A stretch of 64,000 nt of DNA from Hericium rajendrae (Eukaryota > Basidiomycota > Agaricomycetes > Russulales > Hericiaceae), in contig CM065890.1 in NCBI GenBank assembly GCA_033439255.1, positions 930,001 through 994,000 of the forward strand, in the 5' to 3' direction. The notes under the pieces are model-generated. The model worked only from the letters and a program-made list of their open reading frames with translations, was not told where the DNA came from and did not search any database. Shown here piece by piece: positions 1 through 64,000 of this stretch; positions within the stretch are counted from its first letter, which is position 1; each line of letters starts with the position of its first letter. A program made the translations under genes and the position numbers.

Positions 1-80
1 TGTTACCATTCGATTCACCTGCAGACGCTGGCGGATCCTCATTGCTAGACTTCATCTTTCGCTACCATTTCACGACCATT

Positions 81-2901
81 ATGTCTTCCCCGCCGCGCGC
101 AAAATCGCCTCTGACGCCTCCAGGTATCTCCAGATATTTCTTTCCGTTCTCCCGGTCCCCACCAGCGGTCAGTAGCTCGATAGAACAGCGCGTCAAGTCT
201 GTCATCGAGGCGTCTCGTACCAGCGACTTCGACGCAGGGATCAACACTTCCACCGCCTGGACAGCAGAACATATAGACGATACCCCCACATCCCAGTCTC
301 TCTCAGATGAAGAGGTCGATGACGATATCCCCGATGAAGACGCGGACGGACGCGCCGCACGCGTGCTATACCAGTTCGACGGCAAGCCCGAGTTTCGCGA
401 GATCAGTGCGGAGGCAGGCGATGAGGTCGAAATCGTCCGTGAGGAGGTGGGCGATGGCTGGAGCCTGGTGAAGAATCGAAGCGGCGAGATAGGCCTGCTG
501 CCGCGCGCATACTACGCCGTGCGTGCCATCCCATCTCTTTATCCATCGATGGCTGACTCCCTCCCTTCCATGGATGCACCTTCTTCAGTTCACAATCGAC
601 TTTATATCAGCGCCTGGACCGGCGCGGAGCGGCATGGAGCAGGCCAGCAGGCGGGAGGGCTCGAACGCCTCGTTGACACCACGCGCCTCGCCGAGCCGGA
701 GGCTCGAGCCGCTGCCTGAAGTCCCGGAAGCCTTTGAGTTTGAGCCCTCACCGGCACCCATCGTTGTTCAGACCACGGGCGAGCGGATGATGGCCGCATT
801 CCCCAGCTTTCGACAGAGCCTGCTCGGCGGCAAGAGCATCAACCGCTTCTCGCACTTCGTTACGAGCGGCGCCGAGGCCTACGTCCTGAAGGGCAGCACC
901 ACACCAGATGCGGACGCTGGCCCTGCTGTCCTGAGGCACGCGCAGGAGTCGAGCGAGGAGGAGGACGATGTCGATGCTGCAGAGAGCGGGGCTGGCGAGG
1001 CGGCGAAGGGCAGAGCCCGCCCCAGCGAGACCGACAGGCACTTTGTCGATGCTGGGCCCTCGTGGAAGGCAAAGGTCCCGCCGTTCAGAGTGCTCGTGCA
1101 TTCGCCATCCAAGCGCGCTTCCACCCTCTCTATCGTCTACAGCGTCACCTCCCTCTTCCATGCGTCTTCTGACGACACCGACTCGGACTCTAGTGATCCT
1201 CCCCCGACGCCGACCCGCATCAACGTGCATCGACGGTTTTCCCACTTCGTTGTCTTGCATACCGCTCTGACGCGTCGCTTGCCTGGCATCGCTCTTCCTC
1301 CGTTACCAGAGAAACAGTACGCCGGCCGTTTCAACGATGACTTTGTCGAAGCTCGTCGAGGTGACCTGGAGCATTATCTCGCACGGATTGTTCGGCATCC
1401 TGTAGCGCGATACGCGGAGATCCTGACTTTCTTCTTGGGATGTGAGAGCGAGACGGTGGGTGCTTTTCAGGTCTTCCAGAAAGTGGTCTAACGAAATGAT
1501 TTTTGGTTTCGACTAGGAATGGAAACGGCAACTGCCTCGTCATCTTGCTCTCCCTCCCGCAGGCCCATCATTCTACGCCAATGTCTTCCACCCTGCGTTC
1601 AACTTCGATGCTGAAGATGCGGCTGAAGCAGTCGATCGATTCGAAGCACATACCAAGGCAGTGGACGTGGGCGTACAGGGCCTGCGCAATATATTCGGAG
1701 ATGTAAGGCAAGCTCGAGTAGGTTCGTCGATTTTTCGCTTATATCGGAAGGAACATCAGTCTTGACAGACCGAATCCAGGCATGTCCAAGGCTGAGCGTT
1801 TGCTGTCTTACTCGCTGCTCTCCCTCATTACTTCCAAGCCGTTGGCTACGGCCCCCAGATCTGGTATCATCGTCCCGGAGGAATTCCCCATCGACTCGGA
1901 CAACTCTGACGACGAGAGTGATACCTCCGAGGATAAGGTCAAGGCGAAGAAGAACCATGGAATCATGAATGAGGATGGCGCTTGGTGCTGGAGAGAAGGC
2001 TGCGAAGGTAGTACGATTCATGCATGGCCGTAATATCTATTGATGCGGATATCTTGCAGAATGTCTCAGGTTGACGAAGGCCTTGCAGAAGACTAGTGAG
2101 ACGCTGCAGGGCGTCGCAGATCTTTATGATGACCATGTATGTTGGTTAATTTATTATTGTGTGCGCTTGAAACTGACTCTCTTATTCATCAAAGGCGCGC
2201 AGGACGCAGCTTCTCACCCATGATGCCCTGAAGGATGTAGCCCACCCTTCTTCATTGTATGCTGTAAGCTATCACCGAACTATGAACCCCCACCCAGCAC
2301 TGATGACCACAAAGCCTGTCGTTGACACGCACAGAAACGCTTTGTCTCGCTACAACGAAGCAGCACATTCTGAGAATGTTAGTTATCATGGCCTCCTGCA
2401 AACCGCATTTACTGACTTTACATTGAAAGACTGACGACGAGGTTGCCGCACGTTGCGAGACGGTCCTGAACACAACGATGGCCGAGATGGAGATCTACCA
2501 TGTGCAGAAAGTCGAAGACTTTTCCGCAGTGGCAAAGGAGCATCTCGACAGCGAGATTGAGTTCTACGAACAGGTGCCGTTCATTCACTTCTTCGCTTGA
2601 TCGTCACGCTGATGTATCAATATGCAAGGTCCTCTCACGCCTCCGCTCTGCGCGCAGCACATATGACGATCCTGCCTACTCTCAACTCAGCGACACCGCA
2701 CGCCATCCCTCGATGTACGAGCGCGAGCTTGACAATCCCCGTCTGGACCCCGATCCGCTTCCTCAACCATGCCCGCACGTCTTCGACTCGACGCCAATGC
2801 GGCCCGTCAGCCAGGCCATTCAGGAGGGCGTGAACATGCTGCTCGGTGGATCGACAAGTGGCGTTACCGGTAGGGGCAGCGTGTTCGGCAGATTCTGGTA
2901 G
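81..2901 (+). CDS. SH3-PX-BAR sorting nexin (SNX9-like)
   Basis: The protein has an SH3 domain (about residues 89-146, ending near GLLPRAYYA), a PX domain (about residues 300-435, with RRFSHFVVLH and LPPLPEKQYAGRF) and a C-terminal helical BAR-type region. This SH3-PX-BAR order is that of the SNX9/18/33 family, which binds phosphoinositides and curved membrane during endocytosis and links to actin; the role here is inferred from the family. The gene is split by about seven introns. The first lies at 519-588 and the second at 1456-1516; the next is probably 1722-1779. Further BAR exons follow from about 2060 to the stop at 2901. I chose ATG 81, which follows ATT and opens MSSPPRAKSPLTPPG; an in-frame ATG at 42 would add 13 residues. 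The gene converges with the ankyrin-MYND gene ending at 3286. Later exon borders are approximate. Confidence 0.8.
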
Positions 2902-3285
2902 GCTACGACTGATTTGGAACAGGGCTTCCGTGAAATGTTGCTATTATTTCAAGATTCACTCTGATCATCTTTCACAATCACGTCTTCATATCACTGACTT
3001 GACATATACCACAACGATGCAATTGTCTTCATTTGTATGTACATTAGTGCGCATGTTCATTATTCGCTACTACACAACGACCTAAAGGAACATTTGGATA
3101 TAAATGCATGATGAGAAAAGCTACAGCCGTAAGTTTAGAGGGTAAACATTATCGTCCAGAGGATCGTACGAACATAAAGTAAAAGCATCTCAAGCACAGT
3201 GACATGGAGACAGGAGGAAGAGAGCACAGGGGAGAACAGTGGAAGACTCAGCTATCGAAACGACGGGAAATCAGTACCTCAAGAA
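2902..3285. other. Convergent intergenic region
   Basis: This holds the 3' flanks of the sorting nexin gene and of the first ankyrin-MYND gene. It is AT-rich, and I see no ORF or RNA gene in it. Confidence 0.6.
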
Positions 3286-4719
3286 TCACCAAGGCTGTTC
3301 GGCCAGCATTTCTCCAATTTTCACAACCAACTCGTAAGCGTTCTTCAGCTCACCAGCGAAATAGCCTTTCTTACCGCCGACACCCTTTTCTTTGATGACC
3401 TGGCTTATACGGTCGTATCCTGAAGGACCCTCCCTGCGATTGACTGTACACACGAAGTCCCGCTTCTTCGTGTAGATAAGAAGGGACTGGGAATCCTCAG
3501 AAATGGGCACCTGAACTTTGATGATGACGTTCTTCGGATACGAAGACGGGTGGCGTGCTCCACGTTGGTGGTGTGCTGGTGTGGATGGCGCTCCAGTTAC
3601 ACCCAGGACGTTACGCGCCCAATCCGCGGTTGGCACGAGGTGTGTCAGTGGAATTTCTGTGTAGTTCGGCTTCAGAGTAACGGTGTTCGCAGGTGTAAAT
3701 GGTTTGCAGGTCAGTTTATGTGCCTTCCAATGGTTCTCTGCATGGATTCAGCAGATTAGCGGACGTCTCGCACAAGGGGATGGAGCATTACTTTGGCACG
3801 ACGGCGAGCAGTAACGTGCGGAATGACATGCAGAACATGCCTTCAGCTTCAGATCCCCGCTATCCATCTTGCCACAGAAATCGCATTTCTTCCCGTCCAG
3901 CGGTGGTGGCTGTTCGCCAGCCCTCTTCCTGAGCCATTTCGCCACCACGGCCGTTACACGCGAGCCGTAATCAACATAATGGTCCCCCGCGACATGTCCG
4001 TCTGCTTCCAAGAGGGTCAGATCCGCGCCGAATTCCATCAAAACATCCACGGCTTCGGCGTGTCCTCCCATGAATGCGCACACGACGGGCGAGACGCCAA
4101 AGCGGTTTTGGTAGTTTACATTGGCGCCGTGCTCCAGAAGTACGCGCACAAGTTCGGGGGAAGTGCTGGGGACCATAGCCGCATGATGCAGAGCAGTGTA
4201 TTTGCATATGTCTTCCACATCCGGAGGACAGCCTTTTTCCAGTAAAAATTTCAGCGTCTCCTTGTGCCGACATAATCCAGGTCTAGACGGTCCTCCCAGA
4301 CGTTGGCTTCCTGCAATGACGAGGGTGGCATATCCGAATTCGTAGGGGGTTTCTGCTCGACTCAATGGAGGGGCGTTCCCGGTACTCCACATCTGCAGGG
4401 CGAATCAGATCGTGAATGGATACAAGAAGGAAGATGAATCTAACCATTATGACTTCATCAATGCTTCCAGTATAACAACAAATGGCAAATTCATTCAATA
4501 ACCGCCATCGAAACTCCATTGACTCTGTGACAAACAGTTTGGCATCTCCGTGTGCGCTGGAGGATCCTGCGAGATGACGCACGTACCTTGTTGGTACAGG
4601 TCTCGTACTTCCTGCGCTCCCTGATCTTTTCCGAGAATGCCAGGGGTCGCCAATAGCTCCCGCATTCTACGAGTGACCGACAATCCACCGTCTCCAGGAA
4701 CATGTGCGTTTGCGGACAT
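3286..4719 (-). CDS. Ankyrin-repeat MYND zinc-finger protein, paralogue 1
   Basis: The first of three tandem paralogues, about 425 aa. A short N-terminal exon (4719 to about 4588) has RRMRELLATPG and GAQEVRDLYQQ. A second exon has LLNEFAICCYTG. The third (about 4392-3813) has two or three ankyrin repeats (YTALHHAAMVP; LLEHGANVNYQNRFGVSP; LMEFGADLTLLEADG), then the start of a C6HC MYND finger (CDFC, CSAC, YCSPSC). A GT-AG intron near 3750-3812 splits the finger before HWKAHKLTC. The C-terminal domain (to EQPW) is shared by all three copies but unknown to me. MYND and ankyrin modules bind proteins, so an adaptor role is likely, but the partner is unknown. An upstream donor near 4823 and an acceptor just before the ATG suggest a 5' UTR intron. 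Confidence 0.8.
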
Positions 4720-5366
4720 GTCGATTCAGCTATTCTCAAAGACAACTAACCACGCGTGGATAAAAAAGACATTAAGTACTGCCAGTGGGCTCCTCGAGCC
4801 TCGGTGAACGGCAAAGTACGTACCGGTGGAAGAACCGCGTCAGAGGCTTTTGTTGATCTATGTGGGTGTTCGTGGTGCGAAAAGGTTCATTATGTAAGCA
4901 CATTGCTGTCTGGGATGTCTCCTGCCAGATTTTCCTGGGTGTGCGTCGATGAGCGTGTTGTGTGCCTCAGGGTAAGGGCAAAGCTCACGCTCTGTCTCAA
5001 TTTTACATGAGCAGACGGAGATTTCTAACCATCAGACACTTTCAGAGCATGAAAAAGATGAAGGTATTGACCGGGGTCCGGGGAGCGGCGGCGGCGGCTT
5101 GTCATACTTCTAAGTGACCTTACACGATTCGGAGGAACATTCAGAACGTATTGACTACTGTCTACAACAAGGAACATGATAAGGAACACTACAATTGACC
5201 ACAAGGATTATGTATCCCGGGAATTAACACCATCGTCCGAAGGATCCTATCAATAATGAGAAAGAAAAACCGTAAATGTCTCGGAGTACACCAATCGATA
5301 CGAAGACTGCTTGTCTAAAGCGAAGGTAACCACAGGGGAAGCTAAAAAAAAATGTTGGAAGGTGGC
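4720..5366. other. Upstream region of paralogue 1 and 3' flank of paralogue 2
   Basis: No ORF is convincing here. On the minus strand it appears to carry the 5' UTR exon of paralogue 1: a donor-like GTACGTAC near 4823 pairs with an AG about 10 bases before the ATG at 4719. Confidence 0.45.
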
Positions 5367-6771
5367 TCAGAAGGCTTGTTCGGCCAGTATCTCTCCCACT
5401 TTCACTACCAACTCATCCGCACTCTTCAGCTCACCGATGAAATAGCCTTTTGCGCCAGCCACGCCTTTCTGTCTGATCATCTGGGTTAGGCGGTCGTATC
5501 CAGAAGGGTTGTCCATGCGATGAACCGAACACACGAAGTCTCGCTTCTTTGTGTAGACAAGAAGAGCGAGATCTCCGGTAAGAGGCACCTGAACCTTGAT
5601 GACGACTTTCTTGGGGTATGAAGATGGTTGATGTACTCCACGCAGGTGATGCGCTGGCATGGACGGGGCGCCCGTTATGCCCATCATGTTCCGCGTCAGG
5701 TCCGCAATGGGTATCATATTTCTCTGTCCTTCGTAGTTCGGCTTGAGGGTGACCGTGTTCGCAGGCGTGAACGGCTTGCACGTCTCTTTATGCGTCTTCC
5801 AATGGCTCCCTGTTTAACAGATCAGCAGTCGTCGAGGACAAGGATAAATGTTGACTCACGTTGGCATGAAGAGGAGCAGTAGCGCACGGTGTGGCAAGCA
5901 GCGCACATCTTCAACCCTCCGTCCGTTGTATAACAGAATTCGCATTTCTTCCCGTCTAACGGCAGAGCCTCTTCGCCAGCTCTCTTCCTGAGCCACTTCG
6001 CCACCACGGCCGTCACAGCCGGACCATAGTCGGCATAGTTCTCTCTCGCAGCATATCCGTTCGCATCTACGAGGGTCAGATCCGCACCGTACTCCATCAA
6101 GACGTCCACAGCAGTCGAATGTTCTTCCGTGAATGCTCCAACGATGGGCGATCCGCCGTATCGAGATTGGTGGTTCACATTGGCGCCATGTTCAAGGAGT
6201 ATGCGTACAAGCTTGGGAGGGGTGGTAGGGATCATGGTGGCGTGGTGCAGAGCCGTGTATCCACAGATGTCCTCCACGTCGGGGGGACAGCCTTGCTCCA
6301 GTAAAAATCGCAGGGCTTCCTCATGCAGACACGCCCCAGGAGGTCCATGCCGGATACGTTGACTTCCAGCGATGACGAGGGTGGCATATCCGAATTCGAA
6401 TGGAGTTTCTGCGCGGCTCAATGGAGGGGCTTCGCCGGTATTCAACATCTGGCGGGCAAATCAGACTGCAAGCTCATTAACAGAACGAGATGGAAACGAA
6501 CTCTTCTCATGTTTGAAGGGCTTCCAGTGTAGCAATGAAACGCGAATTCGTTCAGTAATTCAAAATTGAACCGCATCGTCTCTAGAGAAAAGCGTCTGAC
6601 ATCTGCACCGGCGGGCATCAAATGAATATCGCACGTACGGGCCCGGTATCGTTCACGCAACTCCTGTGCTCCTTCGTTTTCTCCGAGCATGCCGGGTGGT
6701 TCTAACAGCTCTCGCATCCTAGGAGTGAAGACCAATCCAGCGTCTCCAAGAAGATGATAATTTGAAGACAT
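5367..6771 (-). CDS. Ankyrin-repeat MYND zinc-finger protein, paralogue 2
   Basis: Same four-exon design as its neighbours. It starts MSSNYHLLGDAG at 6771 (RMRELLEPPG, GAQELRERYR). An exon with LLNEFAFHCYTGS follows. The ankyrin/MYND exon (6448 to about 5861) has YTALHHATMIP, LLEHGANVNHQSRYGGSP and LMEYGADLTLVDANG, then CEFC, CAAC and YCSSSC. The finger is completed after an intron of about 50 bases by SHWKTHKETC. The last exon runs to EQAF and the stop at 5367. All MYND ligands are present, so the copy looks intact. It is closer to paralogue 3 than to paralogue 1 in the repeats (for example DICGYTALHHATMIP). Function beyond protein-protein adaptor is unknown. Confidence 0.82.
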
Positions 6772-7271
6772 ATATCGTGGCTGCGCTGTTCAAAGGTGTT
6801 GATTGTATGCAAGATGAACGAACTAAATGAATACTATCAATGCGTTGAGCAACGAAGAATCTGGCGCATCTGAACAGGTACTTACCAGTAGAACGGGGTA
6901 AGATGACAAGACTTATCAAGCGAGTTGAAAGACAGACGCAGCGACTGTCGTCGAAACTGGACTTTTCAACATGTTTTACATTGTTGTCTGGGATTCCAGA
7001 CCTGTTACGGATGAGCGTGCGCTACTAGCCCGTTTCTGCGGCCCTCACAACGCTTCCTGTCATGTGGCTTTTACATGAAGGGAAGGGGAATTCTGACCAG
7101 ATGAATGAGACGCGCAACCAAAAGAAACGAAGGTAATGAGCAGCTCGTTGCCATCACTTCCCCGGGCTTGCGAAGCACCTACAGATGGCTTACTACTTAG
7201 TACGATGCGGCCACCTGCGTCAATGCGCATCCCGTAACCAGAGGGAAGCTAAAGAAACGATAGGAGATGAC
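6772..7271. other. Spacer between ankyrin-MYND paralogues 2 and 3
   Basis: No coding signal. On the minus strand a GTAAGTACC donor near 6889 and an AG just before the ATG of paralogue 2 mark a probable 5' UTR intron like those of the sister genes. Confidence 0.45.
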
Positions 7272-8678
7272 TCAGAAGGGTTGTTCGGCCAGTATCTCGC
7301 CCACTTTCACGACCAACTCGTCCGCACTCTTGAGCTCACCAGCGAAGTAACCCTTCGCACGACCCACGCCCTTCTCTCTTATCACCTGGCTTATGCGGTC
7401 GTATCCTGAAGGACTATCCTTGCGAAGAACTGAGCATACGAAGTCCCGCTTCTTCGTGTAGACATAAAGGCCGCCGTTTCCGGCAAGAGGCACCTGCACC
7501 TTGATGATGACTTTCTTGGGATATGAAGACGGTTGATGTACCCCGCGCAGATGATGCGCTTGGATGGATGGGGCGCCCGTTATGCCCATCACGTTCCGCG
7601 TCAGATCCGCAATGGGTACCGTGTTTCTATGTCCTTCGTAGTTCGGCTTGAGGGTGATCGTGTTCGCAGGCGTAAATGACTTGCACGTCTGCTTATGTGT
7701 CTTCCAATGACTCCCTGTTTTGAGCTAGTAGATTAGCGGTCGCATTGGGTGAGAGTAATGAGTGACTCACGTTGACACGATGAGGAGCAGTAGCGTGCAG
7801 AGTGACACGCAGCACACATCTTCAGTTCTCCGCCCGTTTTTTCACAGAAGTCGCATTTCTTTCCGTCCAGCGGCGGTGCCTGCTCGCCTGCTCTCTTCCT
7901 GAGCCACTTTGCCACCACGGCCGTCACAGCCGGACCGTAGTTGTGATAGCGGTCTCCCGTGACATGACCGTCTGCATCCACGATGGTCAGATCCGCACCG
8001 TACTCCATCAGGACGTCCACAGCAGTAGAGTGCCCTGCCATGAAGGCTCCAACGATGGGCGATCCGCCATACCTGTTTTGATGGTTCACATTGGCGCCGT
8101 GGTCTAGGAGTATGCGGGCAAGCTTGGGAGGGGTGGAAGGGATCATGGTGGCGTGGTGCAGAGCTGTGTATCCACAGATGTCCTCCACGTCGGGGGGACA
8201 GCCTTGCTCCAGTAAGAATTGCAGCGCCTCCTCGTGCAGACACGCCCCAGGCGGTCCACGCTGGATACGTTGGCTTCCAGTGATGACGAGAGTGGCATAT
8301 CCGAATCCGAATGGAGTTTCTGCGCGGCTTAATGGAGGGGCTTCGCCGGTGTTAAACATCTGGAGGGTAATCAGATTGTTATTTAATAGTGAGAGCAGGA
8401 AAAAACGAACTCTTTTCATGTTCGCGAAGCTTCCGGTGTAACATTGAAACGCGAATTCGTTCAGCAATTCAGGATTAAACAGCATCGTCCCTAGTGAAAA
8501 GCGTCTAGCCACTATGCGGCAGAAATCAGAAAATGTTGCACGCACGGTCCTGGTATAATTCACGTAACTCTTGCGCTCCTTGCTTCTCTCCTAGCGTGCC
8601 AGGTATTGCTAGCAACTCTCGCATTCTGCGAGTGACAACTAATCCAGCGTCCCCGAGGCGATGAGCATTCGAAGACAT
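7272..8678 (-). CDS. Ankyrin-repeat MYND zinc-finger protein, paralogue 3
   Basis: Third tandem copy. By alignment with paralogues 1 and 2 the start is the ATG at 8678 (MSSNAHRLGDAG, then RRMRELLAIPG and GAQELRELYQDR). A GTGCGTGC donor follows at about 8549. The next exon contains LLNEFAFQCYTGS. The ankyrin exon has YTALHHATMIPSTPP, LLDHGANVNHQNRYGGSP and LMEYGADLTIVDADG. The MYND finger begins CDFC, CAAC, YCSSSC and finishes after the usual intron. The last exon ends EQPF at 7272. The intron between the second and third exons is open in frame here, so an uninterrupted reading is possible, but the sister genes splice there. Confidence 0.82.
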
Positions 8679-9266
8679 TGCGACTTCGTCGTTCAAGGCT
8701 GTCGATTACGCAAAGATGGCAGACAGAAACAATCTACTGAGAAAGCGATGAGCAGCAACGAGCTTGATGAGCTTGAATGGGTACTCACTAGTAGAAGAAT
8801 TAGGTCAAGAGCCAAAAGGACAAGAGTCTGAGATGCCAATTCGCTAAAATACCGCAGCAGTCAACTTCTTTTACGTTATTTTAGACTTCCATATTTTTCA
8901 TGGGTGAGCCTCTCGCGGGCCTCAAACCATGTCATTTGTCACTTTCATATTGAGGAAGAAGAAAATCTGACCATGTCTATGAGATGCTTAGACAGAGAGA
9001 AGGTTCAAAAAATGTCGATGAAAAAGGTAAGGTAAGGTTCGAGATAAGGAACGGTCGCTATCACTAGGCGCCTATCCTTAACGAGACGGAACGAAGATGA
9101 TATGTAGTCGATCTTCGTAAACACAAATTACTTTGCGCCTTACGTAGAAGCAGTAACCTTCAAAGCCTGCCTGCGGGTGATATTCTCGAGACTGGAGGCC
9201 TTGAGCGAACAATGCATCCAGGTAAAGGACAGTATCAAATGCTAATGATAAGCAAGAACCACCCTT
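8679..9266. other. Upstream region of paralogue 3 and 3' flank of MPP10
   Basis: No gene seen. It contains a probable 5' UTR exon of paralogue 3 (minus-strand GTGAGTACCC donor near 8787) and AT-rich 3' sequence of the MPP10 gene. Confidence 0.45.
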
Positions 9267-11705
9267 CTATCGTCGACCTTTCTTCCCGCCGCTCGAGGCT
9301 TTGTCCACGTTCTTCTTCCCAATAACGGTGACCCCCTTCCCAGCCTTCACCACGCCCTTCAACGCAGCCTCTTTCTGCTTTTTGACGCTTCTGGATTTGG
9401 CAAATTTGTCCACGCTGGTGTCCAGCATGTCGCGCGCCTTCCTTTTCGCCTTCTTCTGCTTGTTGTGCAAGGCCTTCTTCTCGAGGGGAGTGAGTTCTCC
9501 GCGGACTCTTGTGTCTGCGGAGGACGGATCGAAGACTTCCTCGGGTGCGAGCATAGATGCAGCGGAGTGGCTTGTCGGAAGCGCAGACTCGAGGCTCGCC
9601 GAGGCGACATTGGAGACCGTGGCAATGATTGCTTTGGGCTGGGAGCAATGCTTAGTAGAAGCATATCAAATAGACGGGCCTACTCACCTGTTTCGGAGTA
9701 AAGTGTGTATTCGATAGGGCATCCAGTTTTGAGGCGACGGTGTTCCAAATCTCCTCGATCTCCTCGTGCTGCTTTTTGAGTTTTCCGTCGCGGTCTTCGC
9801 CTGCAACGCCACCCGTTTGTGTCGCCGTATACTCATCCTCGTAGATCTGCGCTAACGACCGGTTCGACTTGCTATCCTGCAGCTCAAAGACGCGCGACGG
9901 AAGGAAGGGCTTGTCGTCGACCGCACGCCGACGTACGACGTCGTCGAAACGCGCTTCTTGTATTCTTGCTTTTATCCGTTCCTCCAGACCCTCCACGACT
10001 TGTTCGGTGACGACGGGAATGGCCTTCATAACGCGCTCGAACTCCATATCTTCCTCGAGCAAGGAGTTCTGGGGTCGTGATTTGGAGGTGGCTTCACCCA
10101 ACATCGTCCAGTCCTTTTTGGCGACGTTTTCAGCCTCGAGAGCTGCGATTTGTTCTTGAAGCTGAGCCTGACGCCTTTGGTGCGCAGAAACATCTGTTGG
10201 AAAAGGTCAGAATAGACTTCAATAACGATGGAGTGAACTATACCAGTCGGCTGTTCCTCCTCATCGCCCGCGAAGAGGTCATCTTTCAACCGCGTGATTG
10301 TTTCTCGACTGTCGAACTGTCCGCCTTCCGACTGGGCGTCCATCTCGTAGTCTTCGTCGTCTTCGAGCGTGAAACCTTCGCTAGCCTCGTCGAAGCCCTC
10401 ATCTTCGTCATCTTCTCCAAATTCATCCTCATCCTCGTCTTCCTCGTCTTTGTCGGCCAGAAGACTCATGGTGGAGACAGGAAGACTTCGGCCCGAAGCC
10501 TTGATGTTCTTTACTTTGACTTCATCGTTGAATCGGACTTTAACCTGTCGTTTTGAAGGACCTGCGGCGGCCTTCCCTTGGGCACGCGACGCTGGCGGTG
10601 GTGGCGCAAAGAAGTCCTTATAGGTAGCCTCTGGAACAACAGCATCGTCAGAAACTGAACCGTTAGACCGTCGAAGTTGCTCACCGCCTTCTTCACCCGG
10701 CGCCGGACCCATTGCAAGATCGTGCGAGTCAACGGGCGCGAAGAAGTCCACGCCCTCGTCGTTTTCGTCCTCGTCTTCGTCTGAATCCTGTGCGAGGCCA
10801 CCTCTTGACGCTGACCGCGCCTCCGCTTCTTCCGTCTCGGCATTGAACGCTGCCAAGTCGAAGAAGCCATCATCGAGCTCGGAATGACTCTTCGAGCTGG
10901 GTTTTGAGGGTTTCATGGCGGACCGTGAACCCGACGGCTCTGGGGCAATTTCGTCGTCGTCGTCGTCGTCCTCCTCTTCGAAGGAATCGTCCGCGTCACG
11001 AAGGAGTGTGATACTGGTCCCTTCCACCAAGTCGTCTTCATCATCAACACCGTCATCTTCCTCCATGTCCTCATCCTCCTCATCCTGTCCCTCGTAGTCC
11101 TCGTCCTCGTCCCCGTCTTCGTCCTCATCCAGATCAAGGTCCAAGTCTTCGCCCATCAGCTCTTCGCCATCTTCACCCACAAGATTCTCCAACCGTCTCC
11201 TCTTAGCCTCATCCTCCGACCCCTCCTCCGTCTCTTCACCAGCACCCTCGAGCGCCTGCTCTAAAGTCTGGCACACACCTTTCGCCCGCAACTCGAGCTG
11301 CGCCCACACCTGCTCATCATCCATACCATCCACGAACAGCGACGTGAGCGGCGTGATCTCAAGGGTGGGCGTTTTCAATGGGGACGGGCTTCGCTTCCGT
11401 TTGCCATTGGCGCGAGTCTGTGAACGGGTCTGAGGCGCCTCTGCAGGACTGAAGGACGCAAGCAGCTCCGTAATAGGTGCCTGCGAGGATGCTTCGCTTT
11501 GCAAAGCTAGAGTGATGTCTTCAGCACGAATTGTATGGTATGAGAAGTGGGAAACCGCACCTAAATTAAAAACAAACTGGGTCGCGGCGAGAGCAGCTTC
11601 GCGGATATCATGGCTTCCGAGCACAAGCGACTCTGGGTGCTCCTCCACCAAAGACGCCAGGCGCTGTAGCTCGAGAGGTAGCTGAGGCTCTATTACCTCT
11701 GTCAT
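9267..11705 (-). CDS. MPP10: U3 snoRNP / small-subunit processome protein Mpp10
   Basis: Mpp10 is a U3 snoRNP protein that works with Imp3 and Imp4 in nucleolar 18S pre-rRNA processing. Recognised features are a folded N-terminus after MTEVIEPQLPLELQ, very long Asp/Glu tracts (about residues 150-230 and 385-460), and the conserved C-terminal half with KKDWTMLGEA, EEDMEFER, IKARIQEARFDDV, KPFLPSRVFELQDSKS, LTPLEKKALHNKQKK and a basic tail. Three exons: 11705 to about 10244, about 10193-9688 and about 9639-9267, with introns of about 50 bases. Length is about 780 aa, in the family range. The start at 11705 was preferred to the ORF start at 11894 because the extra 63 residues look non-coding. 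The acidic tracts are low-complexity DNA (GAC/GAG runs), normal for this family. Confidence 0.9.
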
Positions 11706-12540
11706 TTTGGTGAATGAAGGTCTTACGTGCGTGCAGCTTGAAAGTCCAGTTGAGCGCTTAGCGCAAGGACATTTTGCGCTGCACGCGAAGTCAAGCATCA
11801 CGTGACTCGGATGGCTTTGGGACAAGTTTTGGTTATATTGTTTTGAAGACAAAACACAGCACCGTCGATAGCAGGATGGGCCAGGGGGTATCACATTAAT
11901 CGAGTATTACTTATGGCAGGAGGGAACATAAATTGATGGGTCAAGATATGTGCTCCCAGTAGCTCGCTGTGACTTACAACAGTAATATTGTAGGGACAGT
12001 AAGCACGGACTTACTTGTCGCAGGTCTCAGACACACAAGCTCTTACTAGGGAATGAGAAGGTCGTGATGATTACGCTGTACATTAATCAATGATGAAATA
12101 ACAAATCGACGCCGTGAGGAATAAGTGTGCAAAAATAAGTGTGCTGGAGCCACGGTCATTCCGTACTTTGTCTCGTCACCTTTGAAGGCGAGACGAAAAC
12201 AAAGTAACAGCACATGACCAGCAACTCTACCGATACATGCCAGGATGAAATGGAAATGGTAAAAAGTAAGAAGCCATGTAAGGGTACTCAGTTGTTTAGG
12301 CGATGTAGCCTGGACCAGATCGTCAACGATGCTAATGAGGAAAAAAAGTGAAGACTCACGATACAGCGTACGATATGAGAAGGGACAGTCGCCCTGGAAA
12401 GAAACCTAGCTAATTAAGCAGCCATAGAACGGAGATAGAACTGTACTCCCGGGACGATTATACGATCATGGTAACTTGTTATGGTGGCATACCTGTGATA
12501 ATCAATGCAAATGTGAGCACTACATACCTTCGATGCTCAG
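11706..12540. other. Intergenic region upstream of MPP10
   Basis: About 835 bases with no ORF of note. It should hold the MPP10 promoter and the 3' UTR of the G-patch gene, both on the minus strand. No repeat or RNA gene recognised. Confidence 0.5.
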
Positions 12541-15275
12541 TCAAGCATCGTCTTCATAGTCATCTTCCGAATCGCTGATGACCAACACTCCCGTCCCATT
12601 GGATTCAGGCCAGCGGAACTGGCGTGAGAGTGCTGTCCGGGACGACTTGGCATGAATGGGAGGCGCGATGGCGTGGCTTGTCGAGCTGAAGGTCTTGGCA
12701 AGCTCGTCCATGCGACTGGTGGACGGGTCGATAAAGTCAAAACCCCGCGGATCCCAATCAAGAATGCAAACGCAATATAACACACGCACCGTCTGAGCAC
12801 CCGCAGACGCGACATGATCTTGTCCTTCTCCGTTTTGCTGCCCGCCGTCTCCAAAAGAGGTATCAAGTGTTTGGACTCGGCGATATGGGACTCGAGCTCT
12901 TTCTGTCTCTGCGCTAGGTCGGTCTGCTCCACTCTGTAGCGCTTTGTAGATGGGGGTTGACTAGCCTCGATCGCACTGGTGATGAATGAGACTGCGAGTT
13001 CGTCGAGAGAGGGCGAAGTCGACGATGAGGTGGAAGACATGTGGCTAAAGATAGACTCGTTCGGGGACGATGCGATACTGCTTGAAGTTGAGACCATCTG
13101 TTGCCCAGGTTCCAGAAGCGCGTTGGGATCGCCCGTAACGTCGACACGGTCTCCATTCGTCTCCATCCTCTTCCTTTTACTTAGAAGCACCAGCTTTCGC
13201 AAAGACTCCTCGCGCGCGGACTGTCCTGCCTCGACATTGCCGAAGGGATTGATAGGCTGAGGCGTGAATGATTGAGAGGCGATATGGGACGGCACCCTTG
13301 CCCGATTCATCTCGGCCATCTCCGTTGCTATCCTTTTCTCCAAGGCACGTTGGCGTGCCAGAGGGTCCTGCCCATCTGTAGAAGTGGATCGCGTCGTCGC
13401 AGCCGACGACATCGATGACGCGTCCTTCATTTCCGTGTCTTCGTCCATAGGCGAGCCGGGCATGCTTGACGCAGAAGGCATAGCGGGGGGGTTATGAGAT
13501 GACTGAGGGTTCTTCGATATGGGGTCGGAGGCGAAATGAGCATGGGGAGAATACGCCGCAGCCAGAGGATTTAAACCAGATGCGGGTGCGTCATATGGCA
13601 AGTCCAAATTAGAGGCAGATGATGGTGGTAGACCATTCGTTGTTGCAGGGGAGAGGAAAAGCTCAGACTTGCCACCTGCCGGCAACGAATCGGAAAGCAA
13701 TTGATCGGAAGATGAGGCGAACGATGCTTTGGGTTTCTTCATTGACCTCCTTGTCTTCTTTTCCTTAATTGGAATTGACTCCAGCACTTCGCCCTCCTCC
13801 AGTGGACCGGATCCTACGGCTCTATATCGGAACACACGTACACCCTGTAGACCCTCCCCGCCGCCCATGCGCGGACTCTCAAACGCCATCCGCGCTGTGG
13901 CGATGGAGCCGAACTCAATAAGAGCTTTGCCCTGATCGACTTCAAAGCGAGGCTGCGAAGAAAAGTTGAACTGTGAAAGCCAGTCGCGAACGAACTCCTC
14001 GGTGCGGAACTTTTTTGGAAGCAGTTCCATGACAAGCGACCGAGCAGGGTCGGGAGGCGGTGAGAGCGTGAGATTGGCAAAACACCCCCGACGGCCATTG
14101 GCCTTCCCGTCGGGAGGCATACCAATATGACGTGCCTTATTGTAGAGGAGTATAATGGAAGGGCCAATGCGCCGATTTGGTGGAGGCACCGGAGGTCCTG
14201 AACTTTGAGGGGAAGGTCCGAAAGAACTAGCAGTGATTTGACTGGTTGGTGGATGCTCATGCTCAAAAGGACCCGACGGAAGAGAGCCATGCTCGAAGCC
14301 TGGCATTGCAGGCAAGCCCGGCAACGGGAGTCCATATGGCAAGAAAGCAGTCGTAGGTATTGCAGGAGCAAACGGGGCATTGTTTACATGGAAGTTGAAG
14401 TCATAGCCGACATGACTTCCATCTGGAGCTGGCCAATAGTGAACACCATGATCGCCCATATAATTATGGTAACCTGTAGTCTGATCCAAATGTTTCGTGA
14501 GTGATAGCGAGTGCATAGTTGAAAGAGGCGGTTCTACATTTGTGAAAGGAGATGACGGGAACATCGGAAGGGAAGGTAAAGGTTGTTGTAGTTGCTGGTG
14601 GGTCGAAGTAGACGGCTCATTCGAAAACTTCTGCGCAGGCGTCGGCCAGGTAGAAGAGGTCGATGCATCAACTTGAGCCTTCATGGGATTTGGGGGTAAA
14701 TGCTGCAGGCCACTGGTATCCGGAGGTGTGGAGGTTTTTGATTTGATCGTTGCATCGTCCAGAGTAGCCGTTGCGGCGACTTGGTCCGCCTGCTTCCCTT
14801 GGGTAGAAAGATTTGCGACGACTCCGTCGCCGCCGAGTCCCGCGTTAGACCGATTCAGCCTAAATTTTGACGCTATAGGATGTGCCAAACCTATAAGATG
14901 AGTGTGTAATCGGTTTCCAAGATACAGACAAGAAGTAGTACCTTCTAACTGCGGTCCAAGACCAAAACCAGGCTTAAAACCCATGCGAACAAGAATGTCG
15001 TATCCCTTTCCGTCCGTGATGGCACGTCCTGAAGCTTCAAGGTTGGATGACTTGACGTGTGGTGGTGGTGGTGGTAGCGGCCGTGGTAGCGGCGTTGTGT
15101 CTTTGGGATCTTCCTGGGAAAACTCGCCAGTAGGGCTCGTGTCAGGGGGAGGCGGCGAAGGTGCCAAACTTGCCGGCTGCAGCTGCTGAGCGACAAGATG
15201 AGCGTCGATGGAGGAGTCGTCGGAATCGTCGATAAGAATGGGCGAGTTCAGAGAGCCTGTCCCGCGCGCAGTCAT
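12541..15275 (-). CDS. G-patch and RRM-like domain protein with terminal SIM-like motifs
   Basis: About 870 aa in three exons; introns 14891-14941 and 12716-12790. A G-patch-like segment (GYDILVRMGFKPGFGLG, then PQLEGLAHPI) is split by the first intron. The middle is long, low-complexity and Pro/Ser-rich. An RRM-like stretch follows (SLVMELLPKKFRTEEFVRDWL, then GKALIEFGSIATARMAFES). Near the C-terminus is a coiled-coil-like region (QRQKELESHIAESKHLIPLL). G-patch plus RRM suggests RNA binding or splicing, but I do not recognise the orthologue. The N-terminus has SPILIDDSDDSS and the C-terminus GVLVISDSEDDYEDD, both fitting SUMO-interaction motifs (hydrophobic core followed by acids). I chose ATG 15275; the upstream in-frame ATG 15353 adds 26 residues of doubtful quality. 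Confidence 0.72.
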
Positions 15276-15353
15276 GGCATGAAAGAGGGGTTGTGTTTCA
15301 CGGCGGAAGGCTGACCAGTGACTTGGTGGCCTGGTCAAGACGCGTGCAAACAT

Positions 15354-15860
15354 TTACCGCTGCAGATCCGTATTTACGCCTGTGTATCGACCACGGCCTG
15401 GTCGCCGCACCTTAACTTCCGATTCGAAGTCGTCAACCGTACTTTTAGCTCAGAACTACAGTAAACGCATCACCGACGTGACTGAAGTGCGAAAGTCAAA
15501 GAATTCATCGAGTAATACACGGTGGGTGCAGCTATACCCGCACGCTCGTCTCGGCTTCGTTGGACGGGCACAGACGGACACGGACGAACACGGAGAGCCC
15601 TATCATCATACATTGATATTCTCCAGACCCATTGTTAGAGAACGGATTTCACTCCCAACGAAAGGGCAGTATTGTGGTGCAATAGGCATTGCCTTCGAGG
15701 AAGAAGAGACGAGAATGGTGCATGAGCATCGAGGAGTGATCTCGGCGTTGTTGCGGAGCCGCATGCATGCGTTTCGAATGGCAAGACCATTCCACGAAGA
15801 AGCGAACCTTAGCAGAACGGGTGGTATTGGCTGTTGAACGCACAGAACTCATTATGAGCT
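15354..15860. other. Spacer between G-patch and NDUFS5 genes, ambiguous ORFs
   Basis: Overlapping ORFs lie on both strands (15382-15837, +, 151 aa; 15649-15864, -, 71 aa). Neither shows a recognisable domain. The plus ORF has no paralogue or splice support, and the minus ORF overlaps the NDUFS5 stop. I leave both uncalled. Confidence 0.4.
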
Positions 15861-16373
15861 TCAATGACCTCCGTCGCTCTTCCCTCTCTGTATCAGCCCG
15901 ACTCCAACGATGACGCCGTCAGCAAGCACATCGGCAGTCTTTCGGCCCTCTATTGCCTGGTGCTCAACCTTCTTCACAAACTCTGCCTTGATTGTCTTCG
16001 CCCGAGCAATCTTGTTGATAACAGAGTCAGCCTGGTCATTAAGAAGACGCGTCGCGGCACTCACCTCCTTGGTGTGATGGAGGCATTCTAAATAGTCATC
16101 AGCCTGCGGCTGACATTGTGTGGGATTGTCTGTCTGTGTGTAGCACTGCAACAGACACCGTCAGTTATGTCAAGGCGATGCCATCATGTTGTATCACCTT
16201 GGAGAACTCCTGCCAATATGCGAAACACCGCGAACGACCTGCAACACGGTCAGGAAGCTGACATTGTTCGACCACGACTGAAAACTTACCTCCTGTATAG
16301 CCAAAGCCAGACTGTCAAAAAAGTCGCGTTAAAGAAGACTGACGCATTACAAGCACGAAGAACATACCGCCAT
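15861..16373 (-). CDS. NDUFS5: NADH:ubiquinone oxidoreductase 15-kDa subunit (NDUFS5 type)
   Basis: A small accessory subunit of mitochondrial complex I, located on the intermembrane-space side. Spliced, it reads MASGFGYTGGRSRCFAYW and onward, giving twin CX9C motifs: CFAYWQEFSKC and CQPQADDYLEC. These are the disulphide helical hairpin of CHCH proteins imported by the Mia40 route (family knowledge). The gene has five exons in 513 bases. The first holds only ATGGCG before GTATGT; the next are SGFGYTGG, RSRCFAYWQEFSK and CYTQTD to HHTKE. A fourth intron of 54 bases (GTGAGT, branch-like GCTGAC, AAG) probably removes 18 codons that are open in frame, so the ORF alone would misread the protein. 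The C-terminal tail to GGH is longer than usual. It is divergent from the GET5-like gene. Confidence 0.85.
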
Positions 16374-16601
16374 ACTGAGTGGGAATTTCTGTAACTGAGG
16401 TTACACTTACAGACAGCTGCGTCGTGACGATTCGAAACCGGAGTCACGCGTGATGGTACGTGACCTATCGCGTTACGTCACGGCACACGCCCTTCGCACC
16501 GCCTCTGCAGTCGCCGACACCCTAATACACGTTCTTGCGCCCAGCATACTTTGTGTGTCGTCTCTTATCATCAAAGCCACGATATATCCATAAACTGCAC
16601 C
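16374..16601. promoter_or_regulatory. Short divergent promoter region (NDUFS5 / GET5-like)
   Basis: Only 228 bases separate the start codons of the two divergent genes, so this stretch must hold both 5' UTRs and a bidirectional promoter. It contains the CpG-rich segment near 16435-16500. No TATA box is obvious. Confidence 0.55.
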
Positions 16602-17622
16602 ATGGCTGATCAGGCTGAGGTCACATTTGTCAAGAATTTCGTCAATACCCTCGCATCGCAGCCCGTGACGTTCGATAATGACTTCCAGCAACCACCAGAG
16701 AAAACGCTGAAGCGGGTTCCCGTCCTGCAGGTATTGTCATTTTTAACAGCATTGAAAGCAGTGCTCGAACATCAGGTATTTTCAGGTTGAAGTTCCCCCA
16801 GTGCCAGAGAGGAAAGCTGCGGCTTCAACGTCTATTGGTGGGTCTGCTCCACACGATTTTAGGATCCCAGGCTCGGACGGCTAATGGCTGTTTTAGACAC
16901 GATACAAGTGACACTCAAGTCGACCAAGCCTCCATTCTCCATTACGATCCCGGTTTCTCCTGCCGACTCTATCGCTACTATCAAGACCCAGCTCGCAGCA
17001 CAACCTAACGCCCCGCCTGCAGACGCGCAACGATTAATCCTGAAAGGCAAAGCACTTGCCGACAGCAAACTGCTTAAGGAATACAACGTCAAGGAAGGAG
17101 ACACCGTGAACCTGATGGTCAAGCCTGGTTTCGAATGGGATCCGACCAAGCCATCCGCGACGCCTTCACCCGGAAGAGATTCACTCAGCGCGGAACCCCC
17201 GGCGAAGAAGCGGGCCGGGCATGGTCGCATTCCCTCCGTTGTTCTTTCACCTACACCCTCGTCGCCCATGGAGGCACCGCAGGAGATCTCTCTCGTACTG
17301 GACACCGGTATCGCCCGGTCACCGTCGCCCAGTCAGTCGTCATATAGAAATGTCGTGTCGCACCCCGAGTTCTGGGATAGGCTTCATGTGTTCTTGAGGT
17401 AAGTACAAATAGTCCCTTTCTCCGTCCCATGGCATATTATGCCGCGATTTTGTCACGTTCTGATGGCTCACTATCCACGCTCTAAGTTCCGAGTTCTCCA
17501 ACCGTAGCGACACGTCGACCGCCTTTGAGGATTTCCTCAATGCTACCAAAGGCGCCCTCACCGCGAGCGAAATCGCCAAAATCCGGGATTACGTCGGCGT
17601 TGTGGGCATGGCTGGTACATGA
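16602..17622 (+). CDS. GET5: GET5/Mdy2-like ubiquitin-domain protein
   Basis: Four exons (16602-16730, 16786-16837, 16897-17398, 17508-17622) give 265 aa in frame. The N-terminus (FVKNFVNTLASQPVTF, then PPEKTLKRVPVL) resembles the Get4-binding segment of Get5. A ubiquitin-like fold follows (about residues 61-135: IQVTLKSTKPPFSITIPVSP, RLILKGKALADSKLLKEYNV, DTVNLMVKPGF). The short C-terminal helical piece (FEDFLNATKGALTASEIAKI) matches the position of the Get5 homodimerisation domain. Get5 works with Get4 and Sgt2 in delivering tail-anchored proteins to the ER. The ubiquitin-like call is firm; the GET5 assignment rests on the three-part layout. An alternative is another Ubl4A-type protein. Confidence 0.72.
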
Positions 17623-18589
17623 CCGGAGGTGCGCTCGTCGAGTAGTAATGCGCGGGTTGCACGCGGGGATCGCCTTTCGGGGGCGGACATGGCGTTCGGC
17701 TTGTTGGAAACATGGTTTTAAGAACAGCTTATATCCGCGTGGGCATTGTATTTGTAGGTCTCAGTCATTGATCGCTCGGGCTTGTTATGTCATGAATTCT
17801 GGCGTCCGCCATATGCCCTCATCCCCAGTGAAAAGACCGTCACTTGAGGACAGATGGGAGCGATGCAGACAGAGGCGCGCAGCGCCGTTCGACGAGGTCC
17901 GATCTGAGTTGATATTTTGACACTAAAATCGCATGAACTCGAATCCTGGCGAGCCGCGGCGAGCATTGCTCTTGTGTCCGGCCTCATGCGATGTGGTGCG
18001 ACATATTCTGATGATATCCGTGCTAAGCGGTCTTCTCCCGTCGAATGACATCGCATGATATCACATCATGAGAAATTCATAAAATCAACTTCATTGCACG
18101 CTGTCTACAGTGCTACATAAACAAGACTATGTATCATACTTGATAGTAGTGTATCTCAGGTGCAGGTGGGTAGCACCTGCTGACGGATCTCCCCCCAAAG
18201 TCATTCCGAGTGTACCTCACGGCATGTTGTAGTTGCAGAGGCATGGGCAAGCGAGAGCTTCGCGGTGCGGTGGCAGACATCGCAGGATGCGCGGACGGAC
18301 GAGCCGGGACCGGAACGTTCGTTCACGGGATGCAAGGTAAAGAGAACTGGAGGTGGCATTCAAAAGGCGGGAGGGGCCTTTGACGTGAGTTTGCAGGCTG
18401 AGAAGTACGGGCCGGTTCGCGTCGCCGCCGCTTGGCAGGCTCATCCTCAAATCGCGTCGGTCGTAGCAATCGCGGGTGGCAGCCTGTGGTGGGGGTTGCG
18501 ATGGAGGCTGCGGAGCCGGGCGCAGCGGGCCATTCACACCGCGGCTGCATGATATGTTAGAACGAAGGAAAAACAAAAGAAGATACACT
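17623..18589. other. Region without a supportable gene
   Basis: The first 600 bases have no useful ORF. From 18217 to 18588 opposing ORFs of about 95-123 codons occur on both strands in GC-rich sequence; composition alone could explain them. The minus one could be a 3' exon of the candidate at 18590-18812. Confidence 0.4.
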
Positions 18590-18812
18590 TACGATCCAAC
18601 TCCGCACCAGCAACACTCTACGAGGGCATTGCCCACCCCCGATGGCGCAGGGTCTACGAGAATGTCGTCCAATTGCTTGACGTGGCATTCAGCGACGACG
18701 TCGATGTCTCTTGCCTCCGGTTGTGACTGGGATTCCTGCCGAGCTGGCTGCTGCATATTTCAGAGCGCCCACTCATCGTGGTCCACATCTAGTGGCTCCG
18801 CGTGAGCAACAC
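18590..18812 (-). other. Candidate small gene or gene remnant
   Basis: On the minus strand, ATG 18812 opens MGVAHAEPLDVDHDEWAL, then a TGA, after which the same frame stays open for about 55 codons (with AECHVKQLDDILVDPAPSG) to a good GTAAGT donor at about 18590. The amino-acid pattern looks coding, but the stop and the lack of a recognisable domain keep this as a candidate only. It could be a short gene starting at the second ATG, a pseudogene, or chance. Confidence 0.25.
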
Positions 18813-19481
18813 CCATACTTGTGATGCTTCTCGAGGAGCATGCTGTGGTACGATGTAGGCGGCAGTGTGGAAGGGAAGAGGTGGGTGGAGAGAGGAAGTC
18901 AAACGGACAAGTCAGCCAGCTGGCACCTACTGTATGCCGAGCGACGAATGTTCTCACGATGCAGAAGATATCGAGATCTTCAAGTTGACGTAGACGAAGA
19001 GAAAAGCTAATAGTACATACTGTGACGTGCGAGGATCGACCTCATTCGACACCATGCGACTGAAGACGGAGCAGGCTGCATGTGTGTTCTTGCGGGACTT
19101 CCGACATCATTAGATAATGATCTCACTTGATCTTCGTCCGACCTCAATCGCTGCCATGTACGCGGTTAATGGGACATTCGTCAGGAGTCGTTCAGGCTCG
19201 CTACCAAGTGAAGGCGTTTTCACTGGGCCTCATCCCTCATATGCCTCTGTCCGTCCAGCAGGACTCGGCGTCAATCAACGCGGTTCCGTAAGCGCCCATA
19301 CGAACAGGGCATGTGGTTCCGCCGGAGGCCCGATACAGCCTGTAGCAGACCTGGAGCTTCTCGTGAACAATTACCTGATAGAACAATTAGAGCGGTCTGC
19401 TTTTGTGGCCTCACTATTGCATCCCACTCATCTTGTCAGTGGCACCAGGCAGACCCAGATAACCCGCTAACAAAGATACAG
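18813..19481. other. Upstream region of kinase A
   Basis: A plus ORF at 19117-19470 (117 codons) has no recognisable feature. The last 80 bases before kinase A resemble the sequence before kinase C (53,640-53,722), as expected from gene duplication rather than coding. Confidence 0.4.
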
Positions 19482-20808
19482 ATGACATCGAGTTCGAGCG
19501 ACGAGCCCCTGCGCTCTCGACGTGCATATCGCCATGAAGACTTGAACAGCTTCGAGAAACGTTGGCGCGATCGGCAGCTCTTCTTGGAATCTCGTGGGTA
19601 CATGTTGCGCCCACGCCTTCGACCAGGCTGGTCGCCTTCCTGGTTGAGGACGGGCCAACGCGTGCTCAGTGCGGAGGACGGCGTTAGAACTCCTGTAAGC
19701 AGTGATTTCGTAGCTATTCATGTTGAGAGTCCTCATTACAATCCATCACTAGCTGCGCGAGCACTTGGTAGACGCGACGCGGATACGCGATGGGAAGCTC
19801 GTATATATCAAACGTGTTCGTACAGGCGACAACGAATCCGCTATCGCGATGATGCTCAGTGCAGAAAGTCTTCGACAGGATCCCAGGGACCACTCCGTGC
19901 CTATATTGGAGATGTTCCCTGATGATGACGATTCTTCCATCTCGTACATGGTCATGCCCTACCTTCGTCTTCTGACAGAACCTGCCTTTGAATATGTTGG
20001 AGAAATCATGGATGCTGGAGAGCAGCTGTTGGAGGTCAAGATCGGTCTCAGTCATGGTCGTATTGTTTATTGACTCATCTTTACAGGGTCTCGTCTTCCT
20101 GCACGAACAGGGCGTTGCTCATCGGTATTCGGTATCTCACCGCATCTGTTGATGCTTCACTGACGCTTGGTGGCGTAGGGATTGCGCAGAGAAAAACTTG
20201 ATGTTTGATGCGAGCGCAATGTATCCGCGCGGTTTTCACCCGGTGCAGGATATCTCTCTCCCTGACATGAGCGCCTGGGCACCGTATGTCTCTCGGCTCT
20301 CTACAGGGCCTAGATATTACTTCGTCGACTATGGCATATCCACTTTCATTCCGCCAGGGAGCTCGGAGCGGCTCGTGACGGGCACCTTTGGTCGCGATCA
20401 AGACGTTCCAGAGTTATCAGACGATATTCCGTATGACCCTTCCAAGGTGGACATATTCATCCTTGGAAATATGTTCCGTCAAGAGATGTACGAGGTAACT
20501 TGAGATTCTAATACGCTCCAGATATCGACTCACCGACATTCTTCTTTCAGAAATATGGCAATCTCGACTTCATGATACCCATCATCGAAGCTATGACCCA
20601 GTACGATCCCGACGACAGGCCTAGCGCTCAGCAAGCTCTCGATCAGTGGCGCCTTATCCGGAGGAGTTCATCGGCGCTCAAGAAGCACTGGAGGCTCTCA
20701 AGTCTTGATGAGCCCATCCTCGTGAAGCTCATCCTTGACGTTGTCGGCCTCATCCGCGTTTGCATACATCTTCTGAAGTGGCTTGGCCGTCGTTTTCTAT
20801 ATTCTTAG
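19482..20808 (+). CDS. Protein-kinase-like protein A (array copy 1)
   Basis: Five exons (19482-19694, 19753-20034, 20087-20124, 20179-20494, 20551-20808) give 368 aa. The N-terminal signature WRDRQLFLESRGYMLRP and RPGWSPSW is shared with copies B-D. Kinase landmarks: a beta-3-like lysine (KLVYIKRV), a hinge-like SYMVMPYLRL, the catalytic loop HRDCAEKN formed across two introns, DYG in place of DFG (YFVDYGIST), and an alpha-F-like aspartate and glycine (KVDIFILGNMF). The C-terminal half ends in an amphipathic tail (CIHLLKWLGRRF). No clear glycine-rich loop is visible. Catalytic D, N and K are present, so activity is possible. The family is expanded in Agaricomycetes, with no known substrate. 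Start chosen at ATG 19482 by match to copy C. Confidence 0.82.
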
Positions 20809-21145
20809 GATTGTTGGGTGCGCTGTTGTTTATGGAACTCTGCCTAGCATGTGCTTACTCCCTATTGTGTACAGTGTTATTGTACTCGACACGGTTTCAG
20901 CAACTGATCGCCCGGATTCATGACAATTGGACCCTCCATCCTGTGAGAGAATATGGGAAGATCGGGTCTACGTATCAGGATGCTCGCGTTGCGCCCGTCA
21001 TAAGCGAATATGGTAGCTATTGTCTTTACACCAATATAAATGTTATGTCTTGCTCTTCACGTTCCACAGCCTTCATTCCAACCATATACCACCCTATTAC
21101 TCACTTCATAACCTTTCCTCCCTACCCTAGTCCTACATTAATTGA
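20809..21145. other. Spacer between kinases A and B
   Basis: 337 bases with the 3' flank of A and the promoter of B. A pyrimidine-rich run (21,110-21,130) precedes the start of B. No ORF. Confidence 0.5.
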
Positions 21146-22494
21146 ATGGCGGACAACGAGAATGAACTACGTCGCAGAGCTTGCCAAGAGCGCCGTGCAG
21201 CATTCGAACGATGCTTGAACGAATCGCCCCTCTCGCCCCTTGAAGTGCGTTGGCGGGATCGACAACTTTTTCTCCAAACTCGGGGCTACATGCTGCGTCC
21301 TCGACTCCGTCCTGGATGGTCTCCGTCTTGGAAGAAGGAAGGCGGCCCCGACATACTTGGCGCAGAGGATGCCATTGCAAGCCCAGTGAGTTTCTGTTAT
21401 ACCTTCGATATCTTTCATCCCGCTCACTTACAGTTTAGTCTCGTCCTAATCTGATCGACGCTACTCGGATCTCTGACGGTAAACTGGTCTATCTGAAAAG
21501 AGTTGCTACGGGTGACCAGGAAACAACTATCGCCGAAATGCTGTGCGAAGGGGGACGCCTTGACGATCCAAGAAACCACAGCGTGCCCATTCTCGATAGG
21601 TTCGCCGACGATGATGATGCGGCGGTCTCATATATTGTCATGCCGTTCCTGCGGGACATAATCGAACCTCCATTCCAATTCATTGGTGAGGTCTTGGACT
21701 TTGCAAACCAGATTCTGGAGGCAAGTTCATTGTATCAGTATCTGTTCAGAGTGCTCACATAGCGAGACAGGGTCTTGTCTTTTTGCACGAATATGGCGTT
21801 GCCCATCGGTAAGACTGCATTCCCGTTTCTAATCTATGTGACTGAAAGATGATTTGCAGGGATTGTTCTGTACCGAATCTAATGATGGATGCGAGCCCGT
21901 TGTATCCCAAGGGCTTTCATCCCGTGAAGGATATATTTCTTCCCGATGTTGTCACTGTGGCACGCCCTTATTCTCGCATTTCCCATGGGGTGAAATATTT
22001 CTACGTCGATTTTGGTATCTCGTCCCATATACGTCCAGACTCTTCCGATAAGCTCGTGGTCGGCAGAGAAGGTCGAGATCAGGACGTCCCAGAATTATCG
22101 GACGAAATCCTATACGACCCATTTAAAGTCGATATTTTCACAATCGGGAACGTCTTTCGACGCCTATTCCATAACGTGATGAGTCTTTATTATTATATAT
22201 GAAAAACTGAGCACTGACTTCTAACTTCTGTTCTAGAAATTTTTGAACGTCGAATTTCTGACCCCTCTCATTGAAAGCATGACCAGACAAGGTCCTGCGG
22301 AGCGGCCGACGGCCGTTGAGGCACTGGAGCATTGTCGTAGTATTCAGCAGACTTTTTCTGCTGCGCACCGACATTGGAGGCTCATCTCTCGCGATGAGCC
22401 ATCTCTCGTGATAGCGATTTGGAATGTTACAGGTGTCGTGCGGCTTGGTGTTCATGCATTGAAATGGGTGTTTGGTTATCATTATCCCTACTGA
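21146..22494 (+). CDS. Protein-kinase-like protein B (array copy 2)
   Basis: Same five-exon plan as A, starting MADNENELRRRACQERR. It has WRDRQLFLQTRGYMLRP, KLVYLKRV, YIVMPFLRD, the catalytic loop HRDCSVPN and a canonical DFG (FYVDFGISS). The third-intron neighbourhood is conserved. The second intron (21721-21770) has a GC-AG border where A, C and D have GT: the exon ends CTGGAG and continues GCAAGT. Position and frame support real splicing, since GC-AG introns are a known minor class. The C-terminus ends ALKWVFGYHYPY. It is more diverged from A than C is. The outer retrotransposon begins 110 bases after its stop. Confidence 0.8.
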
Positions 22495-22599
22495 TCATGC
22501 ATCTCATCAGGTTGTAATCCATGTAGCGAAATGCTGTATATTCTCATCTGTTATGTGAAATATTTGTTGTTTCGGTAATGGGACGTTTCATAGAGGACG

Positions 22600-22604
22600 A
22601 CCGG
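22600..22604 (+). repeat. Target-site duplication ACCGG (left)
   Basis: Directly abuts the TGTAAC start of the left LTR and matches 53258-53262 exactly. Confidence 0.9.
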
Positions 22605-23227
22605 TGTAACGGATGCCGGATGCCGAGTGATGTCATGCGACGCCAGGCGCCGGACGCCATCACGTGCCAACGCGGAACCTCGAGGTAGCCGGGCCCGGAA
22701 GCGCCGCCTTCCCGATTTGGTAGTCAAGCCACACCAGTCGACCTACTGTACAGTCGAGAGCGGACCTGCAATCTTATTTCCACTCGTATTTAGCAGACGT
22801 CTTGTATAGTAAAAATCATCTATCATCACCTATCTTCTGTCGAATCTTATTCTTCCTTTCTTGCTTTTTTCCTTCCTCTCGAGCGACGTCTGCGCGTGCG
22901 CTTCGAACGAGCGCCCGCACCTTGCTTCTGAACGAGGAAGTCGAAGCGCGCCCACACACGCAAATCCGGCCAAAGGCCATCTTTGGTGAGTAATCCGCTT
23001 CGCCTCCCTCCTCTCTCCACGACACGTCGTCCGAGGTAACAGGCGAGTTCGCCTGCCTCGTCCTCCGTCCTTCAGGCTTTTAGAAGTCTTCGTCGAGCCG
23101 AACTGAGACTTCTCGTTCGACTTCGACTCGGGCGCCTCGCTCGGACTCGAGGACCGCACACACCTCTGCTCTCCAACGCCCGCTAGCCACGGTGAGGACT
23201 CCCGGTATTTGCGACCATTGCGTCACA
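22605..23227 (+). repeat. 5' LTR of outer element
   Basis: 623 bases, starting TGTAACGGATGCC and ending GCGTCACA. It matches 52635-53257 with five transitions and no indels. As the 5' LTR it should hold the promoter; a candidate signal is the AT-rich CTTATTTCCACTCGTATTTA region near 22770. Confidence 0.93.
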
Positions 23228-23231
23228 AAGG

Positions 23232-23247
23232 TGGACATATCCGGAAG
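23232..23247 (+). other. Candidate primer-binding site of outer element
   Basis: TGGACATATCCGGAAG begins with TGG, complementary to a tRNA CCA end, four bases after the LTR. The tRNA was not identified. Chromoviruses can also self-prime, so this is tentative. Confidence 0.4.
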
Positions 23248-23298
23248 TCCTTCGCCCCCTAGCCGGCCTTCTTTCCTTCAAGTTTCAAAACTTTCGAC

Positions 23299-26200
23299 AT
23301 GGCTCCCAAAACTCGCAGTAGCCGAGCGGATCCGCCTGCGGCTCCGACGCCTGCTCCGTCTCCAGTTGCCCCGGACAGAGAAGGCGACGCTGGCGATCTG
23401 CCCCTAGCCTTACCGCTGCCGGATGCCGACGAGGCGAATTCGCCTCGGCGGGATCCTCCTCCCCATCTTGGGCTGCCACTCGCGGACGACTCCCTTTCGA
23501 CCTCGCGCGGATCTAACGAGGACGCGCCCACGCTCGCCCTTCACATCGCGACGGCAGCAGCCATTTATGACGAGTTCCAACAAACTCTCGTCGATCGTAC
23601 CCTCCTGCCTGAGTATATAGCCGATCGCGATTTTGCGCGCTATAACGAGGCTGTCATCGTCAATCACGGAATCCAGGCAGACGGATCACCACGCTTTCAG
23701 TTATCTTTCACGGAAGCATCGGTATTGCACACTCTCGTCGAGCGCGTTCAAGGTTTCCTCGACCGTCTGTTCCAGCTATTCCCTTCAGAAATGCGGGTCG
23801 GCAGGATAGCATACCAAATCGATCCCAACTTCCGTCTGCAAGGCGTGCTAGAAGGCTGCGAATCCGCTATGCAAGTCTTCATGAACTGGCAGGCACTCGG
23901 ATATCGTCTTCAATGCGGGGCTCGATTCGTCGAGAAGTACCGCCAGGAATTCGTCACAGAACAGAGACCTCTGTCTCCAGCCTCCTCCACTGCTTCTGGC
24001 TTACAAGCTCGCCAACAGATGGCGGTTCACTCGGAATATCTACGCCAACTCTACGCTTCGAATTCCATCAAAACGCGGCTCCCTGTTCACCGTCAGGAAC
24101 TCTTCCAACAGAATCCTCCCGTGTCCCTACGGGCCATTATTCCAGTTCCCAACGAGGTCCGCAACTTGGACTGCCCTCCGTACCCGTCCGAACAGGACAG
24201 GTCGTCGGCTCCTTTGGCCACCTCCGCTTTCGCCGCTTCAGGACAGTCTTCGTTGTCACAAGCCGACGTATCGGCCATAGATCATGGACTGACTATGGCC
24301 GAAGGAGATTCAACTTACCGCGGTCCCGATTATTCACATCGATACGACGCGAGGCCTGTTAGTGGTGCTACCTTCGACCAAGAATTGCGAACTCGTCCGA
24401 GTTCGACGGCGCTACCCCAAGGACCCGCCGTGCGACGCCCTCGTCCATCCAACGTCATCTTCGGGCTCGCGCAACACTCAAGAATTCCGGGAGCCGCTGA
24501 GCTTCCCGACACGCCCGTCAGGCAGACCGGAACAGCGGCGATTCCGCCGCCGTTCGGTACTCCCTCTCGGGCTGATCGACCTCCTGGAGCCTGGTCCGCG
24601 CAAGACGCCTCGGCCCATTTTGCTCGCCTCCGTCAGAATGCCGAAGACCCCAGCCGAGTCAATCTCAACCCCGAGCCCGTCACCAACGTGCTTTCGAGAA
24701 TGAAAGGATCTCCTGCGCCCTCGCAGCAATCTTCCGGACCCGGAGGTTCGGGAAGCGGGGGACCTCCTTATGCAGGAGGGCCTCCCCATGCTGGAGGAGG
24801 CGGGGATCCCAGTGACCCTGGAAGCCCGGGTGGATCGGGGGGCCATGGCGGGAACGGTGGAGGACCTCCTCCGCAGCGGAATCTCAACCAACGCGTCCCG
24901 CGACCTCCGAACGCAGGGCCTCCCGATGGAACTGGACCGCCTGCTCCGCCGCCTCCGCCGCCTCTGGGGATTGCAGCCCATCCTGCACCGTCCGCCCTCG
25001 ACAAAGGCCCTCGTCTTAAGGAAGTTCTTAATCCTAGCGATTTGCCAGGATGGAACGGAAGCTCTTACACTGCCGTTAATTACTTCACGGAAGTGCAGCA
25101 ATTCGCTTCCATGGGCGGAACCCTGCCGGAAGTCATGGGCAGATGGCTATGGCGTCGCTTGGACGACGGGTCTTCAATTCGTAGCTGGTACATGCTGCTC
25201 CACGACGAACTTAAGGACTACATGTCGTCGCATTATCTCAACTGGCTCCAGGGCATCAAGAAGTATTGGCTCGGAGACAAATGGATGCTCGATCGCCAGA
25301 TTGAATTTTCCGAAATGCATTATCGACAGAAACACCACGAAAATGAGTCCCCGACCGACTTCATCACTCGTCGTCTCATGTACTCACGCATGATTATGGG
25401 CACCGGCCTCGACGGAGAAGAAGAAGTCCGCCTGGTCCTGCGCAATGCCAGCCCTGAGTGGCATAACATCCTCTACGCCTCGTCTATCACCAACGTGGCT
25501 GAACTTCTGCAGCGAGTCCGCTTGCAAGAAGTACAGCTACGTGCTGCTCACCGCGGTCGAGGTGTGGACATAGTCACGCACGATGAGCTCAACGCGCTCC
25601 TGGATAGTCGCTTCCGCGGTCGTAACGAGGGGGGCTCTGCTCGCCGTCCCTTTTTCGGAAAGCGACGGACCGCCAACGCCATCACAGCTAACGATGTCGA
25701 AGAAGAATTCCCGGTCTCCATCGAAGACAACGAAGCCGCTGCAGAGGCTGACCAGCGATTCCATGACGACGACGACTACGTCGACGGCGTGCGAGCTGAA
25801 GCCTTCGCCAATGAAGCGAAGCGTCAGAGGCCGCCTCCCAAAGGAGGCTATCCGTTTCCTAAAGCCGACCAAGTCAAGTCCTCGTGCAAGCCACCTTCCC
25901 CGTGCAAAGTCTGCAGCAGCAGCAACCATTGGGATAAAGAGTGCCCTCATTGGTCTTACTACGAGGCTAGGAAAACGGCCAATCGGTTAGAAGGATTTGA
26001 GGATACTTCCCGTACCAAATCCGAAGAAGCTGTATATAGCAAAGCCTTTGAGGCTCTTCTCTCTGAATCTATTTCTTCTGCCTATGTGGATATGGTTTCG
26101 CTCGATGCGGACCTGCGCGAAACGTGTGACTACCCGACTACACCTCCGGCTAAGTCAGCCTTCCTGTCCCGAACTCCTTTTGTTGAAGAAATCGAGGATG

Positions 26201-29200
26201 AGCACTTCGCGAATTTGCGGACGAAAGCACCCCAAGTGGATGGTCCCCTCTTAGAGGAGGTCGCTCCCGCTAACCGCCCTGTCGTTGACCTTCTGAAAAG
26301 GCGATTTGCCTTACCGGGACGAAACACTGAAGGCGTCTCAGTGCTCTCGATGCCGGGGTGGGTGCTCAATCGTCGGGGCTCACCCCTCAACCTTCGACTC
26401 GACTCGGGCGCCGACATCACCCTGCTGTCAGAAACCTTCTACAAGGAACTGCGGGACCCTCTGCCTCTTAAACGAGGTCTCAAGCTTCAGCTCCTACAGC
26501 TCACGGCGAAAGACGCGCGTCTGCTGGGATACGTGAATTTACCTGTCTTTGTGGAGGCTGTCAACGGCGAGATCCTATGCCTCGAAGCCGAGGCCTACGT
26601 GGTCTCCGGGATGACGGTCCCCATCCTTCTCGGTGAAGACTTCCATCAAACTTACGAGCTTGCGGTCACACGTCCGAGCACGGGCACTACAGTCACATTC
26701 GGCGAAACGGGCTATAGCGTGCTCGCCCAGCCATGCCAACACACTAAGGATCGCCGACTTGTCTCCCGCGCTAAGGGCTATCCCCTCGCCTGCTTCATTA
26801 AAGCGAAGTCGCACCGGCGTGCCAAGGCGCGACGCTGCACAGAAAAGCTCAAGTTCGGTGGCAAACTACATCTAGTCCGCGTCAAAAAGGACGTCCGTGT
26901 TCCTGCCAGTACTGTCAGCAAAGTCGAAGTCGAAGCACCTTTCCTAGACGATCGGACTTGGTTGGTTGAGAAAACCATTGTCGCTAATTCAGAGGACCCG
27001 ATCTTCGCGACACCCAACACGCTTGTCACGGGCTCCTTTCCCTACGTCCCTATCGCCAATACTTCGTCACGCCCTAAGTATCTTCACAAGGGCGATATTG
27101 TCGGGCAACTCGTCGACCCTGCCGAGTTCCTCGACACCCCGAAGGACCGCGCTCATCTCTCTTCGTTGCTGGATCACGCGAAGAAAATGGCCGTTCTAGT
27201 CGAGGCGTGCATGGCTGCTAGCGATTCGCGCGCCAAGCCCTCTGACGAACCAGCCCCCGAGGAGCAGTGGGGACCCAAGACGGCGGAGGTTCCCGACACT
27301 ACTGTCTATCCTTCCTCCGAGATGGAAGATTTGTTGGATGTCGGGGAACTCCCGGCTCATTTGCATGCCAAAGCCTGGGACATGCTACGACGTCGCGCCG
27401 GCACATTCGGCTTCGATGGCCGTTTGGGCAAACACCCATCCCGGGTCCACATTCGCACCCAGGACGGTCAGGTGCCTATCGCGGTTCCTATGTATGGGAC
27501 TTCCCCCGCCAAGCGCGAGGTTATCGACGACCAGTTCGACAAGTGGTTCGAGCAAGGTGTCATCGAACCTTCTCGTAGTCCGTGGAGCGCGCCCGTCGTC
27601 ATCGTCTACCGCAATAATAAGCCACGTTTCTGCGTCGATTACCGACGCCTTAACGCGGTCACAACGCCGGACGAGTTTCCTATCCCGAGACAAACCGAGA
27701 TCTTGTCCTCCTTGTCCGGTGCCCAAGTCCTCTCCTCTTTGGATGCCCTCTCTGGCTTTACCCAGCTTGAGATGGTGCCCGAGGACGTGGAGAAGACGGC
27801 CTTCCGCACGCACCGCGGTCTTTTCCAGTTTCTCCGGATGCCGTTCGGCCTGCGCAACGGGCCTTCCATTTTCCAGCGTGTCATGCAGGGCATCCTCGCA
27901 CCTTACCTGTGGCTCTTCTGTTTGGTATACATCGACGATATCGTCGTTTATTCCAAATCACACGAAGAACACCTCGACCATTTGGACAAGGTCCTCGAAG
28001 CCATCGAGAAAGCCGGGCTCACCCTTAGCCCCTCGAAGTGCCACTTGTTCTACAGTTCTATCATCCTTTTGGGTCACAAAGTGTCCCGGTTGGGCCTCTC
28101 CACTCACCGCGCCAAAGTAGAGAAAATCCTGACTATGCCGCGCCCCACTAAAGTCAGCGATTTGCGGACTTTCTTGGGTTTGGCTGTCTACTTTTCCACT
28201 TTTCTGCCCCATTACGCCAGCATCGCCACGCCTTTGTTTCAGCTTACGCGCAAAGGTGTTCGTTGGTCGTGGAGCTCCGCCGAGGAACATGCCTTTCAAA
28301 GCATTAAGGCGTCCCTCGCCGCTGCGCCCGTCTTGGGACACCCTGAACAGGGCACTCCATACCGCCTGTACACTGACGCATCCGCCGACGGCCTGGGTTG
28401 CACGCTCCAACAGGTCCAACACATTCAAGTCAAGGACCTCCGAGGCACCAAGGCGTACGATCGCTTGCAGCGAGCATATGATAACGGCCTCGCAGTGCCG
28501 CGATTCGTGACCTGCGTCTCATCTTCCGATACTCCGGACGCTTTCGCTTCCGAATGGGCAGCCTCTCTCGACGCCACCTTCGTTTTCGTCGAACGAGTCA
28601 TTGCTTATTGGAGCCGTACTTTCAAGCCCGCGGAGCGCAATTACTCGGCGACTGAGCGCGAGGCCCTCGCTGCCAAGGAAGCCCTAGTTAAATTTCAGCC
28701 CTTCATTGAGGGTGAGCATATCGTGCTGGTAACCGACCACGCTGCGCTGCAGTGGGCTCGGACCTACGAGAACAGCAATCACCGTCTGGCCGCGTGGGGT
28801 ACTGTTTTCTCCGCCTACCAACCTTACCTCGAGATCGTCCATCGACCGGGGCGTGTTCATTCCAACGTCGATCCCCTGTCCCGCCTGCTTCAGCATGTCC
28901 CGCCGCACGTCTCCCCTCCGCCCGACGATGCTCCGGCTATCGTGACCAATGGTACCGTCGCTGCTGAGGCTGAGGACTTTGCTCAGCGGGAGCCCGCTCT
29001 CAAGGTCGCTCAAGTTGTCATTACTGATATCCGGGATGCTCTCGCCGGCGGCGCTGCCTGCGCCCACGCCGTTCAAACGCGGTGTCGGTATCGCGAAGCC
29101 GCTGCTCGCTCTTCTGCCCCTCGCGTCCCAGACGTTGGGGGGGGGCACCGTCACCGACCCCTCTGCAGCGGGTCCTCTGAGTTCTTCCCCTCCAGATACT

Positions 29201-29262
29201 CTATCTGCCCTTCACCAGCCGGCGAGTCCGCCAGTGGTGGAGGGCCCTCGTCACCCCTCTGA
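23299..29262 (+). CDS. Outer element Gag-protease-RT-RNase H polyprotein
   Basis: One ORF of 1987 codons from ATG 23299. Residues 1-570 are Pro-rich and low-complexity. A Gag capsid-like part follows (about 570-750, LPGWNGSSYTAVNYF to LLQRVRLQEVQLRA). Next are a zinc knuckle CKVCSSSNHWDKEC (CX2CX4HX4C), an aspartic protease (LDSGADITLL and ILLGEDFH), RT (CVDYRRLNAVT, MPFGLRNGPSIFQR and the active-site VYIDDIVVY) and RNase H (LYTDASADGLG, ERNYSATEREALA, VTDHAALQW). Gag and Pol are fused without a stop. The last 100 or so codons of this frame look non-coding, because integrase continues in the +1 frame; a run of nine G at 29137-29145 is the likely break. Sense strand of the element. Confidence 0.9.
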   Translation: MAPKTRSSRADPPAAPTPAPSPVAPDREGDAGDLPLALPLPDADEANSPRRDPPPHLGLPLADDSLSTSRGSNEDAPTLALHIATAAAIYDEFQQTLVDRTLLPEYIADRDFARYNEAVIVNHGIQADGSPRFQLSFTEASVLHTLVERVQGFLDRLFQLFPSEMRVGRIAYQIDPNFRLQGVLEGCESAMQVFMNWQALGYRLQCGARFVEKYRQEFVTEQRPLSPASSTASGLQARQQMAVHSEYLRQLYASNSIKTRLPVHRQELFQQNPPVSLRAIIPVPNEVRNLDCPPYPSEQDRSSAPLATSAFAASGQSSLSQADVSAIDHGLTMAEGDSTYRGPDYSHRYDARPVSGATFDQELRTRPSSTALPQGPAVRRPRPSNVIFGLAQHSRIPGAAELPDTPVRQTGTAAIPPPFGTPSRADRPPGAWSAQDASAHFARLRQNAEDPSRVNLNPEPVTNVLSRMKGSPAPSQQSSGPGGSGSGGPPYAGGPPHAGGGGDPSDPGSPGGSGGHGGNGGGPPPQRNLNQRVPRPPNAGPPDGTGPPAPPPPPPLGIAAHPAPSALDKGPRLKEVLNPSDLPGWNGSSYTAVNYFTEVQQFASMGGTLPEVMGRWLWRRLDDGSSIRSWYMLLHDELKDYMSSHYLNWLQGIKKYWLGDKWMLDRQIEFSEMHYRQKHHENESPTDFITRRLMYSRMIMGTGLDGEEEVRLVLRNASPEWHNILYASSITNVAELLQRVRLQEVQLRAAHRGRGVDIVTHDELNALLDSRFRGRNEGGSARRPFFGKRRTANAITANDVEEEFPVSIEDNEAAAEADQRFHDDDDYVDGVRAEAFANEAKRQRPPPKGGYPFPKADQVKSSCKPPSPCKVCSSSNHWDKECPHWSYYEARKTANRLEGFEDTSRTKSEEAVYSKAFEALLSESISSAYVDMVSLDADLRETCDYPTTPPAKSAFLSRTPFVEEIEDEHFANLRTKAPQVDGPLLEEVAPANRPVVDLLKRRFALPGRNTEGVSVLSMPGWVLNRRGSPLNLRLDSGADITLLSETFYKELRDPLPLKRGLKLQLLQLTAKDARLLGYVNLPVFVEAVNGEILCLEAEAYVVSGMTVPILLGEDFHQTYELAVTRPSTGTTVTFGETGYSVLAQPCQHTKDRRLVSRAKGYPLACFIKAKSHRRAKARRCTEKLKFGGKLHLVRVKKDVRVPASTVSKVEVEAPFLDDRTWLVEKTIVANSEDPIFATPNTLVTGSFPYVPIANTSSRPKYLHKGDIVGQLVDPAEFLDTPKDRAHLSSLLDHAKKMAVLVEACMAASDSRAKPSDEPAPEEQWGPKTAEVPDTTVYPSSEMEDLLDVGELPAHLHAKAWDMLRRRAGTFGFDGRLGKHPSRVHIRTQDGQVPIAVPMYGTSPAKREVIDDQFDKWFEQGVIEPSRSPWSAPVVIVYRNNKPRFCVDYRRLNAVTTPDEFPIPRQTEILSSLSGAQVLSSLDALSGFTQLEMVPEDVEKTAFRTHRGLFQFLRMPFGLRNGPSIFQRVMQGILAPYLWLFCLVYIDDIVVYSKSHEEHLDHLDKVLEAIEKAGLTLSPSKCHLFYSSIILLGHKVSRLGLSTHRAKVEKILTMPRPTKVSDLRTFLGLAVYFSTFLPHYASIATPLFQLTRKGVRWSWSSAEEHAFQSIKASLAAAPVLGHPEQGTPYRLYTDASADGLGCTLQQVQHIQVKDLRGTKAYDRLQRAYDNGLAVPRFVTCVSSSDTPDAFASEWAASLDATFVFVERVIAYWSRTFKPAERNYSATEREALAAKEALVKFQPFIEGEHIVLVTDHAALQWARTYENSNHRLAAWGTVFSAYQPYLEIVHRPGRVHSNVDPLSRLLQHVPPHVSPPPDDAPAIVTNGTVAAEAEDFAQREPALKVAQVVITDIRDALAGGAACAHAVQTRCRYREAAARSSAPRVPDVGGGHRHRPLCSGSSEFFPSRYSICPSPAGESASGGGPSSPL

Positions 29263-30841
29263 TTCTCTAGACTTGTACGAGAAACGTCTTCGGTGGGAAG
29301 CCGATAACCCTCCTCCGACGATTCTCGTCCATCTCAGTGACGCTTATCTTCAACGGTTTATCGAGGGGTATAAGGCGGACCGTTCCTTCCAAGCCAAGTG
29401 GACCACGCTAGACGCGAGCTCAGGATCCTGGCAAGCGGGAGAGCGTTTCTTCAAGGACGCGAAGGGTTTGCTCTTCTTTCGCAACGCAGATTTCCAACCA
29501 CGACTCTGCGTACCCGCTTCGGAAAGGGCTGCGCTCATGGTTCAATGCCATGAATCTCCCTTCGAATCCGCTCATGCGGGACCTGAGAAACTGTGGCAAC
29601 TCATGAGCGGCAAGTTCTACTGGCCTAGCATGCGTAAGGACGTCGTGGAATTCTGCGCGACTTGCGACGTCTGCCAGAAAGTCAAGTCGACGAACTTCTC
29701 GAAGTACGGGAAGCTATTGCCTAACCCTATCCCACGTCGGCCGTACGACTCCGTATCCATGGATCTCATCACGGGCCTACCATGGTTGGAGGATTCCAAC
29801 TCTATTTTAGTGTTCGTTGATCGTCTCACTAAACATGCGCAATTTGTCCCTACGACGACTGGACTCACCACGGAAGGGTTCGCGCGTCTGTTCGTGAAGC
29901 ACGTCATTTGCCGATTTGGCATTCCACGATCTATCATATCCGACCGCGACCCTCGCTGGACGTCCCTCTTCTGGAAGAATGTTGCGAAGTACTTGAAAAC
30001 ACGCATGGCCCTGTCGTCTTCGCACCACCCGCAGCACGATGGTCAGACAGAGATCGTGAATCGCAAGCTCGAAGTCATGCTTCGAGCTTACGTCACCACT
30101 GATAAAAGTTCGTGGGCTTCTTGGCTCCATCTGCTCGAACACGCCTACAATTCCACCCCACACGCGTCAACGGGGGCTTCGCCTCATTTCGTGCTTTACG
30201 GGTTTGTCCCGACCAGCACCTTAGACTTCTTCTCTCCCATATCCCCCTCGACATCACCGCAAAGCGATTTGCTGAACGGTGATGCGAAGGCGTTTGTGGA
30301 CAAACTGCACTTTTATCGAGACAGCGCCCGCACGGCCATTGCTCATGCGCAGGTCAAGCAAGCTGACGGTTTTAATCGCACTCGCCGGCAGCTCGAATTG
30401 TCCGTAGGCGACCTCGTCCTCGTTAACCCTCATTCTTTAGAATGGTTAGAGTCGAAAGGTGAGTTCGCGAAGCTCACGCAGCGTGCAATCGGGCCCTTCG
30501 CCGTTCAGGAGCACCTGAACCCCAATGTCTATCATCTGGATATGTCTGACAAGTACCCTGGATCGACCGTTTTCAACATCCAACATTTACGGCGATATCG
30601 CAGTGCGACAGATGAAGTCGCTCGCACGGTTCTCCCCGAAACGCGACCCGACGTCGTAGCATCTGAAGAATACCAAGTCGAAAAGATCGTCGGGCACCGC
30701 TATGACAAGCGGCGCCGGCAAATGCTCTACTTGGTCCGCTGGGAGGGCTACTCCCCTCAGTTTGATCTTTGGCTCACGGCTCGCGATCTGCGTAACGCTC
30801 CTCGCCGCCTTTTTGCTTACAAGCAGTTCCATAAACTTTGA
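29137..30841 (+). CDS. Outer element integrase with C-terminal chromodomain
   Basis: Continues the polyprotein in frame 2 (that frame is open from 28949). The zinc-binding H-H-C-C region is HESPFESAH with CATCDVC. The catalytic D,D,E residues lie in SMDLITGLPW, IISDRDPRW and GQTEIVNRK. A GPY/F-like region follows (GPFAVQEHLNPNVYHLDM). A chromodomain closes the protein (YQVEKIVGHRYDKRRRQMLY, LVRWEGYSPQFDLWL), which places the element among chromoviruses that target heterochromatin-type histone marks (family knowledge). It ends at 30841. The +1 offset from the RT frame means this copy needs a frameshift, or the assembly has one extra G. Confidence 0.88.
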
Positions 30842-31208
30842 TCTCAGCCAGCTGCTATCCCGCCCTGCCTATTGTCTTTGCCTCCCTGTCTATTCTATTC
30901 TATTTTTAATTTCATTAAATTTTTCTTCTTCGTTCCTCTTCCGTCCCGGCACGCCGGCCCGCGCCGCCCGCTCAGTCGCGACTTCGCACTGTCCCGGCAC
31001 TTCCCTACGGCACTTCAATCCGCGCTAGCTACGCCCACACGCGTCTCAAACCCTCTTTCTTTCCTTATCTCTACTCCCATCTTCCTCTTCGGCGGCTTCT
31101 TCGCGTCCCTCTTCCTTCGCCTTCTCTTTTCTCTACTCTTCTTCTCCCTCTCCGTTCGTCTTTCCTGCGCTCGCTCTGACTACCGTGGCCCTGCGATTTC
31201 GCGACGCC
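30842..31208. other. Pyrimidine-rich spacer between pol and ORF3
   Basis: 367 bases, strongly C/T rich (long CTTC and TTTC runs). It has no supportable ORF. It could be a leader for ORF3 expression from a subgenomic or spliced RNA. Confidence 0.5.
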
Positions 31209-31801
31209 ATGGTTTCAGCTCCCCATGAGAGCCCCTCCGCCGACGGCGACGACCCGGCGCTCGCCGCGGCCTTATCCTTCGCCCTCCAGGATTCTCTGCA
31301 CACCCTCTCTATTCGCATCCTGGAGCGTACCACCGGCAGCAGCTATCGGGACGGCGCTTCCTTCCTTCCGCGCAACAGCGCCGGCGAGACTCTCCCTGCC
31401 TTCACCTCGCCGCGTTTTACGGGGCTTTGGGTGACCTTCGGCGACCGCTTTCCCGATCCCGCCTGCAACCTCGGGCCTCCTCCCTCTGATCCCTCGGACG
31501 AGCTTGGCCTGGCTTCGCCCGCGCCTGTCAACTGGGTCGACGCTCACGGCGTTTACCCCTGTTGGCACGACCCACTGCGGCCTTGGCTGGCTTACCGCCC
31601 TCTTCCCAGCGACCCCACGCGTCTCTCCTGGCTCTACGACCCCAGGGCCGCCACCCGCTGGCCGGTGATTTTCCGGGCAGGGGTTGCGCAGATCGATGCT
31701 GCCGGCACGCAAGCCATGGACCGCGACCGCGCAGAGGCCCTCACCATCGCGACGCAGCTGTCGGACTTCTTGGGCGTCGTCCCCTTGCCTCCCGCTCCTA
31801 C
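31209..31801 (+). CDS. Outer element ORF3, segment a (N-terminal)
   Basis: ORF3 begins at ATG 31209 (MVSAPHESPSADGDDPALAA). The frame is also open back to 31185 from a GTG. It contains DFG-unrelated, Trp-rich stretches (GLWVTFGDRFPDP, VNWVDAHGVYPCWHDPLRPW, RLSWLYDPRAATRWPVIF). I recognise no catalytic motif. It is cut by insertion I1 after CTCCTAC (31795-31801). Similar extra ORFs downstream of pol occur in other basidiomycete Gypsy elements, as far as I recall; function unknown. Confidence 0.65.
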
Positions 31802-31833
31802 CACCAGTATCAGCCCTTGAATAATTTTGTGGA

Positions 31834-31930
31834 CCAGCAAATTGCTGGTAGTGCATTCCAATACACCCAGCAACTTGCTGGCCGGCAACTTACCATGCTC
31901 ATTATTATGCACTCATATTATAATCTCGCT
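31834..31930. repeat. Left inverted repeat of I1
   Basis: Begins CCAGCAAATTGCTGG and has a second CCAGCAACTTGCTGG at about 31879. It aligns in reverse complement with 35070-35166 (for example GCATTCCAATA against CACATTGCAATA). Confidence 0.6.
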
Positions 31931-32670
31931 CGGGGCCGCTTACCGGGCCGTACGCTACACACTCCCGCGCGCTTAGCACGCCTACTACATCGGCTTGGCT
32001 CGGCACTGTGCCCGCTCCACCTCGGCACCGTTCCCGCCCCTGCTCGGCACCACCTCCCGCCTCGGCTATGCGCGCGCCGACCTCGGCTACGCGAATGCGC
32101 GCGCTGCCCGCCTCCCGCCCCCGCCGCCGCTACCCCGCACGTGCCTCCCGCCGCCACTCCTCGCCGCCTCCGTTTGATCTCGCGTGCGCATTGCTGCGAC
32201 GCGCGTCGTCAGCGCCGTTGGCGTTGCCGGCGTCGTCGCTGCTGCGACGCATGGGTGCACTGCGGGGCGCGGGGTGCGAGCGCGGGTGCACGCGCGCTGT
32301 TGTTAGCTACACGCGCCGTTGTTGGGGGGCTGCGTGTGGGCGCTGGACATGTGGCGCGGGTGCTGGCGTGTGGTGTGGTGCTGGGTATGCAGCGCGGTGC
32401 TGGGGGCCGTGCGCCGTTGCTGGGGGGTCTGCCCGTTGCTGGGGCACGCGGGCCGTTGCTAGGGCGTCGCGCATGGGAATCGTGGCATTGCGCATGTGTG
32501 CTGCGCGTCGAGCGCGTGTGCTGAGGCTCCGACGCCGGTGTTGAGCGACGCCCAGGGGTGCTGGATAGCCCGGGCGGGCGCTGGGCACGCTGTGCTGTGC
32601 GCGCCTGCGCGCCGCGCGTCCCGCATGCGGACGGCGTGTGTGGAGGCCCGCATACGCGCGCGACGGCCGC

Positions 32671-32710
32671 CGGGGGCTGCTGGGGGCTGCTGGGGGCTGC
32701 TGGGGGCTGC
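32671..32710. repeat. Tandem 10-mer in I1
   Basis: Four copies of TGGGGGCTGC (first copy starts with C). Confidence 0.85.
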
Positions 32711-34432
32711 TGGGAGGCCGAGAGAGGCGTGGTCGAGGGGCGTGGAGGCGCGTCGGATGCCCGAGAGGGATGGGAAATGGCGTAGGCGCGCGGAAAGCGA
32801 GAGGCGCGCGCGGAAAGCGAGAGAGGCGCGCGAAGAACGCGTAGCAACGCGTGTGCGCGAAGAGGAGGGAGGGTGTGGAGGAGAGGGTATAGGTGCAGAG
32901 GGAGAGGCCCGGAGGAGCCGCGTACGTGCTGTGGCGCGACTCGGAACGTGCCGAGACAGGCTGTGGCTGAAGGCCGAAATGCCCGACGTTCGAAGAGAGG
33001 ATCGTGCGGGCGTACATTTTGCGGAGGTTTGAACTGGAATTAAGTATGGAACATGTAAATACAGAAGAATAAAACATGTTTGCTAAGAATCTAGAGAATA
33101 AAACAAAATTTCGAGCCAGAACTAGCAAATTAACGTAACCCTACAGTAACCCTAGGCCCGACTTTGCACAGTCAAAGCTTGAATACCTGACTTTCTACAT
33201 ATCGGCTTCAGCGAGACGTTTTTAAGGATGATCATTTATGTACATACAAAGTATCAATTTTTTTTGATGTGATTCCAGAGCTTGAGACCAGAAATACATT
33301 CGAAAGATAGTCAATACTTGCCAAAGAAACATGTATCTAGCGAGATCCTATCGATTTTTGCCCGTAGAAAATACAGTAAATTTAGTATACATTAAGAACA
33401 TATGCCCAAATGTAAAACGTATGCCGATAGAGAGGTGAGAGAAGATGCGCTACAGAAACGCGACTCGAATCTGATGTCCGGCGTGCCCGAAACGTCGATT
33501 CGAGCTCGACGCGTTTGGCACATTGACAAGCGCCGTCCATTTTAGACGTGCTTATCAGTGCTTCGCACACAGAACGCTTCCAGTTCATTCTATTGGCACA
33601 GAACTTTGTATATACATTATTTCGTTGTATCTACAGCTAATACATTATTCGTAGAATTAACTGAAATTTATTCGCCTTGAAACTCGTGTTCGAATTTCGG
33701 CCAGCCTCGTTCGGTGCCCTGTTCGGCAATTGCCGAATCGGTGCCACAGTGCTCGTGGCTGAGCCATACCTTTTCCTCCTCCTCCCATGATCAAGCGGGG
33801 ACGAGCTAGGGCTCAATAGCCCTCGAATTTGTAAGTCATTCGTTTCTACGTATGTATCTACGTGTTATACTAACTATCTCGTTCTTTTGTCAGGCCTCGA
33901 ACACGCTGACGTGGCATGACAGATCACACGACGACGCCCACCTCCACTCCACTATCTCCCACCTCCCGCACTCGCAAACGCGCGCCCGACCTCGCCAGCA
34001 CGCGCGCAAGTGCTGCTGCGACCGCCCTCCGCGTTCGTGCGCGTCCACGTCAGCGGATCAGGCGCACGCATCAGCAATTCGCGTGCGTCTCAACGCCTGG
34101 ACCGCGCACCAGCGCCCCTGCCCGCGCAGCCCCGTCTCCTCTCGCGCGTGCGCTATGACAACGACTGCGTGTCATTGAGGCCCCGTGCCGCGTGCGTGCA
34201 CGCGCGCCCGTTTCCAGCCCGCGCGCCACGTCCGGGTCCGCGCGCATGTGCCAGTACCACACCCCAGCACCCGCGTGTGCGCAGCAGCTCGCCGCCCGCC
34301 TGCTCAGCACGCGGGTCCCCGCCAGCCCGCCCGCCTGCGCTCGTGCCACAAGACCGCCCGCGCACGTGCGCATAAGCAAGCCCCCCCTCTGCGTGCCGGC
34401 CCCCACGCAGCACACATCCCGCGCGCCCGCAT

Positions 34433-34565
34433 CCCAGCACCCCGCCCGCGCTTTCAGCACCCTGCCCGCGCTTTCAGCACCCCACCCGCGTGCCCCAGTG
34501 CCGTCCCCGCATGCCCCAATGCCGTCCCCGCGTGCCCCAGTGCCGTCCCCGCGCGTCCAGCGCCG
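34433..34565. repeat. GC-rich minisatellite in I1
   Basis: Imperfect tandem units: CCCGCGCTTTCAGCACCC twice, then about three copies of GTGCCGTCCCCGC-type 22-mers. Confidence 0.7.
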
Positions 34566-34891
34566 TGCCTCGCGCATCGCCGCGGGGTCCTCGCGCCGTG
34601 CGTCCCAGCGTCGCACCCGCCGTGCCAGCGCATCCCAGCCCCATGGCCCACGTGCTAGCACCCCCACGCGTACGCTGACCCGCGCGCGGGAGCCATCGTC
34701 GGCGCGCGGCAGATGCGCGGCCAGCGCAGTGGATGGCGCGGGCGCTAGCGGCACGCGGGCGCATAACGCTGCGCCGACTGGACCGCGGCGCGTACGCTCT
34801 GCAGCGGGCATGCGGCGAACAGCGCGTGCGCAGCTGTGGGGCGGGAGCGGGAATAGTAGTAGGCGGAAGCAGTGACAGGGCGGACCCGTAG

Positions 34892-34950
34892 GCGCCGGCG
34901 AGCGCGAAGGGAAGCGCCGGCGAGCGCAAAGGGAAGCGCCGGCGAGCGCG
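34892..34950. repeat. Tandem 22-mer in I1
   Basis: Three copies of a unit starting GCGCCGGCGAGCGC; copies 1 and 2 differ at one base, copy 3 is partial. Confidence 0.8.
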
Positions 34951-35069
34951 TAGCCGAGAGCGACGAGCGCGCCCCGGCGGTAACGAGCAGTAGCGACGAC
35001 GGCCGAGATCCTTACGATCTCGGCCGATATGTTTTTTTCTGGAATATCATATGTTTTCGCGGCACCTCC

Positions 35070-35166
35070 CGGTGCTGCTTTGTGAGCGTGAATTATAATA
35101 TGTCCAGCAACTGGCTAGTTGGCCAGTTGCTGGAGTTATTGCAATGTGCCTCCGGCAATTTGCTGG
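35070..35166. repeat. Right inverted repeat of I1
   Basis: Includes a perfect inverted repeat CCAGCAACTGGC / GCCAGTTGCTGG (35104-35133, 6-base spacer) and ends CCGGCAATTTGCTGG. Confidence 0.65.
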
Positions 35167-35204
35167 ACAGAATGTTTTTTCGTGACTGGGACGCCTCCTC
35201 CTAC

Positions 35205-36057
35205 GGACTGGCGTACCTACCCCGCCATCCGCGAGCCCGAGGACCACATCGCCGTCATCTGGCGCGTGCAAGCCGACGTCCTTGAATGGCGCGGCTATGT
35301 CTTTTGGCTGTTGTCCCACGTCGGCGACGACTGGCGACGCATTATCTTGCCCGATCCCGCCTGACGCACCGCCGTCGAAAGCTGGGGGTTTCCCTTCGCT
35401 GACACCGTCGGTACGCTGCTCGATCTCGCCGTCCCCGCGTGCGACCTCCCGTCCGTGGAAGTCCTGCTCAGCCACGACGTCCCGGTCCGCTACTTCTGGG
35501 CGCACCGCTTCGACAACGGCGGTTTCGACCATGTTGCCCTCCTTCACCCCGCTCGGCGTGCCACCCGGGATTGGCACGACAACCTCGTGGCTCAACTGGC
35601 CCGCAACCGCACCCAGCGACGGCACGACAAATCAGTTCAACGCCATGAGACTCGCGCGACCGACGTTCGTCCCGCCCCGGGCCCTTCAAGCCCCGGGCCG
35701 TACGCGTACAAGTACCGCGCGCGCGCCAACGAGGATGACCCTACCGAAAAAGTGGTCGGCCACCGGCAGCTGGCGTACCACAAACGGACATTCCGACTTC
35801 GGCTCGGCTGGCCCTCCGCCTCCTTCGCCACATTCTTCACGGATGATATCCTGGACAGTGACGAGGACGATTGGGAGGAGGCGCGCGTGCAGGGCCCTCA
35901 CGTCGATAACCTCGTGAGCCCGGCCCGCTCGCCCGCCGCCTCCCCGTCCGCCCCTATGGACGTCGACCCCGCCAGCCCGCCTCGTCGGGCGCCCACCCCC
36001 GACCCTTCCCTTCCTCCGACGGTGAAGGGCAAGGGCAAGGCGCCTGCGGCGCCTCCT
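35205..36057 (+). CDS. Outer element ORF3, segment b
   Basis: Continues ORF3 in frame 1 (DWRTYPAIREPEDHIAVIW, then VLEWRGYVFWLLSHVGDDW). An in-frame TGA at 35362-35364 interrupts an otherwise open frame that goes on with RTAVESWGFPFADTVG, VEVLLSHDVPVRYFW and an acidic/basic low-complexity tail (VKGKGKAPAAPP). A CGA to TGA transition would explain the stop. Segment b ends where insertion I2 enters. Confidence 0.65.
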
Positions 36058-36074
36058 CGCCATCTGAAAAATGT

Positions 36075-36320
36075 ACCAGTGCTATGTTGCTCTAGATGGC
36101 TTATATAGATCTCATAGGTCCATAGCAATCCCCTTTTATACATAGGGCCTCCATAGCTAAGAGCCAATCTATGATAAGCTATGTAGTCAAATAGGACAGC
36201 TATGCTCTACTATCATAGCTATGATAGCTATCACAGCATAAGGCATAGCTATGATAGCTATACAAGCTATGTCAGTTATATCTTGTATGCTTATTATGAT
36301 ATCATATCTAGCCAATTAGA
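36075..36320. repeat. Left palindromic arm of I2
   Basis: Dense self-complementary motifs: ATCATAGCTATGATAGCTAT, GGCATAGCTATGATAGCTAT and CAAGCTATG. Single strands could fold into many small hairpins. Confidence 0.75.
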
Positions 36321-37311
36321 ATTGCTATCTAGCCTATATTATCTCTGCTTTATATATGACTTAGGCCTACTATAAATATTTGATAGAAATTTAAAACTTT
36401 CATAGCCTCAATGGGCTAATTATAGATCAAATAATCAAAACATCGGAAATTCAAAAACAATATATTTTTAATCTTATATAAATACAGATGCTATATTAAA
36501 CTATTGAGATATATATACAATGTTACATCATCTAAGATATAAACCTAAGTCAAGCTAACTTACTAAACAAAACATAGAGCTTACCAAGCATGAGAAAGTC
36601 GAAAAATAGTCTAACAAAGATGCCACATCATCAGCATAAGTTACAACAAACATAAGAGAAGACTTACCCTAAAAAGATAAAAAGCGAAAATATCAAGTCT
36701 ACAAAATCAATACATCAATACATTAATACTAATGAACAATAGATAGATACTTACCGAAGACAAAAAAGTTTAAGAGAAAGGACGGGAAGAGGAAGAAGAA
36801 CGGACGAGAGGAGATGGTAGTGGTTGAGAGACAAGAGAGAAAGCGCGTCGTGCGAGGGTTATAAATCCGAGTCCGGGTTTGTCCGGCGGAGCCCGAAATG
36901 TGGCTGCCGGATGCCGCGGCCAAGGCTAGCCATTAGATCTCACTAAGTTGGCTTGATTGCTCAAGGGAGTAGAGTCGAGTAGATACATTTGTGTATCATC
37001 CATTGTGCTTAAACAAATAAATTATGCCTTGTGTGTTTTTTTTGGAATTCAGACGGTTTTATTTGATTTGTTGCAATCGAAAACGCCAAACGTGCGAGTC
37101 GAGTGCTCGGTGGCTGCACTTGACGCGCGACTCTGCGTTTCTTCGCAGTCACCTCTCCCTCCTCCTCTCACTTCCCCTCCCCTCCCCTCCTCTCCGTTGT
37201 TATCTCCTTCATCACGCAGCGCACGTCGTCATCCGACGCTCGGGAGGGCCAGTAGGGTTGAGGGCCTCAGGTAAGTACAGTATTGTTTCTTTTTTTTGTC
37301 TCCGTGCTAAT

Positions 37312-37351
37312 AATACGAGTATCGTTCGTGCGAACGAACGATACTCGTATT
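37312..37351. repeat. Perfect 18-bp hairpin inside I2
   Basis: AATACGAGTATCGTTCGT (37312-37329), 4-base loop GCGA, then its exact reverse complement (37334-37351). Confidence 0.9.
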
Positions 37352-37445
37352 TCTTCTTGCCCTCGCCTTCGACACCCTGCGGCCACGCATACGAGCCCAC
37401 CCCGTACCACTCCCTCGACAGCACCGCCGACGACGCCGACGTCGA

Positions 37446-37469
37446 GTCTCGTTGCCGTGGCAACGAGAC
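37446..37469. repeat. Second hairpin inside I2
   Basis: GTCTCGTTGCC, two-base spacer GT, then the exact reverse complement GGCAACGAGAC. Confidence 0.85.
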
Positions 37470-38599
37470 ACGACTAAATGGTTGTACGACGTGCCCTGCC
37501 GCCGCCCTCTACCGCAATGCCCACGCGCAAACCCCCGCTCTCGGCTCCCCCCCCACTCGCTTTCGCCTCCACAGCCAGTCACGCCCGGAGACACGCGCAT
37601 GTGGCCCCGCCGACATGCGTGGGGTCGCGCTGGCAAGTGCGTGCACGGGCGCTGACGACCGCCAGCGCACCCGTGCACGCGCACGCTGCACGGGCAGCTG
37701 CGGACTGCGCGCGCGGGGCACGCACGCTGGCCGACGACCGCGCCAGCCCATGCACGCATGCACTGCCCCGCCAGCGCAGGCACGGCGCGGGCAGCCGTGC
37801 ACGGCCCCGACAGTGTGCAGGCTGTCACGCACGGCACGGCTCCACCCTCGCGCGGCCGCAGACGACCGCGCCAGCGTGTACGTGCACGTATGCACGCACG
37901 TCGAGCGCTGCGGCGCCCGGCCTTGCCAACGCGCGGGCGATCACCCGCGGCCGCGTCCTCGCCTTCTCGCGGCCGTTGACGACTGCGTCAGCGCAACTGC
38001 GGACTGTCACGCGCGGTCCGGCCCTGCGTATGGCCACACACGACCGCGCCAGCGCGCGTACGCACGCACGGCGAGGCAGAGCCGCGCACTGGCCTGCCAG
38101 CGCCACGCACGGGCCTGCCAGCACCACGCGCGGCCTCGTCTGCCAACGCGGGGCTATGCAGGCCGGTGACTGCGTGCAGGGCTGCTCACGACCGTGCCAG
38201 CGCACACGCGCACGGTCCCCGTCTGCTCGCGCGGGGCTACGCAGGCCGGCCGATGACCGCGCCAGCCCATCGCGTGCGGGCAGTCGCTTCTGCGTGCGCG
38301 AGGCTATGCATGCACGGCGGCTGCGCACGCCGATAAGGGCGCCCGCGCGCACGGGCAGCCGCGTCTGCACGCGCGAGGCCGCGCACACCGGACAATTGCG
38401 CCCGCGCCCGCATGCGTGCACACGCTGCATGAACAGCTGCGACGACGGGCGTTACGTGTGCGCCATTGGGCATGTGTGAGGTCCATCCAGAGTAATTAAT
38501 TCCTTCTGTAATGTAGCAGCCAATTTGTAGTATTAGTGACATTTTTATTTAATAATTTCGACTTCACACCTTTGATACCTATCTGGCTAAGCATAGTCA

Positions 38600-38812
38600 G
38601 CATAGCATTGATAGGAGCCATAGCTCCCCTCAGCAAGTATGATAGCTCTATGTATTTGACAGTACTAGCTATGTAGGCTATGTATTTTACACTGTCTGCT
38701 ATGAAGGCTATGATAACTCTCATAGCTCTACATAGCTTGGCAAGTCAGAGCCATAGACTCCATAGCTTACCTATAGGATTCATAGCTTGACCTTTTGCTA
38801 TATAAAATTTAG
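38600..38812. repeat. Right palindromic arm of I2
   Basis: Repeats of CATAGCT, AGCTATG and GGCTATG in both orientations, mirroring the left arm in composition but not base for base. Confidence 0.7.
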
Positions 38813-38829
38813 ATTTTTCAGATGGCGCT

Positions 38830-39645
38830 GCCTCCCCTGACCGCGACGACGAGGTGAGCCTGGGCAGCGACTTGTCCGACGAATGGGACCCGCCTCTCGC
38901 TCACGCAATCGCCGCCTCTCGCGTCCGGCCTGCCACGCCTGATGGAGCCGGCCCCAGCACTCTCCCCACGTCATCGGCCGCTTTCGCTCCGCCGCCACCC
39001 CGGCCCACGTTTTCGCCGCCGCGCCCCGCCGTGTCCCGTCCCCGTAGCGACTCCGCCGCGCACGTCAAGCGTCCTCAGCGGCGGCCGAGCCCTGTCCACG
39101 ACCGCTCCTCCGTGCCCCGCTCCCGTAGCTCACGAGGTCGCTTCGTTCCGGGCTCGTCGCTGGCTGACCGTATCACCTCGCCCACCCTCGCGCAGCGTTT
39201 GGACCCTGCCCTCGTGCCCCGCGATGTCGCGCCCCGCGGCGACTCTGCCACGCCAGTGCTACTGCAGCGCCTGTCGGATGCCTCCGATCCTCCGCCGCGC
39301 CTCCTCCTGCGTATGCGTTCCTCCGCCGTTCCCGCCGCGCCACCTGCTTCTCCCGCCCCCTCCCCTGCGCTCGTCGTCCCGCCACCGGCTCCGCCCGCCC
39401 CGGTCGTTCCGCCGCCTGCTCCACCCGTTCCGGTTGTCGCGCCGCTTGTTGTCCCGCCGCCCGCTTCCGTCCCCTCGTCCACGGCCGCGGCCCCGCCGCC
39501 TCTGCCTTCGCGTCTGGAGCCCATTCATCCTGCGGTCCCCGTCGCGCTCGGCGTCGACGTCGCCGCCATGCCGCTTGTCGTGCCTCCGGTCCCCGCTTCT
39601 GCTGCGCGCGGCACTCTCTATTTTTCCGCGCGCTCCGTCTTGCAC
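38830..39645 (+). CDS. Outer element ORF3, segment c
   Basis: Same frame as segment b. Opens with an acidic piece (SPDRDDEVSLGSDLSDEWDP), then a long Pro/Ala/Val/Arg-rich linker (VVPPPAPPAPVVPPPAPP type repeats). It is cut by the inner element's 5' LTR after TTGCAC. Likely a disordered linker between the two halves of ORF3. Confidence 0.6.
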
Positions 39646-40664
39646 TGATGCGCCCTTTAGCGCGCCTTGCAACGGCATTGCCCACTCCCCGCCTCCTCGC
39701 CCGTCCCGCTTCACTTCACCTCAGCCGCACCAAGTCCGCCCACCGCGACGTCGCTCCCCGCACAGGACAAGCGCCCCCACGGGTTCGGGACCGACCGGGT
39801 CGGACTAAAGCCGGTGTCCTGTGGTCCGATGCACCGAACGGGCCGGAGATCAACCGGCCGGACGAGTCAGCGGCACAGGAACAGAAGTGCGCCCAGCGAA
39901 CCAGCCGGCTCAATCAACGCGCCCTCGAACGCCCACACGCCCCCGGATCACGGGCGGCGCCCGCGACAGTGCGCTACTGACGTCATCCCAGCCATTCCAG
40001 CTCGACGCGCCCGCCGTTCCCGATGCACGCCCGGGCGACGTTGTAAGGCGGCACCTTTGATTCGTCCGTACCACGCGCACGCCCTCTGCCCTGCACGGGC
40101 CGAGCCGCAACGACTCCACTCGCCAAGGGACCCGGAGCAGGCAGGATCAGGAAGGAATTGGAGATTGGGTCGGTCAGCGGGAGGTTGTCGTAGGGAGTCG
40201 CGCCGGGCCGCCAGAGGCGGCCTTGCCCATTTGTACCGTAGCTACTGACTTAGAGAATCAGAACGGAATCGGCCTTTTTCCCCTCAGGGCTCAGATCTCA
40301 CAAAGCCCGCCGTTTGACGTTCTCACCCCAGCCTCTAAGCCCGTCTCAGACGTAGCTCTTCTCACTTCCTCGTGTCGCTCATCGTATTCGTCGTACTCGT
40401 CGCCGCGCCGTTATCTACAAGCCGTATCACCTAAGACCCGTGAGTCTTGCCGTATCGTCATCGTCCCTAACAGAGCCGCGTCGGAAGTCGCCCGCGCGCA
40501 GCAAGCTCGCCTCCCGCGGCCTTGCTCCCCTACCCGTAGTACGATCACCCGTCAGCTACACGTCTCGGCGCTCCCCTCTTGAGATACTTGGTCCCCTCGC
40601 ACCCCCCGGTACTCTGTTGGTTTTGGTTTTGGCTGCCGCCTCCATTCCCAGGGTCCACACATCA
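39646..40664 (+). repeat. 5' LTR of inner element
   Basis: 1019 bases, matching 50774-51792 without indels. Four transitions separate the copies, within the segments 39,829, 39,926, 40,023 and 40,398 or close by. Confidence 0.92.
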
Positions 40665-40668
40665 TTTT

Positions 40669-40685
40669 TGGAGCCCACCGCGAGG
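40669..40685 (+). other. Candidate primer-binding site of inner element
   Basis: TGGAGCCCACCGCGAGG starts with TGG four bases past the LTR, the same spacing as in the outer element. The cognate tRNA was not identified. Confidence 0.45.
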
Positions 40686-41092
40686 GTTCCATACTCAAAA
40701 TAGAGCCGCGTCGTACTAGGAGTAGCGCACGGTCGAATCCAGATCGTACCCTCGAACAAGAAGTCCGTGTTGCGACTCAGGACCCTCAGCAAGTTTCCCC
40801 CGACCTACCGTCACCTTTCCCACCAGTTCCAACTCCCACTAGTCCCCTTACTCCCATCGACGAGTTCGAAATTCCCGAGCTCGGGCGTTCCTTCATCGTT
40901 CCTACTCCACCCGTATCGCCGACCCCGGCGCCGCGACCCCTTGCCGGTCCCTCTGCTACCGCAGGTCCTAGGACAACGCCGCACCAGGCGACTTTGCCTG
41001 CTACCCCCCGTCCCCCTTCTGCTACTCAACAACACAGCCCGCTAGCCCCTGCACGTTTCCCCTTCCCCAGGCCACAAAGTATCCAACCAGTC

Positions 41093-43594
41093 ATGCCGCC
41101 CCCCTCCATGCCTATGCGCGGCGAGAGCGGTGCTCCCAAATTCGACACCAACTCCCCCCGCGAGCTGGGCCGTTACTTCCTCGATCTCGAATTTTGTTTT
41201 CAGCGTTCCTCTGTGGTAGATGACGCGGAGAAAAAGAGTCATGCGGTCCGTCTCCTTTCAGACGTTGACGCACAAGAGCTATGGCGGTCCGAGGCCAAGT
41301 ACGCCGCCGGCACTTGGGACGAATTCAAGAAAGCTATCCACGAACTCTACCCGGGCTCGGCTAAGGAGAATACCTTTTCGCGTCAAGATTTGGAGTCACT
41401 CGTGCACCGAACTGCCGAGTCCACCCTCAGTTCCGTCGGCGAACTTGGTGCGTTCTCGTGCGAGTTCACGGTCATCACGCGTTACCTGAAAGGCAAGAAC
41501 CGCATCTCCGATATCGAGGAACAACGCTGGTTTTTGGCGGCGCTCCCCGAACGTCTTCGCCTGCGGGTAGAGGACCGCCTTGCTCTTACCAAGCCTGATC
41601 ACCATCCCGACGATCCGCACCCGATCAACGACGTCTATAGGGCCGCAGAGTGGTGCATGTATGGCACTGCCATCACCCCCGACCCGTACCTGCGTGGACC
41701 GTCGTCAACTCAAGCCACCGCGTCGTCATCAACCGCCGATGCAGGCTCAGGAACGACTATCCAGATTAAGAGTGAGCAGTTAGCGTCACTAGCCGATATC
41801 CTCTTGAGGAGCGCGCAGCAGCCGTCGCGTCAACCGATGGTCTCCGGAGGTAATCAAGGCGCGCCAATGCGCGGGCGAATGGGGTCGGATCAGTGCAACT
41901 TCTGTGGGAACGTGGGGCATTTCGTGCGCGAATGCATGACAGCCCGGGAATACATGGCCGCGGGCAAGTGCAAGAAGGACGTCCAAGGCAAGATGGTCTT
42001 ACCCTCTGGGGCTTGGCTCCCGCAAGGACCCCCAGGCGCGACTATGGCCGAACGGATCGACGAATACCACCGTATGAACCCCAATCAGCGAGCCACGGGT
42101 CAGCTTATGATGGGTGTAGCCGGTACCCACCAGGCAAGTTCGCCGCGGGTGGGGCTCCCTCCCTACGGCTATCGCGTCGCGCCGGCATACGCTCAGACCG
42201 CCGCGTCCCCCTATACCCAGGTCCAGGCAGGGTTGTACCAGCTCACCACAGACGCGCGGATCGAGAGCCTGGAGGGCGAGCTACGGCGGTTATACCAGTT
42301 GAAGGACGCCTCGGTCGTGCCCCCACCCAATGCCGCGGCCAGCCGTGATAGAGCTAACCGGGCGTTGGAACGAGCTCGCAGGATGGAAGAGCCTGCCCGC
42401 CAATCAGCCCCTCCACGATTGCCCCGTGCGCCGCCGCGCCCGACCATCGAGGACGAACCAGAGCCGCCGCGGGCGTCCCTGCCCCCTCCGCAAGCTTCAC
42501 CGGCCCCAGGCCCGGAACGAGACGTCCCCCCCCACCTTCTATCTCAACCTGCGGTACGCGACGACCTCCGCGACCCTGATGGTCCTGTCCACCCCTTTGC
42601 CAGAGCCCGCGACGGTGCAAGGCCCGCGCAAGTCCCAGTGATCGAAGTAGTCGAAGAGACGGGCCCAACCCGCCGTGCGCAAGACTCAGTCGGGCAAGAC
42701 GTGCTGGACCGCGTGTTCGCGCGCGCCATGTCCCTCCCTATCGAGGTCACCCAGGGCGAGCTTTGGTCCCTGGCGCCTGCACTACGCGCGAAATACAAGG
42801 AGGCAGTCTCACGGCGTCACACGCGTCCGATGGCGGGACAGAACCTGTTGGAAGTCCTTAACGAGACTGACCTGCTCTCCGAGCTGCCGGGCGAAGATGC
42901 AGTCGAGGAGCTGGCCTCGCCAGCGCGTCAAGTAGAGCTCGCTGCAGGTATCCAGTTCGCGAGCGAGCCCGCCGAAGGCGACCGTGTGCAGCACCCGGCC
43001 TCGCCCCCTCATCCACGGGTATCTATCCTTTCGCACCAGTGCGCCGAGCCGCCGGACGGTGCTGTCGTCCTCCCGGATCCCTACGAGCAGTACCTCAAGC
43101 AACTCCGCCCGGACGAAAAGCCTAAGCCCCTGATCGTCTCGCGCGAGTCTGCGGCGCTGCGCTCTATTGCAGCACTCATAGATCATCAAGAACCGGTCGA
43201 GTGCATCTTGGACCCAGGTTCTCAGGTCATCTCCATGTCAGAGAGCGTTTGCTACACCTTAGGCCTGTCGTATGACCCCACGATTATCCTCACTATGCAA
43301 TCCGCCAACGGCGAACTTGATGACTCGCTGGGCCTGTGCCGAAACGTGCCTGCAGTCTTCGGCACATTGTTCTCTACCTCCAAATACACGTCCTCCGGTC
43401 GCCCGCCTACGATATCCTACTCGGACGCCCCTTCGATGTGCTTACCGAGTCCGTCGTGCGCAGCTACCGCAATGAAACACAGACCATCACCATCTTCGAC
43501 CCAAACACCGGCGAAGCAGCCACGATCCCCACCCACCCGCGCACTGACATTCAGTATACGCTCGCGGCAAAGGAGGATTTTCGCGCTTCGATGA
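41093..43594 (+). CDS. Inner element Gag with 5' part of protease
   Basis: The frame is open from about 40,686 without an ATG; 41093 is the first (MPPPSMPMRGESGAPKFD). The upstream Pro-rich stretch also looks translated. Capsid-like region: ELGRYFLDLEFCFQ to YRAAEWCMYGTA. Zinc knuckle CNFCGNVGHFVREC (CX2CX4HX4C). A coiled-coil/Pro-rich middle is followed by the protease start (ECILDPGSQVISMSESVC, with D-P-G in place of D-S/T-G). After about 43,365 this frame becomes nonsense to its stop at 43594; the true protease continues one frame back (43336-43599: VLYLQIHVLRSPAYDILLGR). That is a one-base loss, real or an assembly error. Confidence 0.85.
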   Translation: MPPPSMPMRGESGAPKFDTNSPRELGRYFLDLEFCFQRSSVVDDAEKKSHAVRLLSDVDAQELWRSEAKYAAGTWDEFKKAIHELYPGSAKENTFSRQDLESLVHRTAESTLSSVGELGAFSCEFTVITRYLKGKNRISDIEEQRWFLAALPERLRLRVEDRLALTKPDHHPDDPHPINDVYRAAEWCMYGTAITPDPYLRGPSSTQATASSSTADAGSGTTIQIKSEQLASLADILLRSAQQPSRQPMVSGGNQGAPMRGRMGSDQCNFCGNVGHFVRECMTAREYMAAGKCKKDVQGKMVLPSGAWLPQGPPGATMAERIDEYHRMNPNQRATGQLMMGVAGTHQASSPRVGLPPYGYRVAPAYAQTAASPYTQVQAGLYQLTTDARIESLEGELRRLYQLKDASVVPPPNAAASRDRANRALERARRMEEPARQSAPPRLPRAPPRPTIEDEPEPPRASLPPPQASPAPGPERDVPPHLLSQPAVRDDLRDPDGPVHPFARARDGARPAQVPVIEVVEETGPTRRAQDSVGQDVLDRVFARAMSLPIEVTQGELWSLAPALRAKYKEAVSRRHTRPMAGQNLLEVLNETDLLSELPGEDAVEELASPARQVELAAGIQFASEPAEGDRVQHPASPPHPRVSILSHQCAEPPDGAVVLPDPYEQYLKQLRPDEKPKPLIVSRESAALRSIAALIDHQEPVECILDPGSQVISMSESVCYTLGLSYDPTIILTMQSANGELDDSLGLCRNVPAVFGTLFSTSKYTSSGRPPTISYSDAPSMCLPSPSCAATAMKHRPSPSSTQTPAKQPRSPPTRALTFSIRSRQRRIFALR

Positions 43595-43599
43595 TTTGA
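43366..43599 (+). CDS. Inner element protease C-terminal part (shifted frame)
   Basis: Frame 1 carries the second half of the retropepsin fold (AYDILLGRPFDVLTESVV, then TITIFDPNTGEAATIP). It ends ATGATTTGA at 43591-43599, overlapping the pol frame. This overlap is where a -1 shift or reinitiation would lead into pol. Confidence 0.7.
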   Translation: MVLYLQIHVLRSPAYDILLGRPFDVLTESVVRSYRNETQTITIFDPNTGEAATIPTHPRTDIQYTLAAKEDFRASMI

Positions 43600-46500
43600 T
43601 CGACGATCAAGGAGAGGTCGCCTTCATCGTTGATTTCGACTCGGAGACGCCGCAAATCACGGCTTATGCCGCTATACCCCCAGAATGTTCCGAAAACCCA
43701 GACAAACGCCAAGATCATCTTCAATCTCTTTATCTCTATGCCTGTGATGCCTCGCTTCTCGACTCTAGTCCGGGGGGTCCTTCGCTTTCGGACGCCCCCG
43801 ATAAATCTAATTTGTTGTCTGCCTTTCTCTCCGCTACAGCCTGCAAGTCCGCTTCCGCTTCCAAGCAAGGTCGCCTGAGTCCGCCGCCTCCTGGCGCGAC
43901 GGATACCGGTCCTCCTGTCGCCTCTTACGCCGCAAAGAAATACAAGCCAGTTGCCCAAAAAGTCCGCCCAGTATTTACGGACCTCCCCGAGCGTTTTCGG
44001 GTTCTCCGTAACATCAAAGGCGACCCTCTCCAAGACCTGCCGGAGTTATCTCCCAATCCGCCCCCGTTCGCTCCCACCGCCCGCTATACCGAAGAAAGAA
44101 AAGCGGTTATCGATCGCGCCCATCCTGAAGGTTTCCTCTGGCCCTCCGAGCACGACCTACTCCACCATTTCATGTGTCTCCACGATACCGCCTTCGCCTG
44201 GGACGATTCAGAGCGGGGACATTTCCGCGAAGACTTCTTCCCCTCAGTGGTTATGCCGGTGATACCGCACACCCCCTGGGTCTTGAAGAACCGTCCAATC
44301 CCGCCAGGCATCCACGACAAGGTCTGCGAGATTATCCGTACCAAAATCGCCGCCGGCGTATATGAGCCTTCGTCGTCGTCATATCGCTCACGCTGGTTCT
44401 GCGTCACCAAAAAGGATGGTACAAGCCTGCGCATTGTGCACAGTCTCGAACCACTCAACAAGGTCACCATCGCTCACTCGGGCGTCCCGCCTTTTACCGA
44501 CCAGCTCGCCGAGCAGTTCGCCGGGCGTGCTTGCGGCGGCATCCTCGATCTCTACGTTGGTTACGACGAGCGACTCTTGGCGGAGGAGTCCCGCGACATG
44601 ACCACGTTCCAAACCCCGTTCGGGCCCAAACGGCTCGTTACGCTGCCCATGGGGTGGACGAACTCCGTGCCTATCTTCCACGACGACGTTACCGAAATCC
44701 TCCGGCCAGAAATCCCAGCTGTCACCATGCCCTATATCGATGATGTCCCCATTAAAGGCCCAGCTACCCGTTACGAGCTGCCCGGCGGAAATTTTGAAAC
44801 TATACCCTGGAACCCAGGTATTCGTCGCTTTGTCTGGGAACACTTCCAGGGCGCGAACCGTGTCGTCCAACGCATGAAATATTGCGGTGGTACCTTCTCA
44901 GGGAAAAAGACTGTCCTTTGCGCGCCGGAAATCATCGTCGTCGGCCATAGATGCACGCCGGCGGGCCGTTTGCCAGAACTCAGCAACCTCGCCAAGGTCA
45001 GCAACTGGCAACCTTGTACCGACCTCTCGGACGTTCGCGCTTTCCTCGGGACCATTGGCGTGGCCCGCATCTTCATCAAGAACTTTGCAAAACGTGCTCA
45101 CCATCTGGTTCGGCTTACGCGCAAGGACACCCCATTCGAGTTTGGCCCAGACCAGTTGGCTGCGCAGGAAGACCTTAAGCAAGCGCTACTCGCATCACCC
45201 GCCCTGCGCGCGATAGATTACGAGTCTCCCGCCTCAGTGATCCTGGGCGTCGACACCTCCTATATTGCCATTGGTTACCTACTCTGTCAACAGGATGTGG
45301 ACGACCCCAAAGTTCGCCGGTATGCCCGCTTCGGCTCTATCGCCCTGAACGACCGTGAGGCGCGCTTCTCTCAACCGAAGCTGGAATTATATGGCCTATA
45401 CCGGAGCCTTCGCGCACTCAAACTCTGGCTCATTGGCGTTCGCAACCTGATTATCGAAGTCGACGCCCGTTATATATCCGGCATGCTGAATAATCCCGAT
45501 CTCGCCCCTAGTGCGTCCATGAACCGGTGGATCGTCGGCATCCTCATGTTTCAATTTACCCTGGTCCACGTCCCTGGCGAGAAGCATGGGCCGGATGGCC
45601 TCTCCCGGCGCCGCCCCCAGGACGATGATGCGCCCGAACCCGACGACGACTTCGACGACTGGGTCGACCGTGCTTATGGCTTTGTACACATAATAAATGT
45701 ACCCCGGATCGGCCACGACCGCCCTCAGCTGGCCCAACAGCTCATCTCGACCAATGTCGCCGCCGGCGATTTTGTCGCGCCTCCTCCGCAAGACCACTTG
45801 GCGTCCTACGCAGACGTTCCAAGGTCCGAAAAATCCCTCCTCACGGATGCCCGACTGCGCGCCGTCACCGACTTCCTGCTCCACCCGATCCGCCCTGACG
45901 GATTGACGGACCGGGAGTACGCTCGCTTCCTGCGTTATTGCCGCGACTTCTTCATGAAAGGTGGCCGCCTCTGGAAGCGCGACAAGACAAATGCGCACAA
46001 ACTAGTGCTCCCGCCGACCGGCCGCTGGGCTGCTCTCGTTGAGACTCACGAGTCCGCGGGACACCGTGGCGTCGCCGCAACCGCCCTCCTGCTCGCGGTC
46101 CGTTTCTGGTGGCCTTTTATGGGCTCGGATGTCGCTTGGTTCGTCCGTTCGTGCCATATTTGCCAAGCGTTCCAGATCCGCAAAGTTCTTATCCCGCCAA
46201 CGGTTGCGGTGCCCGCGCCTTTATTTGCGAAAATGTACATGGATACCATGCACCTGCCGAAATCCAACAATATGCAATACCTGGTCCAAGGGCGCTGCTC
46301 TGTGTCCCACTTTCCCGAATGGCGCATGCTGCGCAAAGAACGCAGCGAGCACATTGCTGATTGGATTTACCAAGACATCTTGTGCCGCTGGGGTATGCTC
46401 ACCGAAATCGTGTCCGACAACGGCGGCCCGTTCGTTAAAGCCTTGACGCAGCTGGAAAAGAAGTACCACGTCCGGCATATCCGCATCTCGGGCTATAACT

Positions 46501-47279
46501 CGAGAGCCAACGGCATCGCTGAGCGTGCACACTTTGACGTACGCCAAGCCCTGATCAAGGCCGCCGACGGCGTGGAGAAGAATTGGAGCTACTCAGCCCA
46601 CTCCGTGTTCTGGTCGGAACGTATCACCATCCGCCGGCGCATGGGCTGTTCCCCATACTTCGCGGTAACCGGTACGCACCCCCTGATGCCGCTCGATATC
46701 GCTGAAGCCACCTACCTGCTACCGCCGCCCGAGGCGATCTTGTCCTCTACCGACCTGATCGCCTCCCGCGCTCTTGCCCTGCAGAAGCGTCAAAAGGACC
46801 TTCAGCGACTTCACAGCCGCGTCTACGAGGCCCGCCTCCAGGCAGCACGAAAATTCGAACTGGAACATGCACGCACGATCCGCGACTTTGACTTTCGCCG
46901 CGGCGAACTGGTACTTGTCCGCAATTCCGCGTACAGCACCAGCCATTCCTGGAAGACCAAACCGCGCTACCTAGGCCCGTACCTCGTCCTCGGCCGCAAC
47001 AAGGGGCGTGCTTACCTCTTGTGTGAGCTCGACGGTACGTTATTCGACCGGCCCACCGCAGCCTACCGCGTTGTCCCGTATTTCGCCCGTACCATCCTCG
47101 ATCACCCGCCATTGGAGGATTTCCTCGATGTCGGCATCGAGCAGTTTGAACGTTTACTCGCCTCCACCGTCACAGACCCGGATGACGAAACCGCCGGCAG
47201 CGACCTCGGCGAATTCGACAGGTCCCGACCAAGTTCGCCCGCGGCGTCCTCTGACCACTCGACTAGCGAGGAGGACTGA
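43596..47279 (+). CDS. Inner element Pol: RT, RNase H, integrase
   Basis: 1227 codons. The frame has no ATG start and overlaps the protease end, so expression by -1 frameshift or reinitiation is inferred. RT: RWFCVTKKDGTSLRIVHSLE, FQTPFGPKRLVTLPMGWTNS and active-site MPYIDDVPIKG. RNase H: ILGVDTSYIAIGYLL, KLELYGLYRSL, IIEVDARYISGM and HVPGEKHGPDGLSRR. Integrase zinc region: HESAGHRGVAATALL with CHIC. Catalytic D,D,E: MYMDTMHLPK, IVSDNGGPF, RANGIAERAHFDVR. GPY/F-like: KPRYLGPYLVLGRNKG. The C-terminus is acidic and Ser-rich with no chromodomain, so the lineage differs from the outer element. Confidence 0.9.
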   Translation: MIDDQGEVAFIVDFDSETPQITAYAAIPPECSENPDKRQDHLQSLYLYACDASLLDSSPGGPSLSDAPDKSNLLSAFLSATACKSASASKQGRLSPPPPGATDTGPPVASYAAKKYKPVAQKVRPVFTDLPERFRVLRNIKGDPLQDLPELSPNPPPFAPTARYTEERKAVIDRAHPEGFLWPSEHDLLHHFMCLHDTAFAWDDSERGHFREDFFPSVVMPVIPHTPWVLKNRPIPPGIHDKVCEIIRTKIAAGVYEPSSSSYRSRWFCVTKKDGTSLRIVHSLEPLNKVTIAHSGVPPFTDQLAEQFAGRACGGILDLYVGYDERLLAEESRDMTTFQTPFGPKRLVTLPMGWTNSVPIFHDDVTEILRPEIPAVTMPYIDDVPIKGPATRYELPGGNFETIPWNPGIRRFVWEHFQGANRVVQRMKYCGGTFSGKKTVLCAPEIIVVGHRCTPAGRLPELSNLAKVSNWQPCTDLSDVRAFLGTIGVARIFIKNFAKRAHHLVRLTRKDTPFEFGPDQLAAQEDLKQALLASPALRAIDYESPASVILGVDTSYIAIGYLLCQQDVDDPKVRRYARFGSIALNDREARFSQPKLELYGLYRSLRALKLWLIGVRNLIIEVDARYISGMLNNPDLAPSASMNRWIVGILMFQFTLVHVPGEKHGPDGLSRRRPQDDDAPEPDDDFDDWVDRAYGFVHIINVPRIGHDRPQLAQQLISTNVAAGDFVAPPPQDHLASYADVPRSEKSLLTDARLRAVTDFLLHPIRPDGLTDREYARFLRYCRDFFMKGGRLWKRDKTNAHKLVLPPTGRWAALVETHESAGHRGVAATALLLAVRFWWPFMGSDVAWFVRSCHICQAFQIRKVLIPPTVAVPAPLFAKMYMDTMHLPKSNNMQYLVQGRCSVSHFPEWRMLRKERSEHIADWIYQDILCRWGMLTEIVSDNGGPFVKALTQLEKKYHVRHIRISGYNSRANGIAERAHFDVRQALIKAADGVEKNWSYSAHSVFWSERITIRRRMGCSPYFAVTGTHPLMPLDIAEATYLLPPPEAILSSTDLIASRALALQKRQKDLQRLHSRVYEARLQAARKFELEHARTIRDFDFRRGELVLVRNSAYSTSHSWKTKPRYLGPYLVLGRNKGRAYLLCELDGTLFDRPTAAYRVVPYFARTILDHPPLEDFLDVGIEQFERLLASTVTDPDDETAGSDLGEFDRSRPSSPAASSDHSTSEED

Positions 47280-47290
47280 GGGCAGTCCAT

Positions 47291-47307
47291 TTTTCAGTTA
47301 GGGGGAG
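47291..47307 (+). other. Internal polypurine tract copy
   Basis: TTTTCAGTTAGGGGGAG, 12 bases after the pol stop, identical to 50755-50771, which lies directly before the 3' LTR. It could be a central plus-strand primer or the scar of how the antisense module was acquired. Confidence 0.75.
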
Positions 47308-47735
47308 TAGAGGCCGTCAGTCAAGCGTGTCGACGACCTTGGACGCCCCACCAATACCCACACGCACGAAATAAATCTATTGTTACTTGCATTTCGACAA
47401 ACTCGCCTTGGGCGATCTTCATACCATCCACCACTCAGATTTTACCTTCACCAATCGTATAGGCCCTGACAAGATCGCCTGGGGCGACTTTGTTTCTTTC
47501 TGGTTTTCCCCTTTAGATTCACACAGGTTCAGACTTCAAGATGGGCTCCCATTCGGCAGGAGCAACGATACAGTAGGACTCGGCGTCCCGATTACGAGCG
47601 ACCTATAGTAAAAAGCCGGGCCTAAGGCCCGGGCAACACAAAACGTATGCGACAACTTCCACGACGACAAAACAAGATAGCAAATTTAAAAGGGGAGGGT
47701 CTTTCCCTCCCCGCGCAAAGCGACAGCCCCGCTCG
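47308..47735. other. Spacer after pol
   Basis: 428 bases without a supportable ORF. It includes an inverted GCCCGGGCC-type pair at 47,618-47,635 (CCGGGCCTAAGGCCCGG), near the 3' end of the antisense gene, where it could act as a 3' end signal. Confidence 0.45.
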
Positions 47736-49691
47736 TCAGGAGTCAGCCGGCACGACTTCCTCTGACGCGGCCACCTCAGCGACAGGAGCCGCTGCCGGCT
47801 CCAACGGCTCACCGGGACCCTCGACCGAAGGAACGGGGGACTCCCTCGCAAGCGGGCGCGAAGACGGACCCGCGGTGGGACTCGCCGCGGCCTCCTCCTC
47901 TGCGTCGCTAGCGGCGTCCGCAGGCTCGTCCTTGGCGACCTTGCCCTCTTCATCCGCCTCCGCCGCGATATACTCGCCGCGCGTGCCCGTATAGAGGGCC
48001 GTGACGAGCCTCTCGACGGCGAGGATCTGGCCGTGGTTCGACATGCGTTGGAGGTACAAACCGACGAGCTGCCGCTCGGTCTCCGCGAGCAGGGTGCGGC
48101 GGAGCGACGAATCGCGCGGAATGCACGCGTAGGGGTCGACGTAGTCCCAGGCCCCTGGACGGAAGCCGTCGGAGACCGGGAACGGAAGGCGAGATGCGAG
48201 CGCCTCGAACGGGGCTGTAGGACGGTCACCCGGTCAGCAAACGCGTAGCAACAGCGGGGTAGCGACTTACGGAGCGCGCCCGCGGAGTCTGGTATCCCCG
48301 GCAAGACCACGGGGGAGTCGACCACCTGGTCGCGACCAGAAGAAGCCGCGGCGGCGCGCGCGGCAACGGGATCCACGACGGGCGCACCCATCCGCGTCAG
48401 ATGCGCGTTGAGGTCGACACAGGCGAGGCAGGAAGCGCGCTTCTCGCTGCACTCGCAGCATCGCTCGTGCTTCGCGCGCCCGACGTTCTTCGCAGGGAGG
48501 ACCCGGCGGAGGCACTCCTTGCCCTCGTTGATGCACGCGGTGCACCACTGCTCGGGCAGGCACTACGCAAACAGAAAATTAGCGTCGAGCACGGGTGGAG
48601 GAGATGGGTACTTACCGGACCCCACTTCTCATCGGGCTCCTTGGCCTTGGCCTTCCCTTTCCCCTCGTTCGCAGCGACGGCGCCAGCCGGTCCCGTACGC
48701 GCCCTCTTCGCCGGCGGGGGCACTTCGACAATCTCGTCCCCCGCCTCCTCCTCCTCGACAGGTGCTACGGCCTTGCGCTTGGCCGCGCGAGTCGCGGCGG
48801 ACACTGGAGCGTCCAGAGCCGGGTCTACGTCCCGCTCGGCGGACGCGTCTACGACACCGGTGGCGTTAACAGGGCGGCGACTTCGAGGCGGTCTTGCTCA
48901 CCGGTCTGCGAGCGGGGCGGCGACGGAACCCTGGTGCGCGTGGAAGACGAGGCCTGCGGGGTCTCGTTGGTTGGCGCGGCCGCCCTTTTGCCCTTAGGGG
49001 GCCCTGTCTTGCGTGTTGAAACGGGCGCGACCTGCGCGGGCCCCTTGCCCTTGGGTGTCGCGGCCGCGAGCGGGGTGTCGTCGTCGCTCTCCTCGAGCTC
49101 GTCGGTCTCCCGGTCCTCTGTCTCGGTCGGGTCTTCGGGGGCTCGAAGACGTCGAGCACCTTGGCACCCCACTTGCGGTCGGACTTCAGCTCGAGGCGGC
49201 TGAAGACTACACGGGCGTCGGCGATCCCGCGACGGAAGAAATCGTTGTCGAGGTGGGTCGGTCGACCTCAAGAGAGGGCCCTGTCAGGAGTGGTGGTCAG
49301 CGGGGACGGAAGCAAAACGTGCGCCGGCGGACTCACCAAGCAACTGGCAACCTGGGTGATCCACTCTGCCCAGACATTGCCGGGGTCGCCTTCGCGCGGG
49401 TGGCCTGACCCGAAGAGGCGTTCGAGAGCCTGAATACCCTTGGGGCGGTTGTCGACGTACGCGCGAGCCATGGGAGACGAGGTGCTGAGGAGCGAGTCGC
49501 CTCGCAACTCAGCGTTCATAAGGACTCCGCGACAAGACGGAAGCGCCTGGCGAATTGCCTCCGGAGAAGCCCCCGCGTACAGGTAGCTTCGCAGCTTCGC
49601 GCAGAAGCCCGCGACGCGGGCACCCGGCCAAAACAGTTGTCGCTTCGGACTCAATCAGGATCTCAGGCCCCGATTGGCGCCCATTTGTCAT
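47736..49691 (-). pseudogene. Antisense cysteine-rich gene of inner element (frames broken)
   Basis: Runs opposite to gag-pol. From the 5' side: MTNGRQSGPEILIESEATTV (49691), then in a shifted frame AKLRSYLYAGASPEAIRQAL and WAEWITQVASCL with a GTGAGT donor at about 49338. A downstream exon reads well as FFRRGIADARVVFSRLELKS in one frame and as DPTETEDRETDELEESDDD in the next. Then come basic/acidic stretches (AATRAAKRKAVAPVEEEE), an intron near 48,560-48,614, and a cysteine cluster (CLPEQWCTACINEGKEC, CCECSEKRASCLAC). Another intron (about 48,213-48,270) precedes the last exon ending EVVPADS at 47736. The cluster looks zinc-binding. At least two frame breaks are needed, so it is degenerate or the assembly has indels. 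Confidence 0.5.
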
Positions 49692-49824
49692 TTCAGCCGC
49701 GTCTCGCGAACAGGAAGCCTATTCGGCGACGGGCAAGTCCCACAGACAGCATAGTGCGCCTTGGCACCAGAATAGTTCAATTGAGCGGCGAGGCATGCTC
49801 GCCACCGGCGTACATCGTACTATA

Positions 49825-50577
49825 CTAATCCGCGGCCCCTCCCGCGACCCTGTCGCGGGCGCCCTCCTCGTCTGCTCGGTAGGGCGGAAGCCGCAGCAGC
49901 TCGGCCAAGTCGAGTGCCTCCGCCACTAGGCGGTGCATCGTCTCTAGCTCATGCGGATCCTCGCTCACCTCTCCCCCGGCGTCTTCCCACGGCAACTCCG
50001 GCGCGGAGACCGCTTGATGCAGCCTGGCGAACAACGGCTCCAGAGCCCGCTTGCAGGCCTCCGCGTCTATGACGTCATACTGGTACTTGCGGCAGGTGAT
50101 ATCGATTTCCTCCAGGGCCACCGCGCGGCGCGTCTCCCACAGCTCGGACTCGGCCACGGACAGGCGGTCCGCGGCATCTACCTGATGGTGCTCCAGGGAA
50201 TCGAGCCACTCGCGCTTCAGCGACGGCATGAGGTACCAACCCCAGTCGAGCCAACGGCGGACTTTCCCGGACGCGCGGGCGGCCTCGGACAGGAAGTGGT
50301 CCGACATCTGCGTGATGTCATCCTGCAGACCCACGTCGATGGCGCCAGCGTAGCGCTGGTAGTCCTTCTGGAGTCCCGAGAATTAGCAGGTACGCAACAA
50401 CGCCGCAAGCGAGCTTGGACGTACTACGGCGACCATGAGGTCTCGACCCCAGATCTCGCGTTCCCGGATGACCGCGTCGCGCTTGAACAGCGTGGACGCA
50501 TCGAGCGGGGTCCACGAGCGCTCCGCAAGGAGCCAGGTCACTTTCTGGCGGAAGACTTGATCAAGGAAGGTGTTCAT
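49825..50577 (-). CDS. Antisense intron-containing gene of inner element, 231 aa
   Basis: Two exons: 50577-50425 (51 codons, MNTFLDQVFRQKVTWLLAER to REIWGRDLMVAV) and 50367-49825 (180 codons plus stop). The 57-base intron has GTACGT, a TGCTAAT branch-like site and CCAG, and it joins in phase 0 to KDYQRYAGAIDVGLQDDITQ. The protein is mostly helical with charged heptad-like stretches (SVAESELWETRRAVALEEI, RALEPLFARLHQAV) and no motif I recognise. A TATAAAAGG box lies 62 bases before the ATG. Because it is antisense, its intron is not removed when the element's genomic RNA is spliced, so it can persist. The frame is intact. Function unknown. Confidence 0.68.
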
Positions 50578-50638
50578 CGGGACAAGACTGCCGGGCGCGA
50601 AGATGGCTCGGAGTTGAGTGCCCTCCCGGGCGTAGATG

Positions 50639-50647
50639 CCTTTTATA
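50639..50647 (-). promoter_or_regulatory. TATA box of antisense gene
   Basis: Minus strand TATAAAAGG, a full TATA consensus, 62 bases upstream of the ATG at 50577 and inside the element just before its 3' polypurine tract. Confidence 0.6.
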
Positions 50648-50754
50648 GGCTCGCTGCAGCACACCCGCCCAGGGCGCCGTCGCACAATCGGCTTCACGCA
50701 TGCCCGCGCCCGAATCCCTCGTGGGGCTCCAGATTAGACTACGGAGAGTCTAAA

Positions 50755-50771
50755 TTTTCAGTTAGGGGGAG
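50755..50771 (+). other. 3' polypurine tract of inner element
   Basis: TTTTCAGTTAGGGGGAG followed by AA and the LTR start at 50774; the standard position for plus-strand priming. Confidence 0.8.
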
Positions 50772-50773
50772 AA

Positions 50774-51792
50774 TGATGCGCCCTTTAGCGCGCCTTGCAA
50801 CGGCATTGCCCACTCCCCGCCTCCTCGCCCGTCCCGCTTCACTTCACCTCAGCCGCACCAAGTCCGCCCACCGCGACGTCGCTCCCCGCACAGGACAAGC
50901 GCCCCCACGGGTTCGGGACCGACCGGGTCGGACTAAAGCCGGTGTCCCGTGGTCCGATGCACCGAACGGGCCGGAGATCAACCGGCCGGACGAGTCAGCG
51001 GCACAGGAACAGAAGTGCGCCCAGCGAACCAGCCGGCTCAATCAACGCGCCCTCAAACGCCCACACGCCCCCGGATCACGGGCGGCGCCCGCGACAGTGC
51101 GCTACTGACGTCATCCCAGCCATTCCAGCTCGACGCGCCCGCCGTTCCCGACGCACGCCCGGGCGACGTTGTAAGGCGGCACCTTTGATTCGTCCGTACC
51201 ACGCGCACGCCCTCTGCCCTGCACGGGCCGAGCCGCAACGACTCCACTCGCCAAGGGACCCGGAGCAGGCAGGATCAGGAAGGAATTGGAGATTGGGTCG
51301 GTCAGCGGGAGGTTGTCGTAGGGAGTCGCGCCGGGCCGCCAGAGGCGGCCTTGCCCATTTGTACCGTAGCTACTGACTTAGAGAATCAGAACGGAATCGG
51401 CCTTTTTCCCCTCAGGGCTCAGATCTCACAAAGCCCGCCGTTTGACGTTCTCACCCCAGCCTCTAAGCCCGTCTCAGACGTAGCTCTTCTCACTTCCTCG
51501 TGTCGCTCATCGTATTCGTCGTACTTGTCGCCGCGCCGTTATCTACAAGCCGTATCACCTAAGACCCGTGAGTCTTGCCGTATCGTCATCGTCCCTAACA
51601 GAGCCGCGTCGGAAGTCGCCCGCGCGCAGCAAGCTCGCCTCCCGCGGCCTTGCTCCCCTACCCGTAGTACGATCACCCGTCAGCTACACGTCTCGGCGCT
51701 CCCCTCTTGAGATACTTGGTCCCCTCGCACCCCCCGGTACTCTGTTGGTTTTGGTTTTGGCTGCCGCCTCCATTCCCAGGGTCCACACATCA
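50774..51792 (+). repeat. 3' LTR of inner element
   Basis: 1019 bases, same ends as the 5' LTR. ORF3 of the outer element resumes directly after it. Confidence 0.92.
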
Positions 51793-51796
51793 GCGC

Positions 51797-52600
51797 GTTG
51801 CGGTGCACCGCTCCACCGCTCCGTCTGCCCCGCTCACGGATCTCTTGCGCGACCTTGTGCAGCGCGGCGTCGCGGTCACGTGGCGCGTGCCGCGGCCCCT
51901 GCCCGCCCCTGGCGCGCCCGCGGGTGGCCCTCTGCCCGACTTCCTGCTCACGTCGTGGGCTGCCGCCTCGGCTCCGTCGTTGTCGCTCTACCTCGGTATG
52001 CTTCACGACCTCCTTCTGCGGCCGCACGCGCGACAGTGGCTCCTTCGCGGTGGCCTGGCCTGGCGTCTGGCCCTTCATTACGGCCCTCCTTCCCTTCTCC
52101 CCGACGCGCTTTCGGGGCCGTCCTCCACCGCGCTCATTTCCGGCCAAGGTAATCCTTGGGATCTGCCCGTGTCCAGCATCGGCGACTTGCCATCGGACGC
52201 GGAGACCGCGGCCCTCACTGGCCAGACTGCCGATGGAGGTTTCTGGCCCCCCGTCGACGTCTGGGAGCAGTCCGCCGCTTGGACTGGCGAGTGGCATGCC
52301 GCGAACGAGCATTGGTTCCAGCAACGCCTCGCGCAGCTCGCTGCGGGTGACCCCTTGCTCCGCACAGAGTCATCATGGCGTCACCAGGTTCGTCGTGGCC
52401 TCCTCACTTCGGCGCGCCACCTTGGGGATGGCCTGGGTTCTTTACTCAGTGCTAACCAGATGGTCAACGCATATCCCGAGGCTGCGGCTTTGCCTTCCCT
52501 CTCCTTCCCGGTGCCGGAGCCCGCCCCGCCGCCCGTGCCCGCTGCCGCGCCACCGCCCGCACCCCCCGCGCCCCCGCCGGGTTCGAGTCCGCACCTCTAG
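51797..52600 (+). CDS. Outer element ORF3, segment d (C-terminal)
   Basis: Resumes ORF3 after the inner element (VAVHRSTAPSAPLTDLLRDL). Trp-rich and helical: LYLGMLHDLLLRPHARQWLL, GFWPPVDVWEQSAAWTGEWH, EHWFQQRLAQLAAGDPLL. It ends in a Pro/Ala tail with the stop at 52598-52600, 34 bases before the 3' LTR. Together the four segments total 1,022 codons from ATG 31209. No enzyme motif recognised. Confidence 0.65.
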   Translation, partial: VAVHRSTAPSAPLTDLLRDLVQRGVAVTWRVPRPLPAPGAPAGGPLPDFLLTSWAAASAPSLSLYLGMLHDLLLRPHARQWLLRGGLAWRLALHYGPPSLLPDALSGPSSTALISGQGNPWDLPVSSIGDLPSDAETAALTGQTADGGFWPPVDVWEQSAAWTGEWHAANEHWFQQRLAQLAAGDPLLRTESSWRHQVRRGLLTSARHLGDGLGSLLSANQMVNAYPEAAALPSLSFPVPEPAPPPVPAAAPPPAPPAPPPGSSPHL

Positions 52601-52621
52601 TGTTCTCCCCGGTGCTGCTTG

Positions 52622-52634
52622 ACTAGGGGGGCTT
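52622..52634 (+). other. Polypurine tract of outer element
   Basis: ACTAGGGGGGCTT immediately precedes the TGTAAC start of the 3' LTR. Confidence 0.65.
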
Positions 52635-53257
52635 TGTAACAGATGCCGGATGCCGAGTGATGTCATGCGACGCCAGGCGCCGGACGCCATCACGTGCCAA
52701 CGCGGAACCTCGAGGTAGCCGGGCCCGGAAGCGCCGCCTTCCCGATTTGGTAGTCAAGCCACACCAGTCGACCTACTGTACAGTCGAGAGCGGACCTGCA
52801 ATCTTATTTCCACTCGTATTTAGCAGACGTCTTGTATAGTAAAAATCATCTATCATCACCTATCTTCTGTCGAATCTTATTCTTCCTTTCTTGCTTTTTT
52901 CCTTCCTCTCGAGCGACGTCTGCGCGCGCGCTTCGAACGAGCGCCCGCGCCTTGCTTCTGAACGAGGAAGTCGAAGCGCGCCCACACACGCAAATCCGGC
53001 CAAAGGCCGTCTTTGGTGAGTAATCCGCTTCGCCTCCCTCCTCTCTCCACGACACGTCGTCCGAGGTAACAGGCGAGTTCGCCTGCCTCGTCCTCCGTCC
53101 TTCAGGCTTTTAGAAGTCTTCGTCGAGCCGAACTGAGACTTCTCGTTCGACTTCGACTCGGGCGCCTCGCTCGGACTCGAGGACCGCACACACCTCTGCT
53201 CTCCAACGCCCGCTAGCCACGGTGAGGACTCCCGGTATTTGCGACCGTTGCGTCACA
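52635..53257 (+). repeat. 3' LTR of outer element
   Basis: 623 bases, ends GCGTCACA, followed by the ACCGG duplication. Five transitions from the 5' LTR. Confidence 0.93.
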
Positions 53258-53262
53258 ACCGG
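53258..53262 (+). repeat. Target-site duplication ACCGG (right)
   Basis: Same five bases as 22600-22604; marks the original kinase-array sequence resuming. Confidence 0.9.
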
Positions 53263-53722
53263 TGCCCCTGCACTCCGCTGTACCATAGGCGCCGTCATGC
53301 CGGAGCCGGGACTGAACGGGGCCAAACACCGGTCATCGGGTTGACAAACAAACCTCAAGCTCTGGAAATCTTCTCACCGCGGTGCCACTGCTTCAACTTG
53401 TATCGTCATCTCACCTTACACCTACGCTGGCATGTACATCGAACCCAATCCTTGATAATTGATAAGTACGCGCTCGAAGCGTCTTTTTTCCGTTCATCTT
53501 ATTGTCTTAAGGACCTCTTGATACTGTCATCAAAGCACATGGGGCACATGGTTCTACGGGGAGACCCGGCACAGCTTAAGTTAACGTGGACCTGGAACTT
53601 CTCTCGACATTTAAGAAAACAAACTGGATGCTTCCAATGACCGCATTCTCGGTGGGCCCTCTTACATCCTATTCTTCGCATCGATGGCAGCCCCCAAAAG
53701 CTCGCTAATCCAGAGACAGACG
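53263..53722. other. Upstream region of kinase C
   Basis: Original intergenic DNA between kinases B and C. An ORF at 53239-53640 starts within the LTR and has no recognisable content. The stretch is probably promoter and 5' UTR of kinase C. Confidence 0.45.
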
Positions 53723-55046
53723 ATGTCGCGTTCAAGCGACAAGCTACTGCTGAGCCCCGGATTTGACCATGAAGATCTTCATCACTGGGAGATACGGTGG
53801 CGCGATCGGCAGCTCTTCTTGGAATCTCGCGGATACATGCTGCGCACGCGCCTTCGACCGGGCTGGTCACCTTCCTGGTTTAGGACAGGCGAGGACGTTC
53901 TGCATGCTGAAGACGCCGTTAGGACTTCTGTATGTGATACCTCGTTCTGCTTTATTCTGATATCCCTCATTGAGGTCTTGATTCCAGATGCGACAGCACT
54001 TGATAGATGCTACTCGCATATCCGATGGGAGGCCTGTCTACATCAAGCGCGTCCAGACAGGCGACAATGAGTCGACCATTGCTATGATGCTCAACACAGA
54101 GGCTCTCCGTCGAGATCCGAGGAATCATTCCGTACCCATAGTGGATACGTTCCCCGACGATGACGGTCCTTCAATCTCCTACATGGTCATGCCCTTCCTT
54201 CGCCTGTTTAACGATCCCGAATTTGACTTCATTGGGGAAGTTCTGAATGCTGGAGAGCAGTTGTTAGAGGTAATGAACGAATGGTCATTGCCAGCACTTT
54301 TCTAATCGAACCTAAATCCCACAGGGTCTCGTCTTCTTGCATGAAAATGGCGTTGCTCACCGGTATCCGGTCTTCTCGTGTATTCGTCATCGTATTATTG
54401 ATATCTGGATCTATAGGGACTGTGCGCAGAAGAATTTACTGTTTGATGCAAGCGCAATGTATCCTCGCGGCTTCCATCCCATAAATACGGACTCATCCGT
54501 TGATATGACCGACTGGGCGCGACATATCTCTCGGCTTTCTGCAGGGCCGAGATATTACTACGTCGACTATGGCATCTCCACTCTTATTCCACCAGGCAGT
54601 TCGGAACCGCTCGTGACGGGCACGTATGGTTGTGATCAAGACGTTCCAGAGTTATCAGATGACGTTCCTTACGACCCTTTCAAAGTGGACGTATTTATCC
54701 TTGGAAATATGTTCCGTCAAGAACTCTTTCAGGTAGATTCATTTTTCAGAATGTGCGGATCGTCAACCTACTGCCTTTACTCCTAGAAATATGGGAACTT
54801 GGTTTCATGAAACCCATCATCGAGGCCATGACTCAATACGATCCGGATGACAGGCCTAGCGCTCAGCAAGTCCTTGATGAATGGTGTCGTATCCGAAGAA
54901 AGGCATCGGCGCTCAAGAGGCATTGGAGGGTTTCATATATCAACGAGCCCATCCTCGTCACACTTATCCTCAACGTCATCGGCCCCATTCGTATCTGTAT
55001 ACATCTGATGAAGTGGCTTTCAGGCCATCATTATCCAGGCTCTTAG
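53723..55046 (+). CDS. Protein-kinase-like protein C (array copy 3)
   Basis: Five exons as in A and the closest copy to it. N-terminal WRDRQLFLESRGYMLRT and RPGWSPSWFRTGED; PVYIKRVQTGDNESTIAMML; SYMVMPFLRLF; catalytic loop HRDCAQKN built over the third intron; DYG (YYVDYGIST); KVDVFILGNMFRQ; tail IHLMKWLSGHHYPGS. In the conserved block after DYG, GTFGRDQDVPEL of A reads GTYGCDQDVPEL here, so one arginine is a cysteine. Start taken as ATG 53723 (MSRSSDK) by alignment with A; an in-frame ATG at 53684 adds 13 residues. Function as for A; substrate unknown. Confidence 0.82.
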
Positions 55047-55677
55047 GAAGTGAGTGCACTATTGCCCAGGAAGCTCCGTCTCGACAATTCTAATTGCTAT
55101 GACATATGAGTCGTCGATCTGGCACCATCAGGATGTCATGGTTATCATGTCCGCTCTTGTACCGCTAAGCTGGTGTCGCATGGACAGGGTACAAGCCGTC
55201 CACGAGTTTTTCGAATCAGTGTCCCGCCCTACCTTTTCCAAAGATTATAATGAATTATCACTTAACGCAGTCCGTTTATCCAGAGAAAGACGAACGATTA
55301 CATCCCAAAATTGGTCTCTCTGTTTTGAGCATACAACGGATGGGCCGATTGATTTACATCGTGCCTTCGGTAAATAACTCAACAGCATCCATCGTCGTGT
55401 CATTGCCCACAGAAGTTATATCAAGTGCGTATTCAGTACAACAATGTGCTTATAGTCCTATGCAGAGATTCGGTCAAACCGTATCGCTGTCGTCGATACC
55501 ATGCTCCAGTCCCGGGAGCGAGTCTAATTCGATGCTGCTTCTGGATGTTGAGAACGCGGGTTCAATTCCAACTACCATTGCCTCGTTGTTGAAAGAAAGC
55601 TTACCCACTGGACTCGGAGCGATTAGGGACTGTGCGCTGAGCGTGCGATGCGCGGTGCCTCAGGTTTGCATCGTGCT
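55047..55677. other. 3' flank of kinase C
   Basis: A plus ORF runs 55250-55924 (224 codons), but it overlaps the antisense small gene and has no domain, so I do not call it. Otherwise nothing recognised. Confidence 0.45.
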
Positions 55678-56200
55678 TCAAATTTGTGGTGTGCTGCGTA
55701 GTCGTGTGAGCATAGCCATTGTAGCGTGGCTTGTTCGGCCTACCTTAGTCTCGCTATGTAAATCCACTGATTTGTCAAGCAGTATCGACAGCTCTTCCCC
55801 AAGTTGCCCCCATGTGGTGTATTGCTCGAGGAGACCAGCCGCGAGGAAGTCCTTCTCGAGGGCTTCACATTCCGTTTTACACCTGGTAGTAATCATGAAC
55901 GTTCCGTTTAATGGAGCGTGGTAGGATGGCTTACTTGTCCAAAATGTTTTGCAGTTCTGATACGGGCTTGTACTGGGTCAAGTCGTAATCAAGGGCAAGA
56001 ATCATGGCTTTCTCCTCAGGAGAAAATTCAGCCAAGAGCTTCTGGGCCTTGTTCAGGTTATCTTCCACCACCTTTAGCCGTTGGAAGGCCCTTGGGGTCA
56101 TGGTAGCGAATTTGTATGCTGCCGCCAGGGCACCGCCACACCAACCAAGAATCTGCATGACATTTGCTGCATCTCCAACCGGTGGTGGAAGAGGAGGCAT
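55678..56200 (-). CDS. Small helical protein of unknown function
   Basis: Starts MPPLPPPVGDAANVMQILGW (ATG 56200). A possible short membrane segment (GGALAAAYKFA) follows, then helices (RLKVVEDNLNKAQKLLAEF, PEEKAMILALDYDL). The exon ends NILDK at a GTAAGC donor; the acceptor CCAG about 55 bases on continues CKTECEALEKDFLAAGLLEQ, TWGQLGEELSILLDKSVDLH, with the stop at 55678. A further intron after HSETK (GTAGGC) cannot be excluded. An upstream AG just before the start hints at a 5' UTR intron, since an in-frame ATG at 56272 exists. I do not recognise the family. It lies between kinases C and D on the opposite strand. Confidence 0.55.
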
Positions 56201-56975
56201 GGTAACCACAGGGTGGTTTGTGCTCTGTAAAATGCGAGGAAGTCCCGTCAGGAAGGAGAGTAACGAGCGCAAGCTGCATGGTACTTTCCTTGCGCGATAC
56301 TGGAAAGTATAGAAGGAAAAGAAGAGTAGATTTCAGGGCCTGCCTGAGGTTACAGAGACGATGAACGCGGCCAAGGTATAGATAATTTTACGGGGATGGA
56401 CTTGAATACTTCTCGGCCACGGCGATATGGTATATATATATTTTTCTTCACCCTGTGATGCCTCGAGCTGATGCACGACTTGCAGGGTGATTCCGGTTGC
56501 TACATCTAGACAGAACAATTGCTCTCGACGTACTACTGAATAGGAAAGAGTTTGCCATAAGGCCAGTCCGGACTCCATTGGGTGATATCGATGTGGCTCC
56601 CGTGATTCATTAATTCTTGACAGGCGCTGCGAGCGACGAGTGTCCGGAAACACTAGGGATTGTCCAGATAAGGAACAATGGTAGAACAAGACAATAGATC
56701 CGTTAGGTTCAAGCATTGTGCATGATGGTCAGGGTGAGAGAACGGAGTAAGTACTGATACAGCCGCGCACACACGTAAATACAAGGTCCCACCCGGTATC
56801 ACAACTTACGTACCGGCGCCTCGGCTTGACACAGGCCATGTCTGTCGCGGTCTTCCAAATTTAGTAGCCCGCGCTTCTCCCACGCATTCTGTCCACCGTG
56901 ACCCACAACGTGCTATTGTGTCCACCGCAAACAACGCTCTTAGACCCTGCCCATTCCATCCTCGCATACCGCCCT
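56201..56975. other. Spacer before kinase D
   Basis: A minus ORF at 56333-56716 (127 codons) has no domain apart from a hydrophobic end (IIYTLAAFIVSVTS); undecided. The last 200 bases should hold the kinase D promoter. Confidence 0.4.
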
Positions 56976-58343
56976 ATGGCAAGAGGTCAGACTCGTTCGC
57001 GTAGACCGCGAATGCGAGACGCCGCAAACCAATCTGCACCTTCTGAACCTATCAACGACCCGCATGCAGTGCTCCAGTCCTACGAAATTGCCTGGAGAGA
57101 TCGTCAGGTGTTCTTAGAATCACGAGGCTACATGCTACGCCCTCGTCTTCGACCAGGCTGGAAGCCATCATGGCATACGACTGGCGAAAGTATCCTTAGG
57201 GCTGAAGATGCAGCTACGACTCCCGTGAGTGCCCATTGCTCTTCGGGACGGTGAGACTGCTGAACTGCTATATGTCCAGCTTAGACCTCGCCTCATCGAC
57301 GCAACACGATTGCGAGATGGCAAACTCGTGTATATCAAGCGGGTTGGCACAGGAGATCTCGAGTCCACCATTGCCCTCGATCTCTCCTCTCCAGACCTAC
57401 GAAGGGATCCACGAAACCACTGTGTACCTATTCTAGATATCTTCCAGGATCCTGAGGATGAGTCTGTATCATATATGGTCATGCCTTTCCTTCGACTCAT
57501 GTATCAGCCACCATTCGAATATGTGGGTGAAATATTTGACTTCGGGGAGCAGATACTTGAAGTGCGTCGTCTTTGCCGATTTACTTTGTTTGTCACCTTC
57601 TGATAGTATCCAGGGTCTGGTTTTCCTTCATGAACGTGGGATTGCGCACAGGTACTATTTTCGTTTAACACGTCGCTCGCATATATCAATTTGACTGTTT
57701 TCAGGGACTGTGCCCAGAAGAACTTGATGATGGATGCCGACGCCATGTACCCTCTTGGCTTTCATCCTCTCAAGGGCATGTATCTCGCGGACGGCAAGAC
57801 TCTAGGATACCGCAATTCTCGTCTCAAAAGCGGCGTGAAATACTATTATGTTGACTTCGGGATATCGTCCCAAATACCGCTGGATGCGCGGTCACGACTT
57901 GTTGTGGGCACTTTTGGTCGTGACCAGGACGTCCCCGAACTTTCGGACACTGTTCCGTATGACCCTTTTAAAGTGGATATATTCATCATTGGCAACATGT
58001 TCAAGCAAGAAATCTATGACGTAGCCATTACTTTCCTTCCACGGTTCCATTCCCCCTTACTAACAACAATTTCTCTCTATAGAAATACCGTAATGTCGGG
58101 TTTCTACGACCTTTCATCAAAGCTATGACACAAGGTGATCCTACGCGCCGGCCCAGCGCCCAGGAGGCTCTGAATCAATGGCGGATTATTCGTCGTAGAT
58201 CCTTCGCAGTGCAGAGGCACTGGCGGCTTGCACCTCGCGACGAAAACCTGTTACTCGCGCTGATTCTCCATGCCGCCAGCTTCGTACGCGTTGGAGTTCA
58301 TCTGGTCAAATGGATATTTGGCCAACGTTACCCAGGGGGCTAG
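56976..58343 (+). CDS. Protein-kinase-like protein D (array copy 4)
   Basis: Five exons, start MARGQTRSRRPRMRDAANQS. Landmarks: WRDRQVFLESRGYMLRP, RPGWKPSWHTTGE; KLVYIKRVGTGDLESTIALD; SYMVMPFLRLM; catalytic loop HRDCAQKN; canonical DFG (YYVDFGISS); VVGTFGRDQDVPEL; KVDIFIIGNMFKQ; tail HLVKWIFGQRYPGG. Introns fall at the same places as in A-C (first donor GTGAGT at about 57223; third intron splits the HRD arginine). The conserved D, N and K suggest a functional fold; no clear glycine-rich loop. It shares DFG with copy B, whereas A and C have DYG. Confidence 0.82.
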
Positions 58344-60930
58344 GAGCCACGGCCTATTTGATATCTCGGTCACTGGCTCAGCCATTATGTGTAGCAATAC
58401 CTCGATACCCATATGATGTTGTTTTTGTTTGTACTTCGTATAAACAGCCGGGGATCTGGATTCAGTAAATGTGGTGATACCTTTAGACCGGCGCGTCGCT
58501 GTTCGAAACCTGCATGGGAATTTTCAATGTTCGAGTCTCGTGGCTTTCCATCGCGATACAGTCTTTCTATTCACCGCACAGCAGGGGCATGAATCCGGGA
58601 AACGCCATGGCGGCCAGGGAAAGATGCCTCGTGGTCGACGGCGATCAGGAAGTAGGTATGAAAACATGATCATCGTACTGGAGCCGGATGAACAACAATC
58701 GCTGAACTAAGTTTTGTATTGCCAGAGGTCGCCAGGGAGATTAAGCACATCTAACCGCTCGACGGCAAGCAGTTACCCAACAGACGGGATGGCCTTGTCA
58801 CTTGTATGGGACATGCATACGCCATCAGCGCTTCCGCGCCACGTTGCCTTCATTAAGAATCGGATTAGCTCCCGAAGATGCGACGATGCGGGCACGGCAA
58901 CAGAAGAAAAACAAGACCAGACGTACGGATCGAGCGCCATGATACATGATTGCTCCAGGAAGGAAGGAAGGACCTTTCCGCAGCGGTCCCACAACGGCAT
59001 TCCCACAGACACTTGTATGCGATGTTGTCCAATGGCTATCTGAAAAGCGTAAATATGATGATCATGATAAAAAGCTTTGAAGGGTCGCACTGCTGTGCGA
59101 AACGTCACCTCCGTCCGCGCCGTGCCATCGATAATTCATTGTCAGCCTGTCAACCACAGGGTCGTACGCCGTACGGTTCTTTGACCGCATGGTAGACCTG
59201 TCAAAAACGAGCGAAAAGGCAAGAATGGAGCCGGAACCTGCACAATCTGTTCTGTCGGCGTGATGAGATAGGAACACTGTCAGGTAGGCTCGAATATGTA
59301 CGCACGCAGTAAAAGCAATCCCAAAGTAGAAACTTCTTTTCTCAAGACGGCACATAGGAAGGGGGCGATCCATGTGCGCCTCGTGGGCGATTTCATACTG
59401 CGAGCGTTGTCAAGATTCTCTGAATTCTCGATACCGGTATCCACGACGACCTGGAGATGTTTTCCAATTTCAGAAAAGACCTATGACCGTTCAAACGGAC
59501 CGCGGCTAGTCCATTGACGGCCATCTGTCCTCCATGCAAAGGAACAGTAGAGTTTCTACCAACAACAAGCTCCTCGTAGAGGTGCGCTCGCTATCGGCCG
59601 AATAGGCAGAGAATCGCATCCAGAAGATCGTTGCCGCGATCGTGATATCGAAGTCACCGTCTGCTGACCGTGTCGGCGGAATCCTGTCTTCATTTGACGC
59701 TATCAGTGAGATAGCGATTCTGAGCGAGTTCCCCGGGTGGTAACAATGGACATAATAGAATGCCTGACTTTATGACAGTCACCAGCCTGAATACAGGGGC
59801 ATAGCAACGCCGTATGGACGAACAAGGCGCCTGCGAAGACAGGCCCGGACGCAGGTATGAGATGCAATTGCAGAGTCAGGAGTTGCCGCATAGAAACCCG
59901 GCCATGAGGATGAGGACTCGTACAGGCCTGGATGCAGTAAGCCTGAGATCGTCTAGACTATGAACCGAACACTCACCAAAAACAATAATACAAGCCGAGC
60001 AAAATCAAAATCACCACTCGCCGGGCCAAAGCGGCATCTGGTATAACGGCAGTACCCAAGTAAGTGTAAGGATGAGCATAGGAAGGATTAGCGTCCTCAG
60101 TCGATCGCTTCAACCTGCATCGCATTGATAGATGCTGGATCGGAAGTGAAAGTGCCGCTGGTGAGTTGATTAGACTCAAGCCAGCGATCATACTGAAGCC
60201 TTGGCCGCCAGAAACGCGTCAAACGCGTCCGCTTTACTTGCATCCTCAATATCCATGCTCATGTGATCGCGTTCTCTGGGTCAGATACAGTTCAGCTTCA
60301 AGGTGGCAAGAAGAAAACGGACCAGGAGCAACATTATCATGCAGTGAATTCATAAAAGGGAGTCAAGGGAGTACTTGCGCCACGGTATCTTTAGAAGAGC
60401 TTCAAGAACTGGGCCGGGTCAGTGGCTGCTGGCAGTGGCAACAAAAACGGACGTATGTAAGATTCTGATCTACTGAGCGTGATGGAATCACGAAATAGAC
60501 GCCCAAGTCTTTTCCTTAACTTTCAAGCTACTAGAGCGTCTCAGCCTCAGCCTACGACCCGCTCATGTACTCAATGCAAAAGGCTGTCACTGGGTTTCTA
60601 CAGGGGATCGGGCTCGCCCCACGAGATATCAAGCGTTGAGCTTTCCCCATACCGTAGCGCAGAAGGGTCCTACCGCCTGTGGTTCATGACTTCCGGAATC
60701 TTGTCATGTCTCTGTCGACTACTTGTATGTCCTCGGATGATCCTAGACCTCTAGCCGTGAACAGTCAAAGGTGAGGACTCTGCTGTAGGAGACTGACAGG
60801 GGCTGACCGCCGGATCACGGTACTTGGAAGGAATACGAAAGGTTCAAATAGCCAGGGAGGTTAGTAGTGTCGTTCCACTCCCGTCTCTCTCCTCATTCTC
60901 TGTCCGCCGCCGCCGCCATCCCCATCCGCC
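58344..60930. other. Gene-poor region
   Basis: About 2.6 kb with only short, unsupported ORFs on both strands and no LTR, TIR, tRNA or rRNA feature that I can see. It may contain relics of duplicated or transposed DNA. The last 100 bases are the MAG-like gene's promoter. Confidence 0.45.
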
Positions 60931-62488
60931 ATGTTCGTCAAAGCCTTCGGGTCCGCGCTGTCCTTGAGTGTCATCGCCGTTGTGGCGCAGACGTATTCCG
61001 CCACATATACTCCAGGAAACGCGCCTGACCGGACACAAGAAGGGCAGATCGGCACGAACAAGTGCGGTGACGGGTCCGACCAGAAGTCGAAGTGCCAGAA
61101 CGCGTATCGTGAGTGAAGCGCATGCGGGTCATTGTGCATGGGCGTAGAGCTGAGTGCGGCGGATCGACTTGGCCAGTCAACTCGCTCGACGACTGGTGCG
61201 TCTTCGCTCCCCCGGAGCCTGGCGCCGATTCAGTCATCGGCAACACGGAGGTGCGTGTCCTGCTGTTCACATGGTCGAGTACTTAGACGAGGACTCGAAT
61301 TATTCAGCGGATTGAGGTCGCATGGTGCATCAAGGTAAAAATCTCGCCCGCCCGCCCTGCCGTTCGCAGTCTGACGTTTCTGGCACTAGCCGGGATATGG
61401 CACGCGTGTCATCCCTGATGGTGCAATTCTGGGTGCCCACTTCGTTCAGACGCCGGATTATGTTCAGATTACTGGTACGCCTTTTGTTTCCTTAGCTGCT
61501 GCCCTCGGTAGGCTGACATAGGCTGACATTTTATAATCTACCCAGGAACGGGTGATTTAACCAAGATCAACGTCCCAGCTGGCGATCAGGGAGGCGAACT
61601 GGATCCCCACGGTGCTGACGGCAATGGTGGGTCGAATCACTTGCGCTATGGTCAGCTGCAGGCTCATGTTTTCCATAGGCAACCCAATCGGCGGTCTCGT
61701 GTTCTCCTCTGCCTTCGGTCAAATGGAGCAGCTCCACGAATGGACCGTGTGTATAGCCATGCTGGTAGTTTTTGTCAGTCGCTAACTACATGTCCATACA
61801 GAACTTCGTCTCCGAGAAAGAGTTCTGCTTCCGCGGATGCAAAGACGGTCCTAACGCGCCCGCTCTGTGCCAACATATCTACGACACGATGGGCTGCGAT
61901 TGGAACATGCCGGGCAACTATGCCGGCGGCTTCTTCGACCAGTGCAAGGGCGATTCCGGCGAGGTTTGTATCTCTCCATTGTTTGGAGATCATGCTAGAA
62001 ATGTTATGTCGCTGCTTTGATAGCCCATGGGAGTGTACGGTCAATCAACGTTCCATCAAGGTGAACCTGCCACACCGCCTGCCCACCCCGCGCCGGCAAC
62101 GTCGGGCTGCGTCACTAAGACCGCTATTGGCAATGGCATGTCCGTCTCAGGCGCGGTTCAGACTTCCACACCGGTGAGTGCAGCCTCTCGAGCCCTGTCT
62201 TTCTATTTCTAGTCTTCTTCCGTTGAGCGGAGCAAAGCATGTCACGACCGCTCCTTCTCCTTTTCTTCTGTCTATACAACTATCCAGTGCACGGGCTCAT
62301 GAACTCTCGATCTATAGGCCCCGACTTCGACTTCGACTTCGAAAAGTGACAGCACCCGCACCTCTGGCCCATCGAGCGGGACGGCCAAACCGACCGCCGC
62401 CACCGATGCAAACTCAGCTCCTGGCGTGAATGCACCTGGCTTGGGTGCCGTCCTCGCCTTGTTCTCCTTCGGTCTCTTGGCTTTCTAG
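60931..62488 (+). CDS. Secreted GPI-anchored glycoprotein, MAG-like
   Basis: A signal peptide (MFVKAFGSALSLSVIAVVAQ) is followed by TYSATYTPGNAPDRTQEGQI. About nine exons encode the mature part: NSLDDWCVFAPPEPGADSVI, VAWCIK, GYGTRVIPDGAILGAHFVQT, NPIGGLVFSSAFGQMEQLHE, EFCFRGCKDGPNAPALCQHI and MGCDWNMPGNYAGGFFDQCK. A Ser/Thr-rich stretch precedes a hydrophobic C-terminus (PGLGAVLALFSFGLLAF), typical of GPI attachment. The pattern is that of basidiomycete proteins named macrofage-activating glycoprotein; the name reflects an activity reported for a mushroom homologue, and the role in the fungus is unknown. All introns are short GT-AG. It probably sits in the cell wall or plasma membrane. Confidence 0.82.
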
Positions 62489-63250
62489 ATTTTCTTGCAA
62501 CAACCTCTTTAATCGTCATGGCTTGTGGTAGGGATGACGGGAGTGTCGCATCGATGGTCGTTGTGGCTCGGCCAGATGGTACCTCAGACTGGAATCTTTG
62601 CCTATTTCATTCTATCTTTCTATTGAACTTCTATCACAACAGCCTACAGGACATTCTATCATACATACGGTTGCACGATACCGATGCTTGCATACCATAT
62701 ACCATCCTATTTTGCTCTTTGTTTCGCGTGCTCAATACGCATGGTCAGAAGGATAAGATCATGCCGTCAATGACATTAATGATCCTCGGAACCTCCTACA
62801 ATCTGTGGGTCGATGACAGAGACCTTAACAGGCGATCTGCAGAACCTTGGAAGTCGCAGTACAGCCTGGACTCAGAATTCCAATATGGGACATGCCATCA
62901 TCATGATTACGATGATTTATACCTGCTGAGTGGGATTTACCCTGATTCACCTAAGTCAACATTTCAAATCAGAGGTCTGTCGCTCCAAGGATTGTCAGAA
63001 ATTGTCGGGAGATAAATCGCTTTGAGAAAAGACAAACCTTATGGGGTTTGGAGGGGTTGCCGACTGACGAATGAGAACACGTTTCCGGCTGGCTTGTACG
63101 CCAATCACGTCTCCTGCACCTCCCGTCGTCGTTGACAGATGCCATACGACTCTAGAGTTTCAACATGTAAAGCACTCGAAGGCATTTGAGCTCCGACAAG
63201 TCGCAAGAATAAAGCAGGACGAGTAGGCCATTCCGAGGCAAAACATAGAC
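62489..63250. other. 3' flank of MAG-like gene and upstream of ECM4
   Basis: A plus ORF at 62518-63015 (165 codons) begins 30 bases after the MAG stop; it is AT-rich and without domain or splice signals, so more likely 3' UTR. The rest is promoter of the next gene. Confidence 0.45.
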
Positions 63251-64000
63251 ATGGCCGTGTCTCGGATTCCTCTTCTGGCCGTTCTGTCTCGTTCCGCGGG
63301 GCCGTCACGTATTGCTCATCCCCTCGCTGCCTCCTTACTCTTCAAAAGGACCTTCGCATCTTTGCAATCACCCGCCCGACGCATCACCCCTTTGCACTTC
63401 CAACAGTCCGCACGCCCAGCACACCGAGCATTTACCATGTCTGCACCAAGCCGTGATGTCACCGGACAGACCGACATCTCGAAGATGCAGTTGGAGCCGG
63501 ATGGGTCGTTCAAGCGTGCGCCCTCCGCGTTCAGAAACCAGGTCGAGAAAGGGGGCAAGTTCCCTCCCGAGAAGGGTGCGTAGTCTTTGCATGATGCGCG
63601 GCAAGGGATGTTCTTTGACTGATCCGCGTCTGTGAACAAGACCGGTACCACCTTTACGTCTCCTATGCCTGCCGTGAGTTTCATTTCCGATAGAAAGCCC
63701 TCCATCTCATACAAGCATGCCTTACAGCGTGGGCAACGCGCACCTTGATCATGCGCAAGCTCAAGGGCCTAGACTTCATCCGTGAGTAACGAGTCCTCCT
63801 CAAGACCGATTCCGCTCAACCTCACCGCCACGACGTGCTTACAGCTGTGACCGTGGTTTCCCCGCACATGGGCTCTGACGGATGGCCCTTTGCCTCCGTC
63901 GACGCGTTTCCAGGCGCGGACGCCGATCCGCTATACAATGCGCAGCACGTCAAGGACCTCTACCTCCGCGCGGACCCGAACTACGCAGGAAGGTTCACGG
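63251..64000 (+). CDS. ECM4: Glutathionyl-hydroquinone reductase (ECM4/Gto type), 5' part
   Basis: Xi/omega-like glutathione transferases of this family reduce glutathionyl-hydroquinones and use a catalytic cysteine. The sequence has the family's N-terminal block (PDGSFKRAPSAFRNQVEKGG, KFPPEKG), then RYHLYVSYACP and, after an intron, WATRTLIMRKLKGLDFI, so the active-site motif CPWA is split by the intron. Next come PVTVVSPHMGSDGWPF and DPLYNAQHVKDLYLRADPNY. Three introns are visible (from about 63,580, 63,695 and 63,783). ATG 63251 opens a basic, hydroxylated 60-residue extension that looks mitochondrial; a second in-frame ATG at 63437 (MSAPSRDVTG) could yield a cytosolic form. The window ends inside the gene. 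Confidence 0.88.

Follow-up and report, generated by a model that had tools for sequence, protein, structure and literature searches.

An intron-bearing antisense module of two genes between pol and the 3' LTR of a Ty3/Gypsy retrotransposon family in Hericium rajendrae

Copying through RNA normally erases introns, and multi-intron genes are therefore unexpected as lasting cargo of a retrotransposon. How, then, can a Ty3/Gypsy element of the basidiomycete Hericium rajendrae harbor two intron-bearing genes between pol and its 3' LTR? The element is located in a stretch of 64,000 nucleotides (positions 930,001 to 994,000 of contig CM065890.1, assembly GCA_033439255.1), which is referred to as the window below, and the genes in question occupy 47308-50771, a range that starts just past an inner copy of the polypurine tract (PPT) and ends with the outer one. 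We regard this module as probably an accessory antisense unit of the Ty3/Gypsy family, composed of two captured, spliced genes that have been under selection and likely act on the element. Its interest lies in a multi-intron architecture kept through reverse transcription, in the selection that both proteins have likely undergone and in the possible trace of capture left in the PPT.

The inner element and its antisense genes

The element carrying the module is inserted in another LTR element, which encodes an integrase with a chromodomain and of which the LTR repeat was found at 22605-23228 and 52635-53258. A relative of the outer element (L056) retains the empty site, and the target duplication is of 4 bp, GCGC, one of the two copies in the window being GCAC. 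The two 1019-nt LTRs of the inner element differ from each other at 4 positions. For the comparison within the family, we used 40 loci (L009-L048) and the window, altogether 41 sequences; the genome searched comprised 46.8 Mb in 19 contigs. The features of the inner element on the plus strand are as follows.

39646..51792, plus strand: inner Ty3/Gypsy element carrying the module; LTR pair 99.6% identical, empty site in L056
39646..40664, plus strand: 5' LTR, 1019 nt
40994..43594, plus strand: gag and protease frame, open in the window copy
43548..47279, plus strand: pol frame, stop to stop, open in the window copy
47291..47307, plus strand: inner copy of the 17-nt PPT, 11 nt past the pol stop; unchanged in 29/29 covered sequences
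50755..50771, plus strand: PPT beside the 3' LTR; unchanged in 36/38 covered sequences
50774..51792, plus strand: 3' LTR, 1019 nt

The LTRs, the PPT and the order of reverse transcriptase (RT), RNase H and integrase in pol place the element in Ty3/Gypsy, with RT being located by its relatives and not by Pfam (no Pfam match to RVT_1 was found in pol of the inner element). The RNase H and integrase zinc-binding domains of pol scored over the Pfam cut-offs, and the matches to a zinc knuckle and an aspartyl protease in the gag and protease frame were under them. There were 1459 relatives of pol at E<=1e-30, the best 120 of which showed identities of 58-66% and included sequences of Agrocybe chaxingu and Mycena chlorophos among the species named, while the alignment of pol against viral_contigs and genome_contigs yielded no relative.

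On the minus strand between pol and the 3' LTR, two genes were recognized, gene B close to the LTR and gene A close to pol.

50639..50647, minus strand: TATAAAAGG, TATA box, putative antisense promoter element; kept in 37/38 covered sequences
50425..50577, minus strand: gene B exon 1
50368..50424, minus strand: gene B intron, 57 nt, GTACGT...CAG; GT-AG in 38/38 covered sequences
49825..50367, minus strand: gene B exon 2, including the stop codon
49337..49654, minus strand: gene A exon 1, read from the previous stop; start uncertain, first in-frame ATG at 49519
49281..49336, minus strand: gene A intron 1, 56 nt; GT-AG in 39/39 covered sequences
48616..49280, minus strand: gene A exon 2, frameshifted in the window copy; 665 nt versus 669 in L012
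48563..48615, minus strand: gene A intron 2, 53 nt; GT-AG in 38/38, junction in agreement with the gene model of H. alpestre
48271..48562, minus strand: gene A exon 3, Cys-rich
48215..48270, minus strand: gene A intron 3, 56 nt; GT-AG in 36/37, the exception being the old copy L045
47736..48214, minus strand: gene A exon 4, encoding the acidic C-terminus; relative P0004
47616..47712, minus strand: pair of hairpins with a T-run after each, immediately 3' of the gene A stop; the antisense unit may end here

Gene B runs from an ATG at 50577 to a stop codon ending at 49825 and reads through 231 codons once 50424-50368 is removed, and TATAAAAGG (50647-50639 on the minus strand) is 70 nt upstream of this ATG. 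The intact minus-strand protein of 231 residues, the single 57-base intron and the box described in the initial annotation were thus all found in the sequence. The same annotation described the second gene as Cys-rich and broken, which is true of the window copy but not of the family as a whole. The window copy of gene A shows a net change of -4 nt relative to L012 and the first stop after codon 249, whereas in L012 three introns (56, 53 and 56 nt) divide gene A into four exons, and the frame is open over 585 residues from the previous stop. Among the 31 sequences that cover the gene fully, 13 possess gene A (with its three introns) free of stops and 18 possess broken versions. Nine of the open copies are of the L012 length, three (L009, L015 and L017) are of net -3 nt, in which part of exon 2 may be read in another frame, and one (L034) is of net -24 nt. 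L013, L020, L021 and L022 bear broken versions with an identical net shift and first stop. As gene A is broken in many sequences and the break is common to several copies, amplification does not require this gene in cis. A protein that can act in trans, or one for which there is no further need, would fit the pattern.

We searched for the relatives of both proteins. Neither showed a match in Pfam or NCBIfam at E<=10, the PDB search provided nothing useful (a single match at E 0.9), and the AlphaFold models, with mean pLDDT values of 49 for gene B exon 2 and 43 for P0004, were too poor for use. Gene B had no match at E<=0.001 among 5163 candidates from 5.8 billion proteins. Among 7999 scored candidates, those with the most words in common with the query, the gene A protein had a single match at E<=10, P0004, the product of EWM64_g5559 of Hericium alpestre (Russulales, Agaricomycetes), with 77% identity across 62% of the query. 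The EWM64_g5559 gene model has the same intron-2 junction as gene A, and at intron 3 the two diverge by a few residues. P0004 may itself be a decaying copy, because many of its changes resemble CpG decay.

In the gene A protein, basic stretches and a cluster of Cys residues are accompanied by an acidic tail. The six Cys residues arranged as C-x2-C-x6-C-x17-C-x2-C-x6-C are all retained in P0004, as judged by eye. The protein is reminiscent of a fungal zinc cluster and of nuclear localisation signals, albeit with no Pfam support. Assignment of gene A to the Zn2Cys6 (GAL4-type) regulators was not supported, as the similarity is in the Cys spacing alone and no Pfam match was obtained at E<=10.

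Recurrence of the module and selection on its frames

The module was found in at least approximately 40 places of the H. rajendrae genome; the counts of module pieces were made among the matches listed and are lower bounds. Downstream of RT (85-100% identity), a module piece was detected within 60 kb and on the same strand in 37 of the 40 family copies, 26 of them within 4 kb, seven at 4-15 kb and four at 15-60 kb, and the three RT copies lacking a downstream piece showed identities of 93, 87 and 85%. Two short RT fragments (84 and 65 aa; >85% identity) were left out as parts of counted copies. Other copies of the family had initially been proposed as the place to check the module, and they bear it out, as gene B, which is fully covered in 37 of the 41 sequences, is intact in 29 of the 37 and its intron is bounded by GT-AG in all of the 38 covered sequences. 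The largest deletion within the module across 34 loci is of 20 nt, and therefore no intron has been lost among these loci. Altogether, the spliced antisense module is supported as a regular part of the family.

Four introns have outlasted many rounds of copying because they are on the other strand. The idea that antisense orientation spares introns, put forward when the locus was first annotated, agrees with the finding that no covered copy lacks the introns, which is what a sense RNA carrying them in the unspliceable orientation would lead to. The sense genomic RNA would hold the introns backwards, remain unspliced over them and be copied into DNA as such.

To what extent the two reading frames have been preserved as proteins was evaluated by the differences among the copies. 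Since these differences are mostly CpG decay, plain dN/dS, the check suggested initially, was set aside and a frame test was used in its place, in which the mutation spectrum was taken from noncoding DNA and the variants were treated as independent despite shared ancestry and possible conversion. The test and the counts of shared and private variants were based on 32 of the 41 sequences; the older copies L043-L048 were left out, and so were the window, L009 and L010, because the 3% LTR difference in the last three inflated the shared/private counts in the LTR. On non-CpG variants, the synonymous share in the predicted frame of gene A was 44/101 against an expected 0.27 (p=0.0002), and that of gene B was 13/27 against 0.28 (p=0.02). 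The other five frames gave p values from 0.032 (mirror frame) to 0.98 in gene A and from 0.28 to 0.89 in gene B. Among six control frames in the LTR the lowest p value was 0.04, and one frame of the 455-nt stretch from gene A to the pol stop gave p=0.033. The positive control, the short pol end in its own frame, was not significant (9/22, p=0.15). The synonymous excess is clear in gene A and weaker in gene B. CpG changes in gene B (50/114) gave p=0.0014 but p=0.0015 in the mirror frame, so that this line is silent on the strand; those in gene A (147/348) gave p=0.067. In the exons of gene B, 4 non-CpG variants were shared and 23 private, compared with 53 shared and 68 private ones in noncoding DNA (Fisher p=0.0036), whereas the corresponding numbers for gene A, 34 and 67, were not significantly different from noncoding DNA (p=0.08). 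From these comparisons, selection at the protein level, supported with moderate strength overall, appears well supported for gene A and moderately so for gene B.

Two alternatives need to be weighed against these results. In the first, the module is a neutral passenger, host DNA that was captured once and contains idle genes, and its apparent preservation stems from recent amplification of the family. The copies are indeed young, with LTR identities of 97-100% in the 40 listed, 18 of the 31 fully covered sequences have a broken gene A, in some cases of a shared form, and the selection signals are moderate and derived from variants that are not fully independent. Nevertheless, the synonymous excess in gene A shows in the predicted frame and otherwise only weakly, in the mirror frame, the exons of gene B contain few shared non-CpG variants, and the H. 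alpestre relative of gene A, at 77% identity, retains the six spaced Cys residues. We consider an idle passenger unlikely. In the second, the functional product is the antisense transcript itself, which may, for instance, dampen the element by pairing with the sense RNA. Such a role has been discussed for plant antisense units in a previous study (PMC7264820), and transcription from the promoter-like TATA box would, given its position, yield RNAs that overlap the genomic RNA in its 3' part. However, a role of the RNA predicts neither a frame-specific synonymous excess nor maintained splice sites and frames, which makes it improbable as the explanation of the module. The recurrence of the module, the kept splice sites and the synonymous excess are, taken together, more than chance.

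The duplicated polypurine tract and the origin of the module

TTTTCAGTTAGGGGGAG, the 17-nt PPT, is repeated exactly at both edges of the module (47291-47307 and 50755-50771). This repeat is no chance match (E 4e-6 in a small comparison), although its preservation among copies alone says little, as the PPT contains no CpG. The outer PPT is the expected primer site, and the inner one is where the PPT of a module-free element would sit; the 3' LTR of one sister element begins approximately 65 nt past the pol stop. The exact duplication suggests a trace of capture and thereby a concrete mark of the route by which the module may have been acquired.

A direct repeat on both sides could also be the signature of a separate insertion that is mobile on its own. 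Nested insertions are common within the 64-kb window, and around one decayed piece of the module (L046), the stretch examined contains no element sequence. Against such an origin, neither terminal inverted repeats at the edges of the module nor a transposase or RT domain within it (Pfam) were found, and the repeat on both sides is not an arbitrary target but the PPT. We thus regard an independently mobile module as highly improbable.

We favor that the two spliced protein genes were captured between the PPT and the 3' LTR of the element. An element that had the PPT but had lost its 3' LTR could have been read through into adjacent DNA, and a template switch back onto an intact RNA, immediately ahead of its PPT, would have left the PPT duplicated. 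The module resembles in this the products of retroviral gene transduction, in which read-through followed by template switching can place cargo ahead of the 3' LTR and between direct repeats. Transduced genes usually lose their introns. They are usually carried in sense (PMC7264820, PMC11963269), whereas the module is antisense, keeps its introns and has no host source gene among the matches listed. Searches of the H. rajendrae genome with the exons gave 50 and 43 listed matches, and all of them read as module copies or decayed pieces and none as a host paralogue outside the element. The captured-gene step is thus one that we infer, with no host source among the matches listed from the same genome.

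A more specific version of the capture, in which a two-gene host locus was transduced antisense together with its introns by a PPT-duplicating template switch, then became a selected, spliced and regulatory module, and in which gene A encodes a zinc-cluster-like nuclear regulator, is put forward only tentatively, as we find it rather doubtful in full. If true, a retrotransposon can keep a eukaryotic gene architecture intact on the strand that is never spliced. That a sister family shows the ancestral state with the module was considered as well and set aside: no relative of gene A or B was found in the stretches examined after pol in the four sister loci L049-L052 (approximately 49% identity in RT) or in L053 and L054 (58-59% in an RT segment), the best E value in tblastn being 0.88. 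The lack of such cargo in these six related loci agrees with the capture.

Known antisense genes and the predicted role of the module

Antisense ORFs between pol and the 3' LTR (aORF-3R) are already known. A previous study lists gene23 of maize Grande, rice RIRE2, ORF4 of Silene Retand and bean PvRetro13, and cites Boty of Botrytis as a fungal case; an own promoter and a nuclear product have been reported for Grande gene23 (PMC7264820). The module shares with them the position between pol and the 3' LTR, the coding region antisense to gag-pol, the presence in most family copies (37/40) and proteins without clear relatives. Conservation at the protein level (gene A, p=0.0002; gene B, p=0.02; with the pol-end control not significant) is an additional feature in common, and the conserved TATA box (37/38) is a candidate for a promoter of its own. 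On the other hand, the module differs in comprising two genes, which together contain four introns, in its duplicated PPT and in its basidiomycete host, and the available part of the study on aORF-3R genes does not mention introns (PMC7264820). Plant Retand elements with antisense TRP28 ORFs, for which a regulatory role has been proposed, likewise have, in recently active copies, a long region with antisense coding regions between pol and the 3' LTR, and the word 'intron' was not found in the main text on Retand TRP28 (PMC11963269). Unlike those of Retand, the proteins of the module contain neither TRP28 nor any other Pfam domain at E<=10.

Retroviral antisense genes, the comparison made initially, turned out not to be the closest one, and the plant and fungal aORF-3R are nearer. 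As in the deltaretrovirus HTLV, the antisense genes are close to the 3' end of a reverse-transcribing element (PMC7264820, PMC11963269). The antisense promoter of HTLV is inside the 3' LTR (PMC7264820), whereas the TATA box of the module is internal (50639-50647, with the LTR starting at 50774). Searches against proteins, PDB and Pfam found no sequence relation of the module proteins to the HTLV antisense genes. In reporters of the Ty1his3-AI type, the intron is oriented for removal by splicing from the RNA of the element; the arrangement in the module is the reverse, and its introns are protected. No intron-bearing antisense gene in an LTR retrotransposon was found in the open-access literature searched, while the original descriptions of Grande, RIRE2 and Boty may report some. 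With this scope, the spliced two-gene form appears unusual.

How the module would operate can be outlined as follows. After integration, genes B and A would be transcribed toward pol from the internal promoter near the 3' LTR, presumably from the TATA box, and their transcripts would be spliced. Purifying selection appears to have kept the proteins during the multiplication of the family. As proposed for plant antisense genes, the proteins most likely act in the nucleus on the expression or replication of the element itself. The module thus provides a fungal case, in what is likely a cultivable mushroom lineage, in which the role of antisense accessory genes can be tested. As for the possible 3' end of the antisense unit, the module contains five sites with a hairpin and a T-run, compared with a mean of 2.2 (sd 1.7) in shuffled sequences, and the fold z-score is -1.88.

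The interval between pol and the 3' LTR in the outer element and the sister family

The outer chromodomain element, which hosts the inner Ty3/Gypsy element, likewise has an interval between pol and the 3' LTR, filled by approximately 3.4 kb of sequence that belongs to the element itself. In the window, this sequence is split into four segments, with two nested repeats lying among them:

30904-31793, outer-element own sequence
31794-35199, nested repeat of approximately 3.4 kb
35200-36060, outer-element own sequence
36061-38824, nested repeat of approximately 2.8 kb
38825-39643, outer-element own sequence
51793-52634, outer-element own sequence

Two other copies of the outer element, L056 and L057, each have a long sense frame in the pol-3' LTR region, measuring 1170 aa in one copy and 1089 aa in the other between stop codons, and a 709-aa antisense frame was found in the same region of both copies. 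Either strand of this region may be the coding one. Both nested repeats recur elsewhere in the genome. No Pfam family matched the frames that were tested within them.

In the sister family of the inner element (L055 and L052; approximately 49% in RT), the protease region and RT are approximately 5 kb apart, and a sense frame of 1155 aa, counted between stop codons, occupies part of this stretch. The gap between pol and the 3' LTR is almost nil in this family.

LTRs and module sequences of the inner-element family

The LTRs of the window copy (39646-40664 and 50774-51792) and of two further copies, L009 and L010, differ by approximately 3% from those of copy L012, whereas the internal parts of the three copies differ from that of L012 by less than 1% overall. 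This pattern resembles the outcome of an LTR exchange between subfamilies.

L046 (G000:C1:50300-55600) is a decayed piece of the antisense module with 83% identity over window 47815-50393. Neither LTR nor pol sequence was found in its fetched flanks, and AT content is higher on one side.

Hairpins past gene A and a tandem repeat

Directly past the stop of gene A, the minus strand bears two hairpins with T-runs (47616-47712), which resemble bacterial terminators and are unusual for a fungal transcription unit. Elsewhere in the window (3283-8506), a unit of approximately 2 kb occurs in three tandem copies with 73-82% identity, probably representing a local gene family.
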